Positions 1 through 64,000 of a stretch of 64,000 nucleotides of DNA are shown here, piece after piece. This stretch comes from Serratia fonticola. GTDB lineage: Bacteria; Pseudomonadota; Gammaproteobacteria; Enterobacterales; Enterobacteriaceae. The stretch lies in contig NZ_CP011254.1 of NCBI RefSeq assembly GCF_001006005.1, positions 5,270,001-5,334,000 of the forward strand, in the 5' to 3' direction. Both the position numbers and the translations under genes were made by a program. Position 1 is the first letter of the stretch, and each line of letters starts with the position of its first letter. A model generated the notes under the pieces. That model was not told the DNA's origin. It made no database searches and worked only from the letters and a program-made list of their open reading frames with translations.

Positions 1-1
1 A

Positions 2-790
2 AAATTCCGGCGTATCCAGGGCTATCTGCGCAGCGGCGATTGCTATCAGATCAATTTGGCTCAGCGTTTTTCCGCCCCGTACCAAGGGGACGAATGGCAG
101 GCATTCCAGCAGTTAAGCGCCAGCAACCGTGCGCCGTTCTCCGCTTTCCTGCGCCTGCCCGCCAACGCGGTATTGAGCGTTTCACCAGAACGTTTCCTGT
201 GGTTGGCCGATCGGCAAATCCAGACCAGGCCAATCAAAGGTACGCTACCCCGCCTTGCCGATGCCGCGCTGGATGCAAAACAGGCGCAAAAATTGGCCAA
301 TTCGCCCAAGGACCGGGCCGAAAATCTGATGATTGTCGATCTGCTGCGTAATGACATTGGCCGTGTGGCAGAGCCTGGCAGCGTGAAGGTGCCGGAACTG
401 TTCGTGGTTGAGCCGTTCCCGGCGGTACATCATCTGGTCAGTACCATTACTGCCACTCTGCCCGCCAACCGCTCGGCTAGCGAGCTGTTGCGCGCCTGTT
501 TTCCCGGCGGATCGATTACCGGCGCGCCCAAAGTGCGGGCAATGGAAATCATCGAAGAACTGGAGCCGCAGCGCCGTAATGCCTATTGTGGCAGCATTGG
601 CTATCTCAGCGTTTGCGGTACCATGGACACCAATATCACCATCCGCACCCTGATTGCCGAAAACGGGCGCATCAGCTGTTCTGCCGGTGGTGGCATCGTT
701 GCAGATAGTCAGGAACAGGCGGAGTATCAGGAAACCTTTGATAAGGTAGGCCGCATCTTGCCACAGCTGGGGGAGTTTACCGTTTCGTGA
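2..790 (+). CDS. pabB: Aminodeoxychorismate synthase component I (3' part, start outside window)
   Basis: The gene enters from the left edge; about 262 C-terminal codons are present. PabB converts chorismate plus ammonia (from PabA) to 4-amino-4-deoxychorismate for folate synthesis in the cytoplasm. The chorismate-binding fold is clear: PIKGT, whose lysine is the covalent nucleophile that separates PabB from anthranilate synthase, then a [10 protein letters not shown] stretch, GSITGAPK and a C-terminal [10 protein letters not shown]. The stop overlaps the GTG of nudL by 4 nt (GTGA), so the two genes are probably translationally coupled, as in E. coli. Identity is secure. The N-terminal third cannot be judged. 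Confidence 0.95.
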
Positions 791-1365
791 GCCATCAGGA
801 CTATCCGGCCTCATTGGCCGATTTTATCAGCCGCTTTCAGCTGCAACAGCCGCAGGCGACGCAGGTCTCCCACAACTCGCGCCCAGCCGCCGTGCTGATC
901 CCCATCGTTTGTCGGCCAGAACCGACTCTGCTGCTCACCCGCCGCGCCGACTCATTGCGTAAACATGCGGGTCAAGTGGCCTTCCCCGGTGGTAAAACCG
1001 ATGCTGAAGACGGTTCTCCCATCATTACCGCACTGCGTGAAGCGCAGGAAGAAGTGGCGATCCCACCGCAGCGGGTGCATGTCCTCGGCCAGTTGGCCCC
1101 GCTCGACAGCAGCACCGGTTTTCAGGTGACGCCGGTGGTGGGCCTGATCCCGGCAGATGTGGCGTTTCATGCCAACGAAGATGAGGTCGCCGAGGTGTTC
1201 GAAATCCCGCTGCACGAAGCGCTGCGGCTCTCACGCTATTATCCGTTGGACATTCATCGTGGTGGCCACGCACATCGAGTCTATCTTTCCTGGTATCAGA
1301 GCCAGTTCGTCTGGGGTCTGACGGCCGCGATTATTCGCCGCCTGGCACAGCAAGTCAGCATCTGA
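787..1365 (+). CDS. nudL: Nudix hydrolase NudL (CoA pyrophosphatase family)
   Basis: A 192-residue Nudix protein of the NudL/YeaB type. The family is predicted to cleave coenzyme A or CoA derivatives to 3'-phosphoadenosine 5'-phosphate and 4'-phosphopantetheine. The UPF0035 signature is visible as [25 protein letters not shown] sequence around residues 40-60, followed by the Nudix helix [10 protein letters not shown]. The GTG start lies inside the pabB stop region (4-nt overlap), which fits coupling and the conserved pabB-nudL pair. The length equals the E. coli protein. The biochemical role is inferred from family. Confidence 0.93.
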
Positions 1366-1737
1366 ATTTGGTATTTTTCGTGACATACGTCACGTTAAAG
1401 CCGGGATTACCTGTCGTTTTGAGTATAAAGCGATCGCTATCACTCCAGCAGCCTGTTTTATCAACTACCGTTACCGCTATCGATGTTTTAAAAAAACTGT
1501 AAACTCTCTCTTCAACCTTACGAAATACCTGTAAAATAGCCACGACCGGAATAAACCACTAATATTATAAGGATTACCCCGGCAGTTTTTTAAGGCGTTA
1601 ACAGCAATACCAAGGATTACTTTATTTCATGCGAAAAGGGCCGCAAAACCCGTACGGCCCTTTTACACTATCGCCGTTCCCTGCGCGGTTTTTAACCGCA
1701 GCAGCCATAACAATATGCCTCTTTAAGGAGTTTTAGC
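1366..1737. other. Intergenic region nudL-sdaA with palindrome and terminator
   Basis: This 372-nt gap holds no convincing gene. A perfect 6-bp inverted repeat CGTGAC-ATAC-GTCACG lies at 1379-1394, just after nudL, and could be an operator or a weak hairpin. An intrinsic terminator follows at 1634-1664 (separate entry). The sdaA promoter must lie between the two or just after the terminator; I could not fix it. The sdaA ribosome binding site AAGGAG sits at about 1724-1729. Confidence 0.5.
1634..1664. terminator. Rho-independent terminator upstream of sdaA
   Basis: A perfect 10-bp inverted repeat AAAAGGGCCG / CGGCCCTTTT encloses an 11-nt loop. The A-run and T-run flanks make it readable in both directions. 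It lies between nudL and sdaA. Because it precedes the sdaA RBS by only about 60 nt, it could also act as an attenuator of read-through into sdaA. Confidence 0.7.
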
Positions 1738-3102
1738 GTGATTAGCGTTTTCGACATGTTTAAGATCGGCATCGGCCCGTCCAGCTCTCATACGGTTGGA
1801 CCGATGAAAGCCGGCAAACAGTTTGTCGACGATCTGGTAAACGAAGGCTTGATGCCTTCCGTCACGCGTGTTGCCGTCGATGTTTACGGCTCACTCTCAT
1901 TGACCGGTAAAGGTCACCATACCGATATCGCCATCATTCTCGGCCTGGCGGGCAATATGCCTGATACCGTCGATATCGATGGCATCCCGGGCTTTATTCG
2001 CGATGTTGAGCAACGTCAACGCCTGATGCTGGCCAGCGGCCTGCACGAAGTCGATTTCCCCCGCGATGGCGGCATGGTCTTCCGTAGCGACAATATGCCG
2101 CTGCACGAAAACGCCATGCAGATCCATGCCTTCGCAGGCGACAAGCAGATTTACAGCAAAACCTATTACTCCATCGGTGGCGGGTTTATCGTTGACGAAG
2201 AACATTTCGGCAAAGCCGAAAGTAACGAAATCTCGGTTCCCTATCCGTTCCACTCGGCAAGCGAAATGTTGGCCCACTGCCACGCTACCGGTCTGTCCCT
2301 CTCCGGGATGGTCATGCAAAACGAACTGGCACTGCATAGCAAGCAGGAGATCGAAGCCTATTTCGGCAACGTTTGGCAAACCATGCGCGCCTGTATCGAT
2401 CGCGGTCTGAACACCGAAGGCGTACTGCCTGGCCCGCTGCGGGTTCCACGCCGCGCCTCCGCCCTGCGCCGCTTGCTGGTTTCCTCAGACAAACTGTCCA
2501 GCGACCCAATGAACGTGATCGACTGGGTCAACATGTTTGCGCTGGCGGTAAACGAAGAGAACGCCGCCGGTGGCCGCGTGGTGACCGCCCCAACCAACGG
2601 AGCCTGCGGGATCGTCCCTGCGGTGCTGGCTTACTACGATCATTTCATCGAGTCCGTCAGCCCGGAAACCTATGTCCGCTACTTTATGGCGTCGGGCGCG
2701 ATTGGCACTCTGTATAAAATGAACGCCTCGATTTCCGGTGCCGAAGTGGGCTGCCAGGGCGAAGTGGGTGTGGCCTGTTCGATGGCCGCTGCGGGCCTGG
2801 CCGAGTTGCTTGGCGGCAGCCCTGAGCAGGTTTGCATCGCCGCCGAAATCGGCATGGAGCATAACCTGGGCTTGACCTGCGATCCCGTTGCCGGCCAGGT
2901 ACAGGTCCCTTGCATCGAGCGCAACGCCATTGCCTCGGTGAAAGCGATCAACTCGGCGCGTATGGCATTGCGCCGCACCAGCGAGCCGCGTGTGTCGCTG
3001 GATAAGGTGATCGAAACCATGTACGAAACCGGTAAAGACATGAACGCCAAGTATCGTGAGACCTCCCGTGGCGGTCTGGCGATCAAGGTTCAGTGTGACT
3101 GA
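1738..3102 (+). CDS. sdaA: L-serine ammonia-lyase SdaA
   Basis: A 454-residue iron-sulfur L-serine dehydratase that deaminates L-serine to pyruvate and ammonia in the cytoplasm. The single-chain enterobacterial form carries the N-terminal substrate motif GPSSSHTVGP (about residues 14-23). The cysteines expected to bind the oxygen-labile [4Fe-4S] cluster are in the C-terminal half (GCQGEVGVACSMAAAG, then LTCDPVAGQVQVPC). The GTG start follows an AAGGAG box with 8-nt spacing. Position after pabB-nudL matches E. coli sdaA rather than sdaB or tdcG. No defect is visible. Confidence 0.96.
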   Translation: MISVFDMFKIGIGPSSSHTVGPMKAGKQFVDDLVNEGLMPSVTRVAVDVYGSLSLTGKGHHTDIAIILGLAGNMPDTVDIDGIPGFIRDVEQRQRLMLASGLHEVDFPRDGGMVFRSDNMPLHENAMQIHAFAGDKQIYSKTYYSIGGGFIVDEEHFGKAESNEISVPYPFHSASEMLAHCHATGLSLSGMVMQNELALHSKQEIEAYFGNVWQTMRACIDRGLNTEGVLPGPLRVPRRASALRRLLVSSDKLSSDPMNVIDWVNMFALAVNEENAAGGRVVTAPTNGACGIVPAVLAYYDHFIESVSPETYVRYFMASGAIGTLYKMNASISGAEVGCQGEVGVACSMAAAGLAELLGGSPEQVCIAAEIGMEHNLGLTCDPVAGQVQVPCIERNAIASVKAINSARMALRRTSEPRVSLDKVIETMYETGKDMNAKYRETSRGGLAIKVQCD

Positions 3103-3112
3103 TTAAGTCTGT

Positions 3113-3138
3113 CCCCCTCGTCGTCACCGGCGAGGGGG
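3113..3138 (+). terminator. GC-rich hairpin after sdaA
   Basis: An inverted repeat CCCCCTCG / CGAGGGGG with a 10-nt loop starts 10 nt after the sdaA stop. No U-tract follows directly, so it is a weak or Rho-assisted terminator candidate. A second hairpin (GGTGCC / GGCACC type) lies near 3178-3200. The rest of the 336-nt gap up to 3438 shows only AT-rich promoter-like sequence for the next gene. Confidence 0.5.
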
Positions 3139-3438
3139 AACGGCTGAAAAAACCTGAACTGGCTACGCAACACGTAGGGTGCCTCATGCGGCACCTGCTT
3201 AGAGAATCAATAGGTTAACCTCGTTGTCCCGTACAAACTCAGCAATACTGCTAATCTGACCACCTCGCCCATCCGCCGGTTAACCCCCAAATTTCCCCTT
3301 TGATCGCGCCAACCGAAATAATTTGTTGAGTTACCATCAATTTTCCATGCGAACAGGCTAGAATTAGCCAAGCATAGTATTACTGAAATTGCGCCTGGAA
3401 GTGGCGTCAGGCAGCTAGACTGAACAAGGACTTACCGG

Positions 3439-5085
3439 ATGTTGATGACCCAACTTGCCGCATCGAAATACCGCTATTACCGTTGGCTTCTCGCCGGCGC
3501 GGTTGGGTTGGCTATTTTGTTGATTTCGCTCTATACCCGCTACTATCAGGAAGTCCGTAATACCGAGCAGAACCAGCGCATGCTGGCCAGCCGGGTGATC
3601 ACCAAACTCAATGCGTTGCTGCTACCCGCAGAGCAACAGGCTCTCAGCACCATGTCGCTGGTCGGGCAACCCTGCGATTCGGTGATACCAACGTTACGCT
3701 TTCGTGCCGCACAGAATCAGGCACTGCGCTCGTTGCTGCTGGTCAAGGACGGTACGATTTATTGCTCCAGCCTGTTTGGCCAACGCCACTATGTGTTTAC
3801 CACCATTTTCCCAACCATGACCAAAGGCGGCATGCAGCTGGCACTGCGCCCTTCCATCACGGTAGCCAAAGGAACGCCAACGCTGGTGCTGTGGACTCCG
3901 TTGCCCGATCAAAGTACCAGCGGAGTGTTGCACGTTTTCAATATCGATCTGTTGTCCAATTTCCTGCTGGAACCGCAAGAGCCTTTTGCTCATCGGGTAG
4001 CCCTGAACGTGGGTGCCTACAGACTGGAATATGGTCAACAGGAAATTACCCTGAGCGATGGCAAAGCCGAAGGCCTGCAATACACCGCCAAATCCGCCAA
4101 GTATCCTTTCTCCATCTCCCTGTTTGGCCCCGATGCCCGTACTCTGGCGCTGGCCGCACTACCGCGCCATATTCCTCTGGCGTTGATGCTGAGCCTGCTG
4201 GCGGCCTACGTGGTCTATCTGATCACCGCCAACCGCATGAGCCTGTCTTACCATATTGGCCACGCCATTGCGCATCGCGAATTTCGCGTTTATTGCCAGC
4301 CGATTATCAACAGCGATAATGGGCGCTGTGTCGGCGTCGAAACCTTGATGCGCTGGAAGAACAAGCGACAAGGCTGGATTTCGCCAGACGTGTTTATCCC
4401 GCTGGCCGAACAGCACGCCCTGATCATTCCGCTAACGCGTTATCTGATGACCACGGTGGTAGAAAACCTCAACCTGTTCCCCCCTCGCCCCTCTTTCTAT
4501 ATCAGCATCAACGTCGCAGCAGAGCATTTCAATACCGTCAGCATTATTGATGATATCCGCCGCATCTGGCTGCCCGCCCATCCGATGCCGTCACTGATGC
4601 TGGAGCTGACGGAGCGAACCGCCCTGTCGGAGATTCAGCATGAACAGATTAAAACGCTCAAAGAGATGGGCATCATGCTGGCGATAGACGACTTTGGCAC
4701 CGGCCACAGCTCGCTCAGCTATCTGAAAAAGCTCAGCCCGGACGTGTTAAAGATCGATCGTGGTTTTACCGCCGCCATTGGCACCGACGCGGTCAATGCC
4801 ACCGTGACCGATACCATCATTACGTTGGCACAGCGCCTGAAATTAAAACTGGTGGCCGAAGGGGTTGAGACAGAGGAGCAGGCAGAGTATCTACGCTCGC
4901 AGGGGGTAAATGCCTTACAGGGGTATTATTTTGCCAAGCCGATGCCGATCAACGTGTTTCCACTGTGGCTGCAACAGTATGAAACCCGCCAACGTGTATT
5001 ACATCAGCAGAAACAGGCAGAAAAAAAACCAGGGCCCTCACCCCAACCCTCTCCCACAGGGAGAGGGAGCAGTCCGGAGCTGTAA
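3439..5085 (+). CDS. pdeD: Membrane-bound EAL-domain c-di-GMP phosphodiesterase (PdeD/YoaD type)
   Basis: A 548-residue protein with an N-terminal membrane helix (about 17-36), a periplasmic CSS-motif sensor domain (the CSS occurs as IYCSSLFG), a second membrane helix (about 240-262) and a cytoplasmic EAL domain (about 270-520). EAL signatures are present as ETLMRW (an ETL variant of EAL), DDFGTGHSS, KIDRGF and EGVETEEQ, so c-di-GMP hydrolysis to pGpG is expected. In this family, disulfide status of the CSS cysteines controls activity. The last about 20 residues (KPGPSPQPSPTGRG...) are encoded by an intergenic palindromic repeat that has replaced the native C-terminus. Synteny with yoaE supports the ortholog call. 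Confidence 0.92.
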   Translation: MLMTQLAASKYRYYRWLLAGAVGLAILLISLYTRYYQEVRNTEQNQRMLASRVITKLNALLLPAEQQALSTMSLVGQPCDSVIPTLRFRAAQNQALRSLLLVKDGTIYCSSLFGQRHYVFTTIFPTMTKGGMQLALRPSITVAKGTPTLVLWTPLPDQSTSGVLHVFNIDLLSNFLLEPQEPFAHRVALNVGAYRLEYGQQEITLSDGKAEGLQYTAKSAKYPFSISLFGPDARTLALAALPRHIPLALMLSLLAAYVVYLITANRMSLSYHIGHAIAHREFRVYCQPIINSDNGRCVGVETLMRWKNKRQGWISPDVFIPLAEQHALIIPLTRYLMTTVVENLNLFPPRPSFYISINVAAEHFNTVSIIDDIRRIWLPAHPMPSLMLELTERTALSEIQHEQIKTLKEMGIMLAIDDFGTGHSSLSYLKKLSPDVLKIDRGFTAAIGTDAVNATVTDTIITLAQRLKLKLVAEGVETEEQAEYLRSQGVNALQGYYFAKPMPINVFPLWLQQYETRQRVLHQQKQAEKKPGPSPQPSPTGRGSSPEL

Positions 5086-5195
5086 TTAGGTGTAAGAGTT
5101 AATCTGGAACAGGGTGATGTAAAGGACGAAAACCGTAGTTTAGTTGTGGCACATTCGGTCCCCTCTCCCTGTGGGAGAGGGTTAGGGTGAGGGGC
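5035..5195. repeat. REP doublet (REPIN-like) between pdeD and yoaE
   Basis: Two inverted copies of a GC-rich palindromic unit. The left arm at 5035-5067 reads CCCTCACCCCAACCCTCTCC and continues into ACAGGGAGAGGG. The right arm at 5160-5195 is its reverse complement with one T/G variation. About 90 nt separate them. Each arm can fold on itself (CCCTCTCCC/GGGAGAGGG) and the two arms can pair with each other. The left arm lies inside the pdeD reading frame, and the right arm ends 1 nt before the yoaE stop codon. Related copies occur at 11.5-11.9, 20.35, 39.2 and 57.4 kb. Confidence 0.85.
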
Positions 5196-5196
5196 A

Positions 5197-6744
5197 TTAC
5201 TCGTCTTGCTCGTGCAGCGGTTTCACCTTGGTGATGCTGACCAGTTCGATGCGATAATCCGAGATCTCAAGGATTTCAAAACGCAGGTCGTGGAGTTCGA
5301 CCACGTCGCCCACCGTTGGCATCTGGCCAGAATATGAGAGCAGGAAGCCCGCCAGCGAGGCGTAATCCTCGGTGGGGCTAACCAAATCGTCACAGTCCAA
5401 CGCCTGCTCCAACGAGTGGAGGTCCGCACCGCCTTTCACCAGCCAGCGGTCGCCATCCTCGATAATATCCGGCGTTTCATCTTCGTCCGGGAACTCACCG
5501 GCAATCGCTTCCAGCACGTCTAGCGGCGTGACCAACCCCTGCACCACGCCAAACTCATTGGTCACCATCACCAGACGGCCCTTGGCCCGGCGCAATACCG
5601 CCAGCAGCTTGATCACGTCCATGGTTTCCGGTACGACGATCGGCGGTGTGCGCGCGGCAAACTCGGCGATATCCACGCCCTGATCCAACGCGACCAGCAG
5701 ATCCTTGGCACGCACCACGCCGATAAACTCGTCCAGCTCATAGCGGCAAACCGGGAACAGGCTATGCGGGGTATCCAGCAACTGTTCGCGCACCTCGTCG
5801 CGGGAACGTTCGCAATCTACCCACGAAATCTCGGTGCGTGGTGTCATCACGCTGCGCAAGGTACGGGAAGCCAATGTCAGCACGCCGCTGATCATGTAGC
5901 GTTCCTCCTGCGCAAAGGTTTCTTTCACCTTACGCAGGCTGTCTTCATCCACCTGTTGCTGGGTACGCTGTTGCCCCATCAGGCGCATAATCGCTTCAGC
6001 CGTGCGTTCGCGCATCGGGCGGCGAGACTCGTGCTTGATGAAGTTGCGCCGTGCAATCTGGTTAAACATCTCGATCAGGATCGAGAAGCCAATCGCTGCA
6101 TACAGATAGCCTTTCGGAATGTGCACGCCAAGGCCTTCGGCAATCAGACTCAGGCCGATCATCAGCAGGAAGCTCAAACAGAGCACCACGATGGTCGGAT
6201 GGGCGTTCACGAAGTTGGTCAAAGGTTTCGAGGCCAGCAACATCACCGCCATCGCAATCACTACCGCTGCCATCATGACCGGCAGATCGTTGACCATCCC
6301 CACTGCCGTGATCACCGCGTCGAGCGAGAACACCGCATCAAGGATGACAATCTGCACCACCACCGCCCAGAATTTGGCGTAGCCACGGTTAGCACCTTCC
6401 TGATGGGTGCTGCCCTCCAGCCGTTCATGCAACTCCATCGTGGCTTTGAACAACAGGAATACCCCACCAAACAGCAGGATCAGGTCGCGGCCAGAGAAAG
6501 CGAATTCCCCCACGCTGAACAGCGGTTTGGTCAGCGTCACCATCCATGAAATCACCGACAGCAACCCAAGACGCATCACCAAGGCTAATGAAAGGCCGAT
6601 AATGCGCGCTTTATCACGCTGCTTGGGCGGTAGTTTGTCGGCCAGAATGGCGATGAATACCAGGTTGTCGATACCCAGCACGATTTCCAAGACCACCAGG
6701 GTCAATAACCCGGCCCAAATCGAGGGGTCCATTAATATTTCCAT
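5197..6744 (-). CDS. yoaE: TerC/CBS/CorC-HlyC multidomain membrane protein YoaE
   Basis: A 515-residue inner-membrane protein. Residues about 1-235 form a seven-helix TerC domain with acidic residues in the membrane ([26 protein letters not shown]). A tandem CBS pair follows (about 300-425), then a CorC_HlyC transporter-associated domain (about 435-510). The TerC family is linked to metal-ion handling, but no substrate is proven for YoaE. It is convergent with pdeD, as in E. coli, where the pair is also neighbouring. The start [10 protein letters not shown] matches the E. coli protein. Confidence 0.93.
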
Positions 6745-7330
6745 ATCAGACTCCAGAAGAAAGACAGGTTGGCAGAGCTGCGCTCAGACGTAGGGAGGCA
6801 AACGCAGACGTGGCGTTGGCGATGACAGAGAGAAAACAGGATGGCACTAACAGGAAGCAGCCATAAGGCCGAGCGAACGTTGTTGCGCCAACAGGTGGCG
6901 GGTGAAACCTTGTAAAACAGTAACTTCGGTGACAGTCCATAGGGAGGGCTGAGGCCCTTCACTCCTTGGTTATGAAAGAAGAATGCACTCTAACAGGAAA
7001 TTTTTCGTCAGAAAAGTGGCTTTGTTCAGTTTACGTCTCATTTTGTAACAGCTTTGCTGTTTAATTCCGCAAACTAACTATTCGGCTTAATCGATCCACT
7101 AATAGCAGAGCAATGTCACAAAATTTATTTTTTCACGCACTAAAATAAATGGCGTTAACGGGAATTAACGGCCACAGGTTTTTGAAACTGCGTGATAAAT
7201 GTTAAGTGTGAGTTTCTTTTTTTCTACCATAATGTATTTGAACCAACGTATCTGAACCGCGGAAGTGACTGCCAGGATGGTGATGAGTCAAGACACGATC
7301 CGTGCCTTAAGTTCAACGAGGAGGTAGCGA
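6745..7330. other. Divergent intergenic region yoaE / manXYZ
   Basis: A 586-nt gap between divergent genes. The part next to yoaE (about 6750-6960) is GC-rich and would form a roughly 200-nt 5' leader; I recognise no riboswitch in it. Short frames there lack ribosome binding sites. From about 7000 to 7150 the sequence is AT-rich and carries the manX promoter/operator, including the palindrome at 7125-7148. The manX RBS is GAGGAG just before 7325. Confidence 0.5.
7125..7148. promoter_or_regulatory. Palindromic operator candidate (Mlc-like) upstream of manX
   Basis: A perfect 7-bp inverted repeat TTATTTT / AAAATAA with a 10-nt centre, in the AT-rich region 180 nt before manX. The form (A/T-rich arms around a C/G-containing core) resembles Mlc operators, which control manXYZ in E. 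coli. Assignment is by resemblance and context only. Confidence 0.45.
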
Positions 7331-8302
7331 GTGGCAATAGCTATTATCATCGGCACACACGGGACTGCAGCGGAACAATTGCTGAAAACAGCAGAAATGC
7401 TATTGGGTGAGCAAGCCAACGTCGCCTACATAGATTTCGTTCCCGGTGAAAATGCTGAAACGTTAATTGAGAAATACAATGGGAAAATCAGTGAGCTCGA
7501 TACCAGCGATGGCGTCCTGTTTCTGGTTGATACCTGGGGCGGCAGCCCGTTTAACGCGGCCAGCCGCATCGCAGTAGACAAACCACACTATGAGGTTATC
7601 ACCGGGGTTAACATTCCCATGCTGGTGGAAACATTCATGGCCCGTGATGACAACCCAAGCTTTGACGAACTGGTCGCGCTGGCGTTGGAAACCGGTCGTG
7701 AAGGCGTGAAAGCGCTGAAGAAACCGGTGGAAGAGAGTGTTAAGCCCGTCGCGCCACAAAGTGCCCCAGCTCCAAAAGCCGCTGCGCCCCAAGCGCCTCT
7801 CGGCCCCAATGACCATATGAAAATCTGCCTGGCGCGTATCGACGATCGTCTGATCCACGGCCAGGTTGCTACCCGCTGGACCAAAGAGACTAACGTCAGC
7901 CGCATCATCGTAGTCAGTGATGAAGTGGCCGCCGACCACGTCCGTAAAACCTTGCTGACTCAGGTTGCCCCCCCAGGCGTTACCGCTCACGTTGTTGACG
8001 TGGCGAAGGCGATCCGCGTCTGGAACAACCCGAAATATGCAGGTGAGCGCGTGATGCTGCTGTTCACCAACCCAACCGACGTTTGGCGTCTGGTTGAGGA
8101 AGGGGTGAATATCACCTCGGTGAATATCGGTGGTATGGCGTTCCGCCAGGGTAAAACCCAGGTGAATAACGCGGTGTCCGTCGATGAGAAAGACATCGAG
8201 GCGTTTAAGAAGTTAAACGAGCGCGGGATTGAACTTGAAGTCCGTAAGGTCTCTTCCGACAGTCAGCTAAAAATGATGGACCTGATTAACAAACTCAATT
8301 AA
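7331..8302 (+). CDS. manX: PTS mannose-family transporter subunit IIAB
   Basis: A 323-residue cytoplasmic PTS protein. The IIA domain (about 1-130) carries the phosphorylated histidine His10 in IGTHG. An Ala/Pro-rich hinge (about 131-158) links it to the IIB domain, whose phosphohistidine is His176 in DDRLIHGQV. It passes phosphate from HPr to mannose, glucose, glucosamine or related sugars entering through ManYZ. GTG start after GAGGAG. An upstream in-frame possibility does not exist; a 72-residue frame at 7192 is out of frame. First gene of manXYZ. Confidence 0.96.
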   Translation: MAIAIIIGTHGTAAEQLLKTAEMLLGEQANVAYIDFVPGENAETLIEKYNGKISELDTSDGVLFLVDTWGGSPFNAASRIAVDKPHYEVITGVNIPMLVETFMARDDNPSFDELVALALETGREGVKALKKPVEESVKPVAPQSAPAPKAAAPQAPLGPNDHMKICLARIDDRLIHGQVATRWTKETNVSRIIVVSDEVAADHVRKTLLTQVAPPGVTAHVVDVAKAIRVWNNPKYAGERVMLLFTNPTDVWRLVEEGVNITSVNIGGMAFRQGKTQVNNAVSVDEKDIEAFKKLNERGIELEVRKVSSDSQLKMMDLINKLN

Positions 8303-8357
8303 CGGCAACGTCGTTAATTTTTTACTCAGAGCTGTTTGGTCATATAGGAGAAGTGCA

Positions 8358-9158
8358 ATGGAGATCACCACTCTTCAGATTGTACTGATATTTATCGTTG
8401 CCTGTATCGCCGGGATGGGTTCCGTCCTGGATGAGTTTCAATTCCACCGCCCGTTAGTGGCCTGTACGCTGATTGGCTTCGTTCTCGGTGACATCAAAAC
8501 CGGTATCATCATCGGCGGTACGCTGGAGATGATCGCACTGGGTTGGATGAACATCGGGGCTGCGGTTGCACCCGATGCGGCGTTAGCGTCGATTATTTCC
8601 ACCATTCTGGTTATCGCCGGTGGGCAAAACATCGGTGCCGGTATTGCCCTGGCGATCCCACTGGCAGCAGCAGGCCAGGTACTGACCATTATCGTTCGTA
8701 CCATCACCGTGGCCTTCCAGCATGCGGCGGACAAAGCGGCAGAACGGGGTAACCTGAACGGCATTACCGTGATCCACATCGCGGCCCTGCTGGTACAGGC
8801 AATGCGTGTCGCAATTCCTGCGGTGATCGTTGCGGTCTCTGTCGGGACAGCTGGCGTCCACGCCCTGCTTAACTCAATTCCGGAAGTGGTCACAGGCGGT
8901 CTGAACATCGCCGGTGGCATGATCGTGGTAGTCGGTTACGCGATGGTCATCAACATGATGCGTGCCGGTTATCTGATGCCATTCTTCTACCTGGGCTTCG
9001 TTACCGCAGCCTTCACCAACTTTAACCTGGTCGCACTCGGTGTGATCGGTGTGGTGATGGCGGTGCTCTACATCCAGCTCAGCCCTAAATACAACAAGTC
9101 TCAGGTGGTTCAGGCCAACCCTGCCGGTGCCAACGACCTCGATAACGAATTGGACTAG
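8358..9158 (+). CDS. manY: PTS mannose transporter subunit IIC
   Basis: A 266-residue polytopic inner-membrane protein that forms, with ManZ, the sugar channel of the mannose PTS (also the site used by phage lambda DNA and some bacteriocins in E. coli). It is Gly/Ala/Ile-rich throughout with repeated hydrophobic helices and the family motif near LDEFQFHRPLV. RBS AGGAG lies 10 nt upstream of the ATG. It sits 55 nt after manX and 6 nt before manZ. Confidence 0.96.
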   Translation: MEITTLQIVLIFIVACIAGMGSVLDEFQFHRPLVACTLIGFVLGDIKTGIIIGGTLEMIALGWMNIGAAVAPDAALASIISTILVIAGGQNIGAGIALAIPLAAAGQVLTIIVRTITVAFQHAADKAAERGNLNGITVIHIAALLVQAMRVAIPAVIVAVSVGTAGVHALLNSIPEVVTGGLNIAGGMIVVVGYAMVINMMRAGYLMPFFYLGFVTAAFTNFNLVALGVIGVVMAVLYIQLSPKYNKSQVVQANPAGANDLDNELD

Positions 9159-9164
9159 GAATAG

Positions 9165-10016
9165 GTGAAAGAAATGGTTGATACAACGACTCAAAAGAAA
9201 CTGACACCTGCCGATATTCGAGGCGTATTCGTACGCTCCAACCTGTTCCAGGGTTCATGGAACTTCGAACGTATGCAGGCGCTAGGTTTTTGCTTCTCGA
9301 TGGTGCCGGTGATCCGTCGCCTGTACCCGGACAATAACGACGAACGCAAACAGGCCATTAAACGCCACCTTGAGTTCTTCAATACACAACCGTTCGTCGC
9401 AGCGCCAATCCTTGGCGTCACCATGGCGATGGAAGAACAGCGTGCCAACGGCGCACCGATCGACGATGCGGCCATCAACGGCATCAAAGTAGGTCTGATG
9501 GGGCCACTGGCCGGCGTAGGTGACCCGATATTCTGGGGTACCGTTCGCCCGGTGTTTGCCGCATTGGGTGCCGGTATTGCCATGAGTGGCAGCCTGCTCG
9601 GCCCGCTGTTGTTCTTCGTCCTGTTTAACCTGGTTCGCCTGTTGGTTCGTTACTACGGTGTCGCCTACGGCTACCAAAAAGGGGTCGATATCGTTAGCGA
9701 TATGGGCGGTGGTTTCCTGCAAAAACTGACGGAAGGGGCGTCCATCCTCGGCCTGTTTGTCATGGGGGCCTTGGTTAACAAGTGGACGCACGTCAATATC
9801 CCGCTGGTAGTGTCGAAAATCACTGACCAGACCGGGCAAACCCACGTCACTACGGTACAAACCATCCTTGACCAGTTGATGCCTGGCTTGGTACCGCTAC
9901 TGCTGACATTCGGTTGTATGTGGCTGCTGCGCAGGAAGGTCAACGCGCTGTGGATCATCATCGGCTTCTTCGCCATTGGTATCTTCGGTTACTGGATTGG
10001 TCTGTTAGGTCTGTAA
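9165..10016 (+). CDS. manZ: PTS mannose transporter subunit IID
   Basis: A 283-residue membrane component with the family landmarks RSNLFQGSWNFERMQ, RHLEFFNTQPFVAAPILG and GPLAGVGDPIFWGT. With ManY it forms the translocation unit. The GTG at 9165 gives a protein starting MKEMVDTT, matching the E. coli length and start; the ATG at 9174 is an alternative with a good AGGTG spacing. It is followed by a strong terminator 13 nt after the stop. Confidence 0.95.
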   Translation: MKEMVDTTTQKKLTPADIRGVFVRSNLFQGSWNFERMQALGFCFSMVPVIRRLYPDNNDERKQAIKRHLEFFNTQPFVAAPILGVTMAMEEQRANGAPIDDAAINGIKVGLMGPLAGVGDPIFWGTVRPVFAALGAGIAMSGSLLGPLLFFVLFNLVRLLVRYYGVAYGYQKGVDIVSDMGGGFLQKLTEGASILGLFVMGALVNKWTHVNIPLVVSKITDQTGQTHVTTVQTILDQLMPGLVPLLLTFGCMWLLRRKVNALWIIIGFFAIGIFGYWIGLLGL

Positions 10017-10029
10017 TAGCAATTGATAG

Positions 10030-10054
10030 CCGGGGGGCAACCCCCGGTTTTTTT
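10030..10054 (+). terminator. Intrinsic terminator after manZ
   Basis: Stem CCGGGGG / CCCCCGG with a GCAA loop (10030-10047) followed by seven T residues. This is a textbook terminator of manXYZ. It also separates the operon from yobD, whose own RBS follows at once (GGAG at about 10060), so yobD expression depends on read-through or a second promoter. Confidence 0.9.
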
Positions 10055-10071
10055 ATTTATGGAGTGGTAAG

Positions 10072-10530
10072 ATGTCGCTGACCGATGGCGTAATACTGAT
10101 TTTTATTCTGCTGATGCTGACGTATGCGCTGTATGACGAGTTCGGCATGAACCTGCTGAAAGGAAAAACGCTGTTAAAGGTGCAGCTCAAGCGGGGTAAC
10201 CGGTTGGACTGCCTGATCTTCGTCGGTCTGATCGCTATCCTGATCTACCGCAACCTGGTCGAGCAGGGAGCGCCGATAACTACCTACCTGCTAATTTCCC
10301 TGGCCATAATTGCAGTATATATCTCCTATATCCGCAAGCCCAAAATGTTGTTTAAAACCACCGGTTTCTTCTATGCCAATGCGTTTATTGACTATCGACG
10401 CATCAAAGCCATGAATTTATCCGAAGACGGCATTCTTGTTATCGACTTAGAAAAGCGCCGGTTATTAATCCAGGTTACACACCTGGATGACCTGGAAAAA
10501 ATCTATCATTTTTTCCTTGAAAATAAATGA
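10072..10530 (+). CDS. yobD: DUF986 membrane protein YobD
   Basis: A 152-residue predicted inner-membrane protein of the DUF986 (UPF0266) family with hydrophobic helices at about 4-22, 44-62 and 68-84 and a basic, charged C-terminal half. Function is unknown. RBS GGAG is spaced 7-8 nt from the ATG. Position between manZ and mntP is the same as in E. coli. Confidence 0.9.
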
Positions 10531-10754
10531 GTTAAAACCCTGCCACCCCATCCTGATTAATTAACAATGATTTTTTATGGGTAATTAATCAGCATGGCTG
10601 GTGTTTTTTCTGCTTATTATTTCCACACCATTGATGCAACTATCGCCATTATTACCCTCAACAAACGCGTTAATGAAAATAAGTCTCAATTTCACCCAAT
10701 ACCCCGGTGAAATTAAACGTTGTCCGCAGCAAAAATATTATGGTATGGTTGCGC

Positions 10755-10932
10755 CGTCATTGGGGAGTAGCCGGTTTCTGGGGAGTCATAACCAGAAACG
10801 CCCGTATCAACATACTCGTTTCGTCAGCGAAACGTGGTGCGGGCAGCCAGGTAGGTTGGCGAGACCATAGGCACGTAACTCCGTCGTATGGTTGGGGGTG
10901 GGTTACGTGTATATGGAGCCACCCGGCCGAGA
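10755..10932 (+). ncRNA. yybP-ykoY manganese riboswitch upstream of mntP
   Basis: The leader before mntP contains the conserved GGGGAGTAGCC box of yybP-ykoY RNAs (10762-10772). Long-range helices follow, e.g. TTTCTGG / CCAGAAA at about 10775-10797 and TTTCGT / ACGAAA further on, and a second conserved GGCGAGACC-like loop occurs near 10860. The element ends within about 10 nt of the start codon, so Mn2+ binding could control access to the RBS or termination. In E. coli the mntP leader is a proven member of this class. The exact borders are estimates. Confidence 0.85.
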
Positions 10933-10940
10933 CTATTTCA

Positions 10941-11507
10941 ATGAACCTTTCCGCAACTCTTATCCTGGCTTTTGGCATGTCTATGGACGCGTTTGCCGCG
11001 TCGATCGGCAAAGGCGCCACTCTGCATCAACCGCGTTTTCGCGAAGCTATCCGTACTGGTCTGATCTTTGGCATCATTGAAGCCATTACCCCGCTTATCG
11101 GCTGGGGCATCGGTCTGTTTGCCAGCCAATACATCATGGAATGGGACCACTGGGTCGCCTTTAGCCTGCTGTTTATCCTTGGCGCACGCATGATCGTTGA
11201 AGGGGTGAAAAACAAGCCGGAAGAAGAGAAAGTCAATCGTCATGGTTTCTGGGTGCTGGTTGCTACGGCCATTGCCACCAGTCTGGATGCGATGGCAATC
11301 GGTGTGGGTCTGGCATTCCTGCAGGTTAATATCCTGCATACCGCGATGGCGATAGGTATGGCGACCATGATCATGGCTACGCTGGGGATGATGGTTGGCC
11401 GGTTTATCGGCCCGCTGCTGGGCAAACGCGCAGAAATTCTTGGCGGCGTGGTGCTGATCGGGATTGGCTTTAATATCCTGCTGGAGCACTTGGGCTACCT
11501 GGCTTAA
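10941..11507 (+). CDS. mntP: Manganese efflux pump MntP
   Basis: A 188-residue six-helix inner-membrane protein exporting Mn2+. The duplicated family motif is visible as [13 protein letters not shown] (near residue 15) and [12 protein letters not shown] (near residue 117), whose aspartates are needed for transport. I chose ATG at 10941 ([12 protein letters not shown]), which matches E. coli MntP. A longer frame from 10707 reads through the riboswitch and is not credible. Regulation by the upstream riboswitch, and possibly MntR, is expected. Confidence 0.95.
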
Positions 11508-11527
11508 TCCTTGGCAGCAAAGAATAC

Positions 11528-11905
11528 TCCCTCACCCTAACCCTCTCCCCAAGGAGAGGGAACCGACCGAGTTCGTTGATCTTTCGGCGTAATACCTCAA
11601 CTTTCTTGCTTTCTATTCCCTACTTTCCGAAGCTACACGGGCCAATTACCTACTCCGGGCACCTCCCTCGCCCTCTCCCCCAAGAAGAGGGAACCGATCG
11701 AGTTCGTGATTTTTCGGCGTAATACCTCAACTTTCTTGCTTTTACTCCCTACTTTCCGAAGCTACACGGGCCAATTACCCACTCCGGGCAGTTCCCTCAC
11801 CTTGGATAAGGTGGGTGTTCGAGTTGCTCAGGTGATCTCTTTACCTCCAAAAAAGCAGGGGCTATCAGCTCCCTCGCCCTGTGGGAGAGGGTTGGAGTGA
11901 GGGGC
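11528..11905. repeat. Tandem ~130-bp duplication built on REP units, plus inverted end copy
   Basis: The 420-nt gap between mntP and rlmA has no gene. It holds two direct copies of about 130 nt (about 11528-11660 and 11663-11790). Each begins with the CCCTCACCCTAACCCTCTCC-type palindromic unit and continues with the same tail (TTCGGCGTAATACCTCAACT, then a shared CGAAGCTACACGGGCCAATT). A degenerate third start (CTCACCTTGGATAAGGTGGG) follows, and an inverted REP arm at about 11870-11905 closes the array. Confidence 0.85.
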
Positions 11906-11927
11906 AACCAGTTAACATTGATGCCAC

Positions 11928-12743
11928 TCAGCCCCGGCGGTACAAGCGGATGGCGAAATCCGTCTCGCAGGCAAAGGTAGCCATGTCGAGCAAACCTTGC
12001 TGCACTTCCGGCGAAGCGCGCCAGGCAAACGGCGTCATCTGCAACAGATTGGCAGCCTGCTCACCCGGCAGCGCCATCGGATAAACCAATGACTCGGCCA
12101 ATTCACAGCTGAAGCCCTCAAGCTGCTCATCATGCTCCGCATGCAATTGAACCTCCTGATAAACCTGCTGTTTTAGCTGATAAAGGTGCCGCGGCCCCGG
12201 TGACACCGTCACAACCACCCCACCCGGCTTGACGACCCGCGCCAATTCCTCGGCTTTACAGGGTGCATAGATACGTAACACAGCATCTAGCGACGCGTCG
12301 GCAAACGGTAGGCGATGGCTGGAAGCCACGCAGAAAGAGACCGTCGGGTAGCGTTTGGCCGCCGAGCGGATAGCCACCTTGGCGACATCCAGGCCATACA
12401 CCGCTACGGTCCGCTCCTGAGACAAGCGTGCCGCCACGGCGGCCGTGTAATAGCCTTCACCACAGCCAATATCCAGCAGTGCCTGTGGCTCAATAGGCAA
12501 AGTGCTGGCTAACAGTTCAGCCACCCGCTGTTGCAACGGCTGGTAGTAGCCTCCGTCAAGAAATGCGCGGCGGGCCTGCATCATCTCGGCACTGTCACCC
12601 GGCTGTTTAGAACGCTTGTGTTGCACCGGCATTAAGTTGACGTACCCTTCTTTAGCACGGTCGAATTGATGGTTATTCTCGCAACGCCACTGTTGGTTTG
12701 CGAAATCAAGCGGTTGGAAACACAGGGGGCACTGATAAGACAT
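11928..12743 (-). CDS. rlmA: 23S rRNA (guanine(745)-N1)-methyltransferase RlmA
   Basis: A 271-residue SAM-dependent methyltransferase modifying G745 of 23S rRNA. The N-terminal zinc site is intact (Cys5, Cys8, Cys21, His25), followed by [15 protein letters not shown] and the SAM-binding [13 protein letters not shown] chose the ATG at 12743 (MSYQCPLC), which matches the E. coli start; the frame stays open upstream to 12839 but that extension has no family support. E. coli keeps rlmA next to mntP and cspC as well. Confidence 0.95.
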
Positions 12744-12888
12744 GGAAGAGATCCCAGAGAGAGATGGCGCGGGTAGTCTAAAGAAGGCTGGTGTACGATG
12801 CAAGGTGGATGCCCATCTGCCACTAGCCAAGTAATCCAAAAGCTGGCTACACTGAATGTCTCTTCTCAGCCACAGGCAAAGACGTTCT

Positions 12889-13602
12889 ATGACCGACTAT
12901 TCCCCGCTGCTCAGCGGCGTTCCTGGCATCGCTCATGGCTTTGGCAATAAAGGTGCCCTTCTGCCAACGCCGTTACAGCCCTTTCGCAATACGCTGCCTG
13001 AGAAAAAACAGGTACACGGTACTCGCATAGTCGATATCCATCAGGCGGGCCAGCAATGCGGCGAAGCCGATGGCTTTTTTACCCGCGAGCCAGGGATCCT
13101 GATTAGCGTATTAACCGCAGACTGCCTGCCGGTGATTTTCAGCCGTAAAGACGGTAGCGCCATTGCTGCGGTACATGCAGGCTGGCGCGGCCTGCTGGAT
13201 GGCATTCTGGAGCAAATGGCCAAACGCATCGGCCAGGATGACGATACCGCCAATTGGGTGGCCTCCATCGGTCCCGCTGCGGGCGCTTGCTGCTATCAGG
13301 TTAACCAGGAGCTGGTCGAACAGTTTCAGCAGGCGCTGCCCTTGCCAGCAGAGCTGATCAGCCCGACCCACCGCCATCTGGATCTGGCCGCCATCGCCGT
13401 AAACAAGCTCAATGCCCTGGGATTCGCCGCAGTCGATCACGCAGGCTCTTGCACCATCTGCACACTCAACAGCGACCCACGGCAGCCCCAGCGCTTTAAA
13501 TACACCAGCTATCGCCGCAACAGCCATCGCCGCGCGCAAGATCCCAATCATCCGGGGATTAAAGGCCGTAATCAGTATTCCGGCATCATCATCACCGGGT
13601 GA
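12889..13602 (+). CDS. YfiH/PgeF-family (DUF152, multicopper polyphenol oxidase/laccase-domain) protein
   Basis: A 237-residue member of the YfiH family. Conserved metal and active-site residues are present: QVHGTRI (His), TADCLPV (Cys) and HAGWRGL (His), with a late CxxC-like SCTICTLNS. Family members have been described as purine-nucleoside-active and peptidoglycan-editing enzymes; the specific role here is unknown. The ATG at 12889 (MTDYSPLL) is preferred; an in-frame ATG at 12856 would add 11 residues. This is not the usual yfiH locus (next to rluD), so it is probably a paralog. It faces rlmA divergently. Confidence 0.85.
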
Positions 13603-13623
13603 CATTCACCGACGCCAGAAACG

Positions 13624-13651
13624 AAAAAACCCGCACTAAGGCGGGTTTTTT
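13624..13651. terminator. Bidirectional terminator between YfiH-like gene and cspC
   Basis: Perfect 11-bp stem AAAAAACCCGC / GCGGGTTTTTT with a 6-nt loop. It serves the convergent genes on both sides. Confidence 0.92.
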
Positions 13652-13667
13652 GTTCAGCTGACGCTGA

Positions 13668-13877
13668 TTAGATTGCAGTAACGTTTACTGCAGATGGGCC
13701 TTTCTGGCCATCTTGGATTTCGAACTCAACGTTCTGGCCTTCAGCCAGGGTTTTGAAACCGTTACCCTGGATTGCAGAGAAGTGTACGAACACGTCTTTG
13801 CTGCCGTCAGCTGGGGTGATGAAACCGAAACCTTTAGACTCGTTGAACCACTTAACTTGACCTTTGATCTTTGCCAT
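13668..13877 (-). CDS. cspC: Cold-shock-like protein CspC
   Basis: A 69-residue cold-shock domain protein, nearly identical to E. coli CspC. RNA-binding motifs RNP1 (KGFGFI) and RNP2 (VFVHF) are intact. In E. coli CspC is constitutive, acts as an RNA chaperone and antiterminator, and stabilises stress mRNAs such as rpoS. It lies 41 nt downstream of yobF, with which it forms a transcription unit in E. coli. RBS GGAAAT-type sequence precedes the ATG. Confidence 0.97.
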
Positions 13878-13918
13878 CTTGAGTATTTCCTTTGGATTGT
13901 TTAAACCGCCCGTAGGCG

Positions 13919-14035
13919 TTACATAGACAAACTAGAGTCGTTACTGCTTGAGGCACTAAGATAAGGATCGGCAGAGAAGCGGTATTCAACGCTAACGTCT
14001 TTACTCAGAACTTCTTTACTGAAAATGCCACACAT
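13919..14035 (-). CDS. yobF: Small protein YobF
   Basis: A 38-residue ORF beginning [20 protein letters not shown], matching the N-terminus of E. coli YobF, a heat-shock-associated small protein encoded just upstream of cspC. The E. coli protein is somewhat longer (47 residues), so the C-terminus has diverged. The nearest RBS-like GAGG is 13 nt before the ATG, and a short stem (TACA / TGTA) lies between them, which may shorten the effective spacing. A promoter-like TTGCCA and TGATAA pair with 16-nt spacing lies about 50-75 nt upstream. Confidence 0.85.
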
Positions 14036-14783
14036 ATACAGAACTGTACCTCGTTTTACCCAAGTGCGTTATCACATACTCTGGAATCGATGGCAAGCCA
14101 TTTTTAATCACTCATGGACGTGTCGCACATATTTGAAACGGTCAGCCGCAAGAATAGCTTAAATAGGGCAAAAGAGGTTGAAGCCTTGGCTATTTTCTGC
14201 TTTGTAAAGAAGCCGCGCTGTACTCCGCGTGGCGCCTCAGTTTTAACAATTCTTTCAACTCGGCAGCGAGCGATTTTCACCACATATAAGCCGCGGACAG
14301 GCTAAAGAACGTAAAAAAATTTGAATCTTTATGGAATTTTATATGCAACTATTGAATATCGATGACCGGGGACCAAACGGCCAACTGATCCGACCTTTAG
14401 CTAGCAAAGCCTGTCATAGCAGGATAGTTCTGCTTTGGCCAGCCACAACAGAATCGTTCACTCAGGCCAAAAAGCTCACGTAGGCCAGTGCATAATCATG
14501 CAGCGAGCCAAATTTTGCACCAAGAAAGTGCAAGCGGACGAAATAGCCACCCCATCCTGCAAGTTTATATCCGTAGCTAAGTTAGTAAGGATAAAAACAA
14601 ATAATAAAAATACCACCTACCCACTCTGCGGCTATTTCCGCCGAAGATTAACGAAATCGCCAAGGCATTTTTTTCACTCATCTTGGCGTGACTGTTTTAT
14701 CCATTACCCGCCGTAAACCCCGCAAAGCCGCACCACGCCAAGCGCCATCCGATGCGGGGTACGCCGCAACCCCATGATACTCA
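14036..14783. other. Gene-poor region upstream of yobF
   Basis: A 748-nt stretch between yobF (leftward) and the MBL-fold hydrolase (leftward). It contains the yobF promoter region. A 93-codon frame at 14435-14716 (+) has no good RBS and no recognisable product. An interrupted inverted repeat CGCCAAG / CTTGGCG lies at about 14659-14690. I see no supported gene, and this is one edge of the block that separates yobF from yebO-mgrB. Confidence 0.4.
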
Positions 14784-15806
14784 TTAGGAGTTAGGGCTAA
14801 CCTCTAGATGTTCACCAATCTTCAGCGGATAAAAGCGGTGCTGTTCAACCCCGGCCTCGCGTAGTGCCAGGCTGAGTTGCGCAGGTGGTTCATCCAACGA
14901 TTCATCGGCCAATTCAAACACGCCCCAATGGATAGGGATCACTCTGGGTTCATTCAATTGCTGATACAGCCTCACCGACTGCTGCGGGTCCATATGCTGC
15001 TCTTGCATGAACCATCTTGGGGCGTAAGCACCAATGGGCAGCGCCGCAATATCGAACGGCCCAAGGCGGGTGCCGATATCGACCAACCGCTCGCTGTAAC
15101 CGCTGTCACCAGAGAAATAAAAACGCAGCGCCGGGTGATGGATCACCCAGCCACACCATAGAGAACGATTGCGATCCCACGGTGTACGCATGCTCCAATG
15201 GCGTGCTGGTGTGGAGTAGACCGTCATTTCGTCCAGCGTCAGGCTCTCCCACCAATCCAGTTCGACCACCCGTTTGGCCGGGTAATGGCTGAACCAGCGT
15301 TTGAGGCCCAGCGGTACAACGAAGGTGGCATTGCGAAAGCGTTTGGTCAGTTCCCTGATGGTTTGACGATCCAGATGGTCGTAGTGATTATGGGAAATCA
15401 GCACCACATCTACCGCCGGCAGCTGTTTTACCGTTAGCGGAGGCGGTGTCTTGCGATGTGGGCCGTAGAAACTCACAGGTGATGCCCTTGGCGACAGTAC
15501 CGGATCGATCAGCACATGGCGGCCCCCCAGGCGCAACAGCAGAGAAGCATGGCCCAACCACCAGACGCGGTCCTGTTCGCCGCTCAGATCGGCAGCTTGC
15601 CACCAGTTGGCGATAAACTGCTCGTAGCCTGCCTGAGGAGGTTTGGGCAGGCCGAGCTTCTTGCGTTCGTCTTGCCAGCGCTTCAGATCCCCGGCCTGGT
15701 GTAGCGACGGCTCCGGGTTGCAGAATCCCTGTGGCGTATGATGCGCTTTGCTGGCGTCGTAATATTTGTTGGTTATTTTCAACCCATTCTCTCCCTGTAG
15801 TACCAT
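14784..15806 (-). CDS. MBL-fold metallo-hydrolase (NAPE-PLD/UlaG-like)
   Basis: A 340-residue metallo-beta-lactamase-fold protein. It resembles the bacterial group related to N-acyl-phosphatidylethanolamine phospholipase D: a KYYDASKAHHTPQGF-like N-terminus, WWLGHASLLLRLGG, the metal motif SHNHYDHLD, a later FSGDSGYS, and a C-terminal IPIHWGVFEL. It should bind two metal ions; the substrate is unknown. Start is uncertain: ATG at 15806 begins just before the conserved part, whereas a TTG at 15866 would add 20 residues with a Cys-rich, non-family look. Confidence 0.8.
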   Translation of the reverse strand: MVLQGENGLKITNKYYDASKAHHTPQGFCNPEPSLHQAGDLKRWQDERKKLGLPKPPQAGYEQFIANWWQAADLSGEQDRVWWLGHASLLLRLGGRHVLIDPVLSPRASPVSFYGPHRKTPPPLTVKQLPAVDVVLISHNHYDHLDRQTIRELTKRFRNATFVVPLGLKRWFSHYPAKRVVELDWWESLTLDEMTVYSTPARHWSMRTPWDRNRSLWCGWVIHHPALRFYFSGDSGYSERLVDIGTRLGPFDIAALPIGAYAPRWFMQEQHMDPQQSVRLYQQLNEPRVIPIHWGVFELADESLDEPPAQLSLALREAGVEQHRFYPLKIGEHLEVSPNS

Positions 15807-15995
15807 AGTGGTGCCGCAATCGTTACAAGATTGCCTACCCAATAGCTTATAGTATCGCAATGACAAACAACTGACCTTTTTGTGGATGTTGTTGTCATAG
15901 CCAGAGTAAGAAGGCCAAGGTCGCCAAGAACCTGTTAAGCCTTTCTTAAGAACCTTGTGATTTACTTACTAGGACATTCTGAAAAAGGAGGAGTT

Positions 15996-16280
15996 ATGAG
16001 CCGGACTGCATCAGGCAAGTCACGCGTTCGTATGGGCCGCTATCGCCGAGCGCTGACTACGCGAGGGCAATACTGGAAAATGTATCTGGCAATGAAGCTG
16101 CGCCGGCTACGCGTACCGTCACCGCTGCTGTTACTGGCAAGCACCCTGGCAGGCTTTTTTATGCTGGGCCTGCTGATGCTTAGCGTAGTGGTGATTGATG
16201 TGATCAGCACCCTGTTCCTGCTGTGCAGAAAGCTGCTGCGGCTGGGGCGCCACCATCAGGGCAATGCCGTCGCCCGCTAA
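15996..16280 (+). CDS. Small basic single-pass membrane protein, unknown
   Basis: A 94-residue ORF with an excellent RBS (AAGGAGGAG, 5 nt before the ATG). The N-terminal about 45 residues are strongly basic (many Arg/Lys). One long hydrophobic segment (about 47-75) follows, then a short basic tail. The profile suggests an inner-membrane protein with its N-terminus in the cytoplasm. I do not recognise a family. A longer GTG start at 15957 is possible but lacks an RBS. Confidence 0.6.
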   Translation: MSRTASGKSRVRMGRYRRALTTRGQYWKMYLAMKLRRLRVPSPLLLLASTLAGFFMLGLLMLSVVVIDVISTLFLLCRKLLRLGRHHQGNAVAR

Positions 16281-16316
16281 CCGTTTGGAGGCGCTGCGGC
16301 GCCTCCTACGTGAAAA

Positions 16317-17687
16317 CTACCTCTTGTTACCACCCGCCTTTTTACGCCGGGTCAGCAAAAATCCAACCCACAACAACAGTACCCAAACCGGCATCAACAG
16401 TACTGAGATGCGGATCCCCGGGCTGAAGTACATGATCACCAGGATCAACGACAGGAACACCAAGCACAGATAGTTGCCAAACGGATACCATAGCGACCTA
16501 AAGCTGGTGATCACCCCTTGGCGATCCTTGGCCGCGCGGAATTTCAGGTGCGCCAGGCAAATCATCACCCAGTTAATCACCAACGTAGAGACCACCAGCG
16601 CCATCAGCAAGCCAAACGCCTCGCCGGGCATGACGTAGTTAATCAATACGCCTACCGAGGTGGCCAACGCCGATAACGCGATAGACAGCACCGGTACGCC
16701 ACGTTTGTTGACCTTGGTCAGCGCCTTGGGTGCATTGCCCTGTGTCGCCAGGCCAAACAGCATCCGGCTATTGCAATACACGCCGCTGTTGTAGACCGAC
16801 AGCGCCGCCGTCAGGACCACCACGTTGAGCATGGTCGCCACCAGGTTGCTGTTGAGCGCATGGAAGATCATCACAAACGGACTGCCCCCTTCCACAACCT
16901 TGCCCCACGGATAAAGCGACAGCAGCACCGTCAACGAGCCGATATAGAAAATCAGGATGCGATACACCACCTGATTGGTGGCTTTAGGAATGCTACGGCG
17001 TGGATCGGCGGCTTCTGCTGCGGTGATGCCCACCATTTCCAGCCCACCAAACGAGAACATGATCACCGCCATCGCCATCACCAGGCCGCTGATGCCGTGC
17101 GGCATAAAGCCGCCCTGATCCCACAGGTTGCTGATGCTGGCTTCCGGGCCACCGTTGCCGCTGGCCAACAGGTAGGCGCCAAATACGATCATCCCCAGGA
17201 TCGCCGCCACCTTGATGATGGCAAACCAGAACTCGGTTTCCCCATACAGGCGTACGTTCACCAGATTGACCAGGTTAATCACGACGAAGAAAACCGCCGC
17301 CGATGCCCAGGTTGGGATTTCTGGCCACCAGTATTGAATATAAATCCCTACCGCGGTCAGTTCCGCCATACCGACCAGAATAAACATCGCCCAGTAGTTC
17401 CAACCGGATAAGAAACCGGCAAAGTCCCCCCAATATTTATAGGCAAAATGGCTAAAGGAACCGGCCACCGGCTCTTCCACTACCATCTCCCCTAGCTGGC
17501 GCATGATCAAAAAGGCAATAAAACCGCCAATCGCATAGCCCAGCAGCACGGAAGGCCCGGCCATCTGAATGGTTTGTGCAATACCCAGGAATAGGCCGGT
17601 ACCGATGGCACCTCCCAGGGCAATAAGTTGTATATGTCTGTTTTTTAAACCGCGTTTTAGCGGGGTATCCTGAAGCTGACCGCCCAT
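16317..17687 (-). CDS. pheP: Phenylalanine-type aromatic amino acid permease PheP
   Basis: A 456-residue APC-superfamily proton symporter with 12 expected helices. Sequence tracks E. coli PheP closely (RGLKNRHIQLIALGGAIGTG, MRQLGEMVVEEPVAGSFSHF, VNLVNVRLYGETEFWFA, SVYNSGVYCNSRMLFGL), so uptake of phenylalanine across the inner membrane is the best guess; AroP-like breadth cannot be excluded. The ATG at 17687 has GAGG with 5-nt spacing and gives the family length. The frame is open to 17789, but that extension is unsupported. Confidence 0.88.
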   Translation of the reverse strand: MGGQLQDTPLKRGLKNRHIQLIALGGAIGTGLFLGIAQTIQMAGPSVLLGYAIGGFIAFLIMRQLGEMVVEEPVAGSFSHFAYKYWGDFAGFLSGWNYWAMFILVGMAELTAVGIYIQYWWPEIPTWASAAVFFVVINLVNLVNVRLYGETEFWFAIIKVAAILGMIVFGAYLLASGNGGPEASISNLWDQGGFMPHGISGLVMAMAVIMFSFGGLEMVGITAAEAADPRRSIPKATNQVVYRILIFYIGSLTVLLSLYPWGKVVEGGSPFVMIFHALNSNLVATMLNVVVLTAALSVYNSGVYCNSRMLFGLATQGNAPKALTKVNKRGVPVLSIALSALATSVGVLINYVMPGEAFGLLMALVVSTLVINWVMICLAHLKFRAAKDRQGVITSFRSLWYPFGNYLCLVFLSLILVIMYFSPGIRISVLLMPVWVLLLWVGFLLTRRKKAGGNKR

Positions 17688-17849
17688 CTTATCCTCGTCC
17701 GGCTGAGTATCCAGGCTGCATTGCGCAAGATATCGCCAACCAATAAATAAACCTGCGGGCGTTTTAACACTTAACCTTTCAGGCATCAAGGATTAGAGCC
17801 CGGCGATCGTTAACCGGGCCAGAGGGTTTCAGGAGGTTTGCTACGCCAG

Positions 17850-18086
17850 CTAGCTTGGCATACCGCACAGTTTGCTGAGGTTACGTGCGCCGATCATCAG
17901 CGTCGCCACATAGGATTGACGGCGGGTGATGACCTCCACCGCCACGCGATCGTTTTGATACTTTATCAGGTAGGTTGAGGGCCAGCCCTGTCGGTGCAGC
18001 CCATAGCTTTTGGCATGACAATCGATCGCCGCATGGGCAATCACTAAATGAGAGAGAGTGGTGTCACCTTTGATAATGCGCTTCAT
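17850..18086 (-). CDS. Small hypothetical protein
   Basis: A 78-residue ORF starting MKRIIKGDTTLSH. The RBS GGAGA lies 8 nt before the ATG at 18086; the frame is open to 18152 but the extension has no RBS. It has a mixed alpha/beta composition with no membrane segment and two cysteines. Not recognised. It is separated by 90 nt from the next leftward ORF, so the two may be co-transcribed. Confidence 0.5.
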   Translation of the reverse strand: MKRIIKGDTTLSHLVIAHAAIDCHAKSYGLHRQGWPSTYLIKYQNDRVAVEVITRRQSYVATLMIGARNLSKLCGMPS

Positions 18087-18176
18087 AAAACAGTCTCCGT
18101 CAGCGACAGGTCCATTGTCAGAATAAGGCGGTGTCTCATCATTACGGGTCATCTACATTATCGACTAACATTTGAT

Positions 18177-18479
18177 TTATTGCGCTTGCTGACTCAATAA
18201 AAAACAGATCATTGCGGCACGCAACGGACTATGACTGCCAGCCTGCCACTCCCCTTGCTGGGTGATCATACTGGCTTGCCACTGTGGCTGGTCACTTTGT
18301 TCGGGGGCATTGAGGCTTATTTTGTTGGCGCAGATAATCGGCCAGGCATCGGAGGGGTTCTTGCAGTAATCTTTCCCTTTCACGCCGCCGTAAGGGTACC
18401 ATTTGTCCGGATTTTCCCCGGTGATTAACGCAATACTGCGGTTTACTTCGGCGTCGCTTTCTTCGTACCATCTAATCAT
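18177..18479 (-). CDS. DUF2591 (NinX-like) small protein, probable
   Basis: A 100-residue ORF whose central NPSDAWPIICANKISL and C-terminal SPLRAAMICFLLS resemble the pattern of phage NinX-type DUF2591 proteins (a DWA..PII..I segment followed by a PL.AAM segment). This is recall-level similarity. The usual N-terminal portion appears replaced or shortened. If correct, it is a phage-derived gene stranded without other phage genes. Start ATG at 18479; RBS-like AGATGG upstream. Confidence 0.5.
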   Translation of the reverse strand: MIRWYEESDAEVNRSIALITGENPDKWYPYGGVKGKDYCKNPSDAWPIICANKISLNAPEQSDQPQWQASMITQQGEWQAGSHSPLRAAMICFLLSQQAQ

Positions 18480-18589
18480 TGCTGATATCCATCTTTCGTA
18501 GAGTTGGCGCTACATTACGACGCCAGTACGACAGATTTATGACAGCTCGCGTGCCGTAAACATTATTTTTACTAACGGATGAATTGATT

Positions 18590-18997
18590 ATGTTGCTGGG
18601 TCTTAACCACCTGACGCTTGCGGTAAGTGAGGTAGAACGCAGCTTTCGCTTTTATGTGGAGGTGCTGGGGTTTACCCCCAAAGCCCGCTGGCATCAAGGT
18701 GCCTATCTTACATTGGGTGAGCTGTGGCTATGCCTGTCACTGGATGATGCCCGAAGAGATCGGACGTCGAGTGACTATACACATTACGCGTTTAGCGTGG
18801 CGCCGGTGAGTTTTGCCCTCATTGTGGAGCGTTTGCGCAAATCAGGTGTACAGGAGTGGAAGAGTAATCACAGTGAGGGCGAATCTTGCTACTTTCTCGA
18901 TCCCGATCGGCACGCGCTGGAAATTCACTGTGGCGATCTGGCAAGCCGGTTGGCAGCCTGCCGGGAGAAACCCTATCAGGGGATGGTGTTTTACTGA
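18590..18997 (+). CDS. fosA: Fosfomycin resistance glutathione transferase FosA
   Basis: A 135-residue glyoxalase-fold (VOC) enzyme adding glutathione to fosfomycin. The start is [10 protein letters not shown] (metal-ligand His in NHL), followed by [14 protein letters not shown] (second metal His), [14 protein letters not shown] (metal Glu) and the C-terminal [13 protein letters not shown] signature. All expected Mn2+ ligands and the K+-loop region appear present. ATG at 18590 is preferred over the TTG at 18584. Chromosomal FosA genes are common in Serratia and Klebsiella, so this is likely intrinsic. Confidence 0.92.
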
Positions 18998-19084
18998 AAC
19001 GGAATGGTGAGAAGGCGATCCGGTTAAAACTGAAACTGAGATAACCGACGTGTCCTTAACCTTCTCACCAAATGAGGTGCGCGA

Positions 19085-19366
19085 TTAACGCTCTGGGATA
19101 AACCCTTTATAACTCAGTGCCGGGCTAAGGTCATCATCATAATCGTCAACCGATGCCTTGTCCCCTCGGGCGGTTTGCACCAACGTTTTTAACAGTGCAG
19201 TTTGCTGGCGCTGCTGCTCGGCGATTTCCTGCAACAGCTGGATCTGTTCGTTGGCACGTACGCTGGCGCGATTCACGATGAACCAGACCCACAGGCCAAG
19301 CAATACAGCCAACACCATAACGGCGATGGAAATCAGGCCGGACGGGCCAGAAGCTAAATCAAACAT
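19085..19366 (-). CDS. yebO: YebO family membrane protein
   Basis: A 93-residue protein with one N-terminal membrane helix (about 8-32). It is followed by VNRASVRANEQIQLLQEIAE, which matches E. coli YebO, and an acidic tail. It probably forms a cytoplasmic coiled coil after the helix. Function unknown. The ATG at 19366 is preferred; a TTG at 19372 adds two residues. It lies 98 nt downstream of mgrB, as in E. coli, and could be read from the PhoP-type promoter. Confidence 0.85.
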   Translation of the reverse strand: MFDLASGPSGLISIAVMVLAVLLGLWVWFIVNRASVRANEQIQLLQEIAEQQRQQTALLKTLVQTARGDKASVDDYDDDLSPALSYKGFIPER

Positions 19367-19464
19367 GGACAACCCTATCTACTCTACTGCCTCAACCAAG
19401 CCGATATAGTAACATTCTCACCAAGGCTAGGGACAAGTTTGCGAAAAATTGTTATTTCGCCATG

Positions 19465-19608
19465 TTACCAGGGAACAATACGCGTGATAGAGCAAATGCC
19501 CAGTGCAAACTTCCCACCTTGATCGCAATAGCTATCCAGAGCCAGCAGATAGAAAAGCAAACAGGCAACCAGCGTTGCCGCTAGCACCAGCAGTTTTTTA
19601 CGCCCCAA
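19465..19608 (-). CDS. mgrB: PhoQ inhibitor MgrB (TTG start)
   Basis: A 47-residue inner-membrane peptide with the same length as E. coli MgrB. It has a basic start (GRKK), one membrane helix (about 6-24) and the periplasmic end with both redox cysteines Cys28 and Cys39 (YCDQGGKFALGICSI) and the C-terminal PW. MgrB binds PhoQ and lowers its kinase activity in a negative feedback loop. The only possible start after the in-frame stop is TTG at 19608, with AAGG 10 nt upstream. A PhoP box and a -10 element precede it. Confidence 0.88.
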   Translation of the reverse strand: MGRKKLLVLAATLVACLLFYLLALDSYCDQGGKFALGICSITRIVPW

Positions 19609-19649
19609 ACCTTAGCAGCCTTATGATTATGTTGTTAACCTAATCATCA

Positions 19650-19684
19650 ATGCTAGCATAGGCAACTTAAACGAAGTTTAACCG
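19650..19684 (-). promoter_or_regulatory. PhoP-box promoter of mgrB
   Basis: On the minus strand CGGTTA-AACTT-CGTTTA (19684-19668) is a direct repeat with 11-bp period, close to the PhoP box consensus TGTTTA-N5-TGTTTA. Exactly 12 nt downstream lies TAGCAT (19655-19650), a plausible -10 hexamer. This spacing is that of classical PhoP-activated promoters. The mgrB start is about 40 nt further on. Confidence 0.72.
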
Positions 19685-19728
19685 GCCGTTTAGATTTCCC
19701 TGCCCATCAGGGGTAGAAGATAACCCGG

Positions 19729-19968
19729 TTACTCGCGGTTAAACTTCATCTCAATCAGCGCAATCGCTTTTTCAATCGCCCGCTTGGTGATTGGATCGGC
19801 CCCGGCCGGGTGGCTGCTAAAATCGATACTCTTGAGCTGGCTGGCCATCTTGTCCCGTACTTCGGTCGGCGCGATCACGTCGATCACATCCAGGATTTGC
19901 TTGATAACCAGTTGGCAGGCAACCAGATCGGAAACCAGTTCTTGATCGTTGCTCAGTGCGCTAGACAT
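19729..19968 (-). CDS. Small DUF2766-like (YecJ-type) protein
   Basis: A 79-residue soluble protein, mostly helical and acidic, with the run [19 protein letters not shown] and a C-terminal [13 protein letters not shown]. It resembles the small enterobacterial DUF2766/YecJ family as I remember it; I am not certain of the family number. RBS AGAGGA precedes the ATG by 7 nt, so it is very likely translated. It lies upstream of mgrB on the same strand but across the mgrB promoter. Function unknown. Confidence 0.65.
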
Positions 19969-20137
19969 AATTTTTCCTCTGTTGATTTAAACGCGGCAAA
20001 GAATACCACGCCGTTTTGCATTTTGCCGCAGGCGTTCCGCCCTGAATTTTCAGCAATAATACGCATGCCTTGCAAAAACCAGCGGCAGAATTGTGGCCTA
20101 TACTAGGCTGTGCCCCACACTCAACAGGAGAGCAATC

Positions 20138-20350
20138 ATGGCAAATCATAATGTGAAATCTTGGGCAACAGTGCGTGAAACCTCGGTAGAAATTGCCGAA
20201 GCGATCTTTGAGTTGGCCGGTAATGACGAGGTTTTGGCGCAAAAAATTTGGGAAGAAGGCAGCGACGAGGTGTTACCGCTGGCGTTCAGTAAAACCGAAG
20301 CCGACCAACTGTACTGGGGCGAAGAAACCATCGAGCGTAAAAACGTCTGA
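20138..20350 (+). CDS. yccJ: YccJ family protein
   Basis: A 70-residue soluble protein matching E. coli Ycc[32 protein letters not shown], and the C-terminal [11 protein letters not shown]. Function is unknown; in E. coli yccJ is co-transcribed with wrbA and RpoS-linked. Here wrbA is not adjacent. ATG at 20138 follows CAGGAG with 7-nt spacing; a GTG-like earlier start at 20093 is not needed. A single REP unit follows the stop by 2 nt. Confidence 0.9.
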
Positions 20351-20352
20351 GG

Positions 20353-20386
20353 CCCCTCACCCCAACCCTCTCCCACAGGGAGAGGG
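20353..20386. repeat. Single REP unit after yccJ
   Basis: One copy of the palindromic unit (CCCCTCACCCCAACCCTCTC continuing into CCACAGGGAGAGGG), identical over most of its length to the left arm at 5035. No inverted partner is seen within 400 nt, so this is a solitary copy. Confidence 0.85.
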
Positions 20387-20479
20387 AGTTAGTACAGCGA
20401 TGTAGTCAGGTACCGTGTTCGATCCGTTTCACTCCATAAAAAGCGCTGATTCAATGCCGTGTGATGAATAACTACACTT

Positions 20480-20782
20480 TCACTCGGCGATAAAGCGCTC
20501 AAGACGATGACGTAGCTGAGCGTTCTCCCTGCGCAACTGTTCAATCTCATCGAGCAGCGTCAGTGCCACCGCAATGCCGGGCCAATCCAGAGCCAGTTCA
20601 CGTTGCAGACGCTGGGCGCGATTAAACGCCGCCACCGCCCCATCATCAAACAGCCAATCATCCACCGTCAGATCGCGGGGCTGGATCACTCCCAACCCGA
20701 CCACCTCGGCCAGTTCACTTTCCGTTACGCCGGTATGCAGGCAAAACTCGGTAATGGTGAGGGTTATCTGTAGCTTGGCCAT
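20480..20782 (-). CDS. cbpM: Chaperone modulator CbpM
   Basis: A 100-residue MerR-like protein that binds the J domain of CbpA and blocks both its DnaK co-chaperone and DNA-binding activities. An N-terminal helix-turn-helix-like part ([20 protein letters not shown]) and a C-terminal coiled coil ([20 protein letters not shown]) are visible. Its ATG overlaps the cbpA stop by 1 nt (TAATG), so expression is coupled to its target. Confidence 0.93.
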
Positions 20783-21702
20783 TATGCTTTACTCCATTGC
20801 GTACGAGGATCGAAGGCCTGATTCGCCTCGGCCAGTCGTTGCCAGAGTGCGGCGCTGTCTGCATCGGGTTTGGCAGGCATGACAATCTTGATCACTGCAT
20901 ACAAGTTGCCGGTCTCTTTTTTGCTGACCAGCCCTTTCCCTTTAACGCGTAACCGCTGCCCGGTCTGGCTCCCCGCAGGGATGGTCAACAGGATATTGTC
21001 CGCCAGCGTGGGGACAGAAACCTTGGTGCCTAACGCAGCCTCCCAAGGTGCCAACGGCAGAACGATTTCCAGATCGTGCCCGATCACCTCAAACAACGGA
21101 TGCGGTGCCAGCTGAATGATCAGGTACAAATCGCCATTGGCTCCGCCTGCCATACCCGGCACACCTTGGCCTTTCACGCGGATACGCTCCCCGTCTGCCA
21201 CGCCCGCCGGGATTTTCACGTTCAGGGTTTTAGCGATCTCTTTCTCTGTCTGACCAAATGCGTTGTACACCGGCACCTTATAGCTCAGGGTGCGGGTTTG
21301 TTCAGTGAGGGTTTCCTCCAGGAACAGCGCCACGCCGATCTCAACATCCTGCCCACGGGCAGCACGCGGTTGGCCCTGCTGGCGGCCACGCGCACGTTGG
21401 CCAAACATAGAGGAGAAGATGTCGGAGAAATCCTCGGCACCACCATACTCTTCACGCCGGGTCTGGCGGCCGAAGTTGGGTTCGTTTCGATGCAGCCGCA
21501 TTTGGTCATATTCAGCCCGGCGTTCGCTGTCTTTCAGCACTTCATAGGCTTCTGCGACTTCTTTAAAGCGCGTTTCGGCATCGGGCTCGGTACTGACATC
21601 GGGGTGATATTTGCGTGCCAGGCGGCGGTAGGCGGTTTTGATAGCCTTGATATCATCTGAGGGTTTAACCTCTAGAATGGCGTAGTAATCCTTGATTTCC
21701 AT
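20782..21702 (-). CDS. cbpA: Curved-DNA-binding protein CbpA
   Basis: A 306-residue DnaJ homolog. The N-terminal J domain (1-70) has the HPD triad (KYHPDVS) that stimulates DnaK ATPase, then a linker with a Gly/Arg/Gln-rich patch ([20 protein letters not shown]) and two beta-sandwich substrate-binding domains; no zinc-finger domain is present, as usual for CbpA. In E. coli it is a stationary-phase nucleoid protein that aggregates DNA. First gene of the cbpA-cbpM pair. Confidence 0.95.
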
Positions 21703-21976
21703 AATGCTATGGTCTCTTTACTGTGGCCGGAAAAGTGGATAGCGCGTTGATGCGTGAGCAAGTTGAGGAGATAGGCTCATTGTAGCGCCATCAAGCATTT
21801 AGTGCAGTATGCGCATCACTTCACGCGGTGATTTAGCGTTTCGGGCTGATTTGTTGTGGAACGTGCGGGAATTGCGGTGCTGACAAAGTGTTGATGACTC
21901 GGCCCATATCTGAGCCGGTCAACAGGTTGCGAGTGAATTTCGAGTTAACATTGCAGGTTCCGGTTGCTAGCCAGTT

Positions 21977-22090
21977 TCACGGTTCTTCACCTCCCACGCC
22001 TTGCGTGTTATTGACCATCATCACTGGCATTGCCAGAAAAGCGGCGACGCCCACGATCACAAAAAGAGTAATAATCACTGTCATTAACAT
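21977..22090 (-). CDS. Putative 37-residue membrane miniprotein
   Basis: A short ORF (MLMTVIITLFVIVGVAAFLA...) with one hydrophobic segment (residues 2-25) and an acidic, Gly-rich end. GGGGTG lies 6 nt upstream of the ATG. It sits about 220 nt downstream of dmsC on the same strand. Not recognised. Support is limited to the RBS and the membrane-protein character. The remaining sequence of the 608-nt gap 21703-22310 shows nothing else I can support. Confidence 0.4.
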   Translation of the reverse strand: MLMTVIITLFVIVGVAAFLAMPVMMVNNTQGVGGEEP

Positions 22091-22310
22091 GCGATCACCC
22101 CATCAACGTGGCGTTGTTACGGCTGACTCTCTGTTTTGGTTAATTACATTGCTGGCCTGGACTACTTGGCATTTGCGGTAGCGGGCAAGTTCAGATTAGC
22201 TGGTTTTTCCGAATGCTGGCAAGCCCTGTATTGAGGCTTTTTTCTGCAGGATGTTGGGTCGGCCCGCCGCTCGGCGGTTGCACGGGCTGGACCGACCTCT
22301 GTTTATTGCA

Positions 22311-23117
22311 TCAGAACCAGGGGAATTGGCCCATGACGTTATGATAAAACAGCATACGTCCGACAATTTCCCCCGACACCAGTGCCACCCCGGCTATCAC
22401 GGCCATCGATGGGACCAAACGTGTGCGCTGGCTAAGCACCGCGAACAGCACACCACCCACCAGCATGCTGCCAACCAGCTGCCACCAAAGCATGATCCCT
22501 TGAGCGCTGGCCCCGGCAATCTGGTAACGCCCCACCAGCGTGGCCAGCAGTAACAGGCAGCCCACCAGCAAACCGTAGCGAACCGTACGCGGAGCGGCCA
22601 GGCCGCAGCAGTTCAAATAGATCCCCAAGGTAGCGAACCCCAAGAGTAACGCGGTACTCAGAAACGCCAATTGGGTCAGTGGCGTATGCCACAGCGGATG
22701 GCTGGCCATTTGGTAGTAGATTTGTGCCGAGACCAGAATGGCGGCAATCCCCAATAGCGAGGTCACCATTCCCAATGTGGTGATCAAGGCCGACTTCTGC
22801 GGCCGCAGCCAGCAAACTGCCAACATCAGGAACAGGCTGATATTCACCAGAATAAAGGCGATCACCTCACGGCTTAACCAGGAGTGCGGCAGGCCCAGCA
22901 CCGCGCGGTAAGCCCCAAACGGGCTCCCCAGGTGCAGCAGTGACAAGCTGGAGCCAACGACCTCCACCAGCCACAATCCCAGAACCAGATATTTCAGTTG
23001 CCCAACGGACATCTGGGAGTTTGGTCGCAACCGATAGAGCGTCAAGGCGATAATACCGCCAATGCCCCATTGGCAGAGCACGGTAAAAAACACCAACGGC
23101 AGTTCATATTCGTTCAT
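22311..23117 (-). CDS. dmsC: DmsC-type membrane anchor subunit
   Basis: A 268-residue polytopic protein (eight predicted helices) of the DmsC/YnfH family, which anchors molybdoenzyme subunits to the membrane and oxidises menaquinol. The N-terminus YELPLVFFTVLCQWGIGG and the pattern of helices fit. It lies 12 nt after dmsB. The family is assigned; the gene symbol reflects the type, not a proven DMSO reductase. Confidence 0.82.
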   Translation of the reverse strand: MNEYELPLVFFTVLCQWGIGGIIALTLYRLRPNSQMSVGQLKYLVLGLWLVEVVGSSLSLLHLGSPFGAYRAVLGLPHSWLSREVIAFILVNISLFLMLAVCWLRPQKSALITTLGMVTSLLGIAAILVSAQIYYQMASHPLWHTPLTQLAFLSTALLLGFATLGIYLNCCGLAAPRTVRYGLLVGCLLLLATLVGRYQIAGASAQGIMLWWQLVGSMLVGGVLFAVLSQRTRLVPSMAVIAGVALVSGEIVGRMLFYHNVMGQFPWF

Positions 23118-23129
23118 GGTAGCACCCTA

Positions 23130-23678
23130 TTATTTATCCGCCGGAATAATGACCACGTTCGGGCCGCTGATGCGATGGTCAGGCATGTGATACCGAGCCT
23201 CCAGTACCGCCCAATCCGTTGAGTGGATCTTCCTTAATTCCTCGATATCCCCAAACTTCAATACGCCCGCCGGGCAAGACGCCACGCAACGCGGCGGCAA
23301 TCCTTCATCCAGACGCTCGGCACACATATTGCACTTGCTGGTTTTACCTTCCTGCGGATCGAAGACTGGGGCGTTGTACGGACAAGCCATAATGCACATG
23401 CGGCAACCGATGCATTTCTCATGATCCTGCACCACAATGCCGTCCGGGCGCTTATGGTAAGTATCCGCCGGGCATACCTTCATGCACTGCGGGTCGTCAC
23501 AATGGTTGCAGGACATCGAAATAAACCCTTCAGAATTCGGGCCATCGGTTTCATACTCCCGCACCCGCCGCCAAAGCACGCCGGGTGGCGTCTGATTCTC
23601 TGACTTACAGGCCATGGAACAGGTTTTACAGCCGTAACAACGTTTAATATCAATCAGAAAGCCATATTGTTTGGTCAT
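23130..23678 (-). CDS. dmsB: DmsB-type four-cluster ferredoxin subunit
   Basis: A 182-residue electron-transfer subunit. Sixteen cysteines in four groups are visible: CYGCKTCSMAC, CNHCDDPQCMKVC, CIGCRMCIMAC, and CNMC with a later CVASC, enough for four [4Fe-4S] clusters. It carries electrons from the DmsC-like anchor to the catalytic subunit. It is slightly shorter than E. coli DmsB. The gene starts 3 nt after the catalytic-subunit stop. Confidence 0.9.
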   Translation of the reverse strand: MTKQYGFLIDIKRCYGCKTCSMACKSENQTPPGVLWRRVREYETDGPNSEGFISMSCNHCDDPQCMKVCPADTYHKRPDGIVVQDHEKCIGCRMCIMACPYNAPVFDPQEGKTSKCNMCAERLDEGLPPRCVASCPAGVLKFGDIEELRKIHSTDWAVLEARYHMPDHRISGPNVVIIPADK

Positions 23679-23681
23679 GGG

Positions 23682-26015
23682 TTATCCCTCCGCCCGTACA
23701 TCAACCAGCGTACTGTTACAGCAATGCCCGGTACCCAACGCCTCTACGGCGTCATTGGTGACGTGGCTGCTGCTACCTCCCTGCTGTTCCCACCAGCCGT
23801 TATCCAGGGAAACCACGCCTCGTTTGATATGCGTCGTCACCACGGCAATCGCCCGATGCTCTCCCCGCTGGTTAAATACGATGGCCCAGTCGCCGTGTTT
23901 GATCCGGCGCTGTTGTGCATCCTGCGGATGGATCATCACGTTAGGCTTATTGCGCTGCACCTCAAGGATCCATTCGTTCATACCGTGGCTTGAGTGAATG
24001 CTGCGGGCCAGCTTGCGTTGTACCGCCATCAGCGGGTACTTGGCGGCCAATTCCGGCGAGCCTTGTGGCGATTCATTCACTCGCAGATAAGTAACGACCG
24101 GCGAGAACGCCTTCTTCTGCCACTCTTCAATAAAGAAGTGGGCTTTACGGGTCGGCGTGCGGAACACCCCATTTTCAAATGGGATCCAGTCGCCGCTCAC
24201 CGGTAGCACCGGCCCTTTTTTCAGCTGTTCCAGGGTGATACCGGAACCTTGCAGGCACGCATTGATGTAATGCTCAATTGGCTGGTTAAACACGTCGCCA
24301 AAGCCAAAACGCTCAGCCAGACGCGCAAAGATCCAATAATCTGGCTTGGCTTCACCCGGTGGCTCGACCGCTTGTTCCATCAGTTGTACATAGTGGCTAC
24401 GCACGCCCGCCATCAGGCTGACATCTTCAAAAATGGTCGTCACCGGCAGCACCAGGTCGGCATACAGCGCGGTAGAACTCATCAGGTTATCGGCCACCAC
24501 CACGAAGGGGACCTTTTCCAACGCCTTTCTGACCATGTTGGTGTTAGGCAACTGAGTCATGACCCCCATGGTCATAATCCACCAGAATTTGATCGGATAA
24601 GGTCGGTCATTGACCACCCACTCGCCCACCTTGGAAACCGGTATCGGAGTGATTTTCTTCACCGCAGGCGCGGGTGGAATGATCGGACCGAACTTCGCCA
24701 TTTGGCGTGCTCCGCCCGCATCACAGATCCCTGCTCCCCGTTTGCCGATGTTGCCGGTGAGCAAGGCCAGGTAGAATTGGCTGGCGGCCACGTAGGTACC
24801 AAATTCGGTGCGCTGGGCACCAGACATGTTTTGCACAATCATCGCCGGAGCGGTGGTGGCATAGTCGCGGGCCAAACGCAAAATGGTGTGGGCAGGAATG
24901 TCGGTTTCAGCCGCGACCCGGTCAAGCGTCCATGGTGCAGCCTGTTGGTAAACGGTTTCGAACACAGTACGGTAGCCGCTGTCGGCTGGCAGTTGATGCT
25001 GGAACAGCGCTGGGGTGATATCCGCCTGATCATGCCGTACCAGGCTTTGGCTGGTGCAGTCATAAACCAGATAGCTTTCACTGTCGTTGGCATCGGCCCG
25101 CACTAATTGATCTTTGGCATCCACCAGATACACCGCGCCGGTATGCCGGCGCAGGAAATCCGCGTCAATATGCTGCTCTTCGATAATGATCTTCATCATC
25201 CCAAGCGCTAACGCCGTATCGGTGCCCGGCACAATCGGGATCCATTCGTCCGCTTTGGCGGCCGTTTCGTTGAAACGTGGGTCGATAACCACGATGCGTG
25301 CGCCCTGCTCTTGCGCACGCAGATAGTTTTTAAAATAGGCCTGCATGGTTACCGCTGGGTTGTTACCCCAACAGATAATCAAACGGCTGTCGGCAATGGT
25401 GTCGCGGGTATCGGCATAGCGTAGCCCCACCATTGGCATCATCGCCGCCGTCACTGCCGAGCAACAGAGCGACCCCGCCTGTTTCACCGAACCGCCCAGA
25501 TAGTCGAAGAACGCCTTGCCCATATCGTTCTTTATCGAGTCCATGTTGCCAGCATGAGTGGACAACAGCAGCCCTTCGTTGCCCTGTTCCTTGATGGTGG
25601 TACGGATGTTTTTTTCGATTAAATCCAGTGCCTGTTGCCAGGTAATAGGCTCGAATTTGCCCTCACCTTTCTTGCCAACCCGTAGCAGAGGCATCGTGAC
25701 GCGCTGCTGGTGATAAACCCATTTAGTACGGCTGATGCCCCGCAGGCAACATTTCACATTAAAGCCTTCCGTCGCTTCAATCTTCATCAGCTTCTTCTGA
25801 TAGACATAAGCGGTCAGGTTACAGTGCAGGCACTCCATCGCACAGGTTGAGCGAAAGGTTTGATAATCCGTCAGTTTTAGGTGGATGCGGCGTAAGGGTT
25901 CTTGTTGACCCGTTGATAAGGAAAAAGCGCAAGGTGAAAGTGAAGCCAGGCCAATAACGCCCAGCCCTTTTAGCAACGTGCGCCGTTTTAGTCTGAGTGA
26001 AGCAATGTCGTTCAT
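23682..26015 (-). CDS. dmsA: DmsA-family molybdopterin oxidoreductase, catalytic subunit
   Basis: A 777-residue Mo-bisMGD enzyme. A twin-arginine signal (KRRTLLKGLG, residues 10-19) with a hydrophobic core sends it across the membrane folded. The N-terminal Fe-S motif is Cys58-x3-Cys62-x2-Cys65 with Cys89/Cys90, followed by LRGISR as in DmsA. Typical DmsA blocks follow, but the stretch that carries the Mo-ligating serine in DmsA reads GSLCCSAVTAA (Cys184, Cys185, Ser186), so a cysteine ligand is possible. The substrate is therefore uncertain (S-oxide, N-oxide, or a sulfur or selenium oxyanion). An FNR-like box lies upstream. Confidence 0.85.
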   Translation of the reverse strand: MNDIASLRLKRRTLLKGLGVIGLASLSPCAFSLSTGQQEPLRRIHLKLTDYQTFRSTCAMECLHCNLTAYVYQKKLMKIEATEGFNVKCCLRGISRTKWVYHQQRVTMPLLRVGKKGEGKFEPITWQQALDLIEKNIRTTIKEQGNEGLLLSTHAGNMDSIKNDMGKAFFDYLGGSVKQAGSLCCSAVTAAMMPMVGLRYADTRDTIADSRLIICWGNNPAVTMQAYFKNYLRAQEQGARIVVIDPRFNETAAKADEWIPIVPGTDTALALGMMKIIIEEQHIDADFLRRHTGAVYLVDAKDQLVRADANDSESYLVYDCTSQSLVRHDQADITPALFQHQLPADSGYRTVFETVYQQAAPWTLDRVAAETDIPAHTILRLARDYATTAPAMIVQNMSGAQRTEFGTYVAASQFYLALLTGNIGKRGAGICDAGGARQMAKFGPIIPPAPAVKKITPIPVSKVGEWVVNDRPYPIKFWWIMTMGVMTQLPNTNMVRKALEKVPFVVVADNLMSSTALYADLVLPVTTIFEDVSLMAGVRSHYVQLMEQAVEPPGEAKPDYWIFARLAERFGFGDVFNQPIEHYINACLQGSGITLEQLKKGPVLPVSGDWIPFENGVFRTPTRKAHFFIEEWQKKAFSPVVTYLRVNESPQGSPELAAKYPLMAVQRKLARSIHSSHGMNEWILEVQRNKPNVMIHPQDAQQRRIKHGDWAIVFNQRGEHRAIAVVTTHIKRGVVSLDNGWWEQQGGSSSHVTNDAVEALGTGHCCNSTLVDVRAEG

Positions 26016-26082
26016 AGTTTTATTCTCGGTTAGATCACTTCCTGGTGTTCACCATAAATAAACCTAGTTAACCAATGGTATA

Positions 26083-26096
26083 TTGAAGCAGATCAA
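26083..26096. promoter_or_regulatory. FNR/CRP-family box upstream of the dmsABC-like operon
   Basis: TTGAA-GCAG-ATCAA matches the FNR consensus TTGAT-N4-ATCAA in 9 of 10 defined positions. It is centred 74 nt before the dmsA start codon and 142 nt before the divergent IclR gene. Control by anaerobiosis fits a respiratory molybdoenzyme. Class II placement would put the transcription start near 26048; this is inference. Confidence 0.65.
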
Positions 26097-26231
26097 TCCA
26101 CCTCAAAATAGTTAGTCATTGCACGCTAAAAATTCTCCTGCTGCCGATGCCAGGTTCAGGTTAGCGGGGGCATTCACCGCCTTAAACTGGTAAAGTGATC
26201 GGATCGAGGTAATAGCAAGTAAGGTAAGAGA

Positions 26232-26924
26232 ATGTCGGAAGTTCAAGGCGTAAATTCGGTCGAAATTGCCGTGTCGGTATTAGAGAGTGTCACCGCTCTT
26301 GGGGGAAACGCCCGCGCTTCGGATATCGCCAAACACAGTGGGCTTTCGAAAAGCCGGCTGCATAAATACCTGGTTTCGCTGTGCCGAAGCCAGATGCTGT
26401 ATCAGGAGCAGGAGACCAGCCGCTACTCGCTTGGCAGCAAGCTGTTGGCGCTGGCCGCGGCGGCAGGCAAACAGCAGACGTTGGCGACAATCATCAATAA
26501 TGCGCTCTGTGAGCTGCGCGATGAGTTGAACTACTCCACCGGCTGGGCGGTGCGCCAAGGGGGTAATATCTTGCTGACGCGCTACAATCGCAGCCATAAA
26601 AATATCGATATCGATTACCTCGAAAACACCCTCATCCCCATGAATGCCAGTGCGGCAGGCTATGCCTATCAGGCGTTTGATAGCTCTATTACGCCACTGC
26701 TCGAGGCTAAAGAGCTCGAAAAGATCCGTCTGCAGGGCTATGCGGTACGTTACAATGTTACCGAAGGCATCCCCGGGGCACGTGCGATAGCCTGCCCGAT
26801 TTTCAGCCAGGATAACGTCCTGTTGGGGATGGCGATCACCATGGGGTTTATTCCTGACGATCCGGCAGAGATTGTCCGTCTGGCAGGTCGCCTGATGGCG
26901 AAGGTCAAAACGATCCCGCTTTAA
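26232..26924 (+). CDS. IclR-family transcriptional regulator
   Basis: A 230-residue regulator with an N-terminal winged helix-turn-helix (about 8-65; ARASDIAKHSGLSKSRLHKYL) and a C-terminal IclR effector domain (about 80-225). IclR proteins often repress a neighbouring operon until a small organic ligand binds. It is divergent from the dmsABC-like operon with a 216-nt shared promoter region, so control of that operon is the natural hypothesis; the ligand may hint at the enzyme's substrate. Confidence 0.85.
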   Translation: MSEVQGVNSVEIAVSVLESVTALGGNARASDIAKHSGLSKSRLHKYLVSLCRSQMLYQEQETSRYSLGSKLLALAAAAGKQQTLATIINNALCELRDELNYSTGWAVRQGGNILLTRYNRSHKNIDIDYLENTLIPMNASAAGYAYQAFDSSITPLLEAKELEKIRLQGYAVRYNVTEGIPGARAIACPIFSQDNVLLGMAITMGFIPDDPAEIVRLAGRLMAKVKTIPL

Positions 26925-27025
26925 CCGGCACGAAGGTGACAACCCGGGGCCTGTAAGGTACGCTAAGTGAGCCTGCCGTAAGCTCTGCGCTGCGGTTAAA
27001 CAACAAAATCAATTGGGTAAAGTTA

Positions 27026-27412
27026 TTGATACAAGAACATCACCTCGCACTAGTCTGCGCACTCAGTAAATGGGTCGAAACCCACTTGGGACGAGTGATC
27101 CACCTTGAAGAGTTAGCCGAGTATTCCGGCTATTCACTGTGGCATATGCAGAAGCTGTTCAAAGAAGCGACGGGGATCTCGCTGGGCAAGTACATCCGCG
27201 AGCGTCGCCTTGCCGGAGCGGTGTACCAGTTGCGCAGCAGCGAGGCTTCCATTTTTGATATCGCTTTGGATTTTGGTTTCGGTTCCCAGTCACACTTCAC
27301 CTACATGTTCAGAAAGCGTTTCAACATTACGCCCTATGATTTCCGCCAGGATCTGAGTGTCGATCTGCATATCGAGCCTCCGCTACATATTATTCACCAG
27401 AAGATGGCGTAA
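27026..27412 (+). CDS. Small AraC/XylS-family regulator (MarA/SoxS/RamA-like)
   Basis: A 128-residue protein consisting of little more than the double helix-turn-helix DNA-binding domain. HTH1 is visible as IHLEELAEYSGYSLWHMQKLFKEATG and HTH2 as SIFDIALDFGFGSQSHFTYMFRKRFN, a layout typical of MarA, SoxS, RamA and PqrA. A short extra C-terminal tail follows. The start is TTG at 27026 with GGGTAAAG upstream; no ATG is available before the conserved part. Target genes are unknown. It lies between the IclR gene and frlA, on the same strand as both. Confidence 0.75.
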   Translation: MIQEHHLALVCALSKWVETHLGRVIHLEELAEYSGYSLWHMQKLFKEATGISLGKYIRERRLAGAVYQLRSSEASIFDIALDFGFGSQSHFTYMFRKRFNITPYDFRQDLSVDLHIEPPLHIIHQKMA

Positions 27413-29208
<1,796 letters not shown>

Positions 29209-29241
29209 TCCTTCTGTAATGACCTGTCTGGAGAACGTTGT

Positions 29242-30264
29242 ATGTTGAATATCGATAAAAGCACCGTGGATTTCCTGGTTACCGAGAATATGGTGCAGGA
29301 AGTTGAAAAAGTGATGCGGGTAGATGTGCCAAAGGTAAAAGCGATTGTTGACGAGATGCTCGCTCGCGGCATTGACCGGTTTTACTTCGTGGCCTGTGGC
29401 TCACCGCTAAACGCGGCGCAAACCGCCAAACATCTGGTAGATCGCTTCTCCTCTCTCCAGTGCTACGCCTATTCCGGTTGGGAGTTCTGTGACAATACGC
29501 CACACCGTCTCGATGAACGTTGCGCGGTGATTGGTGTGTCGGATTACGGTAAAACTGAAGAAGTGATCAAGGCGTTAGAGCTTGCAGGTAGCCGTGGTGC
29601 GCTAACCGCCGCCATCACCAAACGCAGCGACAGCCCCATTGCCAGCGTCGCCGAACACCTGGTGGCCTATGAAGCCGATTGTATCTGGGAGATCCACCTG
29701 CTGCTGTGCTACACCTTCGCGCTGGAAATGATCACCCGTTTGCAACCACATCCTGAGATCGAAGCGTTGACTCGCGACCTGGCACAACTGCCGCAGGCGC
29801 TGGGTGAACTGGTACGTAACTGGGAAGAGAAAGGCCGGGTATTGGGTGAAAAGGCCTCCGCTTGGCCGATGATCTATACCGTGGCGGCTGGTCCATTACG
29901 CCCACTTGGTTATAAGGAAGGCATTGTGACGCTGATGGAGTTCACCTGGACCCACGGCAGCGTGATTGAAAGCGGCGAGTTCCGCCACGGACCGCTAGAG
30001 GTGGTTGAACCCGGCGTACCTTTCCTGTTCCTGCTTGGCAACGATGAAAGCCGTCACACCACCCAACGCGCCATTAATTTCGTCAAAGCGCGTACCGATA
30101 ACGTGATCGTGATTGATTACGCCGAAATCAGTCAAGGGCTACACCCATGGATGGCTCCCTTCCTGATGTTTGTGCCAATGGAATGGCTTTGCTACTACCT
30201 CTCCATTTACAAAGACCACAACCCGGACGATCGCCGCTACTACGGTGGTCTGGTGGATTACTAA
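29242..30264 (+). CDS. frlB: Fructoselysine-6-phosphate deglycase FrlB
   Basis: A 340-residue double-SIS-domain enzyme related to glucosamine-6-phosphate synthase isomerase domains. It splits fructoselysine 6-phosphate into glucose 6-phosphate and lysine. Visible sugar-phosphate segments are FVACGSPLNAAQTAKHL, VIGVSDYGKTEEV and the catalytic-site region GSVIESGEFRHGPLEVV. It follows frlA by 33 nt with a GGAGAAC RBS. Confidence 0.95.
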   Translation: MLNIDKSTVDFLVTENMVQEVEKVMRVDVPKVKAIVDEMLARGIDRFYFVACGSPLNAAQTAKHLVDRFSSLQCYAYSGWEFCDNTPHRLDERCAVIGVSDYGKTEEVIKALELAGSRGALTAAITKRSDSPIASVAEHLVAYEADCIWEIHLLLCYTFALEMITRLQPHPEIEALTRDLAQLPQALGELVRNWEEKGRVLGEKASAWPMIYTVAAGPLRPLGYKEGIVTLMEFTWTHGSVIESGEFRHGPLEVVEPGVPFLFLLGNDESRHTTQRAINFVKARTDNVIVIDYAEISQGLHPWMAPFLMFVPMEWLCYYLSIYKDHNPDDRRYYGGLVDY

Positions 30265-30343
30265 TCCTGACGACGGGCGGTAACACGCCGCCCGCTCTGC
30301 CCTACCCCTTTTAATAACGATAACAACGGATAAAGGAATCAAC

Positions 30344-31165
30344 ATGAAAACCGGTATGTTTACCTGTGGACACCAGCGGTTACCGCTGGAGCAAGCCTTC
30401 AAGGACGCCCACGAGCTCGGTTACGACGGGATTGAGATCTGGGGAGGACGGCCACATGCCTTTGCTCCGGACCTCAAGGCGGGAGACATCCACCACCTGA
30501 AGGAGCTGGCGCGGGTTTACCAACTGCCGATCATCGGCTATACCCCAGAAACCAATGGCTATCCATATAACATGATGATCGGTAGTGATCGGATGCGGCG
30601 CGAAAGCCTGGATATGATTATGCTGGCGATGGATATGGCCAAAGAGATGAACGCCGGTTTTACGCTCATCTCGGCAGCTCATGCCGGTTACCTGGCCACT
30701 CCCGATCAAATCTGGCCACGTTTGGTCGATAACCTGCAACAGTTGGTTAGGCATGCGGAGGATATCGGTATGGAGTTACTGTTAGAACCGCTCACGCCTT
30801 ATGAATCCAACGTGGTCTGCAGCGCTAATGATGTGCTGCGGGTGCTCGATGCTGTCCCTTCACCGCACCTGAACAGCATGGTGGATATTTGCGCCCCCTT
30901 TGTGCAAGGTGAACCCATCATGAGTTATTTCGATAAGCTGGGAGATCGATTACGCCATGTGCATATCGTCGACAGCGACGGTGCCAGCGACAGCCATTAT
31001 ATCCCTGGCGAAGGTAAAATCCCGCTCGCAGCATTGATGCAGGATATTCAGCAGCGTGGCTATCAAGGCTATTGCACCATTGAACTGGTGACCATGTATA
31101 TGAACGAACCCCGGCTACATGCCGCCTTGGCACTGGAGCGGTTCAAGGCGCTGCTGGCGAAGTGA
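30344..31165 (+). CDS. frlC: Fructoselysine 3-epimerase FrlC
   Basis: A 273-residue TIM-barrel epimerase (AP endonuclease 2 / xylose isomerase-like fold) interconverting psicoselysine and fructoselysine so both can be used. Metal-binding acidic and His residues are visible in [29 protein letters not shown] and CTIELVTMY. It lies 79 nt after frlB and 7 nt before frlD. Confidence 0.94.
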
Positions 31166-31172
31166 GGCATAA

Positions 31173-31958
31173 ATGAAAACATTGATTACGCTTGGGGATA
31201 ACTGCGTTGATGTTTATCCGGCATTAAACAAAGCTTTTTCCGGTGGCAATGCCGTTAACGTTGCGGTGTATTGTACCCGTTACCACTTGCGCCCAGCCTA
31301 TATCGGCTGGGTGGGGGATGACGAGTATGGCCGGCAGTTGCGCCGTGAAATGGCGGCTCAAGGCATTGATATCTCTCATGTCCATACCAAGCCGGGCGTC
31401 ACGGCACAGACCTTCGTCACCCTTAGAGGTAACGATCGCGTGTTGGGACAATATATTGAAGGCGTTATGGCCGATTTTGTGCTCACCGCAGCGGACGTTG
31501 ATTGGATCGACCATTTTGACATCGTTCATGCCGGTATCTGGGGACGAGTGGAGTCCTATCTGCCACTGCTAAAGCAACGCGGTAAAATCATTGCCTTCGA
31601 CTTTGCCGATAAATGGGACAGCCCGCTGTGGGAAACGCTGCCCACGTCTCTGGATTATGCGTTCGCCTCTGCCGATGACGATACACCAGCCCTGCGCGAA
31701 CGCTTGCAGACGATAGTTCAGCGTGGTGCTGGGGTAGCAATCGCGACATTAGGGAGCAACGGCAGCCTGGCTTTCGATGGGCAACGTTTTTACCGCCACG
31801 GCATTCAGCCGGTTGACGTCGTGGATACCATGGGGGCTGGAGACTCCTTTATTGCCGGTTTTCTGTGTGCCATCGCAGACGATCTGTCTATTGATCTTGC
31901 CATGCAGCAGGGAACGGCCAATGCGGCCATCACTATTCAATACCACGGAGCATGGTAA
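31173..31958 (+). CDS. frlD: Fructoselysine 6-kinase FrlD
   Basis: A 261-residue PfkB/ribokinase-family kinase phosphorylating fructoselysine with ATP. The N-terminal substrate motif [13 protein letters not shown] and the C-terminal PfkB signature [14 protein letters not shown] with the catalytic aspartate are intact. Start ATG 7 nt after frlC. Confidence 0.94.
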
Positions 31959-32080
31959 GGTTAAAAATTGCGCCGGGTCTGGTGCCCGGCCTGTTGCCCC
32001 ACCAAAAGTGATGACACTTGGTACCAGCGACATAATCGACATATAATCCAGCAAGGACATAATTTGATTAGGGTTGATAT

Positions 32081-32815
32081 ATGCCAGGCTCGGAACGTTA
32101 CTCACACCAATTGCTCTATGCCACGGTAAGGCAACGTATCCTGACCGATATCGAACAGGGTGTATATCAAGCGAATCAGCAGATCCCTACCGAGTCCGAA
32201 CTTTGCGAGCTGTATGACGTGAGCCGCATCACCATCAGGAAAGCCATCACCGATCTGGTCAAGGACGGAGTGCTGATCCGCTGGCAGGGTAAAGGAACCT
32301 TTGTCCAAAGCAAGAAGATTGAAAACGAACTGCTTACCGTCAGCGGTTTTACCGACTTTGGCGTCTCGCAAGGCAAAAAAACGCGTGAGGAAATTATCAA
32401 ACAGGAGTTGATACCGGCCGATGATTTTTGTTCACGGCTGGATATTGCCAACGATAGCCAGATGTTCAAGCTGGTGCGGGTCATGTACCTTGAGTTGGAA
32501 CCCCTGTTTATCGACTACTCTTATATTCCCCTCGCCCGCTACCAGGATTTCGATAGCTATTATCAACCCGGTAATTCTACCTACCAGTTGCTGCAAGAGC
32601 GCTACGACACTCAGATAGTCAGCGATAAAAAGCTCATTGATATCTATACCGCCACCAAGGCCGAAGCAAAATGGCTTAAGTGTGAGCTTGGCGAACCGCT
32701 GTTCCGCATCAGTAAAATCGCCTACGACCAACAGAAACGACCGGTTCATTGCTCCGAACTGTTTTGCCGCGCTAATCGCATCAGTTTGACGATTGATAAT
32801 CATCACAAAGGTTAA
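32081..32815 (+). CDS. frlR: GntR-family (HutC subfamily) regulator FrlR
   Basis: A 244-residue regulator with an N-terminal winged helix (about 10-75; QIPTESELCELYDVSRITIR, then WQGKGTFV) and a UTRA effector domain (about 95-240). It is the presumed repressor of frlABCD responding to an Amadori-product intermediate. The 122-nt gap after frlD contains repeated CGACATAAT / GACATATAAT / GACATAAT words (about 32027-32062) that may be an operator or promoter, so frlR could have its own start. Confidence 0.9.
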   Translation: MPGSERYSHQLLYATVRQRILTDIEQGVYQANQQIPTESELCELYDVSRITIRKAITDLVKDGVLIRWQGKGTFVQSKKIENELLTVSGFTDFGVSQGKKTREEIIKQELIPADDFCSRLDIANDSQMFKLVRVMYLELEPLFIDYSYIPLARYQDFDSYYQPGNSTYQLLQERYDTQIVSDKKLIDIYTATKAEAKWLKCELGEPLFRISKIAYDQQKRPVHCSELFCRANRISLTIDNHHKG

Positions 32816-32903
32816 TGACCTGATGACGAAAAGAAACGGCCCCAGAAAGGAGCCGTTGGCTAAGTGTGCTAGCTATGTTGGGTTGTTGATTAATCATCCA
32901 GCG

Positions 32904-33005
32904 TTACTTTAGTGCTACCGCCACGAGTACAGCAATGCAAACCCAAAACACCGCCGTGGCGATCACTACATGGGATAATCTTGCATGGGAGAGTAATTGA
33001 CTCAT
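32904..33005 (-). CDS. Putative 33-residue membrane miniprotein
   Basis: A short ORF (MSQLLSHARLSHVVIATAVF...) with a basic/His N-terminus and a single hydrophobic segment (residues 13-32) ending in Lys. A strong GAGGTG box lies 5 nt upstream of the ATG. A hairpin-forming ACGGC / GCCGT pair lies downstream (about 32838-32860). The layout is typical of inner-membrane small proteins in enterobacteria. Not recognised. Confidence 0.45.
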   Translation of the reverse strand: MSQLLSHARLSHVVIATAVFWVCIAVLVAVALK

Positions 33006-33497
33006 AAACACCTCGCTTACATCGGCAATAGAACTGACAGAATTTCCGTACAGATTAATCTCAGCTTAGCAGGACCTGGCTATTAACGACAGCGTGCTAA
33101 TTCGGGATAAATAACAATGTTTGATTAACATCACAAACACATTTAAGAAATACATTCACTTTAATCATTAATTGTGACTTTAATATAATTAAAGTGAATT
33201 TATTTAGAATTATTAATCAACCAAGTCCGCAGGCCATACCCTCTAACCATCATAAGCGAAGACGGTCAAAAAACGTGCTACCCCCTGCTACGTCTGAGAT
33301 GTAGCGGCTTTGCCGTGGCGGGAAAACGCCATCCAACCAGCGTTGTCTATTTAACGGCACACCGCCGATGAATAATTCGCCATAACCTTTATTAGTGGTT
33401 AAATCGCAGCTACTGCGTTAAGGCCCAAATAAACCAAGGCATATGGCAAAAATTTTTCATCGTCGAATCAAGGATTGGGATAATCGCAGCTCTGGCT

Positions 33498-33662
33498 TCA
33501 GCCGCCTTTGATATAACAGCTTTTGGCATCGACCTCATGATCGATATGCCGCAGATCGGATAAATACGTGATGCCAAACAATATCGACACGACAAGCAGC
33601 ACTGAGACCAATAAGGCAATGACCGCAATAAGCTTGGTTTCATCATGCGGATTGTGTTCCAT
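33498..33662 (-). CDS. Putative 54-residue membrane miniprotein
   Basis: A short ORF (MEHNPHDETKLIAVIALLVS...) with a charged N-terminus, one strong hydrophobic helix (about 10-32) and a His/Asp/Lys-rich tail with one cysteine. CAGGAG lies 6 nt upstream of the ATG. A longer frame on the same strand (33410-33694) is out of phase and lacks these features. The rest of the 32816-34153 gap (about 1.3 kb) is AT-rich, with a hairpin GCGCCCC / GGGGCGC at 34087-34104 after kbp and no other gene I can support. Confidence 0.5.
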   Translation of the reverse strand: MEHNPHDETKLIAVIALLVSVLLVVSILFGITYLSDLRHIDHEVDAKSCYIKGG

Positions 33663-34153
33663 TTTATCTCCTGAAAACAGTAAGTTACTCCCACTTACTG
33701 TGTGATCGTCAACGTAAAAATGATCAATATGCAGCAGCAGCCGTCAACATTGTGAGGAACGTTGCGCATAGTCCTTGGTATTCCTGATACTTCTTGTCTA
33801 GCAAGGGTGTTCACACCCTCTACTCGCTTTCCACCAGCATTAACGCATTGATGCCAAAAGGGGTAACCCTACGCTTAAGCAACAGCCAGATTTACACCAG
33901 CGGCAACTAAGATTTTTCTTGCGCACAGACGCTACCAATTTTCTGCAACAGGGTCAAGATTCTCAGGGTAAGTTGACAGCGTGCAGGCTGCAAACATTCA
34001 TTGGATTTATCGAATTGCGACTGGGAAACTTATAGAGGGGCGAACATCTGTATGAACATACGCATCGATTGAGGAGTTTCAGCACAGCGCCCCAGATGGG
34101 GCGCCGGATTACACAGTTCTAAGCCCGAGCTTCGATTACTTAGGCCTCCAGCA

Positions 34154-34594
34154 TCATTGTGGGATGCGCAATACCTGGCCCGGATAGATTTTATCTGGAT
34201 GGCTTAGCATCGGTTTGTTGGCTTCAAAGATCTTGTTGTACAGGTTGGCATTGCCATACATCTCTTTGGCAACGGCGCTCAGGGTATCGCCCTTCTTGAC
34301 GGTATAGAAGCGGCTTTCCGCTTCTGGTTGCGCTACTGCAACATTATCTTCTACGCCGCTGATACCTGCCACGTTACCCACGGCTACCAGAATTTTTTCT
34401 TTCAGTTCCTGGCTGATACCGTCCCCGGTGACCACAGCCTTGCCATCAACGACCTGAACATCCACCTTATCCGTATCTGGTAGGCCACTGTTATCAAGGT
34501 GTGCTTTCAGCTTGGCGCTTTGATCCTCAGCGTTACCACTCACCGTATCCCACAGTTTTGCACCAGCTTCTTTGACGAAGTTAAACAATCCCAT
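34154..34594 (-). CDS. kbp: Potassium-binding BON-LysM protein Kbp (YgaU)
   Basis: A 146-residue soluble protein with a BON domain (about 25-88) and a C-terminal LysM domain (about 95-145; [20 protein letters not shown]). E. coli Kbp is a cytoplasmic K+ sensor induced by osmotic stress. Start [11 protein letters not shown] is the family start; no signal peptide. The gene has long non-coding flanks, consistent with an independent transcription unit. Confidence 0.93.
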
Positions 34595-34819
34595 ATTCGC
34601 TCCCGTTAATGATTGGATAGTTAAGAAATTTTAAAACTCATTAAGCTTAGCAGTACAGAGCGGAACTTCAATCCTCTTAAGGATGATTAAACGCTGCCAT
34701 AATTCTGAAAATACCGTTTTTGTCTGGCCAATTATTATTTTTTTGTATTAATTAGCTAAATTCAGCCAAATTTTACCTACAATGGGGGTTGAAGCCTTAA
34801 TGGGGGGACGCGATAGGTT

Positions 34820-35011
34820 ATGTACGCATTGGTGATGTTCGTTTGCTATCTGGATGGCGGCTGTGCCGATATCGTTGTCGACGTGCTACGTGATGAGCAT
34901 CAATGCCTGGTAGCAATGAAAGAACAACGGTTACGACATGCCGGCTGTTTTCCGATCGAGGACTTTATCGACGGCTTCTGGCTGCCTGCCAGCGAGTACG
35001 CTCCTTTCTGA
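34820..35011 (+). CDS. yebW: YebW family small protein
   Basis: A 63-residue protein with the same length as E. coli YebW and clear similarity (LVMFVCYLDGGCADIVVDVL and GCFPIEDFIDGFWLPASEY). Four cysteines. Function unknown. It is followed by a shared terminator and then the convergent porin gene. In the E. coli map yebW lies in the yebO-cspC neighbourhood, so regional synteny is loosely kept. Confidence 0.88.
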   Translation: MYALVMFVCYLDGGCADIVVDVLRDEHQCLVAMKEQRLRHAGCFPIEDFIDGFWLPASEYAPF

Positions 35012-35027
35012 TCCACACGCAAACTGA

Positions 35028-35055
35028 AAAAGGCAGAGCTTGCGCCCTGCCTTTT
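35028..35055. terminator. Bidirectional terminator between yebW and the porin gene
   Basis: Stem AAAAGGCAG / CTGCCTTTT with a 10-nt loop that can extend pairing. A/T flanks on both sides allow function for both convergent genes. Confidence 0.82.
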
Positions 35056-35094
35056 GAACCACTTTCCGACACAGGAATGAGGTTTGAATACGAC

Positions 35095-36189
35095 TTAGAA
35101 ACGGTAGGTCAAGCTGGCTGCCACGATGTTGTCAGTGTTCAGTTTCAGCTTGTTATCGTCATTCAACTGGTTGATTTTGTAATCAACGTAGGTGTACATG
35201 TTTTTGTTGAAGTAGTAAGTCGCGCCGATATCGATATATTTCACCAGATCGACATCGCCAATGTTCTCAATGTCTTTACCCTTGGACTGCAGGTAGGCCA
35301 GTGATGGGCGCAGGCCATTTTCGAACTGGTATTGCGCGACCACTTCAAAGTTTTGCGTCTTGTTGGCAAAGCCAGCAACGCCGTTAACCGTGATCGGAGT
35401 CATGTTGCGGGTTTCAGCATACATGGCCGCCAGATATACCTGGTTGGCGTCATACTTGAGCGCAGTGGTCCAGGCCGTCGCGCTGTCGCCTTTACCGTAG
35501 GTAGCGCCGTAGGCAGCATCCTTCTGATATTTAGTACGATTAGAATCAGAGAAGGCTGCCGCAGCACCAATACCGCTACCGCCGATGTCCTGATAGTCCA
35601 CAGACATACCATAGCCGTCACCGTTCTGCTTGTGGATGTTGCTGCGGTCGTTCTCGTTCTTACCTTGGTACTGCAAGGCGATATTCAGACCATCTACCAG
35701 ACCGAAGAAGCTGCGGTTACGGTAGGTAGCCAGGCCGGTGGAACGGCCATTCATGAAGTTATCGGTGTAGGTATAGGTGTCACCGCCAAACTCCGGCAGC
35801 ATATCGGTATAGGATTCTACATCGTAAACCACACCGTAGTTACGGCCATAGTCAAAGGAACCGTAGTCGGCGAATTTCAGGCCGGCGAAGCCCAGACGAG
35901 TTTTGGTGCCTTCGGTACCCGCTGACTCAGCGTGGTTAGCCTGGACGTTGTATTCCCACTGGCCGTAACCGGTCAAATCGCTGTTAATCTGCGTTTCGCC
36001 TTTAAAACCAAAACGCACATAGGTCGCGTCGCCATCGGCAGATTTGTTATCGCTGAACAAGTGCTTGGCGTTAACACGGCCGTACAGGTCGAGTTTATTA
36101 CCATCTTTGTTGTAGATTTCGGCCGCATTGGCCATTGAGGCGGCGGTGGCAAGAACAACCGCCAGGGCTACTACACTGCGTTTCATCAT
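35095..36189 (-). CDS. OmpC/OmpF-type general porin
   Basis: A 364-residue trimeric outer-membrane porin precursor. The signal peptide ([20 protein letters not shown], cleavage after ANA) is followed by mature [17 protein letters not shown]. The constriction-loop signature PEFGGD is present, as is the C-terminal phenylalanine (SLTYRF) needed for BAM assembly. Either ATG at 36189 or 36186 can start. It belongs to the OmpC-like branch, but I cannot say which paralog it is. The long AT-rich leader resembles OmpR-controlled porin promoters. Confidence 0.92.
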
Positions 36190-36715
36190 TTATTTTCCTA
36201 GATTTTATTAAAAGCTGCCCGTCACGCCCAATTTATGCTTTGGGCTGTGATTTTTATCATTTTGTTTTTATCTACGCCCCTTAATAAAGCGCCATGTGAC
36301 ATTAGCATCATGAATAAAAACTTAAAATAAAAAAGTTCATGAAACAGTGCGCATAAAGCATGTTTATTTGTAACTAAATATTACACAAAAACGTTATTCT
36401 AATATAATGATTTAAATAGATATTTAGTGCATAAGCCATGATGGCTACGTTTTTAAGCACCAAAATGGTGCAATAACGTTTCACTTTGTGTGATTTACCT
36501 ACGATTTTGAATAACCACAAAATTAGTATGCTAAGTAATAACGTTACTTATTTCACACTTTTAACTTATATCAATCTGATTAGCGGAAATGGCGCGAATA
36601 ATTCTATCTTTAATCTGTTTTTTACTCATTGGGGTAAATCATAGCGAGTAATGACACGTAACAGGCAAAATACCCTATCAACTGATTAAATAAATTACGC
36701 TATTAAAGTTTGAAA
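36190..36715. other. AT-rich porin promoter region
   Basis: The gap between the porin and the astE terminator is very AT-rich. On the minus strand, words such as TTTAGTTACAAATAAACATG (near 36357-36376) resemble OmpR-binding sequences (TTTA..TTACA). The RNA leader would be 100 nt or more. No MicF- or MicC-like RNA was recognised and no ORF is supported. Confidence 0.35.
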
Positions 36716-36750
36716 GGAAAAACGTCGCCACAGGTCACTTACCTGTGGCG
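36716..36750 (-). terminator. Intrinsic terminator of the ast operon
   Basis: Perfect 10-bp stem CGCCACAGGT / ACCTGTGGCG with a 5-nt loop, 17 nt after the astE stop. On the minus strand it is followed by ACGTTTTTCC, a U-rich tract. Confidence 0.88.
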
Positions 36751-36766
36751 TAATGAATAGGTGAGA

Positions 36767-37750
36767 TTAAAACAGGGTACTACGCGGGACTTCGGTCAAC
36801 ATCATGCCTGCACGTAACCCCAATGCCACCTTGGGGTTGGGAAACAGCACCCACTCCTTTTCATGCTGCACCCGATAGCTTTCCCCCGGCTGCTCATACA
36901 ATAAAGTGCCCTGCGGCAGAGCGGTAAAATTGGCGGTATCGTCACTTAAATAGAGTTTGAACGATTCACTACGTTTAATCAGCGACCGCTCGACACGGAA
37001 CACCCGAATCGGAGCCTCCCCCCGCAAAGGGAGAGATTGCCCGCAGACCAGCGCCTGCAGTGCTTTATTGATAGCGGAAAACTGCTGCAGATCGTTGCTG
37101 CCAAAGGGACGCGCCTTGCCCAATTCGAGGGTACAGCTGGCCGCCTGCGCATGCTCGCTGGAAAAGTTGCTGAACGTACCGCCGGCCGCTTGGTGTACCA
37201 CCAATGCATCCAACTCGGCGGCGTCTAGTAACGCCAACATCTCGGAGCTGTAACTCTGTGGTTGATAGGGCAAGATACCAAAGCGTGGCAGCAGCGATCC
37301 GCGGATCGCCGTGTGCAGATCGTAATGAAAACGTGTGGCCTGCTCTCCGGCAAAGAAACTGCTGACCGCTTGCTCTAACTGCTGCGCCCGCGCCGTTTCG
37401 CCAGAGGGCTCAAACTGCTGATAGCGCCCACCAAACATGCGATTCATATCGCTTGCCAGATAACGTTGATTGGTTCGCATCGCAGGTGGATTGCCTAACA
37501 CCACCAGCAAGCGCACCGCCAATGGCCGCACGCCTGCGAAGATCTCGTTCACTAGCCGGTCTAACAGTTCGATCGGGGCCGTTTCATTGCCGTGAATACC
37601 GGCAGAAAGCACCACTGCTTGCAGATAGCCCTGCAGCGGGCTGAGCTCCAATACCCCTTCCCCCAGCCACTTCCAGCGCAGTGCAGCGTTTTCACCCTCG
37701 GGGGTGGCGGGTGGCGTTCCAGCCAACGTCAGAGCCAATAAATTGTTCAC
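36767..37750 (-). CDS. astE: Succinylglutamate desuccinylase AstE
   Basis: A 327-residue zinc carboxypeptidase-fold enzyme that performs the last step of the AST pathway: N-succinylglutamate to glutamate plus succinate. Zinc ligands are visible in GIHGNETAPIELLD (His, Glu) and HYDLHTAI (His), with the catalytic-region LELGKARPFG. It follows astB by 12 nt. Confidence 0.95.
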   Translation of the reverse strand: MNNLLALTLAGTPPATPEGENAALRWKWLGEGVLELSPLQGYLQAVVLSAGIHGNETAPIELLDRLVNEIFAGVRPLAVRLLVVLGNPPAMRTNQRYLASDMNRMFGGRYQQFEPSGETARAQQLEQAVSSFFAGEQATRFHYDLHTAIRGSLLPRFGILPYQPQSYSSEMLALLDAAELDALVVHQAAGGTFSNFSSEHAQAASCTLELGKARPFGSNDLQQFSAINKALQALVCGQSLPLRGEAPIRVFRVERSLIKRSESFKLYLSDDTANFTALPQGTLLYEQPGESYRVQHEKEWVLFPNPKVALGLRAGMMLTEVPRSTLF

Positions 37751-37762
37751 TATTGCCTCCGG

Positions 37763-39103
37763 TTACTGTTGGAACGGGTAAACATTACCCAGCCCAAGGA
37801 TAGAAGTCAGGGCATCCAGTGCCGCACGCCCTTCATGCAGCAATTGCGGGTCTGCCAGATCCTCTTGTACCAAGCGATCGCGGTAATAGCGGTCTACCCA
37901 GTCGTTCAGGGTGGTGAAAAGCGTATCGTTCATCATCACCCGTGGGTTCACCGCTCTCAACTCAGCTTCGTTCAGCGCCACGCGTAAACGCAGGCAAGCC
38001 GGGCCACCGCCGTTGCGCATGCTTTCGCGCAGGTCGAACACCTTGATCTCGTCGATTGGCCCACCGCTGGCCACCATCTCCGACAGATAATGCCAAACGC
38101 CCGGATGCTGGCGGGACTCTTCCGGTACCACGATCATCATCTTGCCATCGGCTTTGGTCAGGATCTGGCTGTTAAACAGGTAGGTCGCCACCGCATCCCC
38201 CACGCTGACACGAGAGGTTGGCACTTCTATCGCCACCAGCTCCGTCTCCAGCAAGGCCATCTTACGGCGGATTTGATCCAGCCCCTGCTGCTGATGCAGG
38301 AACGCCTGCTGATGATGGAACAGCACCTGCTGATTGCTGACGGCGATCACGTCGTTATGGAAAACGCCCTGGTCGATCACCGCCGGATTTTGTTGCAGGA
38401 ATACCGTGTGTTGCTCGTGCAACTGATGTAGACGGGCGATCGCCTCACTGGCCTCGCGCGTCTGGCGTGCCGGGTAACGCGTGGGGGCACTTTCCCCGCC
38501 AAACTCCTGCTTGCCGTACACAAAGACCTGCACCCCGGGTTTGGCATAGTCACCCCCAAGGCGGTTATGGTTGGCAGCGCCCTCATCCCCAAAGAGTGCC
38601 ACCTGCGGTAAGGCATCATGGTGAGTAAAGTATTGCTCATCATTGAAGATGGCTCGCAGCACGCTAGAAGTGGTTTCAGCCTCAATCGCACGATGGAATT
38701 TGTTATTCAGATTGGCGGCGGTGAAATGCACTTTGCCATCCAGACTGTCTGGCGAAGGCGAAACCGTCGCGGCATTGGCCGTCCACATGGATGAGGCCGA
38801 ACTGAGCGCCGAGAGCAGGCGCGGTGAGGTTCGCATCGCCTGGGCCAGCACGCTCTCGTCGCTACCGCTGAAGCCCAATTTACGCAGCGTGGGAAGATGA
38901 GGTCGTTCCTGCGGAGGCAGCACGCCCTGCTGGAAGCCCATATCTGCCAGCGCTTTCATTTTCAGCAGCCCCTGCTTTGCCGCCAGCTTGGGGTTCGATA
39001 CGCTGTTGCGGTGCTGCGTCGAAGCCTCATTGCCAAACGACAGCCCGGCATAGTGGTGCGTCAAGCCAACCAACCCATCGAAATTGACTTCATATCCGGA
39101 CAT
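37763..39103 (-). CDS. astB: N-succinylarginine dihydrolase AstB
   Basis: A 446-residue amidinotransferase-fold enzyme hydrolysing N-succinylarginine to succinylornithine, CO2 and two ammonia; this step releases most of the nitrogen. Landmarks: [53 protein letters not shown], and [11 protein letters not shown] with the catalytic cysteine. ATG at 39103 (MSGYEVN) has CAGGAG upstream and equals the E. coli start; the frame stays open to 39142. Confidence 0.95.
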
Positions 39104-39152
39104 TTTGCTCTCCTGTAAACTGCGAAGGGTGATACCTGTCACCGGGTGCTAT

Positions 39153-39325
39153 CCCCCTCACCCTAACCCTCTCCCCAAGGAGAGGGAATCGGACGTGCCA
39201 ACATTAACTTCTCCTGCTACCTGACCGGTGTCAGATATAAACTGATGCTACAGAGGTATCTCCGTTCCTGACCTCGACGCCGCTCTGGCCCCCTCTCCCT
39301 GAGGGAGAGGGTTGGGGTGAGGGGG
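39153..39325. repeat. REP doublet (REPIN-like) between astD and astB
   Basis: Left arm from 39153 (CCCCCTCACCCTAACCCTCT, then CCCCAAGGAGAGGG) and inverted right arm 39289-39325 (CCCTCTCCCTGAGGGAGAGG, then GTTGGGGTGAGGGGG), separated by about 100 nt. It splits the ast operon with a 286-nt gap between astD and astB that most relatives lack, so it may influence mRNA processing or the expression ratio. Confidence 0.85.
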
Positions 39326-39389
39326 AAACATCAATGGCAACACAACCGTTAAACAATCTATTTCAATAAGTTAGAAACAAACCTGGCAA

Positions 39390-41896
<2,507 letters not shown>

Positions 41897-41946
41897 AATG
41901 CGAACCTCGGAAGTCATCGGCTGCGCACCGGGCGCAGCCGCCTTGA

Positions 41947-43176
<1,230 letters not shown>

Positions 43177-43421
43177 TCAGCAAAGGCTGAATTTTGGCGG
43201 TAAGGACCGCTCTGGCGGCGCAAGGCCGGCGAAAAAGCAAATTAACCCTATTATCCAGTGTCTTTTCTGGCCGACGATAATGCTGCTCACCGCCGCCTAT
43301 TCAGATACAAACTTGTTACATAAAATCGGTTATTCGCTATTAATGCCGCATTTAGCACCCCGGAGCGGGGAATAAATGTTAATGAGTAGTTAAAATACAG
43401 CCCATTTGATAAATAGTGTAG

Positions 43422-43437
43422 AGCAGCTATCGTGCCA
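43422..43437 (-). promoter_or_regulatory. Sigma-54 promoter of astCADBE
   Basis: On the minus strand TGGCAC-GATAG-CTGCT fits the -24/-12 consensus TGGCAC-N5-TTGCW with a single change and keeps the invariant GG and GC 10 bp apart. It lies 261 nt before the astC start, giving a long leader. The ast operon is sigma-54/NtrC-dependent in E. coli, which supports the call. Confidence 0.75.
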
Positions 43438-43490
43438 GAACGGGCTTTTTGACGGATTTACTAATTTTTTTCGTTAAAACAAGGAGTTAT

Positions 43491-43529
43491 ATTGCATAAA
43501 TATTCAATAATTATGCATTTGTAATGATT
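43491..43529. promoter_or_regulatory. ArgR-like ARG box pair upstream of astC
   Basis: Box 1 at 43491-43508 (ATTGCATAAATATTCAAT) matches the ARG box core TGAAT-W4-ATTCA with one change. After the usual 3-nt spacer, box 2 at 43512-43529 matches less well. The pair lies between the sigma-54 promoter and the NtrC-like site, where ArgR enhances ast expression in E. coli. Confidence 0.55.
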
Positions 43530-43653
43530 AATGGCAAAAATAGGGCCTAAAATCATCAGCGACGGAGAAATCCTATTCAATCGCAAAATTCTTCCGCTTT
43601 TCTGATCCTGCTCGCAAAAATAATTGCGCTAGAGGACGGGTTCGGCGCCTTTT

Positions 43654-43670
43654 TGCACCGCAATTGTGCA
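43654..43670. promoter_or_regulatory. NtrC-like enhancer site
   Basis: TGCACC-GCAAT-TGTGCA fits the NtrC consensus TGCACC-N5-GGTGCA at 11 of 12 positions. It lies about 217 bp upstream of the -24 element, a workable enhancer distance, and 123 nt before the divergent alpha/beta-hydrolase gene. Confidence 0.7.
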
Positions 43671-43792
43671 ATGCGCCCTCATTTAGCGCAGCAAAATGCC
43701 CCTCAGCAGATTACGGGTTAACCCCCAGTCTTTGACTACACTGTTAAGCTACCCCGTACTCAATGATCCTCCTCAACGTTAAGGATCCCAAC

Positions 43793-44767
43793 ATGAGCAA
43801 GAAAACCTTTGATGCCACCCAGCCCGCAGCAGTTAAAGACGTAGCCGCCTTTCTGGCGGAGTTAAATGCCAGCGGCGGCAAACCGATGGAACAGATGAAG
43901 CCGAAGGAAGCCCGTAAGGTGTTGGAAGGCGCGCAACGCAGCGTGGAGGTGGTACAGCGTGAGGTCGAGATCGAAGAGAAAACCATTCACGTGGCTGGTC
44001 AGGACATCCTGCTGCACATCGTGCGTCCGCCACGAGTGAAAGGTAAATTGCCGGTATTTATGTTTTTCCACGGCGGCGGCTGGGTATTGGGTGACTTCCC
44101 TACCCACGAACGATTGGTGCGCGATCTGGTTTACAGTTCAGGAGCGGTCGCGGTGTTTGTCAATTACACACCGTCGCCAGAAGCCCAGTATCCCACCGCC
44201 ATCGAGCAAGCCTACGCGGCGACGGAATGGGTGGCGGAATACGGAGAAAAAATCAACGTCGACGGTACCCGGCTGGCGGTAGTGGGTAATAGCGTTGGCG
44301 GTAATATGGCGACGGTGGTCAGCCTGATGGCTAAAGAGCGAGGCACACCGGCACTGCGCTGCCAAATCCTGCTATGGCCGGTCACCCACGCCAGTTTTGA
44401 TCGTGATTCCTATCATCAATTTGCCGAAGGCCATTTCCTGACGCGCAATATGATGAAGTGGTTTTGGGACAACTACACCACCGACAAGGCCCAGCGTAAG
44501 GAGATCTACGCCTCACCGCTCAATGCGAGCCTGGAGCAGCTGCGAGGGCTGCCACCCGCGCTGATCCAGACCGCCGAGCTGGACGTATTGCGGGATGAGG
44601 GGGAAGCCTACGCCCGCTTGCTGAACGCGGCTGGCGTCGAGGTGACCGCCACCCGCTACAATGGGCTGATCCACGATTACGGCCTGTTAAACCCGCTCGC
44701 CCAGGTTCCGGCGGTGCATTCGGCTATTCATCAGGCCGGACGTGCATTGAAGCATTATCTGGCCTAG
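43793..44767 (+). CDS. Alpha/beta hydrolase (hormone-sensitive lipase/esterase family)
   Basis: A 324-residue HSL-family esterase. The oxyanion signature HGGGWVLGDFPTH, the nucleophile elbow GNSVGGNMA (Ser) and a late acid/His pair (ELDVLRDEGE, GLIHDYGLLN) form a complete triad. It should hydrolyse short-chain esters; the natural substrate is unknown. ATG at 43793 (MSKKTFDAT) has AAGGA upstream; an in-frame ATG at 43763 adds 10 residues. It is divergent from ast and shares the regulatory region. Confidence 0.85.
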   Translation: MSKKTFDATQPAAVKDVAAFLAELNASGGKPMEQMKPKEARKVLEGAQRSVEVVQREVEIEEKTIHVAGQDILLHIVRPPRVKGKLPVFMFFHGGGWVLGDFPTHERLVRDLVYSSGAVAVFVNYTPSPEAQYPTAIEQAYAATEWVAEYGEKINVDGTRLAVVGNSVGGNMATVVSLMAKERGTPALRCQILLWPVTHASFDRDSYHQFAEGHFLTRNMMKWFWDNYTTDKAQRKEIYASPLNASLEQLRGLPPALIQTAELDVLRDEGEAYARLLNAAGVEVTATRYNGLIHDYGLLNPLAQVPAVHSAIHQAGRALKHYLA

Positions 44768-44804
44768 ATGACTGAGTTTACTACCGCGCCACCAAAGCCT
44801 GAGG

Positions 44805-44910
44805 CAGGTGGGAATATTGCAGGTTAGCTGACCGTTGAGCGCAAGGATGCGCGATACGAGCCTCCAAGGACGGATTCACGGCGTGTCGGCGTTCTGCATA
44901 TTCCCACCTG
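44805..44910. repeat. 106-bp inverted-repeat element between convergent genes
   Basis: Left arm CAGGTGGGAATATTGCAG (44805-44822) and right arm CTGCATATTCCCACCTG (44894-44910) are inverted copies differing by one inserted base. The 71-nt interior holds a smaller hairpin (GCGCAAGGATGCGC). It lies between the esterase gene and the leftward MocR gene. It could be a MITE-like repeat or a large terminator; no target duplication is obvious. Confidence 0.6.
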
Positions 44911-44932
44911 TAGCACTATTCTACGCAGCTAG

Positions 44933-46342
44933 TTAACCCAACCCCCGGATCAGCCTGGCCAAGGTCTTGATGGCGGTTTCAAGCCTGTCGCTCCACTCGA
45001 AGGAGGCGTTCAGGCGGAAACAGTGGTTGAAACGATCGCCGGTGGTAAACATTCGCCCCGGCGCAATACTGATGCCCTCTGCCAGCGCACGCTGGTAAAG
45101 CTCCATGGATGACTGTGTCGCCTCCAGCTCCAGCCACAGGAAATAGCCTCCGTCCGGCTGGCTGACCTTCACCGTGGGCGGGAAGTGATGGGCGATCGCC
45201 TGATGCATGGCGCTTTGGCGCTGGGCCAATAAACGCCGCAGGCGACGCAGATGGGTATCATAGCCGCCATGCAGCAGATAATCGGCGATCGCCATCTGGG
45301 TCGGCACGCTGGTTGAAACGGTGCTCATCAGTTGCAAGCGCTGGATCTGCGGCGCGAAACGCCCTGCCGCCACCCAGCCCACACGGAACCCCGGAGCCAG
45401 ACATTTTGAGAACGACGAGCAGTGCAAAATCTGCCCGCCCTGATCCAACGCCTTGGCAGGCAAGGGCCGCTCGGCGCTGAAATAAAGCTCGCCGTAGACA
45501 TCGTCTTCCAGCAACGAGATCTGATGCTCGCGCAGCATCGTCACCAGCCGTTTTTTATTCTCGTCCGACATGCTCGACCCTTGCGGGTTCTGGAAATGGG
45601 TCATCAGCCAGCAGGCCTTGATCGGATACTGCTCAATCGCCTGCTGCAACGAATCCAGATCGATCCCATGCTGCGGATGGGTAGCGATCGCCACCGCTTT
45701 CAGCTTCAGGCGTTCCAGCGCCTGCAACGCACCGTAAAATGCCGGGGATTCAATCGCCACCGTATCTCCCGGCTGCGTCACCGCTTGCAGGCTGAGGCTT
45801 AACGACTCCATCGCCCCGGCGGTGATCACAATCTCATCAGGGGAGACCTGCATCCCATTCAGCGCATAGCGTTGGGCAATATGGCGACGCAATGCCTCGT
45901 TGCCGGGCGGCAAATTAGCAAGCGAGCTGTGAGGTGTGAATTTCCGCGCCACGCTGCTCAGCGCCCTGGCCAGCTTGGGTTGCATAAACAGGGTGGCATC
46001 GGGGAAAGCCGAGCCGAAGGGCACAATCTCTGGATCCTTACAGGCTTGCAGCACGTCAAAGATAAAAGCGTTGATATCTACCTGTTCGCTCACCAGCAGT
46101 TTTTCACCCCGGACGGGCTGTGGTAACGCCTGTGAACGCGCGGCCACATAGTAACCAGACTGCGGCCGCGCTACGATCCAGCCCTGGCTTTCCAGCAGCT
46201 GGTATGACTGCACCACCGTCATCAGGCTCAGCCCGGCACGTTTACCACTTTCCCGCAGCGAGGGCAGTTTGTCCCCAGCACGCCAAACCCGGCTCTGGAT
46301 CTGTTCGCGGATCTGCTGGGCAAGCTGTTCATATCTGGTCAT
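44933..46342 (-). CDS. ydcR: MocR-type regulator (GntR HTH plus aminotransferase domain), YdcR-like
   Basis: A 469-residue fusion: an N-terminal winged helix-turn-helix (1-75; GDKLPSLRESGKRAGLSLMT) and a fold-type I aminotransferase-like domain (about 110-465) with the PLP lysine in HCSSFSKCLAPGFRVGW. MocR proteins sense PLP or amine/amino-acid adducts of it. The sequence tracks E. coli YdcR along its length. It is divergent from the cytochrome bd operon with a 141-nt gap, so regulation of that operon is possible but unproven. Confidence 0.87.
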   Translation of the reverse strand: MTRYEQLAQQIREQIQSRVWRAGDKLPSLRESGKRAGLSLMTVVQSYQLLESQGWIVARPQSGYYVAARSQALPQPVRGEKLLVSEQVDINAFIFDVLQACKDPEIVPFGSAFPDATLFMQPKLARALSSVARKFTPHSSLANLPPGNEALRRHIAQRYALNGMQVSPDEIVITAGAMESLSLSLQAVTQPGDTVAIESPAFYGALQALERLKLKAVAIATHPQHGIDLDSLQQAIEQYPIKACWLMTHFQNPQGSSMSDENKKRLVTMLREHQISLLEDDVYGELYFSAERPLPAKALDQGGQILHCSSFSKCLAPGFRVGWVAAGRFAPQIQRLQLMSTVSTSVPTQMAIADYLLHGGYDTHLRRLRRLLAQRQSAMHQAIAHHFPPTVKVSQPDGGYFLWLELEATQSSMELYQRALAEGISIAPGRMFTTGDRFNHCFRLNASFEWSDRLETAIKTLARLIRGLG

Positions 46343-46483
46343 ACAATTCCAACTGTTATAGTAAAAAGTGAAATAACTGTCACTGTTATCGTTACTCTAC
46401 TCCATGCTCTACTTAGCGCAAGTTTTAATAAGCAAGCTATCGCTTTCCTAAGAGGCCGATTATGAACAAATCAAGGAGGCTCC

Positions 46484-47884
46484 ATGTTCGGACTTGATGC
46501 ATTGGAGCTGGCACGGATCCAGTTCGCCTTCACCGTTTCCTTCCATATTATCTTCCCGGCGATCACCATCGGCATGGCCAGCTATCTGGCGGTGCTCGAA
46601 GGCCTATGGCTGAAAACCGGCAATCAGGCTTACCGGGATCTGTACCACTTCTGGTCGAAAATCTTCGCCGTTAACTTCGGCATGGGCGTAGTCTCGGGCC
46701 TGGTGATGGCCTATCAGTTCGGCACCAACTGGAGCTTTTTCTCCGAGTTTGCTGGCAGTATCACCGGCCCATTGCTGACCTATGAAGTGCTGACTGCCTT
46801 CTTCCTCGAAGCCGGTTTCCTGGGCGTGATGCTGTTTGGCTGGAACCGTGTTGGCCCCGGTCTGCACTTCTTTGCCACCTGTATGGTAGCACTCGGCACG
46901 CTGATCTCCACCTTCTGGATCCTGGCCTCCAACAGCTGGATGCAGACCCCGCAGGGGCATGAGATCATCAACGGCGTCGTCGTGCCGGTTGACTGGTTCA
47001 AAGTGATCTTCAACCCGTCCTTCCCTTACCGCCTGCTGCATATGACCACTGCGGCATTCCTGTCGTCGGCCTTCTTTATCGGTGCCTCGGCGGCATGGCA
47101 CCTGCTGCGTGGCCGTGATACGCCAGCCATGCGCAAAATGCTGTCGATGGCCATGTGGATGGCACTGATCGTCGCCCCTATTCAGGCGGTGATCGGCGAC
47201 GCACACGGCCTCAATACGCTGAAATATCAACCGGCCAAAATCGCCGCCATCGAAGGCCACTGGGAAAACCCGCCGGGAGAGGCCACGCCGCTGATCCTGT
47301 TCGGTTGGCCGGATATGGAACGTGAAGAAACCCGCTTCAAGGTGGAAATCCCTTACCTGGGCAGCCTGATCCTCACCCACAGCCTCACCGAGCAGGTTCC
47401 GGCGTTGAAATCCTTCGCACCGGAAGACCGCCCTAACTCCACCGTGGTGTTCTGGTCGTTCCGCATCATGGTGGCGCTGGGCATGCTGATGATCCTGGCT
47501 GGCGTGTGGAGCCTGTGGCTACGCTGGCGCGGCGGACTGTATCAGTCCAAACCCTTCCTGTACTTCATTCTGTGGATGGGGCCTTCGGGGCTGATTGCCT
47601 TGCTGGCGGGCTGGTTCACCACCGAGATTGGCCGCCAGCCATGGGTCGTCTACGGGCTGCAACGCACCGCCGATGCCGTCTCTGCCCACGGTGACATCCA
47701 TATGAGCGTGAGCCTACTGGCCTTTATCGCCGTCTATTGCTCGGTGTTTGGCGTCGGCTACTCCTACATGATGCGTCTGATCCGCAAAGGCCCACAGACC
47801 CATGAAGGTGACGAGCCCAGCGGCCACGGCACACCGGCACGCCCGCTCTCAGCGGTACACGAAACTTTGGACGACAGGAGCTGA
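46484..47884 (+). CDS. cioA: Cytochrome bd-type ubiquinol oxidase subunit I (CioA-like)
   Basis: A 466-residue membrane oxidase subunit binding hemes b558, b595 and d. Family blocks: LARIQFAFTVSFHIIFPAIT (heme b595 His), NFGMGVVSGLVMAYQFGTNW, LLHMTTAAFL (b558 His), GDAHGLNTLKYQPAKIAAIE, and GRQPWVVYGLQRT. The quinol loop is short, as in CioA-type (cyanide-insensitive) oxidases rather than E. coli CydA. Strong RBS AAGGAGG. It couples quinol oxidation to O2 reduction with modest proton-motive force. Confidence 0.9.
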   Translation: MFGLDALELARIQFAFTVSFHIIFPAITIGMASYLAVLEGLWLKTGNQAYRDLYHFWSKIFAVNFGMGVVSGLVMAYQFGTNWSFFSEFAGSITGPLLTYEVLTAFFLEAGFLGVMLFGWNRVGPGLHFFATCMVALGTLISTFWILASNSWMQTPQGHEIINGVVVPVDWFKVIFNPSFPYRLLHMTTAAFLSSAFFIGASAAWHLLRGRDTPAMRKMLSMAMWMALIVAPIQAVIGDAHGLNTLKYQPAKIAAIEGHWENPPGEATPLILFGWPDMEREETRFKVEIPYLGSLILTHSLTEQVPALKSFAPEDRPNSTVVFWSFRIMVALGMLMILAGVWSLWLRWRGGLYQSKPFLYFILWMGPSGLIALLAGWFTTEIGRQPWVVYGLQRTADAVSAHGDIHMSVSLLAFIAVYCSVFGVGYSYMMRLIRKGPQTHEGDEPSGHGTPARPLSAVHETLDDRS

Positions 47885-47886
47885 AC

Positions 47887-48894
47887 ATGGGTATCGATCT
47901 TCCGTTGATTTGGTTTGTGATCATCGTGTTCAGCACCATGATGTACGTGGTCATGGACGGCTTTGATCTGGGCATTGGCATTCTGTTCCCGTGGGTGAAA
48001 AACAGCCACGATCGCGATGTGATGATGAATACCGTGGCACCGGTGTGGGACGGCAACGAAACCTGGCTGGTGCTCGGCGGAGCCGCCCTGTTTGGGGCTT
48101 TCCCCCTGGCGTATGCGGTGATCCTGGACGCGTTGGCCATTCCCCTCACCCTGATGCTGTTTGGCCTGATCTTTCGCGGCGTAGCCTTTGAGTTCCGCTT
48201 CAAGGCCCAACCGGAAAAGCGCCATATCTGGGATAAGGCATTTATCGGCGGTTCAATCCTGGCAACCTTCTGCCAGGGCGTGGTGGTCGGGGCGATTATC
48301 GACGGCTTCCCGGTGGAAGGCCGTGCCTATGTTGGCGGCCCCTTCGACTGGTTCACACCGTTCGCCCTGTTCTGTGGTTTGGGCTTGGTAGTGACCTATG
48401 CGTTACTTGGCTGCACCTGGTTGGTGATGAAGACTGCCGGAAGCTTGCAGGCCCGGATGCATCGTCTGACCACCCCGCTGTTGGCTAGCCTGCTGCTAAT
48501 CTTGCTGGCCGTCAGCGTGTGGACGCCAATCGCTCACCCTGAAATTGCGACCCGCTGGTTCAGCCTGCCGAACCTGTTCTGGCTGCTACCGGTGCCGCTG
48601 TTGGTGCTGCTCAGCGCCTGGGGTATCTGGCACGGCGTACGCCACGATGCCCACTATTCGCCGTTCCTGTTGACGCTGTTGCTGGTGTTTCTGGGGCTAA
48701 GCGGTCTGGGTATCAGCATCTGGCCGCTGCTGATCCCACCGACCATCACCCTGTGGCAAGCCGCTGCGCCGCTACAAAGTCTGGGCTTTATGCTGGTGGG
48801 CGCGCTGTTTATTATTCCGATTATTTTGGTCTACACCTTCTGGAGCTACTACGTGTTCCGCGGCAAGGTGAGCCATGAGGATGGGTATCACTGA
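47887..48894 (+). CDS. cioB: Cytochrome bd-type ubiquinol oxidase subunit II (CioB-like)
   Basis: A 335-residue polytopic subunit (CydB family). It starts with LPLIWFVIIVFSTMMYVVMD, then GFDLGIGILFPWV, APVWDGNETWLVLGGAALFG and a C-terminal WSYYVFRGKV, all typical. Shorter than E. coli CydB, matching the CioB class. It is 2 nt after subunit I, and its stop overlaps the next start (TGATG). Confidence 0.92.
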   Translation: MGIDLPLIWFVIIVFSTMMYVVMDGFDLGIGILFPWVKNSHDRDVMMNTVAPVWDGNETWLVLGGAALFGAFPLAYAVILDALAIPLTLMLFGLIFRGVAFEFRFKAQPEKRHIWDKAFIGGSILATFCQGVVVGAIIDGFPVEGRAYVGGPFDWFTPFALFCGLGLVVTYALLGCTWLVMKTAGSLQARMHRLTTPLLASLLLILLAVSVWTPIAHPEIATRWFSLPNLFWLLPVPLLVLLSAWGIWHGVRHDAHYSPFLLTLLLVFLGLSGLGISIWPLLIPPTITLWQAAAPLQSLGFMLVGALFIIPIILVYTFWSYYVFRGKVSHEDGYH

Positions 48895-49052
48895 TGATGA
48901 ACAAGACGATGAATGAGAAGAGCGCCACCATTCCCTGGTGGAAACGCGTCGGCTGGTTGGTGGTTATCTGGAGTGCGAGCGTCTTGGGGTTGTTTTTGGT
49001 CGCTTCGCTATTCCGCCTGCTGATGACCGCCGCCGGGATGAAGCCGGAATAA
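48894..49052 (+). CDS. DUF2474 small membrane subunit of the bd oxidase
   Basis: A 52-residue ORF (MMNKTMNEKSATIPWWKRVG...) with WWKR before a single membrane helix (about 20-45) and a Met-Lys-Pro-Glu end. This is the pattern of DUF2474 proteins found behind CioAB-type operons, functionally comparable to CydX of the E. coli enzyme. The ATG overlaps the subunit II stop by 1 nt, so translation is coupled. A second ATG at 48897 is possible. It ends 2 nt before the stop of the convergent desaturase gene. Confidence 0.85.
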   Translation: MMNKTMNEKSATIPWWKRVGWLVVIWSASVLGLFLVASLFRLLMTAAGMKPE

Positions 49053-49054
49053 CT

Positions 49055-50149
49055 TTACTGCTTCCCCATCGATCCCAAAAAACGCTGTTGCATCTGCAAC
49101 AGCGTTTTCAGATCCAGGCACTGATAATCCAGCCCGTGTTGAGCCGCAACCTCGGCAATAATCTTCGCCAGAGCCGGGTAATGCCGATGGCTCCAATGCG
49201 GGAACAGATGATGGGTCAGGTGCAGGTTGGCGCCGCCCAGCCAGTAGCCAACCCAGAGCGGCTTGGCCTGCCAGTCGAAGGTGGTGGCAAACAGATGTTG
49301 ATACCAGCCATGCACCATCTTGCCCTGCTCGGGAGCCTGATAAAAATTGGCTTTGGCCCAATGGGTACCGACAATCAGCATCACAAACACCAACGACGAC
49401 AGCATCTGGCTCAGCAGGTAAGTTAGCCATATCGCCGTGGCGCTGATCTCAGGTGGCATCAGCCAGAGCGGGATTGCCAACGCCAACGTGAAGTGCGCCA
49501 GCTTGCTCAGCAAGAAAACGCCCCAGCCTTTGCTCCCCTGCAACATCATCTTGGGCGTCATGCGCGTTTTGCCAGCCCGATCCAACCAGTCAAAAAGCCA
49601 GATGTAATACGGGAAAGTCAGTGCCGCCACTATCGGCCAGTAGTATTGCTGCAAACGCATAAAGGTTTTGCGCTGCTGGAACGGCGTTTGCCGCAGCACG
49701 CCGTTCGGCTCAATATCCGGATCGTAACCTTCGATATTGTTGTAGGCATGGTGGAAGATGACGTGGCGCACCCGCCAACAGTCCGCATCCAACCCCAACG
49801 GGATGCTCACAATAAAGTTAAGCCAGTGGTTCAGCCGTGCCTGTTTGAAAAAGGCATTGTGTGAGGCGTCGTGCACCACGTTCACCGTCAACATCATGGC
49901 GGAGAAAATAAAGCCGACGTAGCAGCCGAAATAGGCCCAGGCGTTTTGCTGCTGCAAACTGAGTGCATAAAAGCCCGCGCACACCAGGATCAGCAGCAAC
50001 ACCTTAGCGAACATCCCACGGTCGGCAAAGCGGTGGTCGCCCCGCTCCGCCAGATAGGCCTGGCTGCCACGCATCAGCGCCAGATGAATGTCGCGGTTCT
50101 CCCGTTGGAACGTCAAGGGCCGCAGCGGCGTGGTATCAGGCATCTTCAT
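49055..50149 (-). CDS. Membrane fatty acid desaturase (eighth gene of lipid cluster)
   Basis: A 364-residue di-iron desaturase with about four membrane helices. The three histidine boxes are HDASHN, HVIFHHAYNN and HLTHHLFPHW (plus a downstream HRHYP), placing it with the acyl-lipid/acyl-CoA front-end type (linoleoyl-CoA desaturase-like). All eight or more metal-binding histidines are present. It overlaps the preceding paralogous gene by 4 nt (ATGA). Its last codons form a perfect hairpin that doubles as a terminator for the opposite operon. Substrate unknown. Confidence 0.88.
   Translation of the reverse strand: MKMPDTTPLRPLTFQRENRDIHLALMRGSQAYLAERGDHRFADRGMFAKVLLLILVCAGFYALSLQQQNAWAYFGCYVGFIFSAMMLTVNVVHDASHNAFFKQARLNHWLNFIVSIPLGLDADCWRVRHVIFHHAYNNIEGYDPDIEPNGVLRQTPFQQRKTFMRLQQYYWPIVAALTFPYYIWLFDWLDRAGKTRMTPKMMLQGSKGWGVFLLSKLAHFTLALAIPLWLMPPEISATAIWLTYLLSQMLSSLVFVMLIVGTHWAKANFYQAPEQGKMVHGWYQHLFATTFDWQAKPLWVGYWLGGANLHLTHHLFPHWSHRHYPALAKIIAEVAAQHGLDYQCLDLKTLLQMQQRFLGSMGKQ
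49079..49108 (+). terminator. Terminator of the bd-oxidase operon, inside the desaturase CDS
   Basis: Perfect 14-bp inverted repeat AAAACGCTGTTGCA / TGCAACAGCGTTTT with a 2-nt centre (effective loop 4 nt or more). It begins 27 nt after the DUF2474 stop and ends in TTTT on the plus strand. On the minus strand it encodes part of the conserved LLQMQQRF region near the desaturase C-terminus. Confidence 0.78.
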
Positions 50150-51240
50150 AGCGGTTGTTGCCCCATCGCACGCAGAAAGCGCTGCTGCTGTTGCAACAGC
50201 TCACGATAGCCGATGCAGCGATAATCCATGCCATAGCGTGGCGCAAGTTCGGCCAGTATGGCGGCCAGCGCCGGATAATGGCGGTGATTCCAGCCGGGGA
50301 ACAGATGGTGGGTGAGATGATAATTCAGCCCGCCGGTCAGATGATGCATCCACTTCGGCGAGGTTTCCCAGTCACAGGCGGTGGCAAAGTTGTGCCGATA
50401 CCAGCCCTGCGGCATTTGGCTTCCTTCTGGCACCTCGTAAAACTCAGCCTGCGCCCAGTGAGTCCCCAACAGTAAGAACACCACCAGCAGCGAGGCCAGC
50501 ATCTGGCTCAGCAGATAGGCGATCAGCACCGTCTGCCAGCCAATGCCGTGTTGCTGGCAAACTACCAACGGGATCACCAGCACCACCAAAATGTGGCACA
50601 GTTTGCTAGCAATAAATACTGCCCAGCCTTTGCGCCCAGCCAGCACACCCTCAGCGGCCAACGGAGTTTTGCCCAATCGGTCCGACCAATCAAACACCAG
50701 CGCAATATAGGGCAGCGACAAGGCGGCAATCAGCGGCCAGTAAAGATGCTGATAGCGCATGTGCGCCCGCCATTGTTGGAACGGCGTCTGGCGGAAAAAG
50801 CCGTTCTCTTCGGTATCCAGATCGTAATGTTCAACGTTGGCATACACATGGTGATAGCTGACGTGCCGCGTCCGCCAGTAATCCGGATCGACCCCCAATG
50901 GGATCGTCACCAAACGCCCCGCCAGGCGATTCACCCAAGGAGTGCGGGCGAACGCATTATGCGAAGCGTCATGATTGACGTTGACGTTCAGCAACATGCC
51001 CATCATGACAAAAGCGAAATAGCACAGCATAAACGCCAGCCCCTGCTGCTGCACCAGGCTGAGCAGGTAGAACCCCACGCACAGCAACAGCAGGACGATA
51101 GCCTTGACCCAGCGGGCTACATCGGCAAAGCGGTGATCGTCGCGACCACTCAGATAAGCATGGGCTCGACGTTTCAATTCACGATGAAACGCCTGCTCCC
51201 CATCCGCAGGGAAAGAGAGTGGCGGCAACGAGTCAGCCAT
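50146..51240 (-). CDS. Membrane fatty acid desaturase (seventh gene of lipid cluster)
   Basis: A 364-residue paralog of the next gene, with boxes HDASHN, HVSYHHVYANVEH and HLTHHLFPGWNH. Equal length and shared landmarks (RRAHAYLSGRDDHRFAD, QTPFQQW, C-terminal QQRFLRAMG) indicate a tandem duplication followed by divergence. ATG at 51240 (MADSLPPL) overlaps the upstream stop by 8 nt; a longer frame to 51297 lies within the hydroxylase gene and is unlikely. Two different double-bond positions or substrates are plausible. Confidence 0.88.
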   Translation of the reverse strand: MADSLPPLSFPADGEQAFHRELKRRAHAYLSGRDDHRFADVARWVKAIVLLLLCVGFYLLSLVQQQGLAFMLCYFAFVMMGMLLNVNVNHDASHNAFARTPWVNRLAGRLVTIPLGVDPDYWRTRHVSYHHVYANVEHYDLDTEENGFFRQTPFQQWRAHMRYQHLYWPLIAALSLPYIALVFDWSDRLGKTPLAAEGVLAGRKGWAVFIASKLCHILVVLVIPLVVCQQHGIGWQTVLIAYLLSQMLASLLVVFLLLGTHWAQAEFYEVPEGSQMPQGWYRHNFATACDWETSPKWMHHLTGGLNYHLTHHLFPGWNHRHYPALAAILAELAPRYGMDYRCIGYRELLQQQQRFLRAMGQQPL

Positions 51241-52351
51241 GCGCAGCTTCCTTCTGGCGTCCCCAACCAGCGGCGACGGCGCAGCCATGCACGGCAATGC
51301 CGCAGGTCATCAGCCACCAGTAAGGTTGGTGCCACCCCAGCGCCAACAACAACAGCAGTGGAGCGGCCAACGCCACCAGTAACCAGGTCTTTACGCCCCA
51401 GCTACGGCCTTCGGCAATCCCACCCAGCGCCACCGCGCCTACCGCCAACAGCATAAACAGCGCCGCCTGCTCGCCAGTCAGGCCGTTGTAGCCGTACCCG
51501 AAGCGATAAACATAGCCCAGCACCAGGGCGAACAGCAGCAACGCACCACTCACCATGCACCAGGCGGAACTGCGGAAACGGCCGCTATTGGCCGAGGGTT
51601 TGAAAGGCAGTTTGAAGTAGCGCAAAAACGGCTGATTACTGGCCCAGAACGGGTTAGCCGAAGATTTCTCCCCGCGTACGCCATAGGCGAAAGGCTCGGT
51701 TGGCAGCGATGGGCCAAAGGTGCCAAACAGCTTGTCCCAGAAGATAAAGCTGCCGCCAAAGTTACGGTTGGAATAGGCCAGATCGTTGACGTGATGTACC
51801 CGATGATGCGCTGGGGTAACAAAGATTTTTTCCAGCAAGCCCAGCTTTGGGGTCAGCGCATTATGGTTAAACAGTTGAATGCCGTAATGCAGGATCGAAA
51901 CGGTGATAAACACCGAAAGCGGCACACCGGCCAGCGCCAGCAGCATAAAGAACGGGATCGACGTTAATGACGAATACCACGAGTTACGTACGCCCAACGA
52001 CAGATTGAAGTGTTCGCCCTGGTGATGCACCACATGCACCGCCCACAGCAGGCGGAAACGGTGATGCAGACGGTGTAACCAGTAAAAACCAAAGTCCCAC
52101 GCCAGCAGGGCAAACAACCACACCAGCGCGACCGGCCAGCTATCTACCAAGCCCAGGCTGTAATGGCTTGCCACATAGCCATAGCAGAAGATCTCCAGCC
52201 CCCGGAACAGCCACAGCATGATATGCCCGGAGTTGAGGTTGAAGATCACATCGTGCCAATCAACGCTGCCCCGGTTGCGCTTTTGCAGCCACAGGGCTTC
52301 GCCCAGCACCACGCACAGCATAAATATTATCGGTATTACCAGATCGGTCAT
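51233..52351 (-). CDS. Sterol desaturase/fatty acid hydroxylase family protein (sixth gene)
   Basis: A 372-residue integral membrane di-iron protein. The His clusters of the FA_hydroxylase family are complete: HRLHHRFRLLW, HVVHHQGEHFN, HNALTPKLG and HHRVHHVNDL. Four extra hydrophobic helices in the last about 110 residues form a tail beyond the usual catalytic domain. It probably hydroxylates or desaturates a lipid intermediate. It overlaps the PAP2 gene stop by 4 nt. The regiochemistry cannot be told from sequence. Confidence 0.85.
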   Translation of the reverse strand: MTDLVIPIIFMLCVVLGEALWLQKRNRGSVDWHDVIFNLNSGHIMLWLFRGLEIFCYGYVASHYSLGLVDSWPVALVWLFALLAWDFGFYWLHRLHHRFRLLWAVHVVHHQGEHFNLSLGVRNSWYSSLTSIPFFMLLALAGVPLSVFITVSILHYGIQLFNHNALTPKLGLLEKIFVTPAHHRVHHVNDLAYSNRNFGGSFIFWDKLFGTFGPSLPTEPFAYGVRGEKSSANPFWASNQPFLRYFKLPFKPSANSGRFRSSAWCMVSGALLLFALVLGYVYRFGYGYNGLTGEQAALFMLLAVGAVALGGIAEGRSWGVKTWLLVALAAPLLLLLALGWHQPYWWLMTCGIAVHGCAVAAGWGRQKEAAHG

Positions 52352-52965
52352 GGTCGTTCTCCCTGACGATAATCACTGACAATCCATCGAACATGCTGGC
52401 AAGCATAGCCGACGGCCATGGCCAGCACCGCCCCACTGAGCAAATCCACCAGCAGGTGACGGCGCAGTTGCAGGATTGAGAAGGCAATCGCCAACCCCCA
52501 AACTGACAACAGTACGCTGCGCCATTTTTTCCGGCTGTCCGCCACGCCCCACACGGCCAGGGCCGTCAAGGCTATATGCAAAGAGGGTAAGCAGTTTTGT
52601 TTTGAATCAATTCCGATCAATGCCGCCAGCATGGTGGAGCTGAGTGAACTGCCGTGATCGACCGGGTAGTCCATCGTCGTCGGCCACAGCAGATAGATGG
52701 CCCCCGCAACAATAGCGGCAAGCTGCATTGAGCTTCTAAGCCATTTGATCCGGCTCAGCGGACACAGCAGATAGCACAGCGGAACGATCAGGAAAAAAGA
52801 CAGGTATAGCCAGATAGCATGCGGGCTGAAGGGGATAGCGCGATCCAGCCAACTCGGCATCAGCTGATAACCCGCTCCTTGCCATCGGTCAGTAGCGTTA
52901 TAAATCAGGCCAACAAAGCCCCAGCCCAGCAGCATTTGCCATAGGCGATAGATCACCTCTTTCAT
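52348..52965 (-). CDS. PAP2-superfamily membrane phosphatase/transferase (fifth gene)
   Basis: A 205-residue membrane protein with five to six helices. Catalytic motif C2 is visible as CLPSLHIALT and C3 as RRHLLVDLLSG, giving the two histidines and the aspartate of PAP2 enzymes. The canonical KX6RP motif is not obvious, which points to the divergent PAP2-like group that includes inositol-phosphoceramide-synthase-type transferases. It could remove phosphate from a lipid phosphate or move a headgroup. Overlaps the next gene by 4 nt. Confidence 0.78.
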   Translation of the reverse strand: MKEVIYRLWQMLLGWGFVGLIYNATDRWQGAGYQLMPSWLDRAIPFSPHAIWLYLSFFLIVPLCYLLCPLSRIKWLRSSMQLAAIVAGAIYLLWPTTMDYPVDHGSSLSSTMLAALIGIDSKQNCLPSLHIALTALAVWGVADSRKKWRSVLLSVWGLAIAFSILQLRRHLLVDLLSGAVLAMAVGYACQHVRWIVSDYRQGERP

Positions 52966-54248
52966 GGCGCCTCCGGCAAACGCACGATGCGTCGGCGTTT
53001 AGCATCAAACTGCGGCATGATACTTTGCGCGGTCAGTTGCCACTCCAGTTGCTGCACCGCGATACCTTGCTGGATAAACAGCGCGATTAGCTGCTGCTGA
53101 CAATGTTCCAGCTCGGCAGGGCTACAGTCGGCCATCAGGTGCAGCCGTTGGCTAGACAACTGGGTCAGGCGATAATCCGCCACAGCGGGCAACGCGTTGG
53201 CAATCACCCGGCGGCACAGGTCGGCAAAGACTCGCTGCGCTGCGCCCTGCAATCCTGGCAGCAACAGTTGATCGTCACAGCGCCCTTCAATCCGCTCCAA
53301 CGCCATGCTGGCCTGGCCGCATGGGCAAGGCTCCGCACGCCGCACCAGAATATCATCCAGCCGATAACGCACGATCGGCTGCGTACGGCGGGTAAAATCG
53401 GTGATCAGCGGGGTAAAGCGCTGCTCATCGATCCACTGCGGTTCCACGTGAATAAACTCTTCGTTCAGATGCAAGGTGCCGTGGCTACAGGTGGCAGCCA
53501 GAAAACCTTCGGTGGCTTGATAGACTTCGCCCACGTCGGCAAATACCCGCTTTAGCAGTTGGCGATCCTGCGGCTCCAGCACCTCGGCCACCGAGATCAC
53601 CTTTTTCACCTGTAGTCGTAACTCGCCCCGCTCGACCGCATTAGCCAACGCGCACAATACCTGCGCAGGTGCGACCACGATGGTGGGTTGCTCGCGTTCA
53701 ATCTGCGGTAAGTGCTCGGCAAAGGGAGCAAACAGATCGTAAAACGTCAGGCTCAACCAGCGGTTGTTGACGCTGTGGTACAGATTGTTGTCCGCACGCA
53801 GAAACAGCGCGACCCGCTCACCGGCAAACACCCCTTGCGGCAGCATTTTGGCCAGCATGCCGCCAGCCCAGATCTGCTGTTCCTGCGGGCTGACCACAAA
53901 CACGCCGCGTCGCCCAGAGGTGCCGGTCGATAAACCCACGCTGTATTTGCCCACTTTTGGGGTGAAATCGCGATCGGTTTCGCTGCGCCGGGCACAGGCC
54001 AACAGAGCCTCAAGTTGCAGCCCGGCGGTATTCATCCGATCAAAATGCGTCATCATGATCGCTTTGTCCATTTCTGGCCATTCGCTCACAGGTAACAGAC
54101 AGTATGGCCGGAAATAGGGGCTATGCGCCAATACCCGACGGGCAAAGCGTTTTAACTGACGCGCCTGATAAGCCTCCAGTTCTGCCCGTTCGGTGAAATG
54201 CAGCCTGCGTGCTCGCAGATAGTGCCATAGCGTCATCAGCGGGATCAT
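52962..54248 (-). CDS. F390 synthetase-related adenylate-forming enzyme (fourth gene)
   Basis: A 428-residue member of the PaaK/F390-synthetase-like branch of AMP-forming enzymes. Motifs: the P-loop-like LSTGTSGRRGVFVVS, the substrate/AMP motif YQATEGFLAATC, YRLDDILVRR (ribose-binding Asp) and CPCGQ. It should activate a carboxylate as acyl-AMP, with CoA, ACP or another nucleophile as acceptor. This clade is known from biosynthetic loci but has, to my knowledge, no firm general reaction. 4-nt overlaps on both sides. Confidence 0.82.
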   Translation of the reverse strand: MIPLMTLWHYLRARRLHFTERAELEAYQARQLKRFARRVLAHSPYFRPYCLLPVSEWPEMDKAIMMTHFDRMNTAGLQLEALLACARRSETDRDFTPKVGKYSVGLSTGTSGRRGVFVVSPQEQQIWAGGMLAKMLPQGVFAGERVALFLRADNNLYHSVNNRWLSLTFYDLFAPFAEHLPQIEREQPTIVVAPAQVLCALANAVERGELRLQVKKVISVAEVLEPQDRQLLKRVFADVGEVYQATEGFLAATCSHGTLHLNEEFIHVEPQWIDEQRFTPLITDFTRRTQPIVRYRLDDILVRRAEPCPCGQASMALERIEGRCDDQLLLPGLQGAAQRVFADLCRRVIANALPAVADYRLTQLSSQRLHLMADCSPAELEHCQQQLIALFIQQGIAVQQLEWQLTAQSIMPQFDAKRRRIVRLPEAP

Positions 54249-55051
54249 AAATCCCCCTCATGGCACAACAGGATCTCTGCCGCGCCGCCGTGATGCAGTT
54301 GGTTGAGCGCTTCAAGGGTTTGGTAGTAGCTACGCGGATTATCCATGATCAGGTTCGCCAGCCGTGAAGGACCACGCAGTTGCTGGTAGTTCAGCGGCGA
54401 CCAGGCGGCATCGCTTGCCAGCAGCGTCCAGCCCGCGTCGGTTTGGACAAAGGCACCAAGATGGCCCGCCGCATGGCCTGGCAGAGGCACAATGAGGATT
54501 TGCCCATCGCTGCCCGGCAGCGCATATCCCTGCTGGAACGGTGCCAGTTCGGCTGGCAGACTCTGTAGCGGGAATGACTCCACAAACTGCAATGCGGATT
54601 CAAACTCCTCGGGGATCAACCCCGGTATAAACGCCCGCTTCAGGGCGGCAAAGCCACGCAGCTCACGAGTTTGCTGCCAGCCCTCACCGGAACAAATCAT
54701 GTTGAGGCTGCTGAAATCACGCAGGCCAGCGATATGGTCAGCATGAAAATGGGAAATAATCACCGCCTCAATATCACCCACACTGACACCCCGGCTACGC
54801 AACTGCTCAAGCAGCGCCTGCTGTGGGCTGAAATAGACCGGGGTAATCTGGCTATACAACCGGAAAATACCGCTGGCGGTGTACTGTTGGAAATAGCTGG
54901 CATAACCGGTATCCCATAGCCAGCGACGCTCGCCCACCTCCAGCAGGTAGGCACGGGAAGGGAATTTGCAGCTACGCATCGGCGAGCCACGCAGCGCCAT
55001 GCAGCCAAGGTGGGTGCAATAGCCGATTTCAAAGGTGGTGATGTTAGCCAT
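54245..55051 (-). CDS. MBL-fold hydrolase (third gene of lipid cluster)
   Basis: A 268-residue metallo-beta-lactamase-fold protein of the AHL-lactonase/glyoxalase-II-like type. Metal motif HFHADH at residues 101-106, then PGHAAGHLG, ASDAAW and a C-terminal CHEGDL. The N-terminal stretch YCTHLGCMALRGSPMRSC is unusually cysteine-rich. Within this operon it could hydrolyse a thioester, lactone or ester intermediate. Its ATG overlaps the stop of the reductase gene by 8 nt. Confidence 0.82.
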   Translation of the reverse strand: MANITTFEIGYCTHLGCMALRGSPMRSCKFPSRAYLLEVGERRWLWDTGYASYFQQYTASGIFRLYSQITPVYFSPQQALLEQLRSRGVSVGDIEAVIISHFHADHIAGLRDFSSLNMICSGEGWQQTRELRGFAALKRAFIPGLIPEEFESALQFVESFPLQSLPAELAPFQQGYALPGSDGQILIVPLPGHAAGHLGAFVQTDAGWTLLASDAAWSPLNYQQLRGPSRLANLIMDNPRSYYQTLEALNQLHHGGAAEILLCHEGDL

Positions 55052-56060
55052 GCGCCGCCATCCCCTGCTGTTTCATCCATTGCCCGGTCAGCTCAATCCC
55101 CTGCTCCAGGCTATAACGTGGCCGGTAGCCCAGCTCTTCAATCGCGCGGCTGTTATCCAGCGTCATATCAAAATAGGCGGCCGCCGCGCTGTAACGCGTC
55201 AGCATCGGCTCTTTGCCGGTAAAATGGGCTATCAATTCCATGCCACCTGCCACCGCCCACAACAGCCGATAAGGCAATGCCTGCACCCGATATTGCCAGC
55301 CTAACTGCTGGGCTAGCAGTTGGTGCAGCATATCCTCCAGCCGCTGCGGCTGTTGGTTGGTGATGTTATAAATGCCGCCGGAAGGCAAATTCGGCCGGTT
55401 GCTGGCCAGATCCATTGCATGCACTACGTTGAGCACAAAGGTCAGATCCAGATAGGCTTTACCGCCACCGGGCAGGCGCAGAGCACCTTTGTCACGCTGC
55501 ATCTGGGCCAGGATCCTGGGTACGATCACTCGGTCATGCGGGCCAAACAGGCCACGCGGGCGCAGGATCAGGTAGGTGGTTTGCGGATAGCGATGCAGCA
55601 GCGCGCTAATGCTCTGTTCGGCAGCATACTTGCTGGCAGCGTAATGATTGGCAAACCGGCGGGCAGACTCACCTTCGGTGATGTTGTGATGATGTTTGAA
55701 ATCAAAATAGATCGCTGGCGTCGAGATATGGATAAAGCGTTTCACCCCGCAGCGCCCGGCAGCTTTGGCGAGCTTTTCCGTGACGTAGGTGTTGGCCTGG
55801 AAAAACGCCTTGCGATCGCCCCACGGGGAAGATTTGGCGGCACAATGCCAGACGATGTCATAACCCCTCATCAGTTGTTCGCACTGTTCCATCCCGGCAC
55901 GGGTCAGATCTAACGGGGTAAACTTTGCCCCCAATGCCACCAACTCACGACCAACGGCCTCATCACGCCCGGTGGCATGCACCTGATGCCCGGCAGCCAA
56001 CAGCCACTCGGCCGCATTGCGCCCTAACCCACTGGTTGCTCCGGTTACCAAGACTTTCAT
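55044..56060 (-). CDS. NAD(P)-dependent epimerase/dehydratase, 3-beta-HSD-like reductase (second gene)
   Basis: A 338-residue extended SDR. The Rossmann motif GATSGLG (7-13), an active-site pair Tyr140-x3-Lys144 with Ser113, and a C-terminal substrate domain are visible. The extended-SDR/3-beta-hydroxysteroid dehydrogenase group includes OleD, which reduces 2-alkyl-3-ketoacids made by OleA; here it directly follows a KAS III-type gene, so ketoacyl reduction is the natural guess. 4-nt overlap with the synthase gene. Confidence 0.82.
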   Translation of the reverse strand: MKVLVTGATSGLGRNAAEWLLAAGHQVHATGRDEAVGRELVALGAKFTPLDLTRAGMEQCEQLMRGYDIVWHCAAKSSPWGDRKAFFQANTYVTEKLAKAAGRCGVKRFIHISTPAIYFDFKHHHNITEGESARRFANHYAASKYAAEQSISALLHRYPQTTYLILRPRGLFGPHDRVIVPRILAQMQRDKGALRLPGGGKAYLDLTFVLNVVHAMDLASNRPNLPSGGIYNITNQQPQRLEDMLHQLLAQQLGWQYRVQALPYRLLWAVAGGMELIAHFTGKEPMLTRYSAAAAYFDMTLDNSRAIEELGYRPRYSLEQGIELTGQWMKQQGMAAHG

Positions 56061-57064
56061 GGCAGCAGAACCATGCCGCCCAGGGTCAGCCCAGCAGCGG
56101 TACCGATCAACATTACCGGCTGATTGACATTCAGCCTGTCGGTGATCGCCGCTTCATGTAAAGCTGATGGAATTGATGCCGCCACCTGGTTGCCCCGGTA
56201 ACGATAGATATCCACCAACGCCTCTGGCGCTACATGCAGCCTTTTGCGCATATGTTCCAGCGAGAGATGGCTGGCCTGGTGCGGCACCACGGTGGCGATT
56301 TGTGGCAAGGTGAGCCCTGCGGCGCTCAGCAAGCGCTCAAGGTAGCCTTCAATCAGCGCCGAGGCTTGGCGGAACAACTGTTTGCCCTTCATATGGAACA
56401 GAAAATCGCTGTCGTTCATCCCGGCACGCGGATTACGGCGTGTGCCACCGGCGCGGATTTCACACAGATCGCTGCCTTCCGGATAGGTTTCCATCAGGTA
56501 GGACAAAATCCCACTGCGCCCATCGCCGCGTTCCACAATGGCACAGGCGGCACCATCACCAAAAATCAGTGAGGACTCTTCATCCTCCCAGTCGATACCG
56601 CGCGAGGCAATATCGGCAGAGACGATGGCAATTCGCCGGTAAACGCCGGCGTTGAGTAGCCCAGCCGCCACCTGCAATGCGCTAATAAAGCTGACGCAGC
56701 TGGTATTGATATCAAAACCTGCGGTACCTGAGGCTAAGCCGGCGATTTTAAGAATATGCGCGGCACTAAAGGGCAATGCCTGTACGGCAATGGCCGAGGC
56801 CGAGATCAACAGATCGATGGAATCACGCGGGATAGCATGGCGAGCCAGCGCGTCATCCAATGCGGCGACGGCCAGTTCGGCCTGGCTGGCCTGATTGCTG
56901 GCATGAAAGCGATGAATAATCCCCGAGCGTTTTTCTACATAGCCGACGGGTTTGTTCAATTGCCGATCCAACGCCGAAGATTCGATGCAGCCGGGAGGCA
57001 AAGCCGCGCCGGTCGCGATGATTTTCAGCGGCAGGACGGGGTGGGACAGGTTATCAATGGTCAT
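56057..57064 (-). CDS. Beta-ketoacyl synthase III-type condensing enzyme (first gene of lipid cluster)
   Basis: A 335-residue thiolase-fold enzyme. The KAS III triad can be placed at Cys123 (INTSCVSF), His262 (VPHQASH) and Asn292 (GNQVAAS), with the C-terminal GTAAGLTLGGMVL. Length and motifs suit FabH-like or OleA-like condensation rather than FabB/F. It heads an operon without a free-standing ACP, so CoA thioesters or housekeeping acyl-ACP may be the substrates. The promoter must lie in 57065-57330; no clear consensus was found. Confidence 0.85.
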   Translation of the reverse strand: MTIDNLSHPVLPLKIIATGAALPPGCIESSALDRQLNKPVGYVEKRSGIIHRFHASNQASQAELAVAALDDALARHAIPRDSIDLLISASAIAVQALPFSAAHILKIAGLASGTAGFDINTSCVSFISALQVAAGLLNAGVYRRIAIVSADIASRGIDWEDEESSLIFGDGAACAIVERGDGRSGILSYLMETYPEGSDLCEIRAGGTRRNPRAGMNDSDFLFHMKGKQLFRQASALIEGYLERLLSAAGLTLPQIATVVPHQASHLSLEHMRKRLHVAPEALVDIYRYRGNQVAASIPSALHEAAITDRLNVNQPVMLIGTAAGLTLGGMVLLP

Positions 57065-57331
57065 AGGTGTTCAGTCTGCTTATCCCTAACTCGTTTGGCT
57101 TAGCATCCAGCGTAATTAATCAAACCATTTACGCTCTTTTGATCTAGCCCTTATTTAACATCAGCATAATGAAAATCCTAACAGGAATTTTTACTGATTG
57201 ATTCCGTTCGCTTAACTAACCTGGTAAACCATGCCGTTAACCTAATGGCACAGCCTAGATCAACGCCGAAAAGAGATCTATAAGAATAAGCTATTTGGCC
57301 TGCTCTGGGAAAACAAGGCGGGTCAAAGTTG
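57065..57331. other. Promoter-side gap of the lipid operon
   Basis: About 270 nt of mostly AT-rich sequence between the condensing-enzyme start and the REP doublet. It likely holds the operon promoter (AT-rich around 57110-57200). No ORF or recognised operator is visible. Confidence 0.35.
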
Positions 57332-57484
57332 CCCCTCACCCTAACCCTCCCCCACAGGGCTAGGGGACCGAACGTGCCACAGTTTAACTTCTGCGCCCAA
57401 CCACAACACTGGAGCCGCTCCCTCTCCCTTTGAAAGGGTTAATGATGTCTCCGATCTGTACGGGGGAGAGGGTTGGGGTGAGGG
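57332..57484. repeat. REP doublet (diverged) between narI and the lipid operon
   Basis: Left arm from 57332 (CCCCTCACCCTAACCCTCCC, then CCACAGGGCTAGGGG) and right arm ending at 57484 (GGGGGAGAGGGTTGGGGTGA, then GGGG). The left arm is followed by ACCGAACGTGCCACAGTTTA, the same flank that follows other copies. The interior contains a further CCCTCTCCC partner at 57420, so the element looks rearranged. Confidence 0.8.
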
Positions 57485-57550
57485 GAAAAATCAATAATTG
57501 AATCAACGGTAAAAGAGTATTGGTTAAGCAGCAATACGAGGAAAGCAGAA

Positions 57551-57580
57551 CAGCGGCAACGTCCAAAGACCTTGCCGCTG
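57551..57580 (-). terminator. Terminator of narGHJI
   Basis: Stem CAGCGGCAA / TTGCCGCTG (9 bp, 12-nt loop) starts 15 nt after the narI stop. On the minus strand it is followed by TTCTGCTTTCC, a moderately U-rich tract. Confidence 0.72.
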
Positions 57581-57594
57581 GGTAACGCGGGGAA

Positions 57595-58272
57595 TTAACG
57601 GCGGTTACGTACCAACTGGTAGCGGCGAGTCAGATATTCCACCGGCACGCTCCAGATATGCACCAGGCGGCAGAACGGGAATATCAGGAACAGGGTCATG
57701 CCAAGCACGATATGGATCTTGAATATCAATGCAACCCCTTCCAGGTGCTGAGCCGCACCGCCATGGAAGGTCACCACCGCTTGCGCCCAGGCGACCAACT
57801 TCAGCATCTCGCTGCCGTCCATGTGTTGAGCAGAGAACGGAATGGTCAGCAGCCCCAGGCACACCTGCACGACCAGCAACGTCAGGATCAGGATATCCCC
57901 TACGCTACTGGTGGCGCGGATACGTGGGTTGGTCAAACGGCGCTTTAATAACAGCACACCGCCCACCAACATCATCACGCCGCAGGCCCCACCGGCAAAC
58001 ATCGCCATTTTCTGCTTCACGGCGATCGGCAGGAAAGACTCATACATCCAGTGCGGCGTCAGCATGCCGAGGAAGTGCCCGGCAAAAATGCCCAGAATAC
58101 CGATATGGAACAGGTTAGAGGCCAGCCGCATGCCCTTTTTATCCAACATCTGGCTGGAGCCAGCACGCCAGGTGTATTGCCCATAGTCGTAGCGCAGCCA
58201 ACTGCCGATCAGGAAGATCGCCCCGGCGATATACGGATAGATATCGAAAAAGAAAAGCGTCAGAAAGTGCAT
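57595..58272 (-). CDS. narI: Respiratory nitrate reductase gamma subunit NarI
   Basis: A 225-residue membrane cytochrome b with five helices. It binds two b hemes through conserved histidines (visible in [17 protein letters not shown] and [22 protein letters not shown]) and oxidises quinol at the periplasmic side, passing electrons to NarH. Last gene of the operon, 2 nt after narJ. Confidence 0.96.
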
Positions 58273-58274
58273 GA

Positions 58275-58997
58275 TTAGCGTCCTTTGGTTGCCGTGGTCA
58301 TTGAGCCCACATCCAGATACTGTGGCGCCACCGCCCCAGCAAAGCGCCGCTGGTGAGTGGCTTGCTGCGCCGAAGCACAGCCCTGCTCACCCAAAAACTT
58401 GATCTGTTCTTCTTCCCAGACGGCATCCAGTGCCTGTGGCGTGTCGTCACGTGTTTCACCGGCAACTTGTGGCTGCAAACTGTTGGCTGCAACGCCACTA
58501 GCAGACAACACCAGCAGCAGATCGAACAGCACCGCATACGGGCTTTGACGCTGCTGCAAACGAGCCCCCAGCAGGGCCAGAATGGGGGCGATATCCTGCA
58601 ATCCGCCTTGAGCTTCCTCTTTGTTGCGGCTAGCCAGATACTCTAGGTACAGCGGCAGGAAGTCCGGCAGTTCGCGGCTGTCGATCTCCAGCCCGGCTTC
58701 GCGGTATTGCCCCATCAGATCGACCATCGCCTGGCCGCGATCGCGGGATTCACCGTGAACGTGCTCAAACAACAACAGTGAGGTCGCACGGCCGCGATCG
58801 AACAGTTCGCAATACTCCGCCTGCACGTCCAGCAACGGACGGGCGCAGAAGCGGCGGATAAACAGAATCAGTTGGGCGCTGTGATGCAAATCCAGTTCGC
58901 AGGCCGGTTCCAGGGCTTCCAGCAGATCTTGCTGATGGTCAAACAGCTCCTGCTCAGGATAATCCAGCAGGCGGGCAATAATTCGCAGAGCGATCAT
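58275..58997 (-). CDS. narJ: Nitrate reductase assembly chaperone NarJ
   Basis: A 240-residue redox-enzyme maturation protein (TorD-like fold). It binds apo-NarG, checks cofactor insertion and membrane attachment, and is not part of the final enzyme. Start [20 protein letters not shown] is typical. It overlaps narH by 4 nt. Confidence 0.95.
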
Positions 58998-60538
58998 GAG
59001 GCATCCTCCTTGCGCGGGGTTTTCTGCGTCACGTCGATGGCATCGATGCGGCGGCTGTTAAACAGGTTGAACTTGCTGTCGCTGCCGTGGCAACCGTCGC
59101 CAAAGCTGAAGCCACAGCCTTTGCTTTCCGGGAAGGCTTCGCGCGCCAGCTCACGATGGCTGGAAGGCACGACGAAACGGTCTTCGTAGTTGGCGATCGC
59201 CAGATAGCGATACATCTCTTGCGCCTGCGCCTCTGTCAGTCCCACCTGCTCCAGCGCGCTGGTATCCACCACGCCGTCCACGGTTTCTGCCCGCTTGTAG
59301 TGGCGCATCGCCAACATCCGTTTCAGCGCCAACAGCACCGGAGCGGTATCCCCGGCGGTCAACAGATTCGCCAGATATTGCACCGGGATGCGCAGGCTTT
59401 CGACATCAGGCAACACGCCGCTGTGGGCCAACTCACCGGCATCAGCAGCCGACTGGATCGGAGACAACGGCGGCACGTACCACACCATCGGTAAGGTGCG
59501 ATATTCCGGGTGCAGCGGCAGCGCCAGCTTCCAGTCCATCGCCATCTTGTAAACCGGCGACTGCTGCGCAGCCTCAATCACCCCTTGCGGGATACCGTCT
59601 TTCAGCGCTTGCTCAATCACCGCCGGGTCGTGCGGATCGAGGAAGATATCCATTTGGCTCTGATACAGGTCTTTATCGTTCTCTGTCGCGGCCGCTTGTT
59701 CAATGCGGTCGGCATCGTACAGCAGCACGCCGAGATAGCGGATACGCCCCACGCAGGTTTCTGAACATACGGTCGGCTGGCCAGCCTCAATCCTTGGGTA
59801 GCAGAAGATGCACTTCTCGGATTTGCCGCTCTTCCAGTTGAAGTAGATTTTCTTGTACGGGCAGCCGGTCAGGCACATCCGCCAACCGCGGCATTTATCC
59901 TGATCGATCAGCACAATGCCGTCTTCGCCGCGTTTATAGATCGCACCGCTCGGACAAGTCGCCACACAGGCCGGGTTCAAGCAGTGCTCGCACAGGCGTG
60001 GCAGATACATCATGAAGGTGTTTTCGAACTGGCCGTACATCGCCTTCTGCATGTTGTCGAAGTTTTTATCTTTGGCACGCTTGTCGAACTCGCCGCCGAG
60101 GATCTCTTCCCAGTTTGGGCCGCTTTCGATCTTGTTCATCCGCTGGCCGGTGATCAGCGAGCGCGGACGGGCGATCGGCTGATGCTTGCCCTGCGGGGCG
60201 GTATGCAGGTTCTGGTAGTCGTAATCGAACGGCTCGTAGTAATCGTCCAGTGCGGGCACGTCCGGGTTGGCAAAGATCTTCGACAGCAGGCCAACGCGGT
60301 TACCCATGCGCGGCTCCAACTTGCCGTTGATTTTGCGTATCCAGCCGCCCTTCCATTTATCCTGATCTTCCCAGGCGTTGGGATAGCCGATGCCTGGTTT
60401 GCTTTCCACGTTGTTGAACCAGGCGTATTCCATGCCTTCGCGGCTGGTCCAGACGTTCTTACAGGTCACCGAACAGGTATGGCAACCGATGCACTTGTCC
60501 AGGTTGAGCACCATGCCAACTTGCGAACGAATTTTCAT
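58994..60538 (-). CDS. narH: Respiratory nitrate reductase beta subunit NarH
   Basis: A 514-residue electron-transfer subunit. Fe-S cluster motifs are CIGCHTCSVTC, CEHCLNPACVATC, CRGWRMCLTGC and CIFC...CSETC. The tryptophan replacing a cysteine in the third motif marks the [3Fe-4S] cluster characteristic of NarH. It receives electrons from NarI and passes them to NarG on the cytoplasmic face. It overlaps narG by 4 nt (ATGA). Confidence 0.97.
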   Translation of the reverse strand: MKIRSQVGMVLNLDKCIGCHTCSVTCKNVWTSREGMEYAWFNNVESKPGIGYPNAWEDQDKWKGGWIRKINGKLEPRMGNRVGLLSKIFANPDVPALDDYYEPFDYDYQNLHTAPQGKHQPIARPRSLITGQRMNKIESGPNWEEILGGEFDKRAKDKNFDNMQKAMYGQFENTFMMYLPRLCEHCLNPACVATCPSGAIYKRGEDGIVLIDQDKCRGWRMCLTGCPYKKIYFNWKSGKSEKCIFCYPRIEAGQPTVCSETCVGRIRYLGVLLYDADRIEQAAATENDKDLYQSQMDIFLDPHDPAVIEQALKDGIPQGVIEAAQQSPVYKMAMDWKLALPLHPEYRTLPMVWYVPPLSPIQSAADAGELAHSGVLPDVESLRIPVQYLANLLTAGDTAPVLLALKRMLAMRHYKRAETVDGVVDTSALEQVGLTEAQAQEMYRYLAIANYEDRFVVPSSHRELAREAFPESKGCGFSFGDGCHGSDSKFNLFNSRRIDAIDVTQKTPRKEDAS

Positions 60539-63500
60539 TTGGCTTTCTCCTGCTGGCTGCCCTGTGCGTAGTCGTTACCTTCGCCGTCTAACCAGTCGAT
60601 ATGGTCCATTTTGCGCACCACCACAAACTCATCGCGATTCGAGCCAACGGTGCCGTAGTAGTTAAAGCCGTACGCCAACTGCGCATAGCCGCCGATCATA
60701 TGGGTCGGTTTCGGGCACACGCGGGTCACCGAGTTGTGGATCCCGCCACGCTGGCTGGTGATTTCCGAGCCTGGAATGTTCACGATACGTTCCTGAGCGT
60801 GATACATCATGGTCATACCCGACGGAATACGCTGGCTGACCACCGCACGAGCGGTGAGCGCGCCGTTGGCGTTGAAGGCCTCGATCCAGTCGTTATCTTC
60901 AATGCCCAAATCTTTGGCATCGTCCTCACTCAACCAGACGATTGGCCCGCCGCGTGACAGAGTCAGCATCAACAGGTTGTCGCTGTAGGTGGAGTGAATG
61001 CCCCACTTCTGGTGCGGCGTCAGGAAGTTCAGCGCCTTCTCTTTGTTGCCGTTCGGCTTTTTATTCAGCAACGGCTGCGCGGCACGGGTGTCGATCGGCG
61101 GGCGATAGACCAGCAGGCTTTCCCCGAAGGCTCGCATCCACTCGTGATCCTGATACAACTGTTGGCGGCCGCTCAGGGTGCGCCACGGGATCAGCTCATG
61201 CACGTTGGTGTAGCAGGCGTTGTAAGAAACGTGTTCGTCTTCCAGGCCAGACCAGGTCGGGCTGGAGATGATCTTGCGCGGCTGGGCCTGAATATCGCGG
61301 AAACGGATCTTTTCGTCTTCCTTGTTCAACGCCAGATGGGTGTGATCGCGCCCGGTGATGTTGCTCAGTGCCTGCCAGGCTTTCACTGCCACCTGCCCAT
61401 TGGTTTCCGGTGCCAGCGAGAGGATCACTTCCGCCGCATCGATAGCACTTTCGATCTTAGGCCGCCCAACTGCCGGGCCTTCGGTCTTCACGTAGTTGAG
61501 CTTTTTCAGGAAGTCGACTTCGGTCTGGGTGTTCCAACTGATGCCCTTGCCGCCGTTGCCAAGCTTGTCCAACAGCGGACCGAGCGAGGTAAAGCGCTCG
61601 TAGGTCGCGGGATAATCGCGTTCTACCACCATGATGTGCGGCGCGGTTTTGCCCGGGATCAGATCGCACTCGCCTTTCTTCCAGTCTTTCACGCCGTAGG
61701 GCTGCGCCAGTTCGGCGGCGGAATCATGCTGGATCGGCAGCGTGACAATGTCGGTCTCCTGGCCCAGGTGGCCAACGCACACCTCGGAGAACGCTTTGGC
61801 GATACCCTTGTAGATCTCCCAGTCGCTCTTCGAATCCCAGGCTGGATCGACAGCCGCAGACAGCGGATGAATAAACGGATGCATATCCGAGGTATTCATA
61901 TCGTCTTTCTCGTACCAGGTGGCGGTAGGCAACACGATGTCGGAATACAGGCAGGTGCTGGACATGCGGAAATCAAGCGTCACGACCAGATCCAACTTGC
62001 CTTCACCACCATTATCCAACCACTCGACTTCCTGCGGTTTTACGCCGCCCTGCTGACCCAGATCCTGGCCCTGGATGCCATTCTCGGTCCCCAGCAGGTA
62101 TTTGAGCATGTATTCATGCCCCTTGCCGGAGGAGCCCAGCAGGTTGGAGCGCCAGACGAACAGGTTACGCGGGAAGTTCTGCGGGTTGTCCGGCTGTTCG
62201 GCAGCAAAGCGGACGTTGCCCTGTTTCAGGCTATCCACGGTGAAGTCCAGCGGTGTCTGACCGGCCGCTTTAGCCTGAGCGGCCAGATGCAGCGGGTTGG
62301 TATCCAGTTGCGGGGCCGATGGCAACCACCCCATGCGCTCTGCACGCACGTTCAGGTCGATCAGGCTGCCAGCAAACTGGCTCTTGTCCGCCATCGGTGA
62401 CAACAGCTCTTCGGTGCCAACCGTCTCATAGCGCCATTGGCTGGAGTGGTTGTAGAAGAACGAGGTGCTGTTCATATGGCGCGCCGGCCGTTGCCAATCC
62501 AGACCAAAGGCCAGCGGCGTCCAACCGGTTTGCGGGCGCAGCTTTTCCTGGCCGACATAGTGCGCCCAGCCGCCGCCGCTTTGGCCTACGCAACCGCAGA
62601 AGATCAGCATGTTGATCAGCCCGCGATAGGTCATGTCCATGTGATACCAGTGGTTGACACCGGCCCCAACGATAATCATCGAGCGGCCGTGGGTTTTCTC
62701 AGCGTTTTCGGCAAACTCGCGCGCAATGCGGATGATGTTTTGGCGTGAGACGCCGGTGATCTGTTCTGCCCAGGCTGGCGTATAGGCTTTGACCTCATCA
62801 TAACCGTTGGCGCAGTTGGCATCATTCAGGCCACGATCCAGACCGTAGTTAGCCAGCGTCAGGTCGTAGACGCTGGTTACCAGCGCCTGGCTGCCGTCCG
62901 CCAGTTGCAAGCGTTTTACCGGCAGTTTGTGCAGCAGGATGTCGTCCAGCGCCACGCTGTTGAAATGCTCACTCTCGGCACCGCCAAAGTATGGGAAGCC
63001 AACGTCAACCACCTCATCATGGCTGCCTAGCAGGCTGAGTTGCAGCTCCACATCCTGCTGGGCTTTACCTTCACGCTGCTCCAGATTCCATTTGCCCTTC
63101 TCACCCCAACGGAAACCAATAGAGCCCTGCGGCGCCACCAGTTCACCGCTGGTCTGATCCAGCGCGACGGTTTTCCACTCGGGGTTATTTTCCTGGCCAA
63201 GGCCATCTACCAGATCGGCAGCACGCAGCAGGCGGCCAGCGGCGTAATAACCTTCGGTACGCGGCTCCAACAGCACTAGCATCGGCATATCGGTATAGCG
63301 ACGTACGTAGTCGCGGAAATAACCAACTTCACGATCCAGATGGAACTCTTTAAGCATCACGTGGCCCATCGCCAGCGCCATGGCGCTATCGGTGCCCTGC
63401 TTCGGGTTCAGCCACTGGTCGCATAACTTGGCCACTTCCGCGTAGTCTGGCGTCACCGCGACGGTTTTGGTGCCCTTGTAGCGAACCTCGGTGAAGAAGT

Positions 63501-64000
63501 GGGCGTCCGGGGTGCGCGTTTGCGGCACGTTGGAGCCCCAGGCAATGATATACGAGGAGTTGTACCAGTCGGCGGATTCCGGCACGTCGGTCTGTTCGCC
63601 CCAGGTCATCGGCGAGGCCGGTGGCAAATCGCAGTACCAGTCGTAGAAGCTCAAGCAGGTGCCGCCAATCAGCGATAGGTAACGGGCACCCGCCGCGTAG
63701 GACACCATCGACATCGCCGGGATCGGCGAGAAGCCGATAATGCGGTCCGGGCCAAAGGTCTTGGCGGTATAGACGTTGGAGGCGGCGATCAGTTCATTGA
63801 CCTCCTGCCAGCTGGAACGAACAAAACCACCGCGGCCACGAGCCACTTTGTAGCTTTTGGCTTTTTCCGGGTCGGAAACGATTGAACCCCAGGCATCCAC
63901 CGGATCGCTGTGCAAGGCTTTAGCCTCGCGCCATAGCTTGATTAGGCGTTTGCGCATCAGCGGATATTTCAGGCGGTTGGCGCTGTAGAGATACCAGGAA
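60535..64000 (-). CDS. narG: Respiratory nitrate reductase alpha subunit NarG (5' end outside window)
   Basis: About 1155 of some 1250 residues are present, the frame being open to the right edge; the first about 95 residues, including the His/Cys ligands of the FS0 cluster, are missing. NarG is the Mo-bisMGD catalytic subunit reducing nitrate to nitrite in the cytoplasm. Visible parts include ARGRGGFVRSSWQEVNELIA, GGTCLSFYDWYCDLPPASP, MIIVGAGVNHWYHMDMTYRG and the C-terminal GFNYYGTVGSNRDEFVVVRK. The internal ATG at 63957 is not the real start. No frameshift seen. Confidence 0.97.
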   Translation of the reverse strand, partial: SWYLYSANRLKYPLMRKRLIKLWREAKALHSDPVDAWGSIVSDPEKAKSYKVARGRGGFVRSSWQEVNELIAASNVYTAKTFGPDRIIGFSPIPAMSMVSYAAGARYLSLIGGTCLSFYDWYCDLPPASPMTWGEQTDVPESADWYNSSYIIAWGSNVPQTRTPDAHFFTEVRYKGTKTVAVTPDYAEVAKLCDQWLNPKQGTDSAMALAMGHVMLKEFHLDREVGYFRDYVRRYTDMPMLVLLEPRTEGYYAAGRLLRAADLVDGLGQENNPEWKTVALDQTSGELVAPQGSIGFRWGEKGKWNLEQREGKAQQDVELQLSLLGSHDEVVDVGFPYFGGAESEHFNSVALDDILLHKLPVKRLQLADGSQALVTSVYDLTLANYGLDRGLNDANCANGYDEVKAYTPAWAEQITGVSRQNIIRIAREFAENAEKTHGRSMIIVGAGVNHWYHMDMTYRGLINMLIFCGCVGQSGGGWAHYVGQEKLRPQTGWTPLAFGLDWQRPARHMNSTSFFYNHSSQWRYETVGTEELLSPMADKSQFAGSLIDLNVRAERMGWLPSAPQLDTNPLHLAAQAKAAGQTPLDFTVDSLKQGNVRFAAEQPDNPQNFPRNLFVWRSNLLGSSGKGHEYMLKYLLGTENGIQGQDLGQQGGVKPQEVEWLDNGGEGKLDLVVTLDFRMSSTCLYSDIVLPTATWYEKDDMNTSDMHPFIHPLSAAVDPAWDSKSDWEIYKGIAKAFSEVCVGHLGQETDIVTLPIQHDSAAELAQPYGVKDWKKGECDLIPGKTAPHIMVVERDYPATYERFTSLGPLLDKLGNGGKGISWNTQTEVDFLKKLNYVKTEGPAVGRPKIESAIDAAEVILSLAPETNGQVAVKAWQALSNITGRDHTHLALNKEDEKIRFRDIQAQPRKIISSPTWSGLEDEHVSYNACYTNVHELIPWRTLSGRQQLYQDHEWMRAFGESLLVYRPPIDTRAAQPLLNKKPNGNKEKALNFLTPHQKWGIHSTYSDNLLMLTLSRGGPIVWLSEDDAKDLGIEDNDWIEAFNANGALTARAVVSQRIPSGMTMMYHAQERIVNIPGSEITSQRGGIHNSVTRVCPKPTHMIGGYAQLAYGFNYYGTVGSNRDEFVVVRKMDHIDWLDGEGNDYAQGSQQEKAK

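What the first reader, a model, noticed from the sequence alone, without database searches (positions are those of the whole stretch)
49055..57064. Eight-gene, fully overlapping operon for an unrecognised lipid-type product
Seen: eight minus-strand genes (KAS III-type synthase, extended SDR, MBL hydrolase, F390-synthetase-like adenylating enzyme, PAP2 protein, sterol-desaturase-family hydroxylase, two desaturases) with every junction overlapping by 4 or 8 nt. Known: each family acts on acyl chains, thioesters or lipid headgroups. Inference: one dedicated pathway that builds, reduces, activates and then hydroxylates and desaturates a long-chain or ketone-type lipid in the membrane. I do not know a named pathway with this exact set, and it is flanked by ordinary respiratory genes.
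Basis: partly seen in the sequence, partly recalled or inferred. Interest (0 to 1): 0.88.

Follow-up and report, generated by a model that had tools for sequence, protein, structure and literature searches.

The report
Modular lipid-building operon, product unknown
A Serratia chromosome carries eight overlapping genes that very probably make an undescribed membrane lipid; four of the genes form a core kept together in many bacteria, including a minority of E. coli strains, while the genes that decorate the product come and go as blocks.

Summary
In detail: eight complete minus-strand genes with seven overlaps of 4, 8, 4, 4, 4, 8 and 4 nt, between cydAB and narHJI. Relatives change the picture. 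The conserved unit is a four-gene core: FabH-like ketosynthase, OleD/3beta-HSD-like reductase, lactonase-like MBL hydrolase and PaaK-like adenylating enzyme (TIGR02304). All four occur in 80 of 80 named genome loci kept and 8 of 8 further plasmid loci opened. Around the core sit exchangeable cassettes: A (PAP2, hydroxylase, one or two desaturases, as here) or B (second reductase, ceramide-glucosyltransferase-like GT, small unknown protein, second GT); six of the 80 carry both. Most of the core matches in 672 of 5,426 complete E. coli genomes. Best reading: the core condenses, reduces, releases and activates a long-chain acyl product that becomes a membrane lipid; cassettes add head groups and modify chains. 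A ceramide-like two-tailed lipid is plausible but unproved: PAP2 resembles IPC synthase about as much as phosphatases. No held paper contains 'F390 synthetase-related' or 'TIGR02304'. Product chemistry is inference.

The parts
56057..57064 (-). KS: KAS III/FabH-like ketosynthase, 335 aa; triad C123-H262-N292; Leu97 where OleA/PpyS have Glu
55044..56060 (-). SDR: extended short-chain dehydrogenase, OleD/3beta-HSD-like, 338 aa; S113, Y140, K144
54245..55051 (-). MBL: metallo-beta-lactamase-fold hydrolase, lactonase-like fold, 268 aa; ligands H101 H103 D105 H106 H193 D214 H264
52962..54248 (-). F390: TIGR02304 adenylate-forming (PaaK-like) enzyme, 428 aa; K417 conserved; last gene of the conserved core
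52348..52965 (-). PAP2: PAP2_3 membrane protein, 205 aa; first gene of cassette A; phosphatase or head-group transferase
51233..52351 (-). HYD: FA_hydroxylase (sterol desaturase superfamily), 372 aa; histidine clusters conserved
50146..51240 (-). DES2: membrane fatty acid desaturase, 364 aa
   Evidence: (scanned as 50146-51234)
49055..50149 (-). DES1: membrane fatty acid desaturase, 364 aa, 51% identical to DES2; the single desaturase of E. coli EC28 matches this one best
57065..57594 (-). intergenic stretch between narI and KS with one 25-nt imperfect inverted repeat (57329-57353 / 57464-57488) and one terminator-like site (57347-57320); no FNR-like site with fewer than two mismatches and no sigma-70-like promoter found

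Best explanation
This is one member of a family of lipid biosynthetic clusters, not characterised in the held literature, built from a fixed four-enzyme core plus exchangeable decorating cassettes. Shown by sequence comparison: the core is KS-SDR-MBL-F390, its genes share one history, the proteins keep their catalytic residues, and the cassettes vary. Inferred mechanism: (1) KS condenses an activated acyl chain from normal fatty acid synthesis with a second acyl or malonyl unit to a beta-keto thioester; (2) SDR reduces the beta-keto group to a beta-hydroxyl; (3) MBL hydrolyses the thioester, or a lactone derived from it, to the free hydroxy acid; (4) F390 adenylates that acid and passes it to CoA or directly to an acceptor. 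(5) In this operon the membrane enzymes then work on the lipid: PAP2 removes or transfers a phosphate head group, HYD adds a hydroxyl and DES2/DES1 introduce double bonds, the last three with oxygen. In cassette B relatives, glycosyltransferases supply the head group instead. The product is a membrane lipid, not a freely diffusing small molecule. The order of steps 2-4 and the number of chains joined are not known.
For: Core genes all present in 80 of 80 named loci (the best 80 of 440 relatives, so mostly near kin), in 107 of 109 loci of a mixed, partly redundant set (L040 has no KS, L042 is a broken copy; KS is split in L084 and SDR in L075), and in 8 of 8 further plasmid loci that I chose to open, from Alpha-, Beta- and Gammaproteobacteria, Bacillota and Fusobacteriota. 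Cassette A complete in 57 of 80, cassette B in 16, both in 6, neither in 11. Co-inheritance r 0.82-0.95; purifying selection. KS closest solved relatives are 4v2p (MxnB; the name is recalled and fits the residue numbers of PMC4578411) and CorB; MxnB joins two long chains (PMC5724707 passages). SDR's best named families are 2-alkyl-3-oxoalkanoate reductases (150 and 143 bits, cut-off 580) and its best solved match, by one bit, is a sterol-4-alpha-carboxylate dehydrogenase; both act on 2-branched 3-oxo/3-hydroxy acids (recalled). Tail enzymes are lipid enzymes: FA_desaturase, FA_hydroxylase, PAP2_3; GT21, whose only solved relatives at E below 1e-3 are ceramide glucosyltransferases (3e-9); and in one Rhizobium plasmid DUF3419, the family of the betaine-lipid enzyme BtaA (recalled).
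Against: No product, expression or mutant data. KS scores only moderately better for MxnB (157 bits) than for the best FabH (130), and it lacks the Glu of OleA and PpyS, so a FabH-like malonyl condensation is not excluded. The MBL model's 50 listed fold neighbours are mainly lactonases and phosphotriesterase-type hydrolases, no thioesterase named among them. The best NCBIfam model of GT21 is the hopanoid enzyme HpnI (82.5 bits, cut-off 310), not a ceramide enzyme. Some distant cores sit beside ATP-grasp, GNAT and Rieske proteins, which fit an amino-acid-bearing or more polar product as well. In Xenorhabdus and Snodgrassella no cassette A or B gene follows the core, so a membrane lipid is least supported there. 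One relative found by the profile, G1034, has a related adenylating gene without the core.
Confidence: 0.55

Rival explanations
1. [quoted passage not shown]
For: Same logic of condensing enzyme, OleD-like reductase, ANL ligase and hydrolase (Ole roles: PMC7064751 passages); OleD-like models are the best named hits of SDR; MBL model is lactonase-like.
Against: The OleA/PpyS glutamate is Leu or Ile in 107 of 107 alignable KS rows (2 further rows have a gap), never Glu (PMC4578411 parts 1 and 2 of 3 read). No alpha/beta hydrolase gene in the operon. The OleA entry set holding 3s23 scores 29.7 bits against 157 for MxnB. Hydrocarbons would not need head-group enzymes such as GT21 or PAP2_3 (inference).
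Confidence: 0.12
2. A diffusible lactone or pyrone signal or antibiotic: KS makes an MxnB-type pyrone or related ring, SDR and F390 tailor it, and MBL is a lactonase for turnover or self-protection.
For: KS closest to MxnB/CorB; MBL fold among AHL lactonases and pyridoxolactonase; no cassette after the core in Xenorhabdus and Snodgrassella.
Against: Three to four membrane lipid-modifying enzymes in 57 of 80 loci are unusual for a signal; MBL is as conserved as the other core genes, as if catalytic in the pathway. Regulators differ where seen (LysR beside L025; TetR beside L004 and L160); I made no systematic search for regulators or resistance genes.
Confidence: 0.15
3. Ordinary modification of existing phospholipid acyl chains: desaturases and hydroxylase adapt membrane fluidity and the other genes merely supply or recycle acyl chains.
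For: Two FA_desaturases and one FA_hydroxylase are present.
Against: The desaturase/hydroxylase block is the dispensable part; the core persists without it.
Confidence: 0.08

Closest known systems
MxnB / CorB ketosynthases (myxopyronin, corallopyronin)
   Same: Nearest solved relatives of KS (157 and 142 bits; 4v2p is called only 'ketosynthase' there, MxnB is recalled and fits the numbering); C-H-N triad; hydrophobic residue where OleA and PpyS carry Glu (Leu97 here, V94 in MxnB/CorB per PMC4578411).
   Different: No PKS module or carrier protein among the eight genes; SDR, MBL and PaaK-like partners; membrane lipid enzymes follow.
OleABCD olefin / OleACD beta-lactone pathway
   Same: Condense, reduce with an OleD-like SDR, activate with an ANL enzyme.
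   Different: KS lacks the OleA Glu; no OleB-type hydrolase; SDR is far under the OleD cut-off (150 of 580 bits); lipid head-group cassettes.
Sphingolipid head-group and chain-modifying enzymes (IPC synthase, ceramide glucosyltransferase, hydroxylases, desaturases)
TIGR02304 (aden_form_hyp, F390 synthetase-related protein)
   Same: The adenylating enzyme is a full member (592.5 bits, cut-off 251.9).
   Different: The family has a name, but neither its accession nor its name occurs in the held papers.

Membership tests
TIGR02304 adenylate-forming family | score above the curated NCBIfam cut-off | tested here: met
   592.5 bits against 251.9
Ole pathway | OleA-type glutamate (E117; E105 in PpyS) in the ketosynthase | tested here: not met
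   Leu97 in the window; Leu 103 and Ile 4 of 107 alignable KS rows, no Glu; the position corresponds to V94 of MxnB by the alignment and PMC4578411
Ole pathway | OleB alpha/beta hydrolase in the cluster | tested here: not met
   no Abhydrolase match among the eight proteins
Ole pathway | OleD equivalog-level reductase | tested here: not met
   150.1 and 143.4 bits, cut-off 580
Ole pathway | OleC-type ligase | tested here: inconclusive
   best models are TIGR02304 and PaaK-like; no model named OleC was seen in the output
MxnB/CorB type ketosynthase | FabH-like C-H-N triad without the Glu | tested here: met
   C123, H262, N292 kept; best solved hits 4v2p and CorB. FabH shares the triad, so this does not set the two apart
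MxnB/CorB type ketosynthase | joins two long acyl chains through a second tunnel | not testable with these tools
   needs a structure with tunnels or an assay
AHL lactonases and 4-pyridoxolactonase (NCBIfam models) | score above curated cut-off | tested here: not met
   pyridoxolactonase 54.1 of 325; AiiA 42.8 of 375; AidB 42.3 of 360; AttM 39.2 of 390 bits
lactonase-like MBL fold | HxHxDH-H-D-H ligands and fold | tested here: met
   seven ligands in 109 of 109 rows; model pLDDT 94.0 matches quorum-quenching lactonases and 4-pyridoxolactonase, TM about 0.75
PAP2 phosphatase versus IPC/SM synthase-like transferase | closer fold to one than the other | tested here: inconclusive
Sphingolipid biosynthesis | serine palmitoyltransferase-type enzyme in the cluster | tested here: not met
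   no aminotransferase-class PLP enzyme among the eight; rest of the genome not searched

The most novel reading that the evidence does not exclude
The core makes a two-tailed, ceramide- or diacylglycerol-like lipid backbone by joining two acyl chains and reducing the result, without serine or glycerol; cassettes then give it phosphate-linked, sugar or other head groups. It would be a separate lipid class, present as a variable trait in E. coli, Serratia, Pseudomonas, Pectobacterium and Providencia, with the core reaching as far as Bacillota and Fusobacteriota.
Probability: 0.3. Interest if true: 0.92.

Novelty: new variant of a known kind. Interest (0 to 1): 0.72.

Why it matters
A conserved lipid pathway without a product described in the held papers, matching in about one in eight complete E. 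coli genomes (672 of 5,426) and in plant-, insect- and animal-associated relatives, would mean that the lipid inventory of very well studied bacteria is incomplete. The modular layout makes it directly testable: core-only, cassette A and cassette B versions exist naturally, so comparing lipid extracts of such strains should show a shared backbone mass and predictable decorations.

Tried and rejected
Co-regulation with nitrate respiration: narI lies in 28 of 109 loci, but a search for FNR-like sites between narI and KS in 24 sequences found none with fewer than two mismatches, and oxygen-dependent desaturases fit poorly with anaerobic control; not supported, left open as a question.

A scar of the cluster in E. 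coli K-12: the searched K-12 stretch from the end of narI to tyrT matches the EC28 locus only in narI and in tRNA-Tyr sequence and its short repeats.

Structured RNA in window 48500-58000: no Rfam match at gathering score.

A virulence phenotype in Pseudomonas syringae pv. actinidiae (PMC9823363, passages only): a transposon mutant in a 'Coenzyme F390 synthetase' gene had virulence score 2. I could not tie that gene to this family, and a nearby locus tag is annotated as anthranilate synthase, so it is not used as evidence.

Clusters for ladderane-type lipids that mention an F390 synthetase (PMC2649909, passages): described with FabF paralogues and radical SAM enzymes, other partner genes; not taken as the same system.

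Wider census: 18 of 149 genomes of the window's family score over the TIGR02304 cut-off and 7 of 398 in a phylum sample that includes the window and four more of its family. At E 1e-40 with profile A1, 1 of 196 in the order of G277 (G277 itself) and 4 of 369 in the class: the window, G197 and G879, which hold the core, and G1034, which does not. Outside the home family the cluster is rare and patchy.

Rows dropped or chosen: one search left out SDR hits under 130 bits except in six distant loci, to keep second reductases out; the tree used 40 of the 80 named loci plus 15 others, long ORFs cut to their last 432 residues; of the 30 plasmid rows listed I opened eight new ones, seven of them annotated as F390 or CoF synthetase or adenylate-forming enzyme and one without annotation, and left the weak haloarchaeal rows, other listed rows and the 31 unlisted records closed.
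Full report
WHAT IS THERE. The window is a 64-kb stretch of a 6.0-Mb single-contig genome whose nearest named relative at this locus is Serratia silvae (97% identity in the adenylating enzyme). Between 57064 and 49055 on the minus strand lie eight complete genes whose seven junctions overlap by 4, 8, 4, 4, 4, 8 and 4 nt. Pfam and NCBIfam give KAS III, extended SDR, MBL hydrolase, TIGR02304, PAP2_3, FA_hydroxylase and two FA_desaturases. The neighbours are cytochrome bd oxidase genes (46484-48894, +) and narHJI (57595-60538, -).

THE UNIT IN RELATIVES. A query from most of KS to most of F390 (window 53000-56900) matches in 672 of 5,426 complete E. coli genomes, 670 of them over at least 80% of the query, at 60-80% DNA identity (about 67% in the rows listed). 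In the one opened chromosome, strain EC28, the cluster lies between narI and the tRNA-Tyr genes and has seven overlapping genes, one desaturase fewer. K-12 lacks it at that site. A profile of ten relatives (A1) gave 440 places in the GTDB species collection that encode a relative; the best 80 were kept. All 80 hold KS, SDR, MBL and F390 (KS in two pieces in L084); 57 hold cassette A (PAP2 + HYD + at least one DES), 16 cassette B (second SDR + GT21), 6 both, and 11 neither a hydroxylase nor a GT21. In a larger but partly redundant set of 109 loci (which includes the window's own copy and several genomes twice), 107 hold a match to each core gene; L040 lacks KS and L042 is broken; L125 lists SDR before KS, and L075 has SDR in two pieces. 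The 11 loci without cassettes are ten Xenorhabdus and one Snodgrassella; five of the Xenorhabdus loci have a PAP2 gene upstream of KS. I laid out the neighbours of four of the ten Xenorhabdus loci and of Snodgrassella; their other neighbours were not identified, apart from one short-chain dehydrogenase upstream in Snodgrassella.

CASSETTES. Cassette B is SDR2, a GT21 glycosyltransferase, a ~190-aa protein without a Pfam or NCBIfam match, and an MGT-type glycosyltransferase. GT21's best NCBIfam model is hopanoid HpnI (82.5 bits, cut-off 310); its only solved relatives at E below 1e-3 are ceramide glucosyltransferases (3e-9, residues 4-363). A tree of 55 F390 proteins (40 of the 80 named loci plus 15 others) needs 12 changes of architecture label (minimum 4, shuffled mean 27.0, as low in 0 of 200 shuffles): the cassettes follow the lineage but were gained or lost several times. 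Serratia, Pseudomonas, Azoarcus and Snodgrassella copies group together (support 95/82), which points to transfer between distant hosts.

DISTANT CORES. Of 61 plasmid records with a tblastn match to F390 (30 listed) I opened eight beyond the three opened earlier. All eight hold all four core genes: Paracoccus, Pontibacillus, Paenibacillus, two Pseudomonas, Rhizobium, Paraburkholderia and Fusobacterium; in Pseudomonas sp. Leaf58 other genes lie between them, and in Fusobacterium the order differs. Their added genes differ: ATP-grasp (Pontibacillus, Paenibacillus, Paraburkholderia), GNAT PF13480 (Paenibacillus, Paraburkholderia), DUF3419 (Rhizobium), and in Fusobacterium a GT21 match (160 bits) and a weak match to the small cassette B protein (25 bits). 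Of five loci of distant relatives from the phylum sample (L072-L076), three have a Rieske oxygenase gene next to the core, two of them with an ATP-grasp gene; the other two were not scanned for it. Outside the home family the cluster is rare, and one profile hit, G1034, has no core.

FUNCTIONAL SIGNS. Distance matrices of 24 gene pairs correlate at r 0.82 to 0.95, none of 500 permutations as high; this shows shared history, which vertical descent alone would also give, and is read together with the conserved adjacency. dN/dS is 0.03 to 0.22 in four pairs. Catalytic residues (rows include the window and its own genome copy): KS C123 in 107 of 107 alignable rows, H262 and N292 in 108 of 108; SDR S113, Y140, K144 in 110 of 110; seven MBL ligands in 109 of 109; F390 lysine K417 in 109 of 110; five PAP2 residues in 82 of 82; nine of the ten tested hydroxylase histidines in 77 of 77 and the tenth in 75; the eight tested histidines of DES2 in 54 of 54 and of DES1 in 68 of 68.

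MECHANISM. My best reading is condense (KS), reduce (SDR), release (MBL), activate (F390), then decorate in the membrane (PAP2, HYD, DES2, DES1). The grouping and the enzyme classes are shown; each reaction is inferred. The bolder reading, a ceramide- or diacylglycerol-like backbone made of two acyl chains, rests on three coincidences: an MxnB-like KS, an SDR related to enzymes of 2-branched acids, and head-group enzymes related to ceramide glucosyltransferase, IPC synthase and (by family, recalled) BtaA. I give it 0.3.

KNOWN OR NEW. It is not the Ole pathway (three defining features tested and not met). It is not shown to be sphingolipid synthesis. The words 'F390 synthetase-related' and 'TIGR02304' occur in none of the 5.39 million held papers (supplementary files not searched), and in searches combining the other gene names no listed title or abstract start describes the operon (in one search only 20 of 613 papers were listed). 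Papers of subscription journals are mostly not held, so an existing description elsewhere is possible. I rate it a new variant of a known kind: a lipid biosynthetic operon with a conserved core and an undescribed product.

Noticed in passing
L002 (NZ_CP141085.1, 77550-100263) and H21 (CP054248.1): Two E. coli records labelled plasmids (386 kb and 542 kb) hold the cluster; in the one opened, L002, it sits in a chromosome-like narK-to-tdk stretch, which suggests a split chromosome or a mis-labelled replicon rather than mobility of the cluster.
   Followed up: no
L165:9304-11467: In a Rhizobium plasmid the core is followed directly by a DUF3419 protein (family of betaine-lipid enzyme BtaA, recalled) and an unknown 368-aa protein: another possible head-group cassette.
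   Followed up: partly
L167:2198-9141: Fusobacterium vincentii has the core in a different order with a GT21 match and a weak homologue of the small cassette B protein; the record is labelled plasmid although 2.1 Mb long.
   Followed up: partly
L116:13433-14017: The ~190-aa cassette B protein has no Pfam or NCBIfam match; among the 80 named loci it was found in 13 of 16 that have GT21 and in none without.
   Followed up: no
L042: A broken copy of the core: KS, SDR and F390 in several short open frames and no MBL match, an apparent decaying cluster.
   Followed up: no
window 57329-57488: A 25-nt imperfect inverted repeat with 110 nt between the arms in the narI-KS gap; one arm has a look-alike upstream of KS in Serratia sp. 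H1w (L081) but not in the other eight Serratia regions aligned (last 330 nt only).
   Followed up: partly
L169:4528-5245 (E. coli K-12): Where other E. coli carry the cluster, K-12 has ychS, rttR/tpr and short copies of a tRNA-Tyr sequence.
   Followed up: partly
window 44933-46342: A GntR-aminotransferase fusion (MocR-type regulator, name recalled) on the minus strand beyond cydAB; not part of the operon.
   Followed up: no
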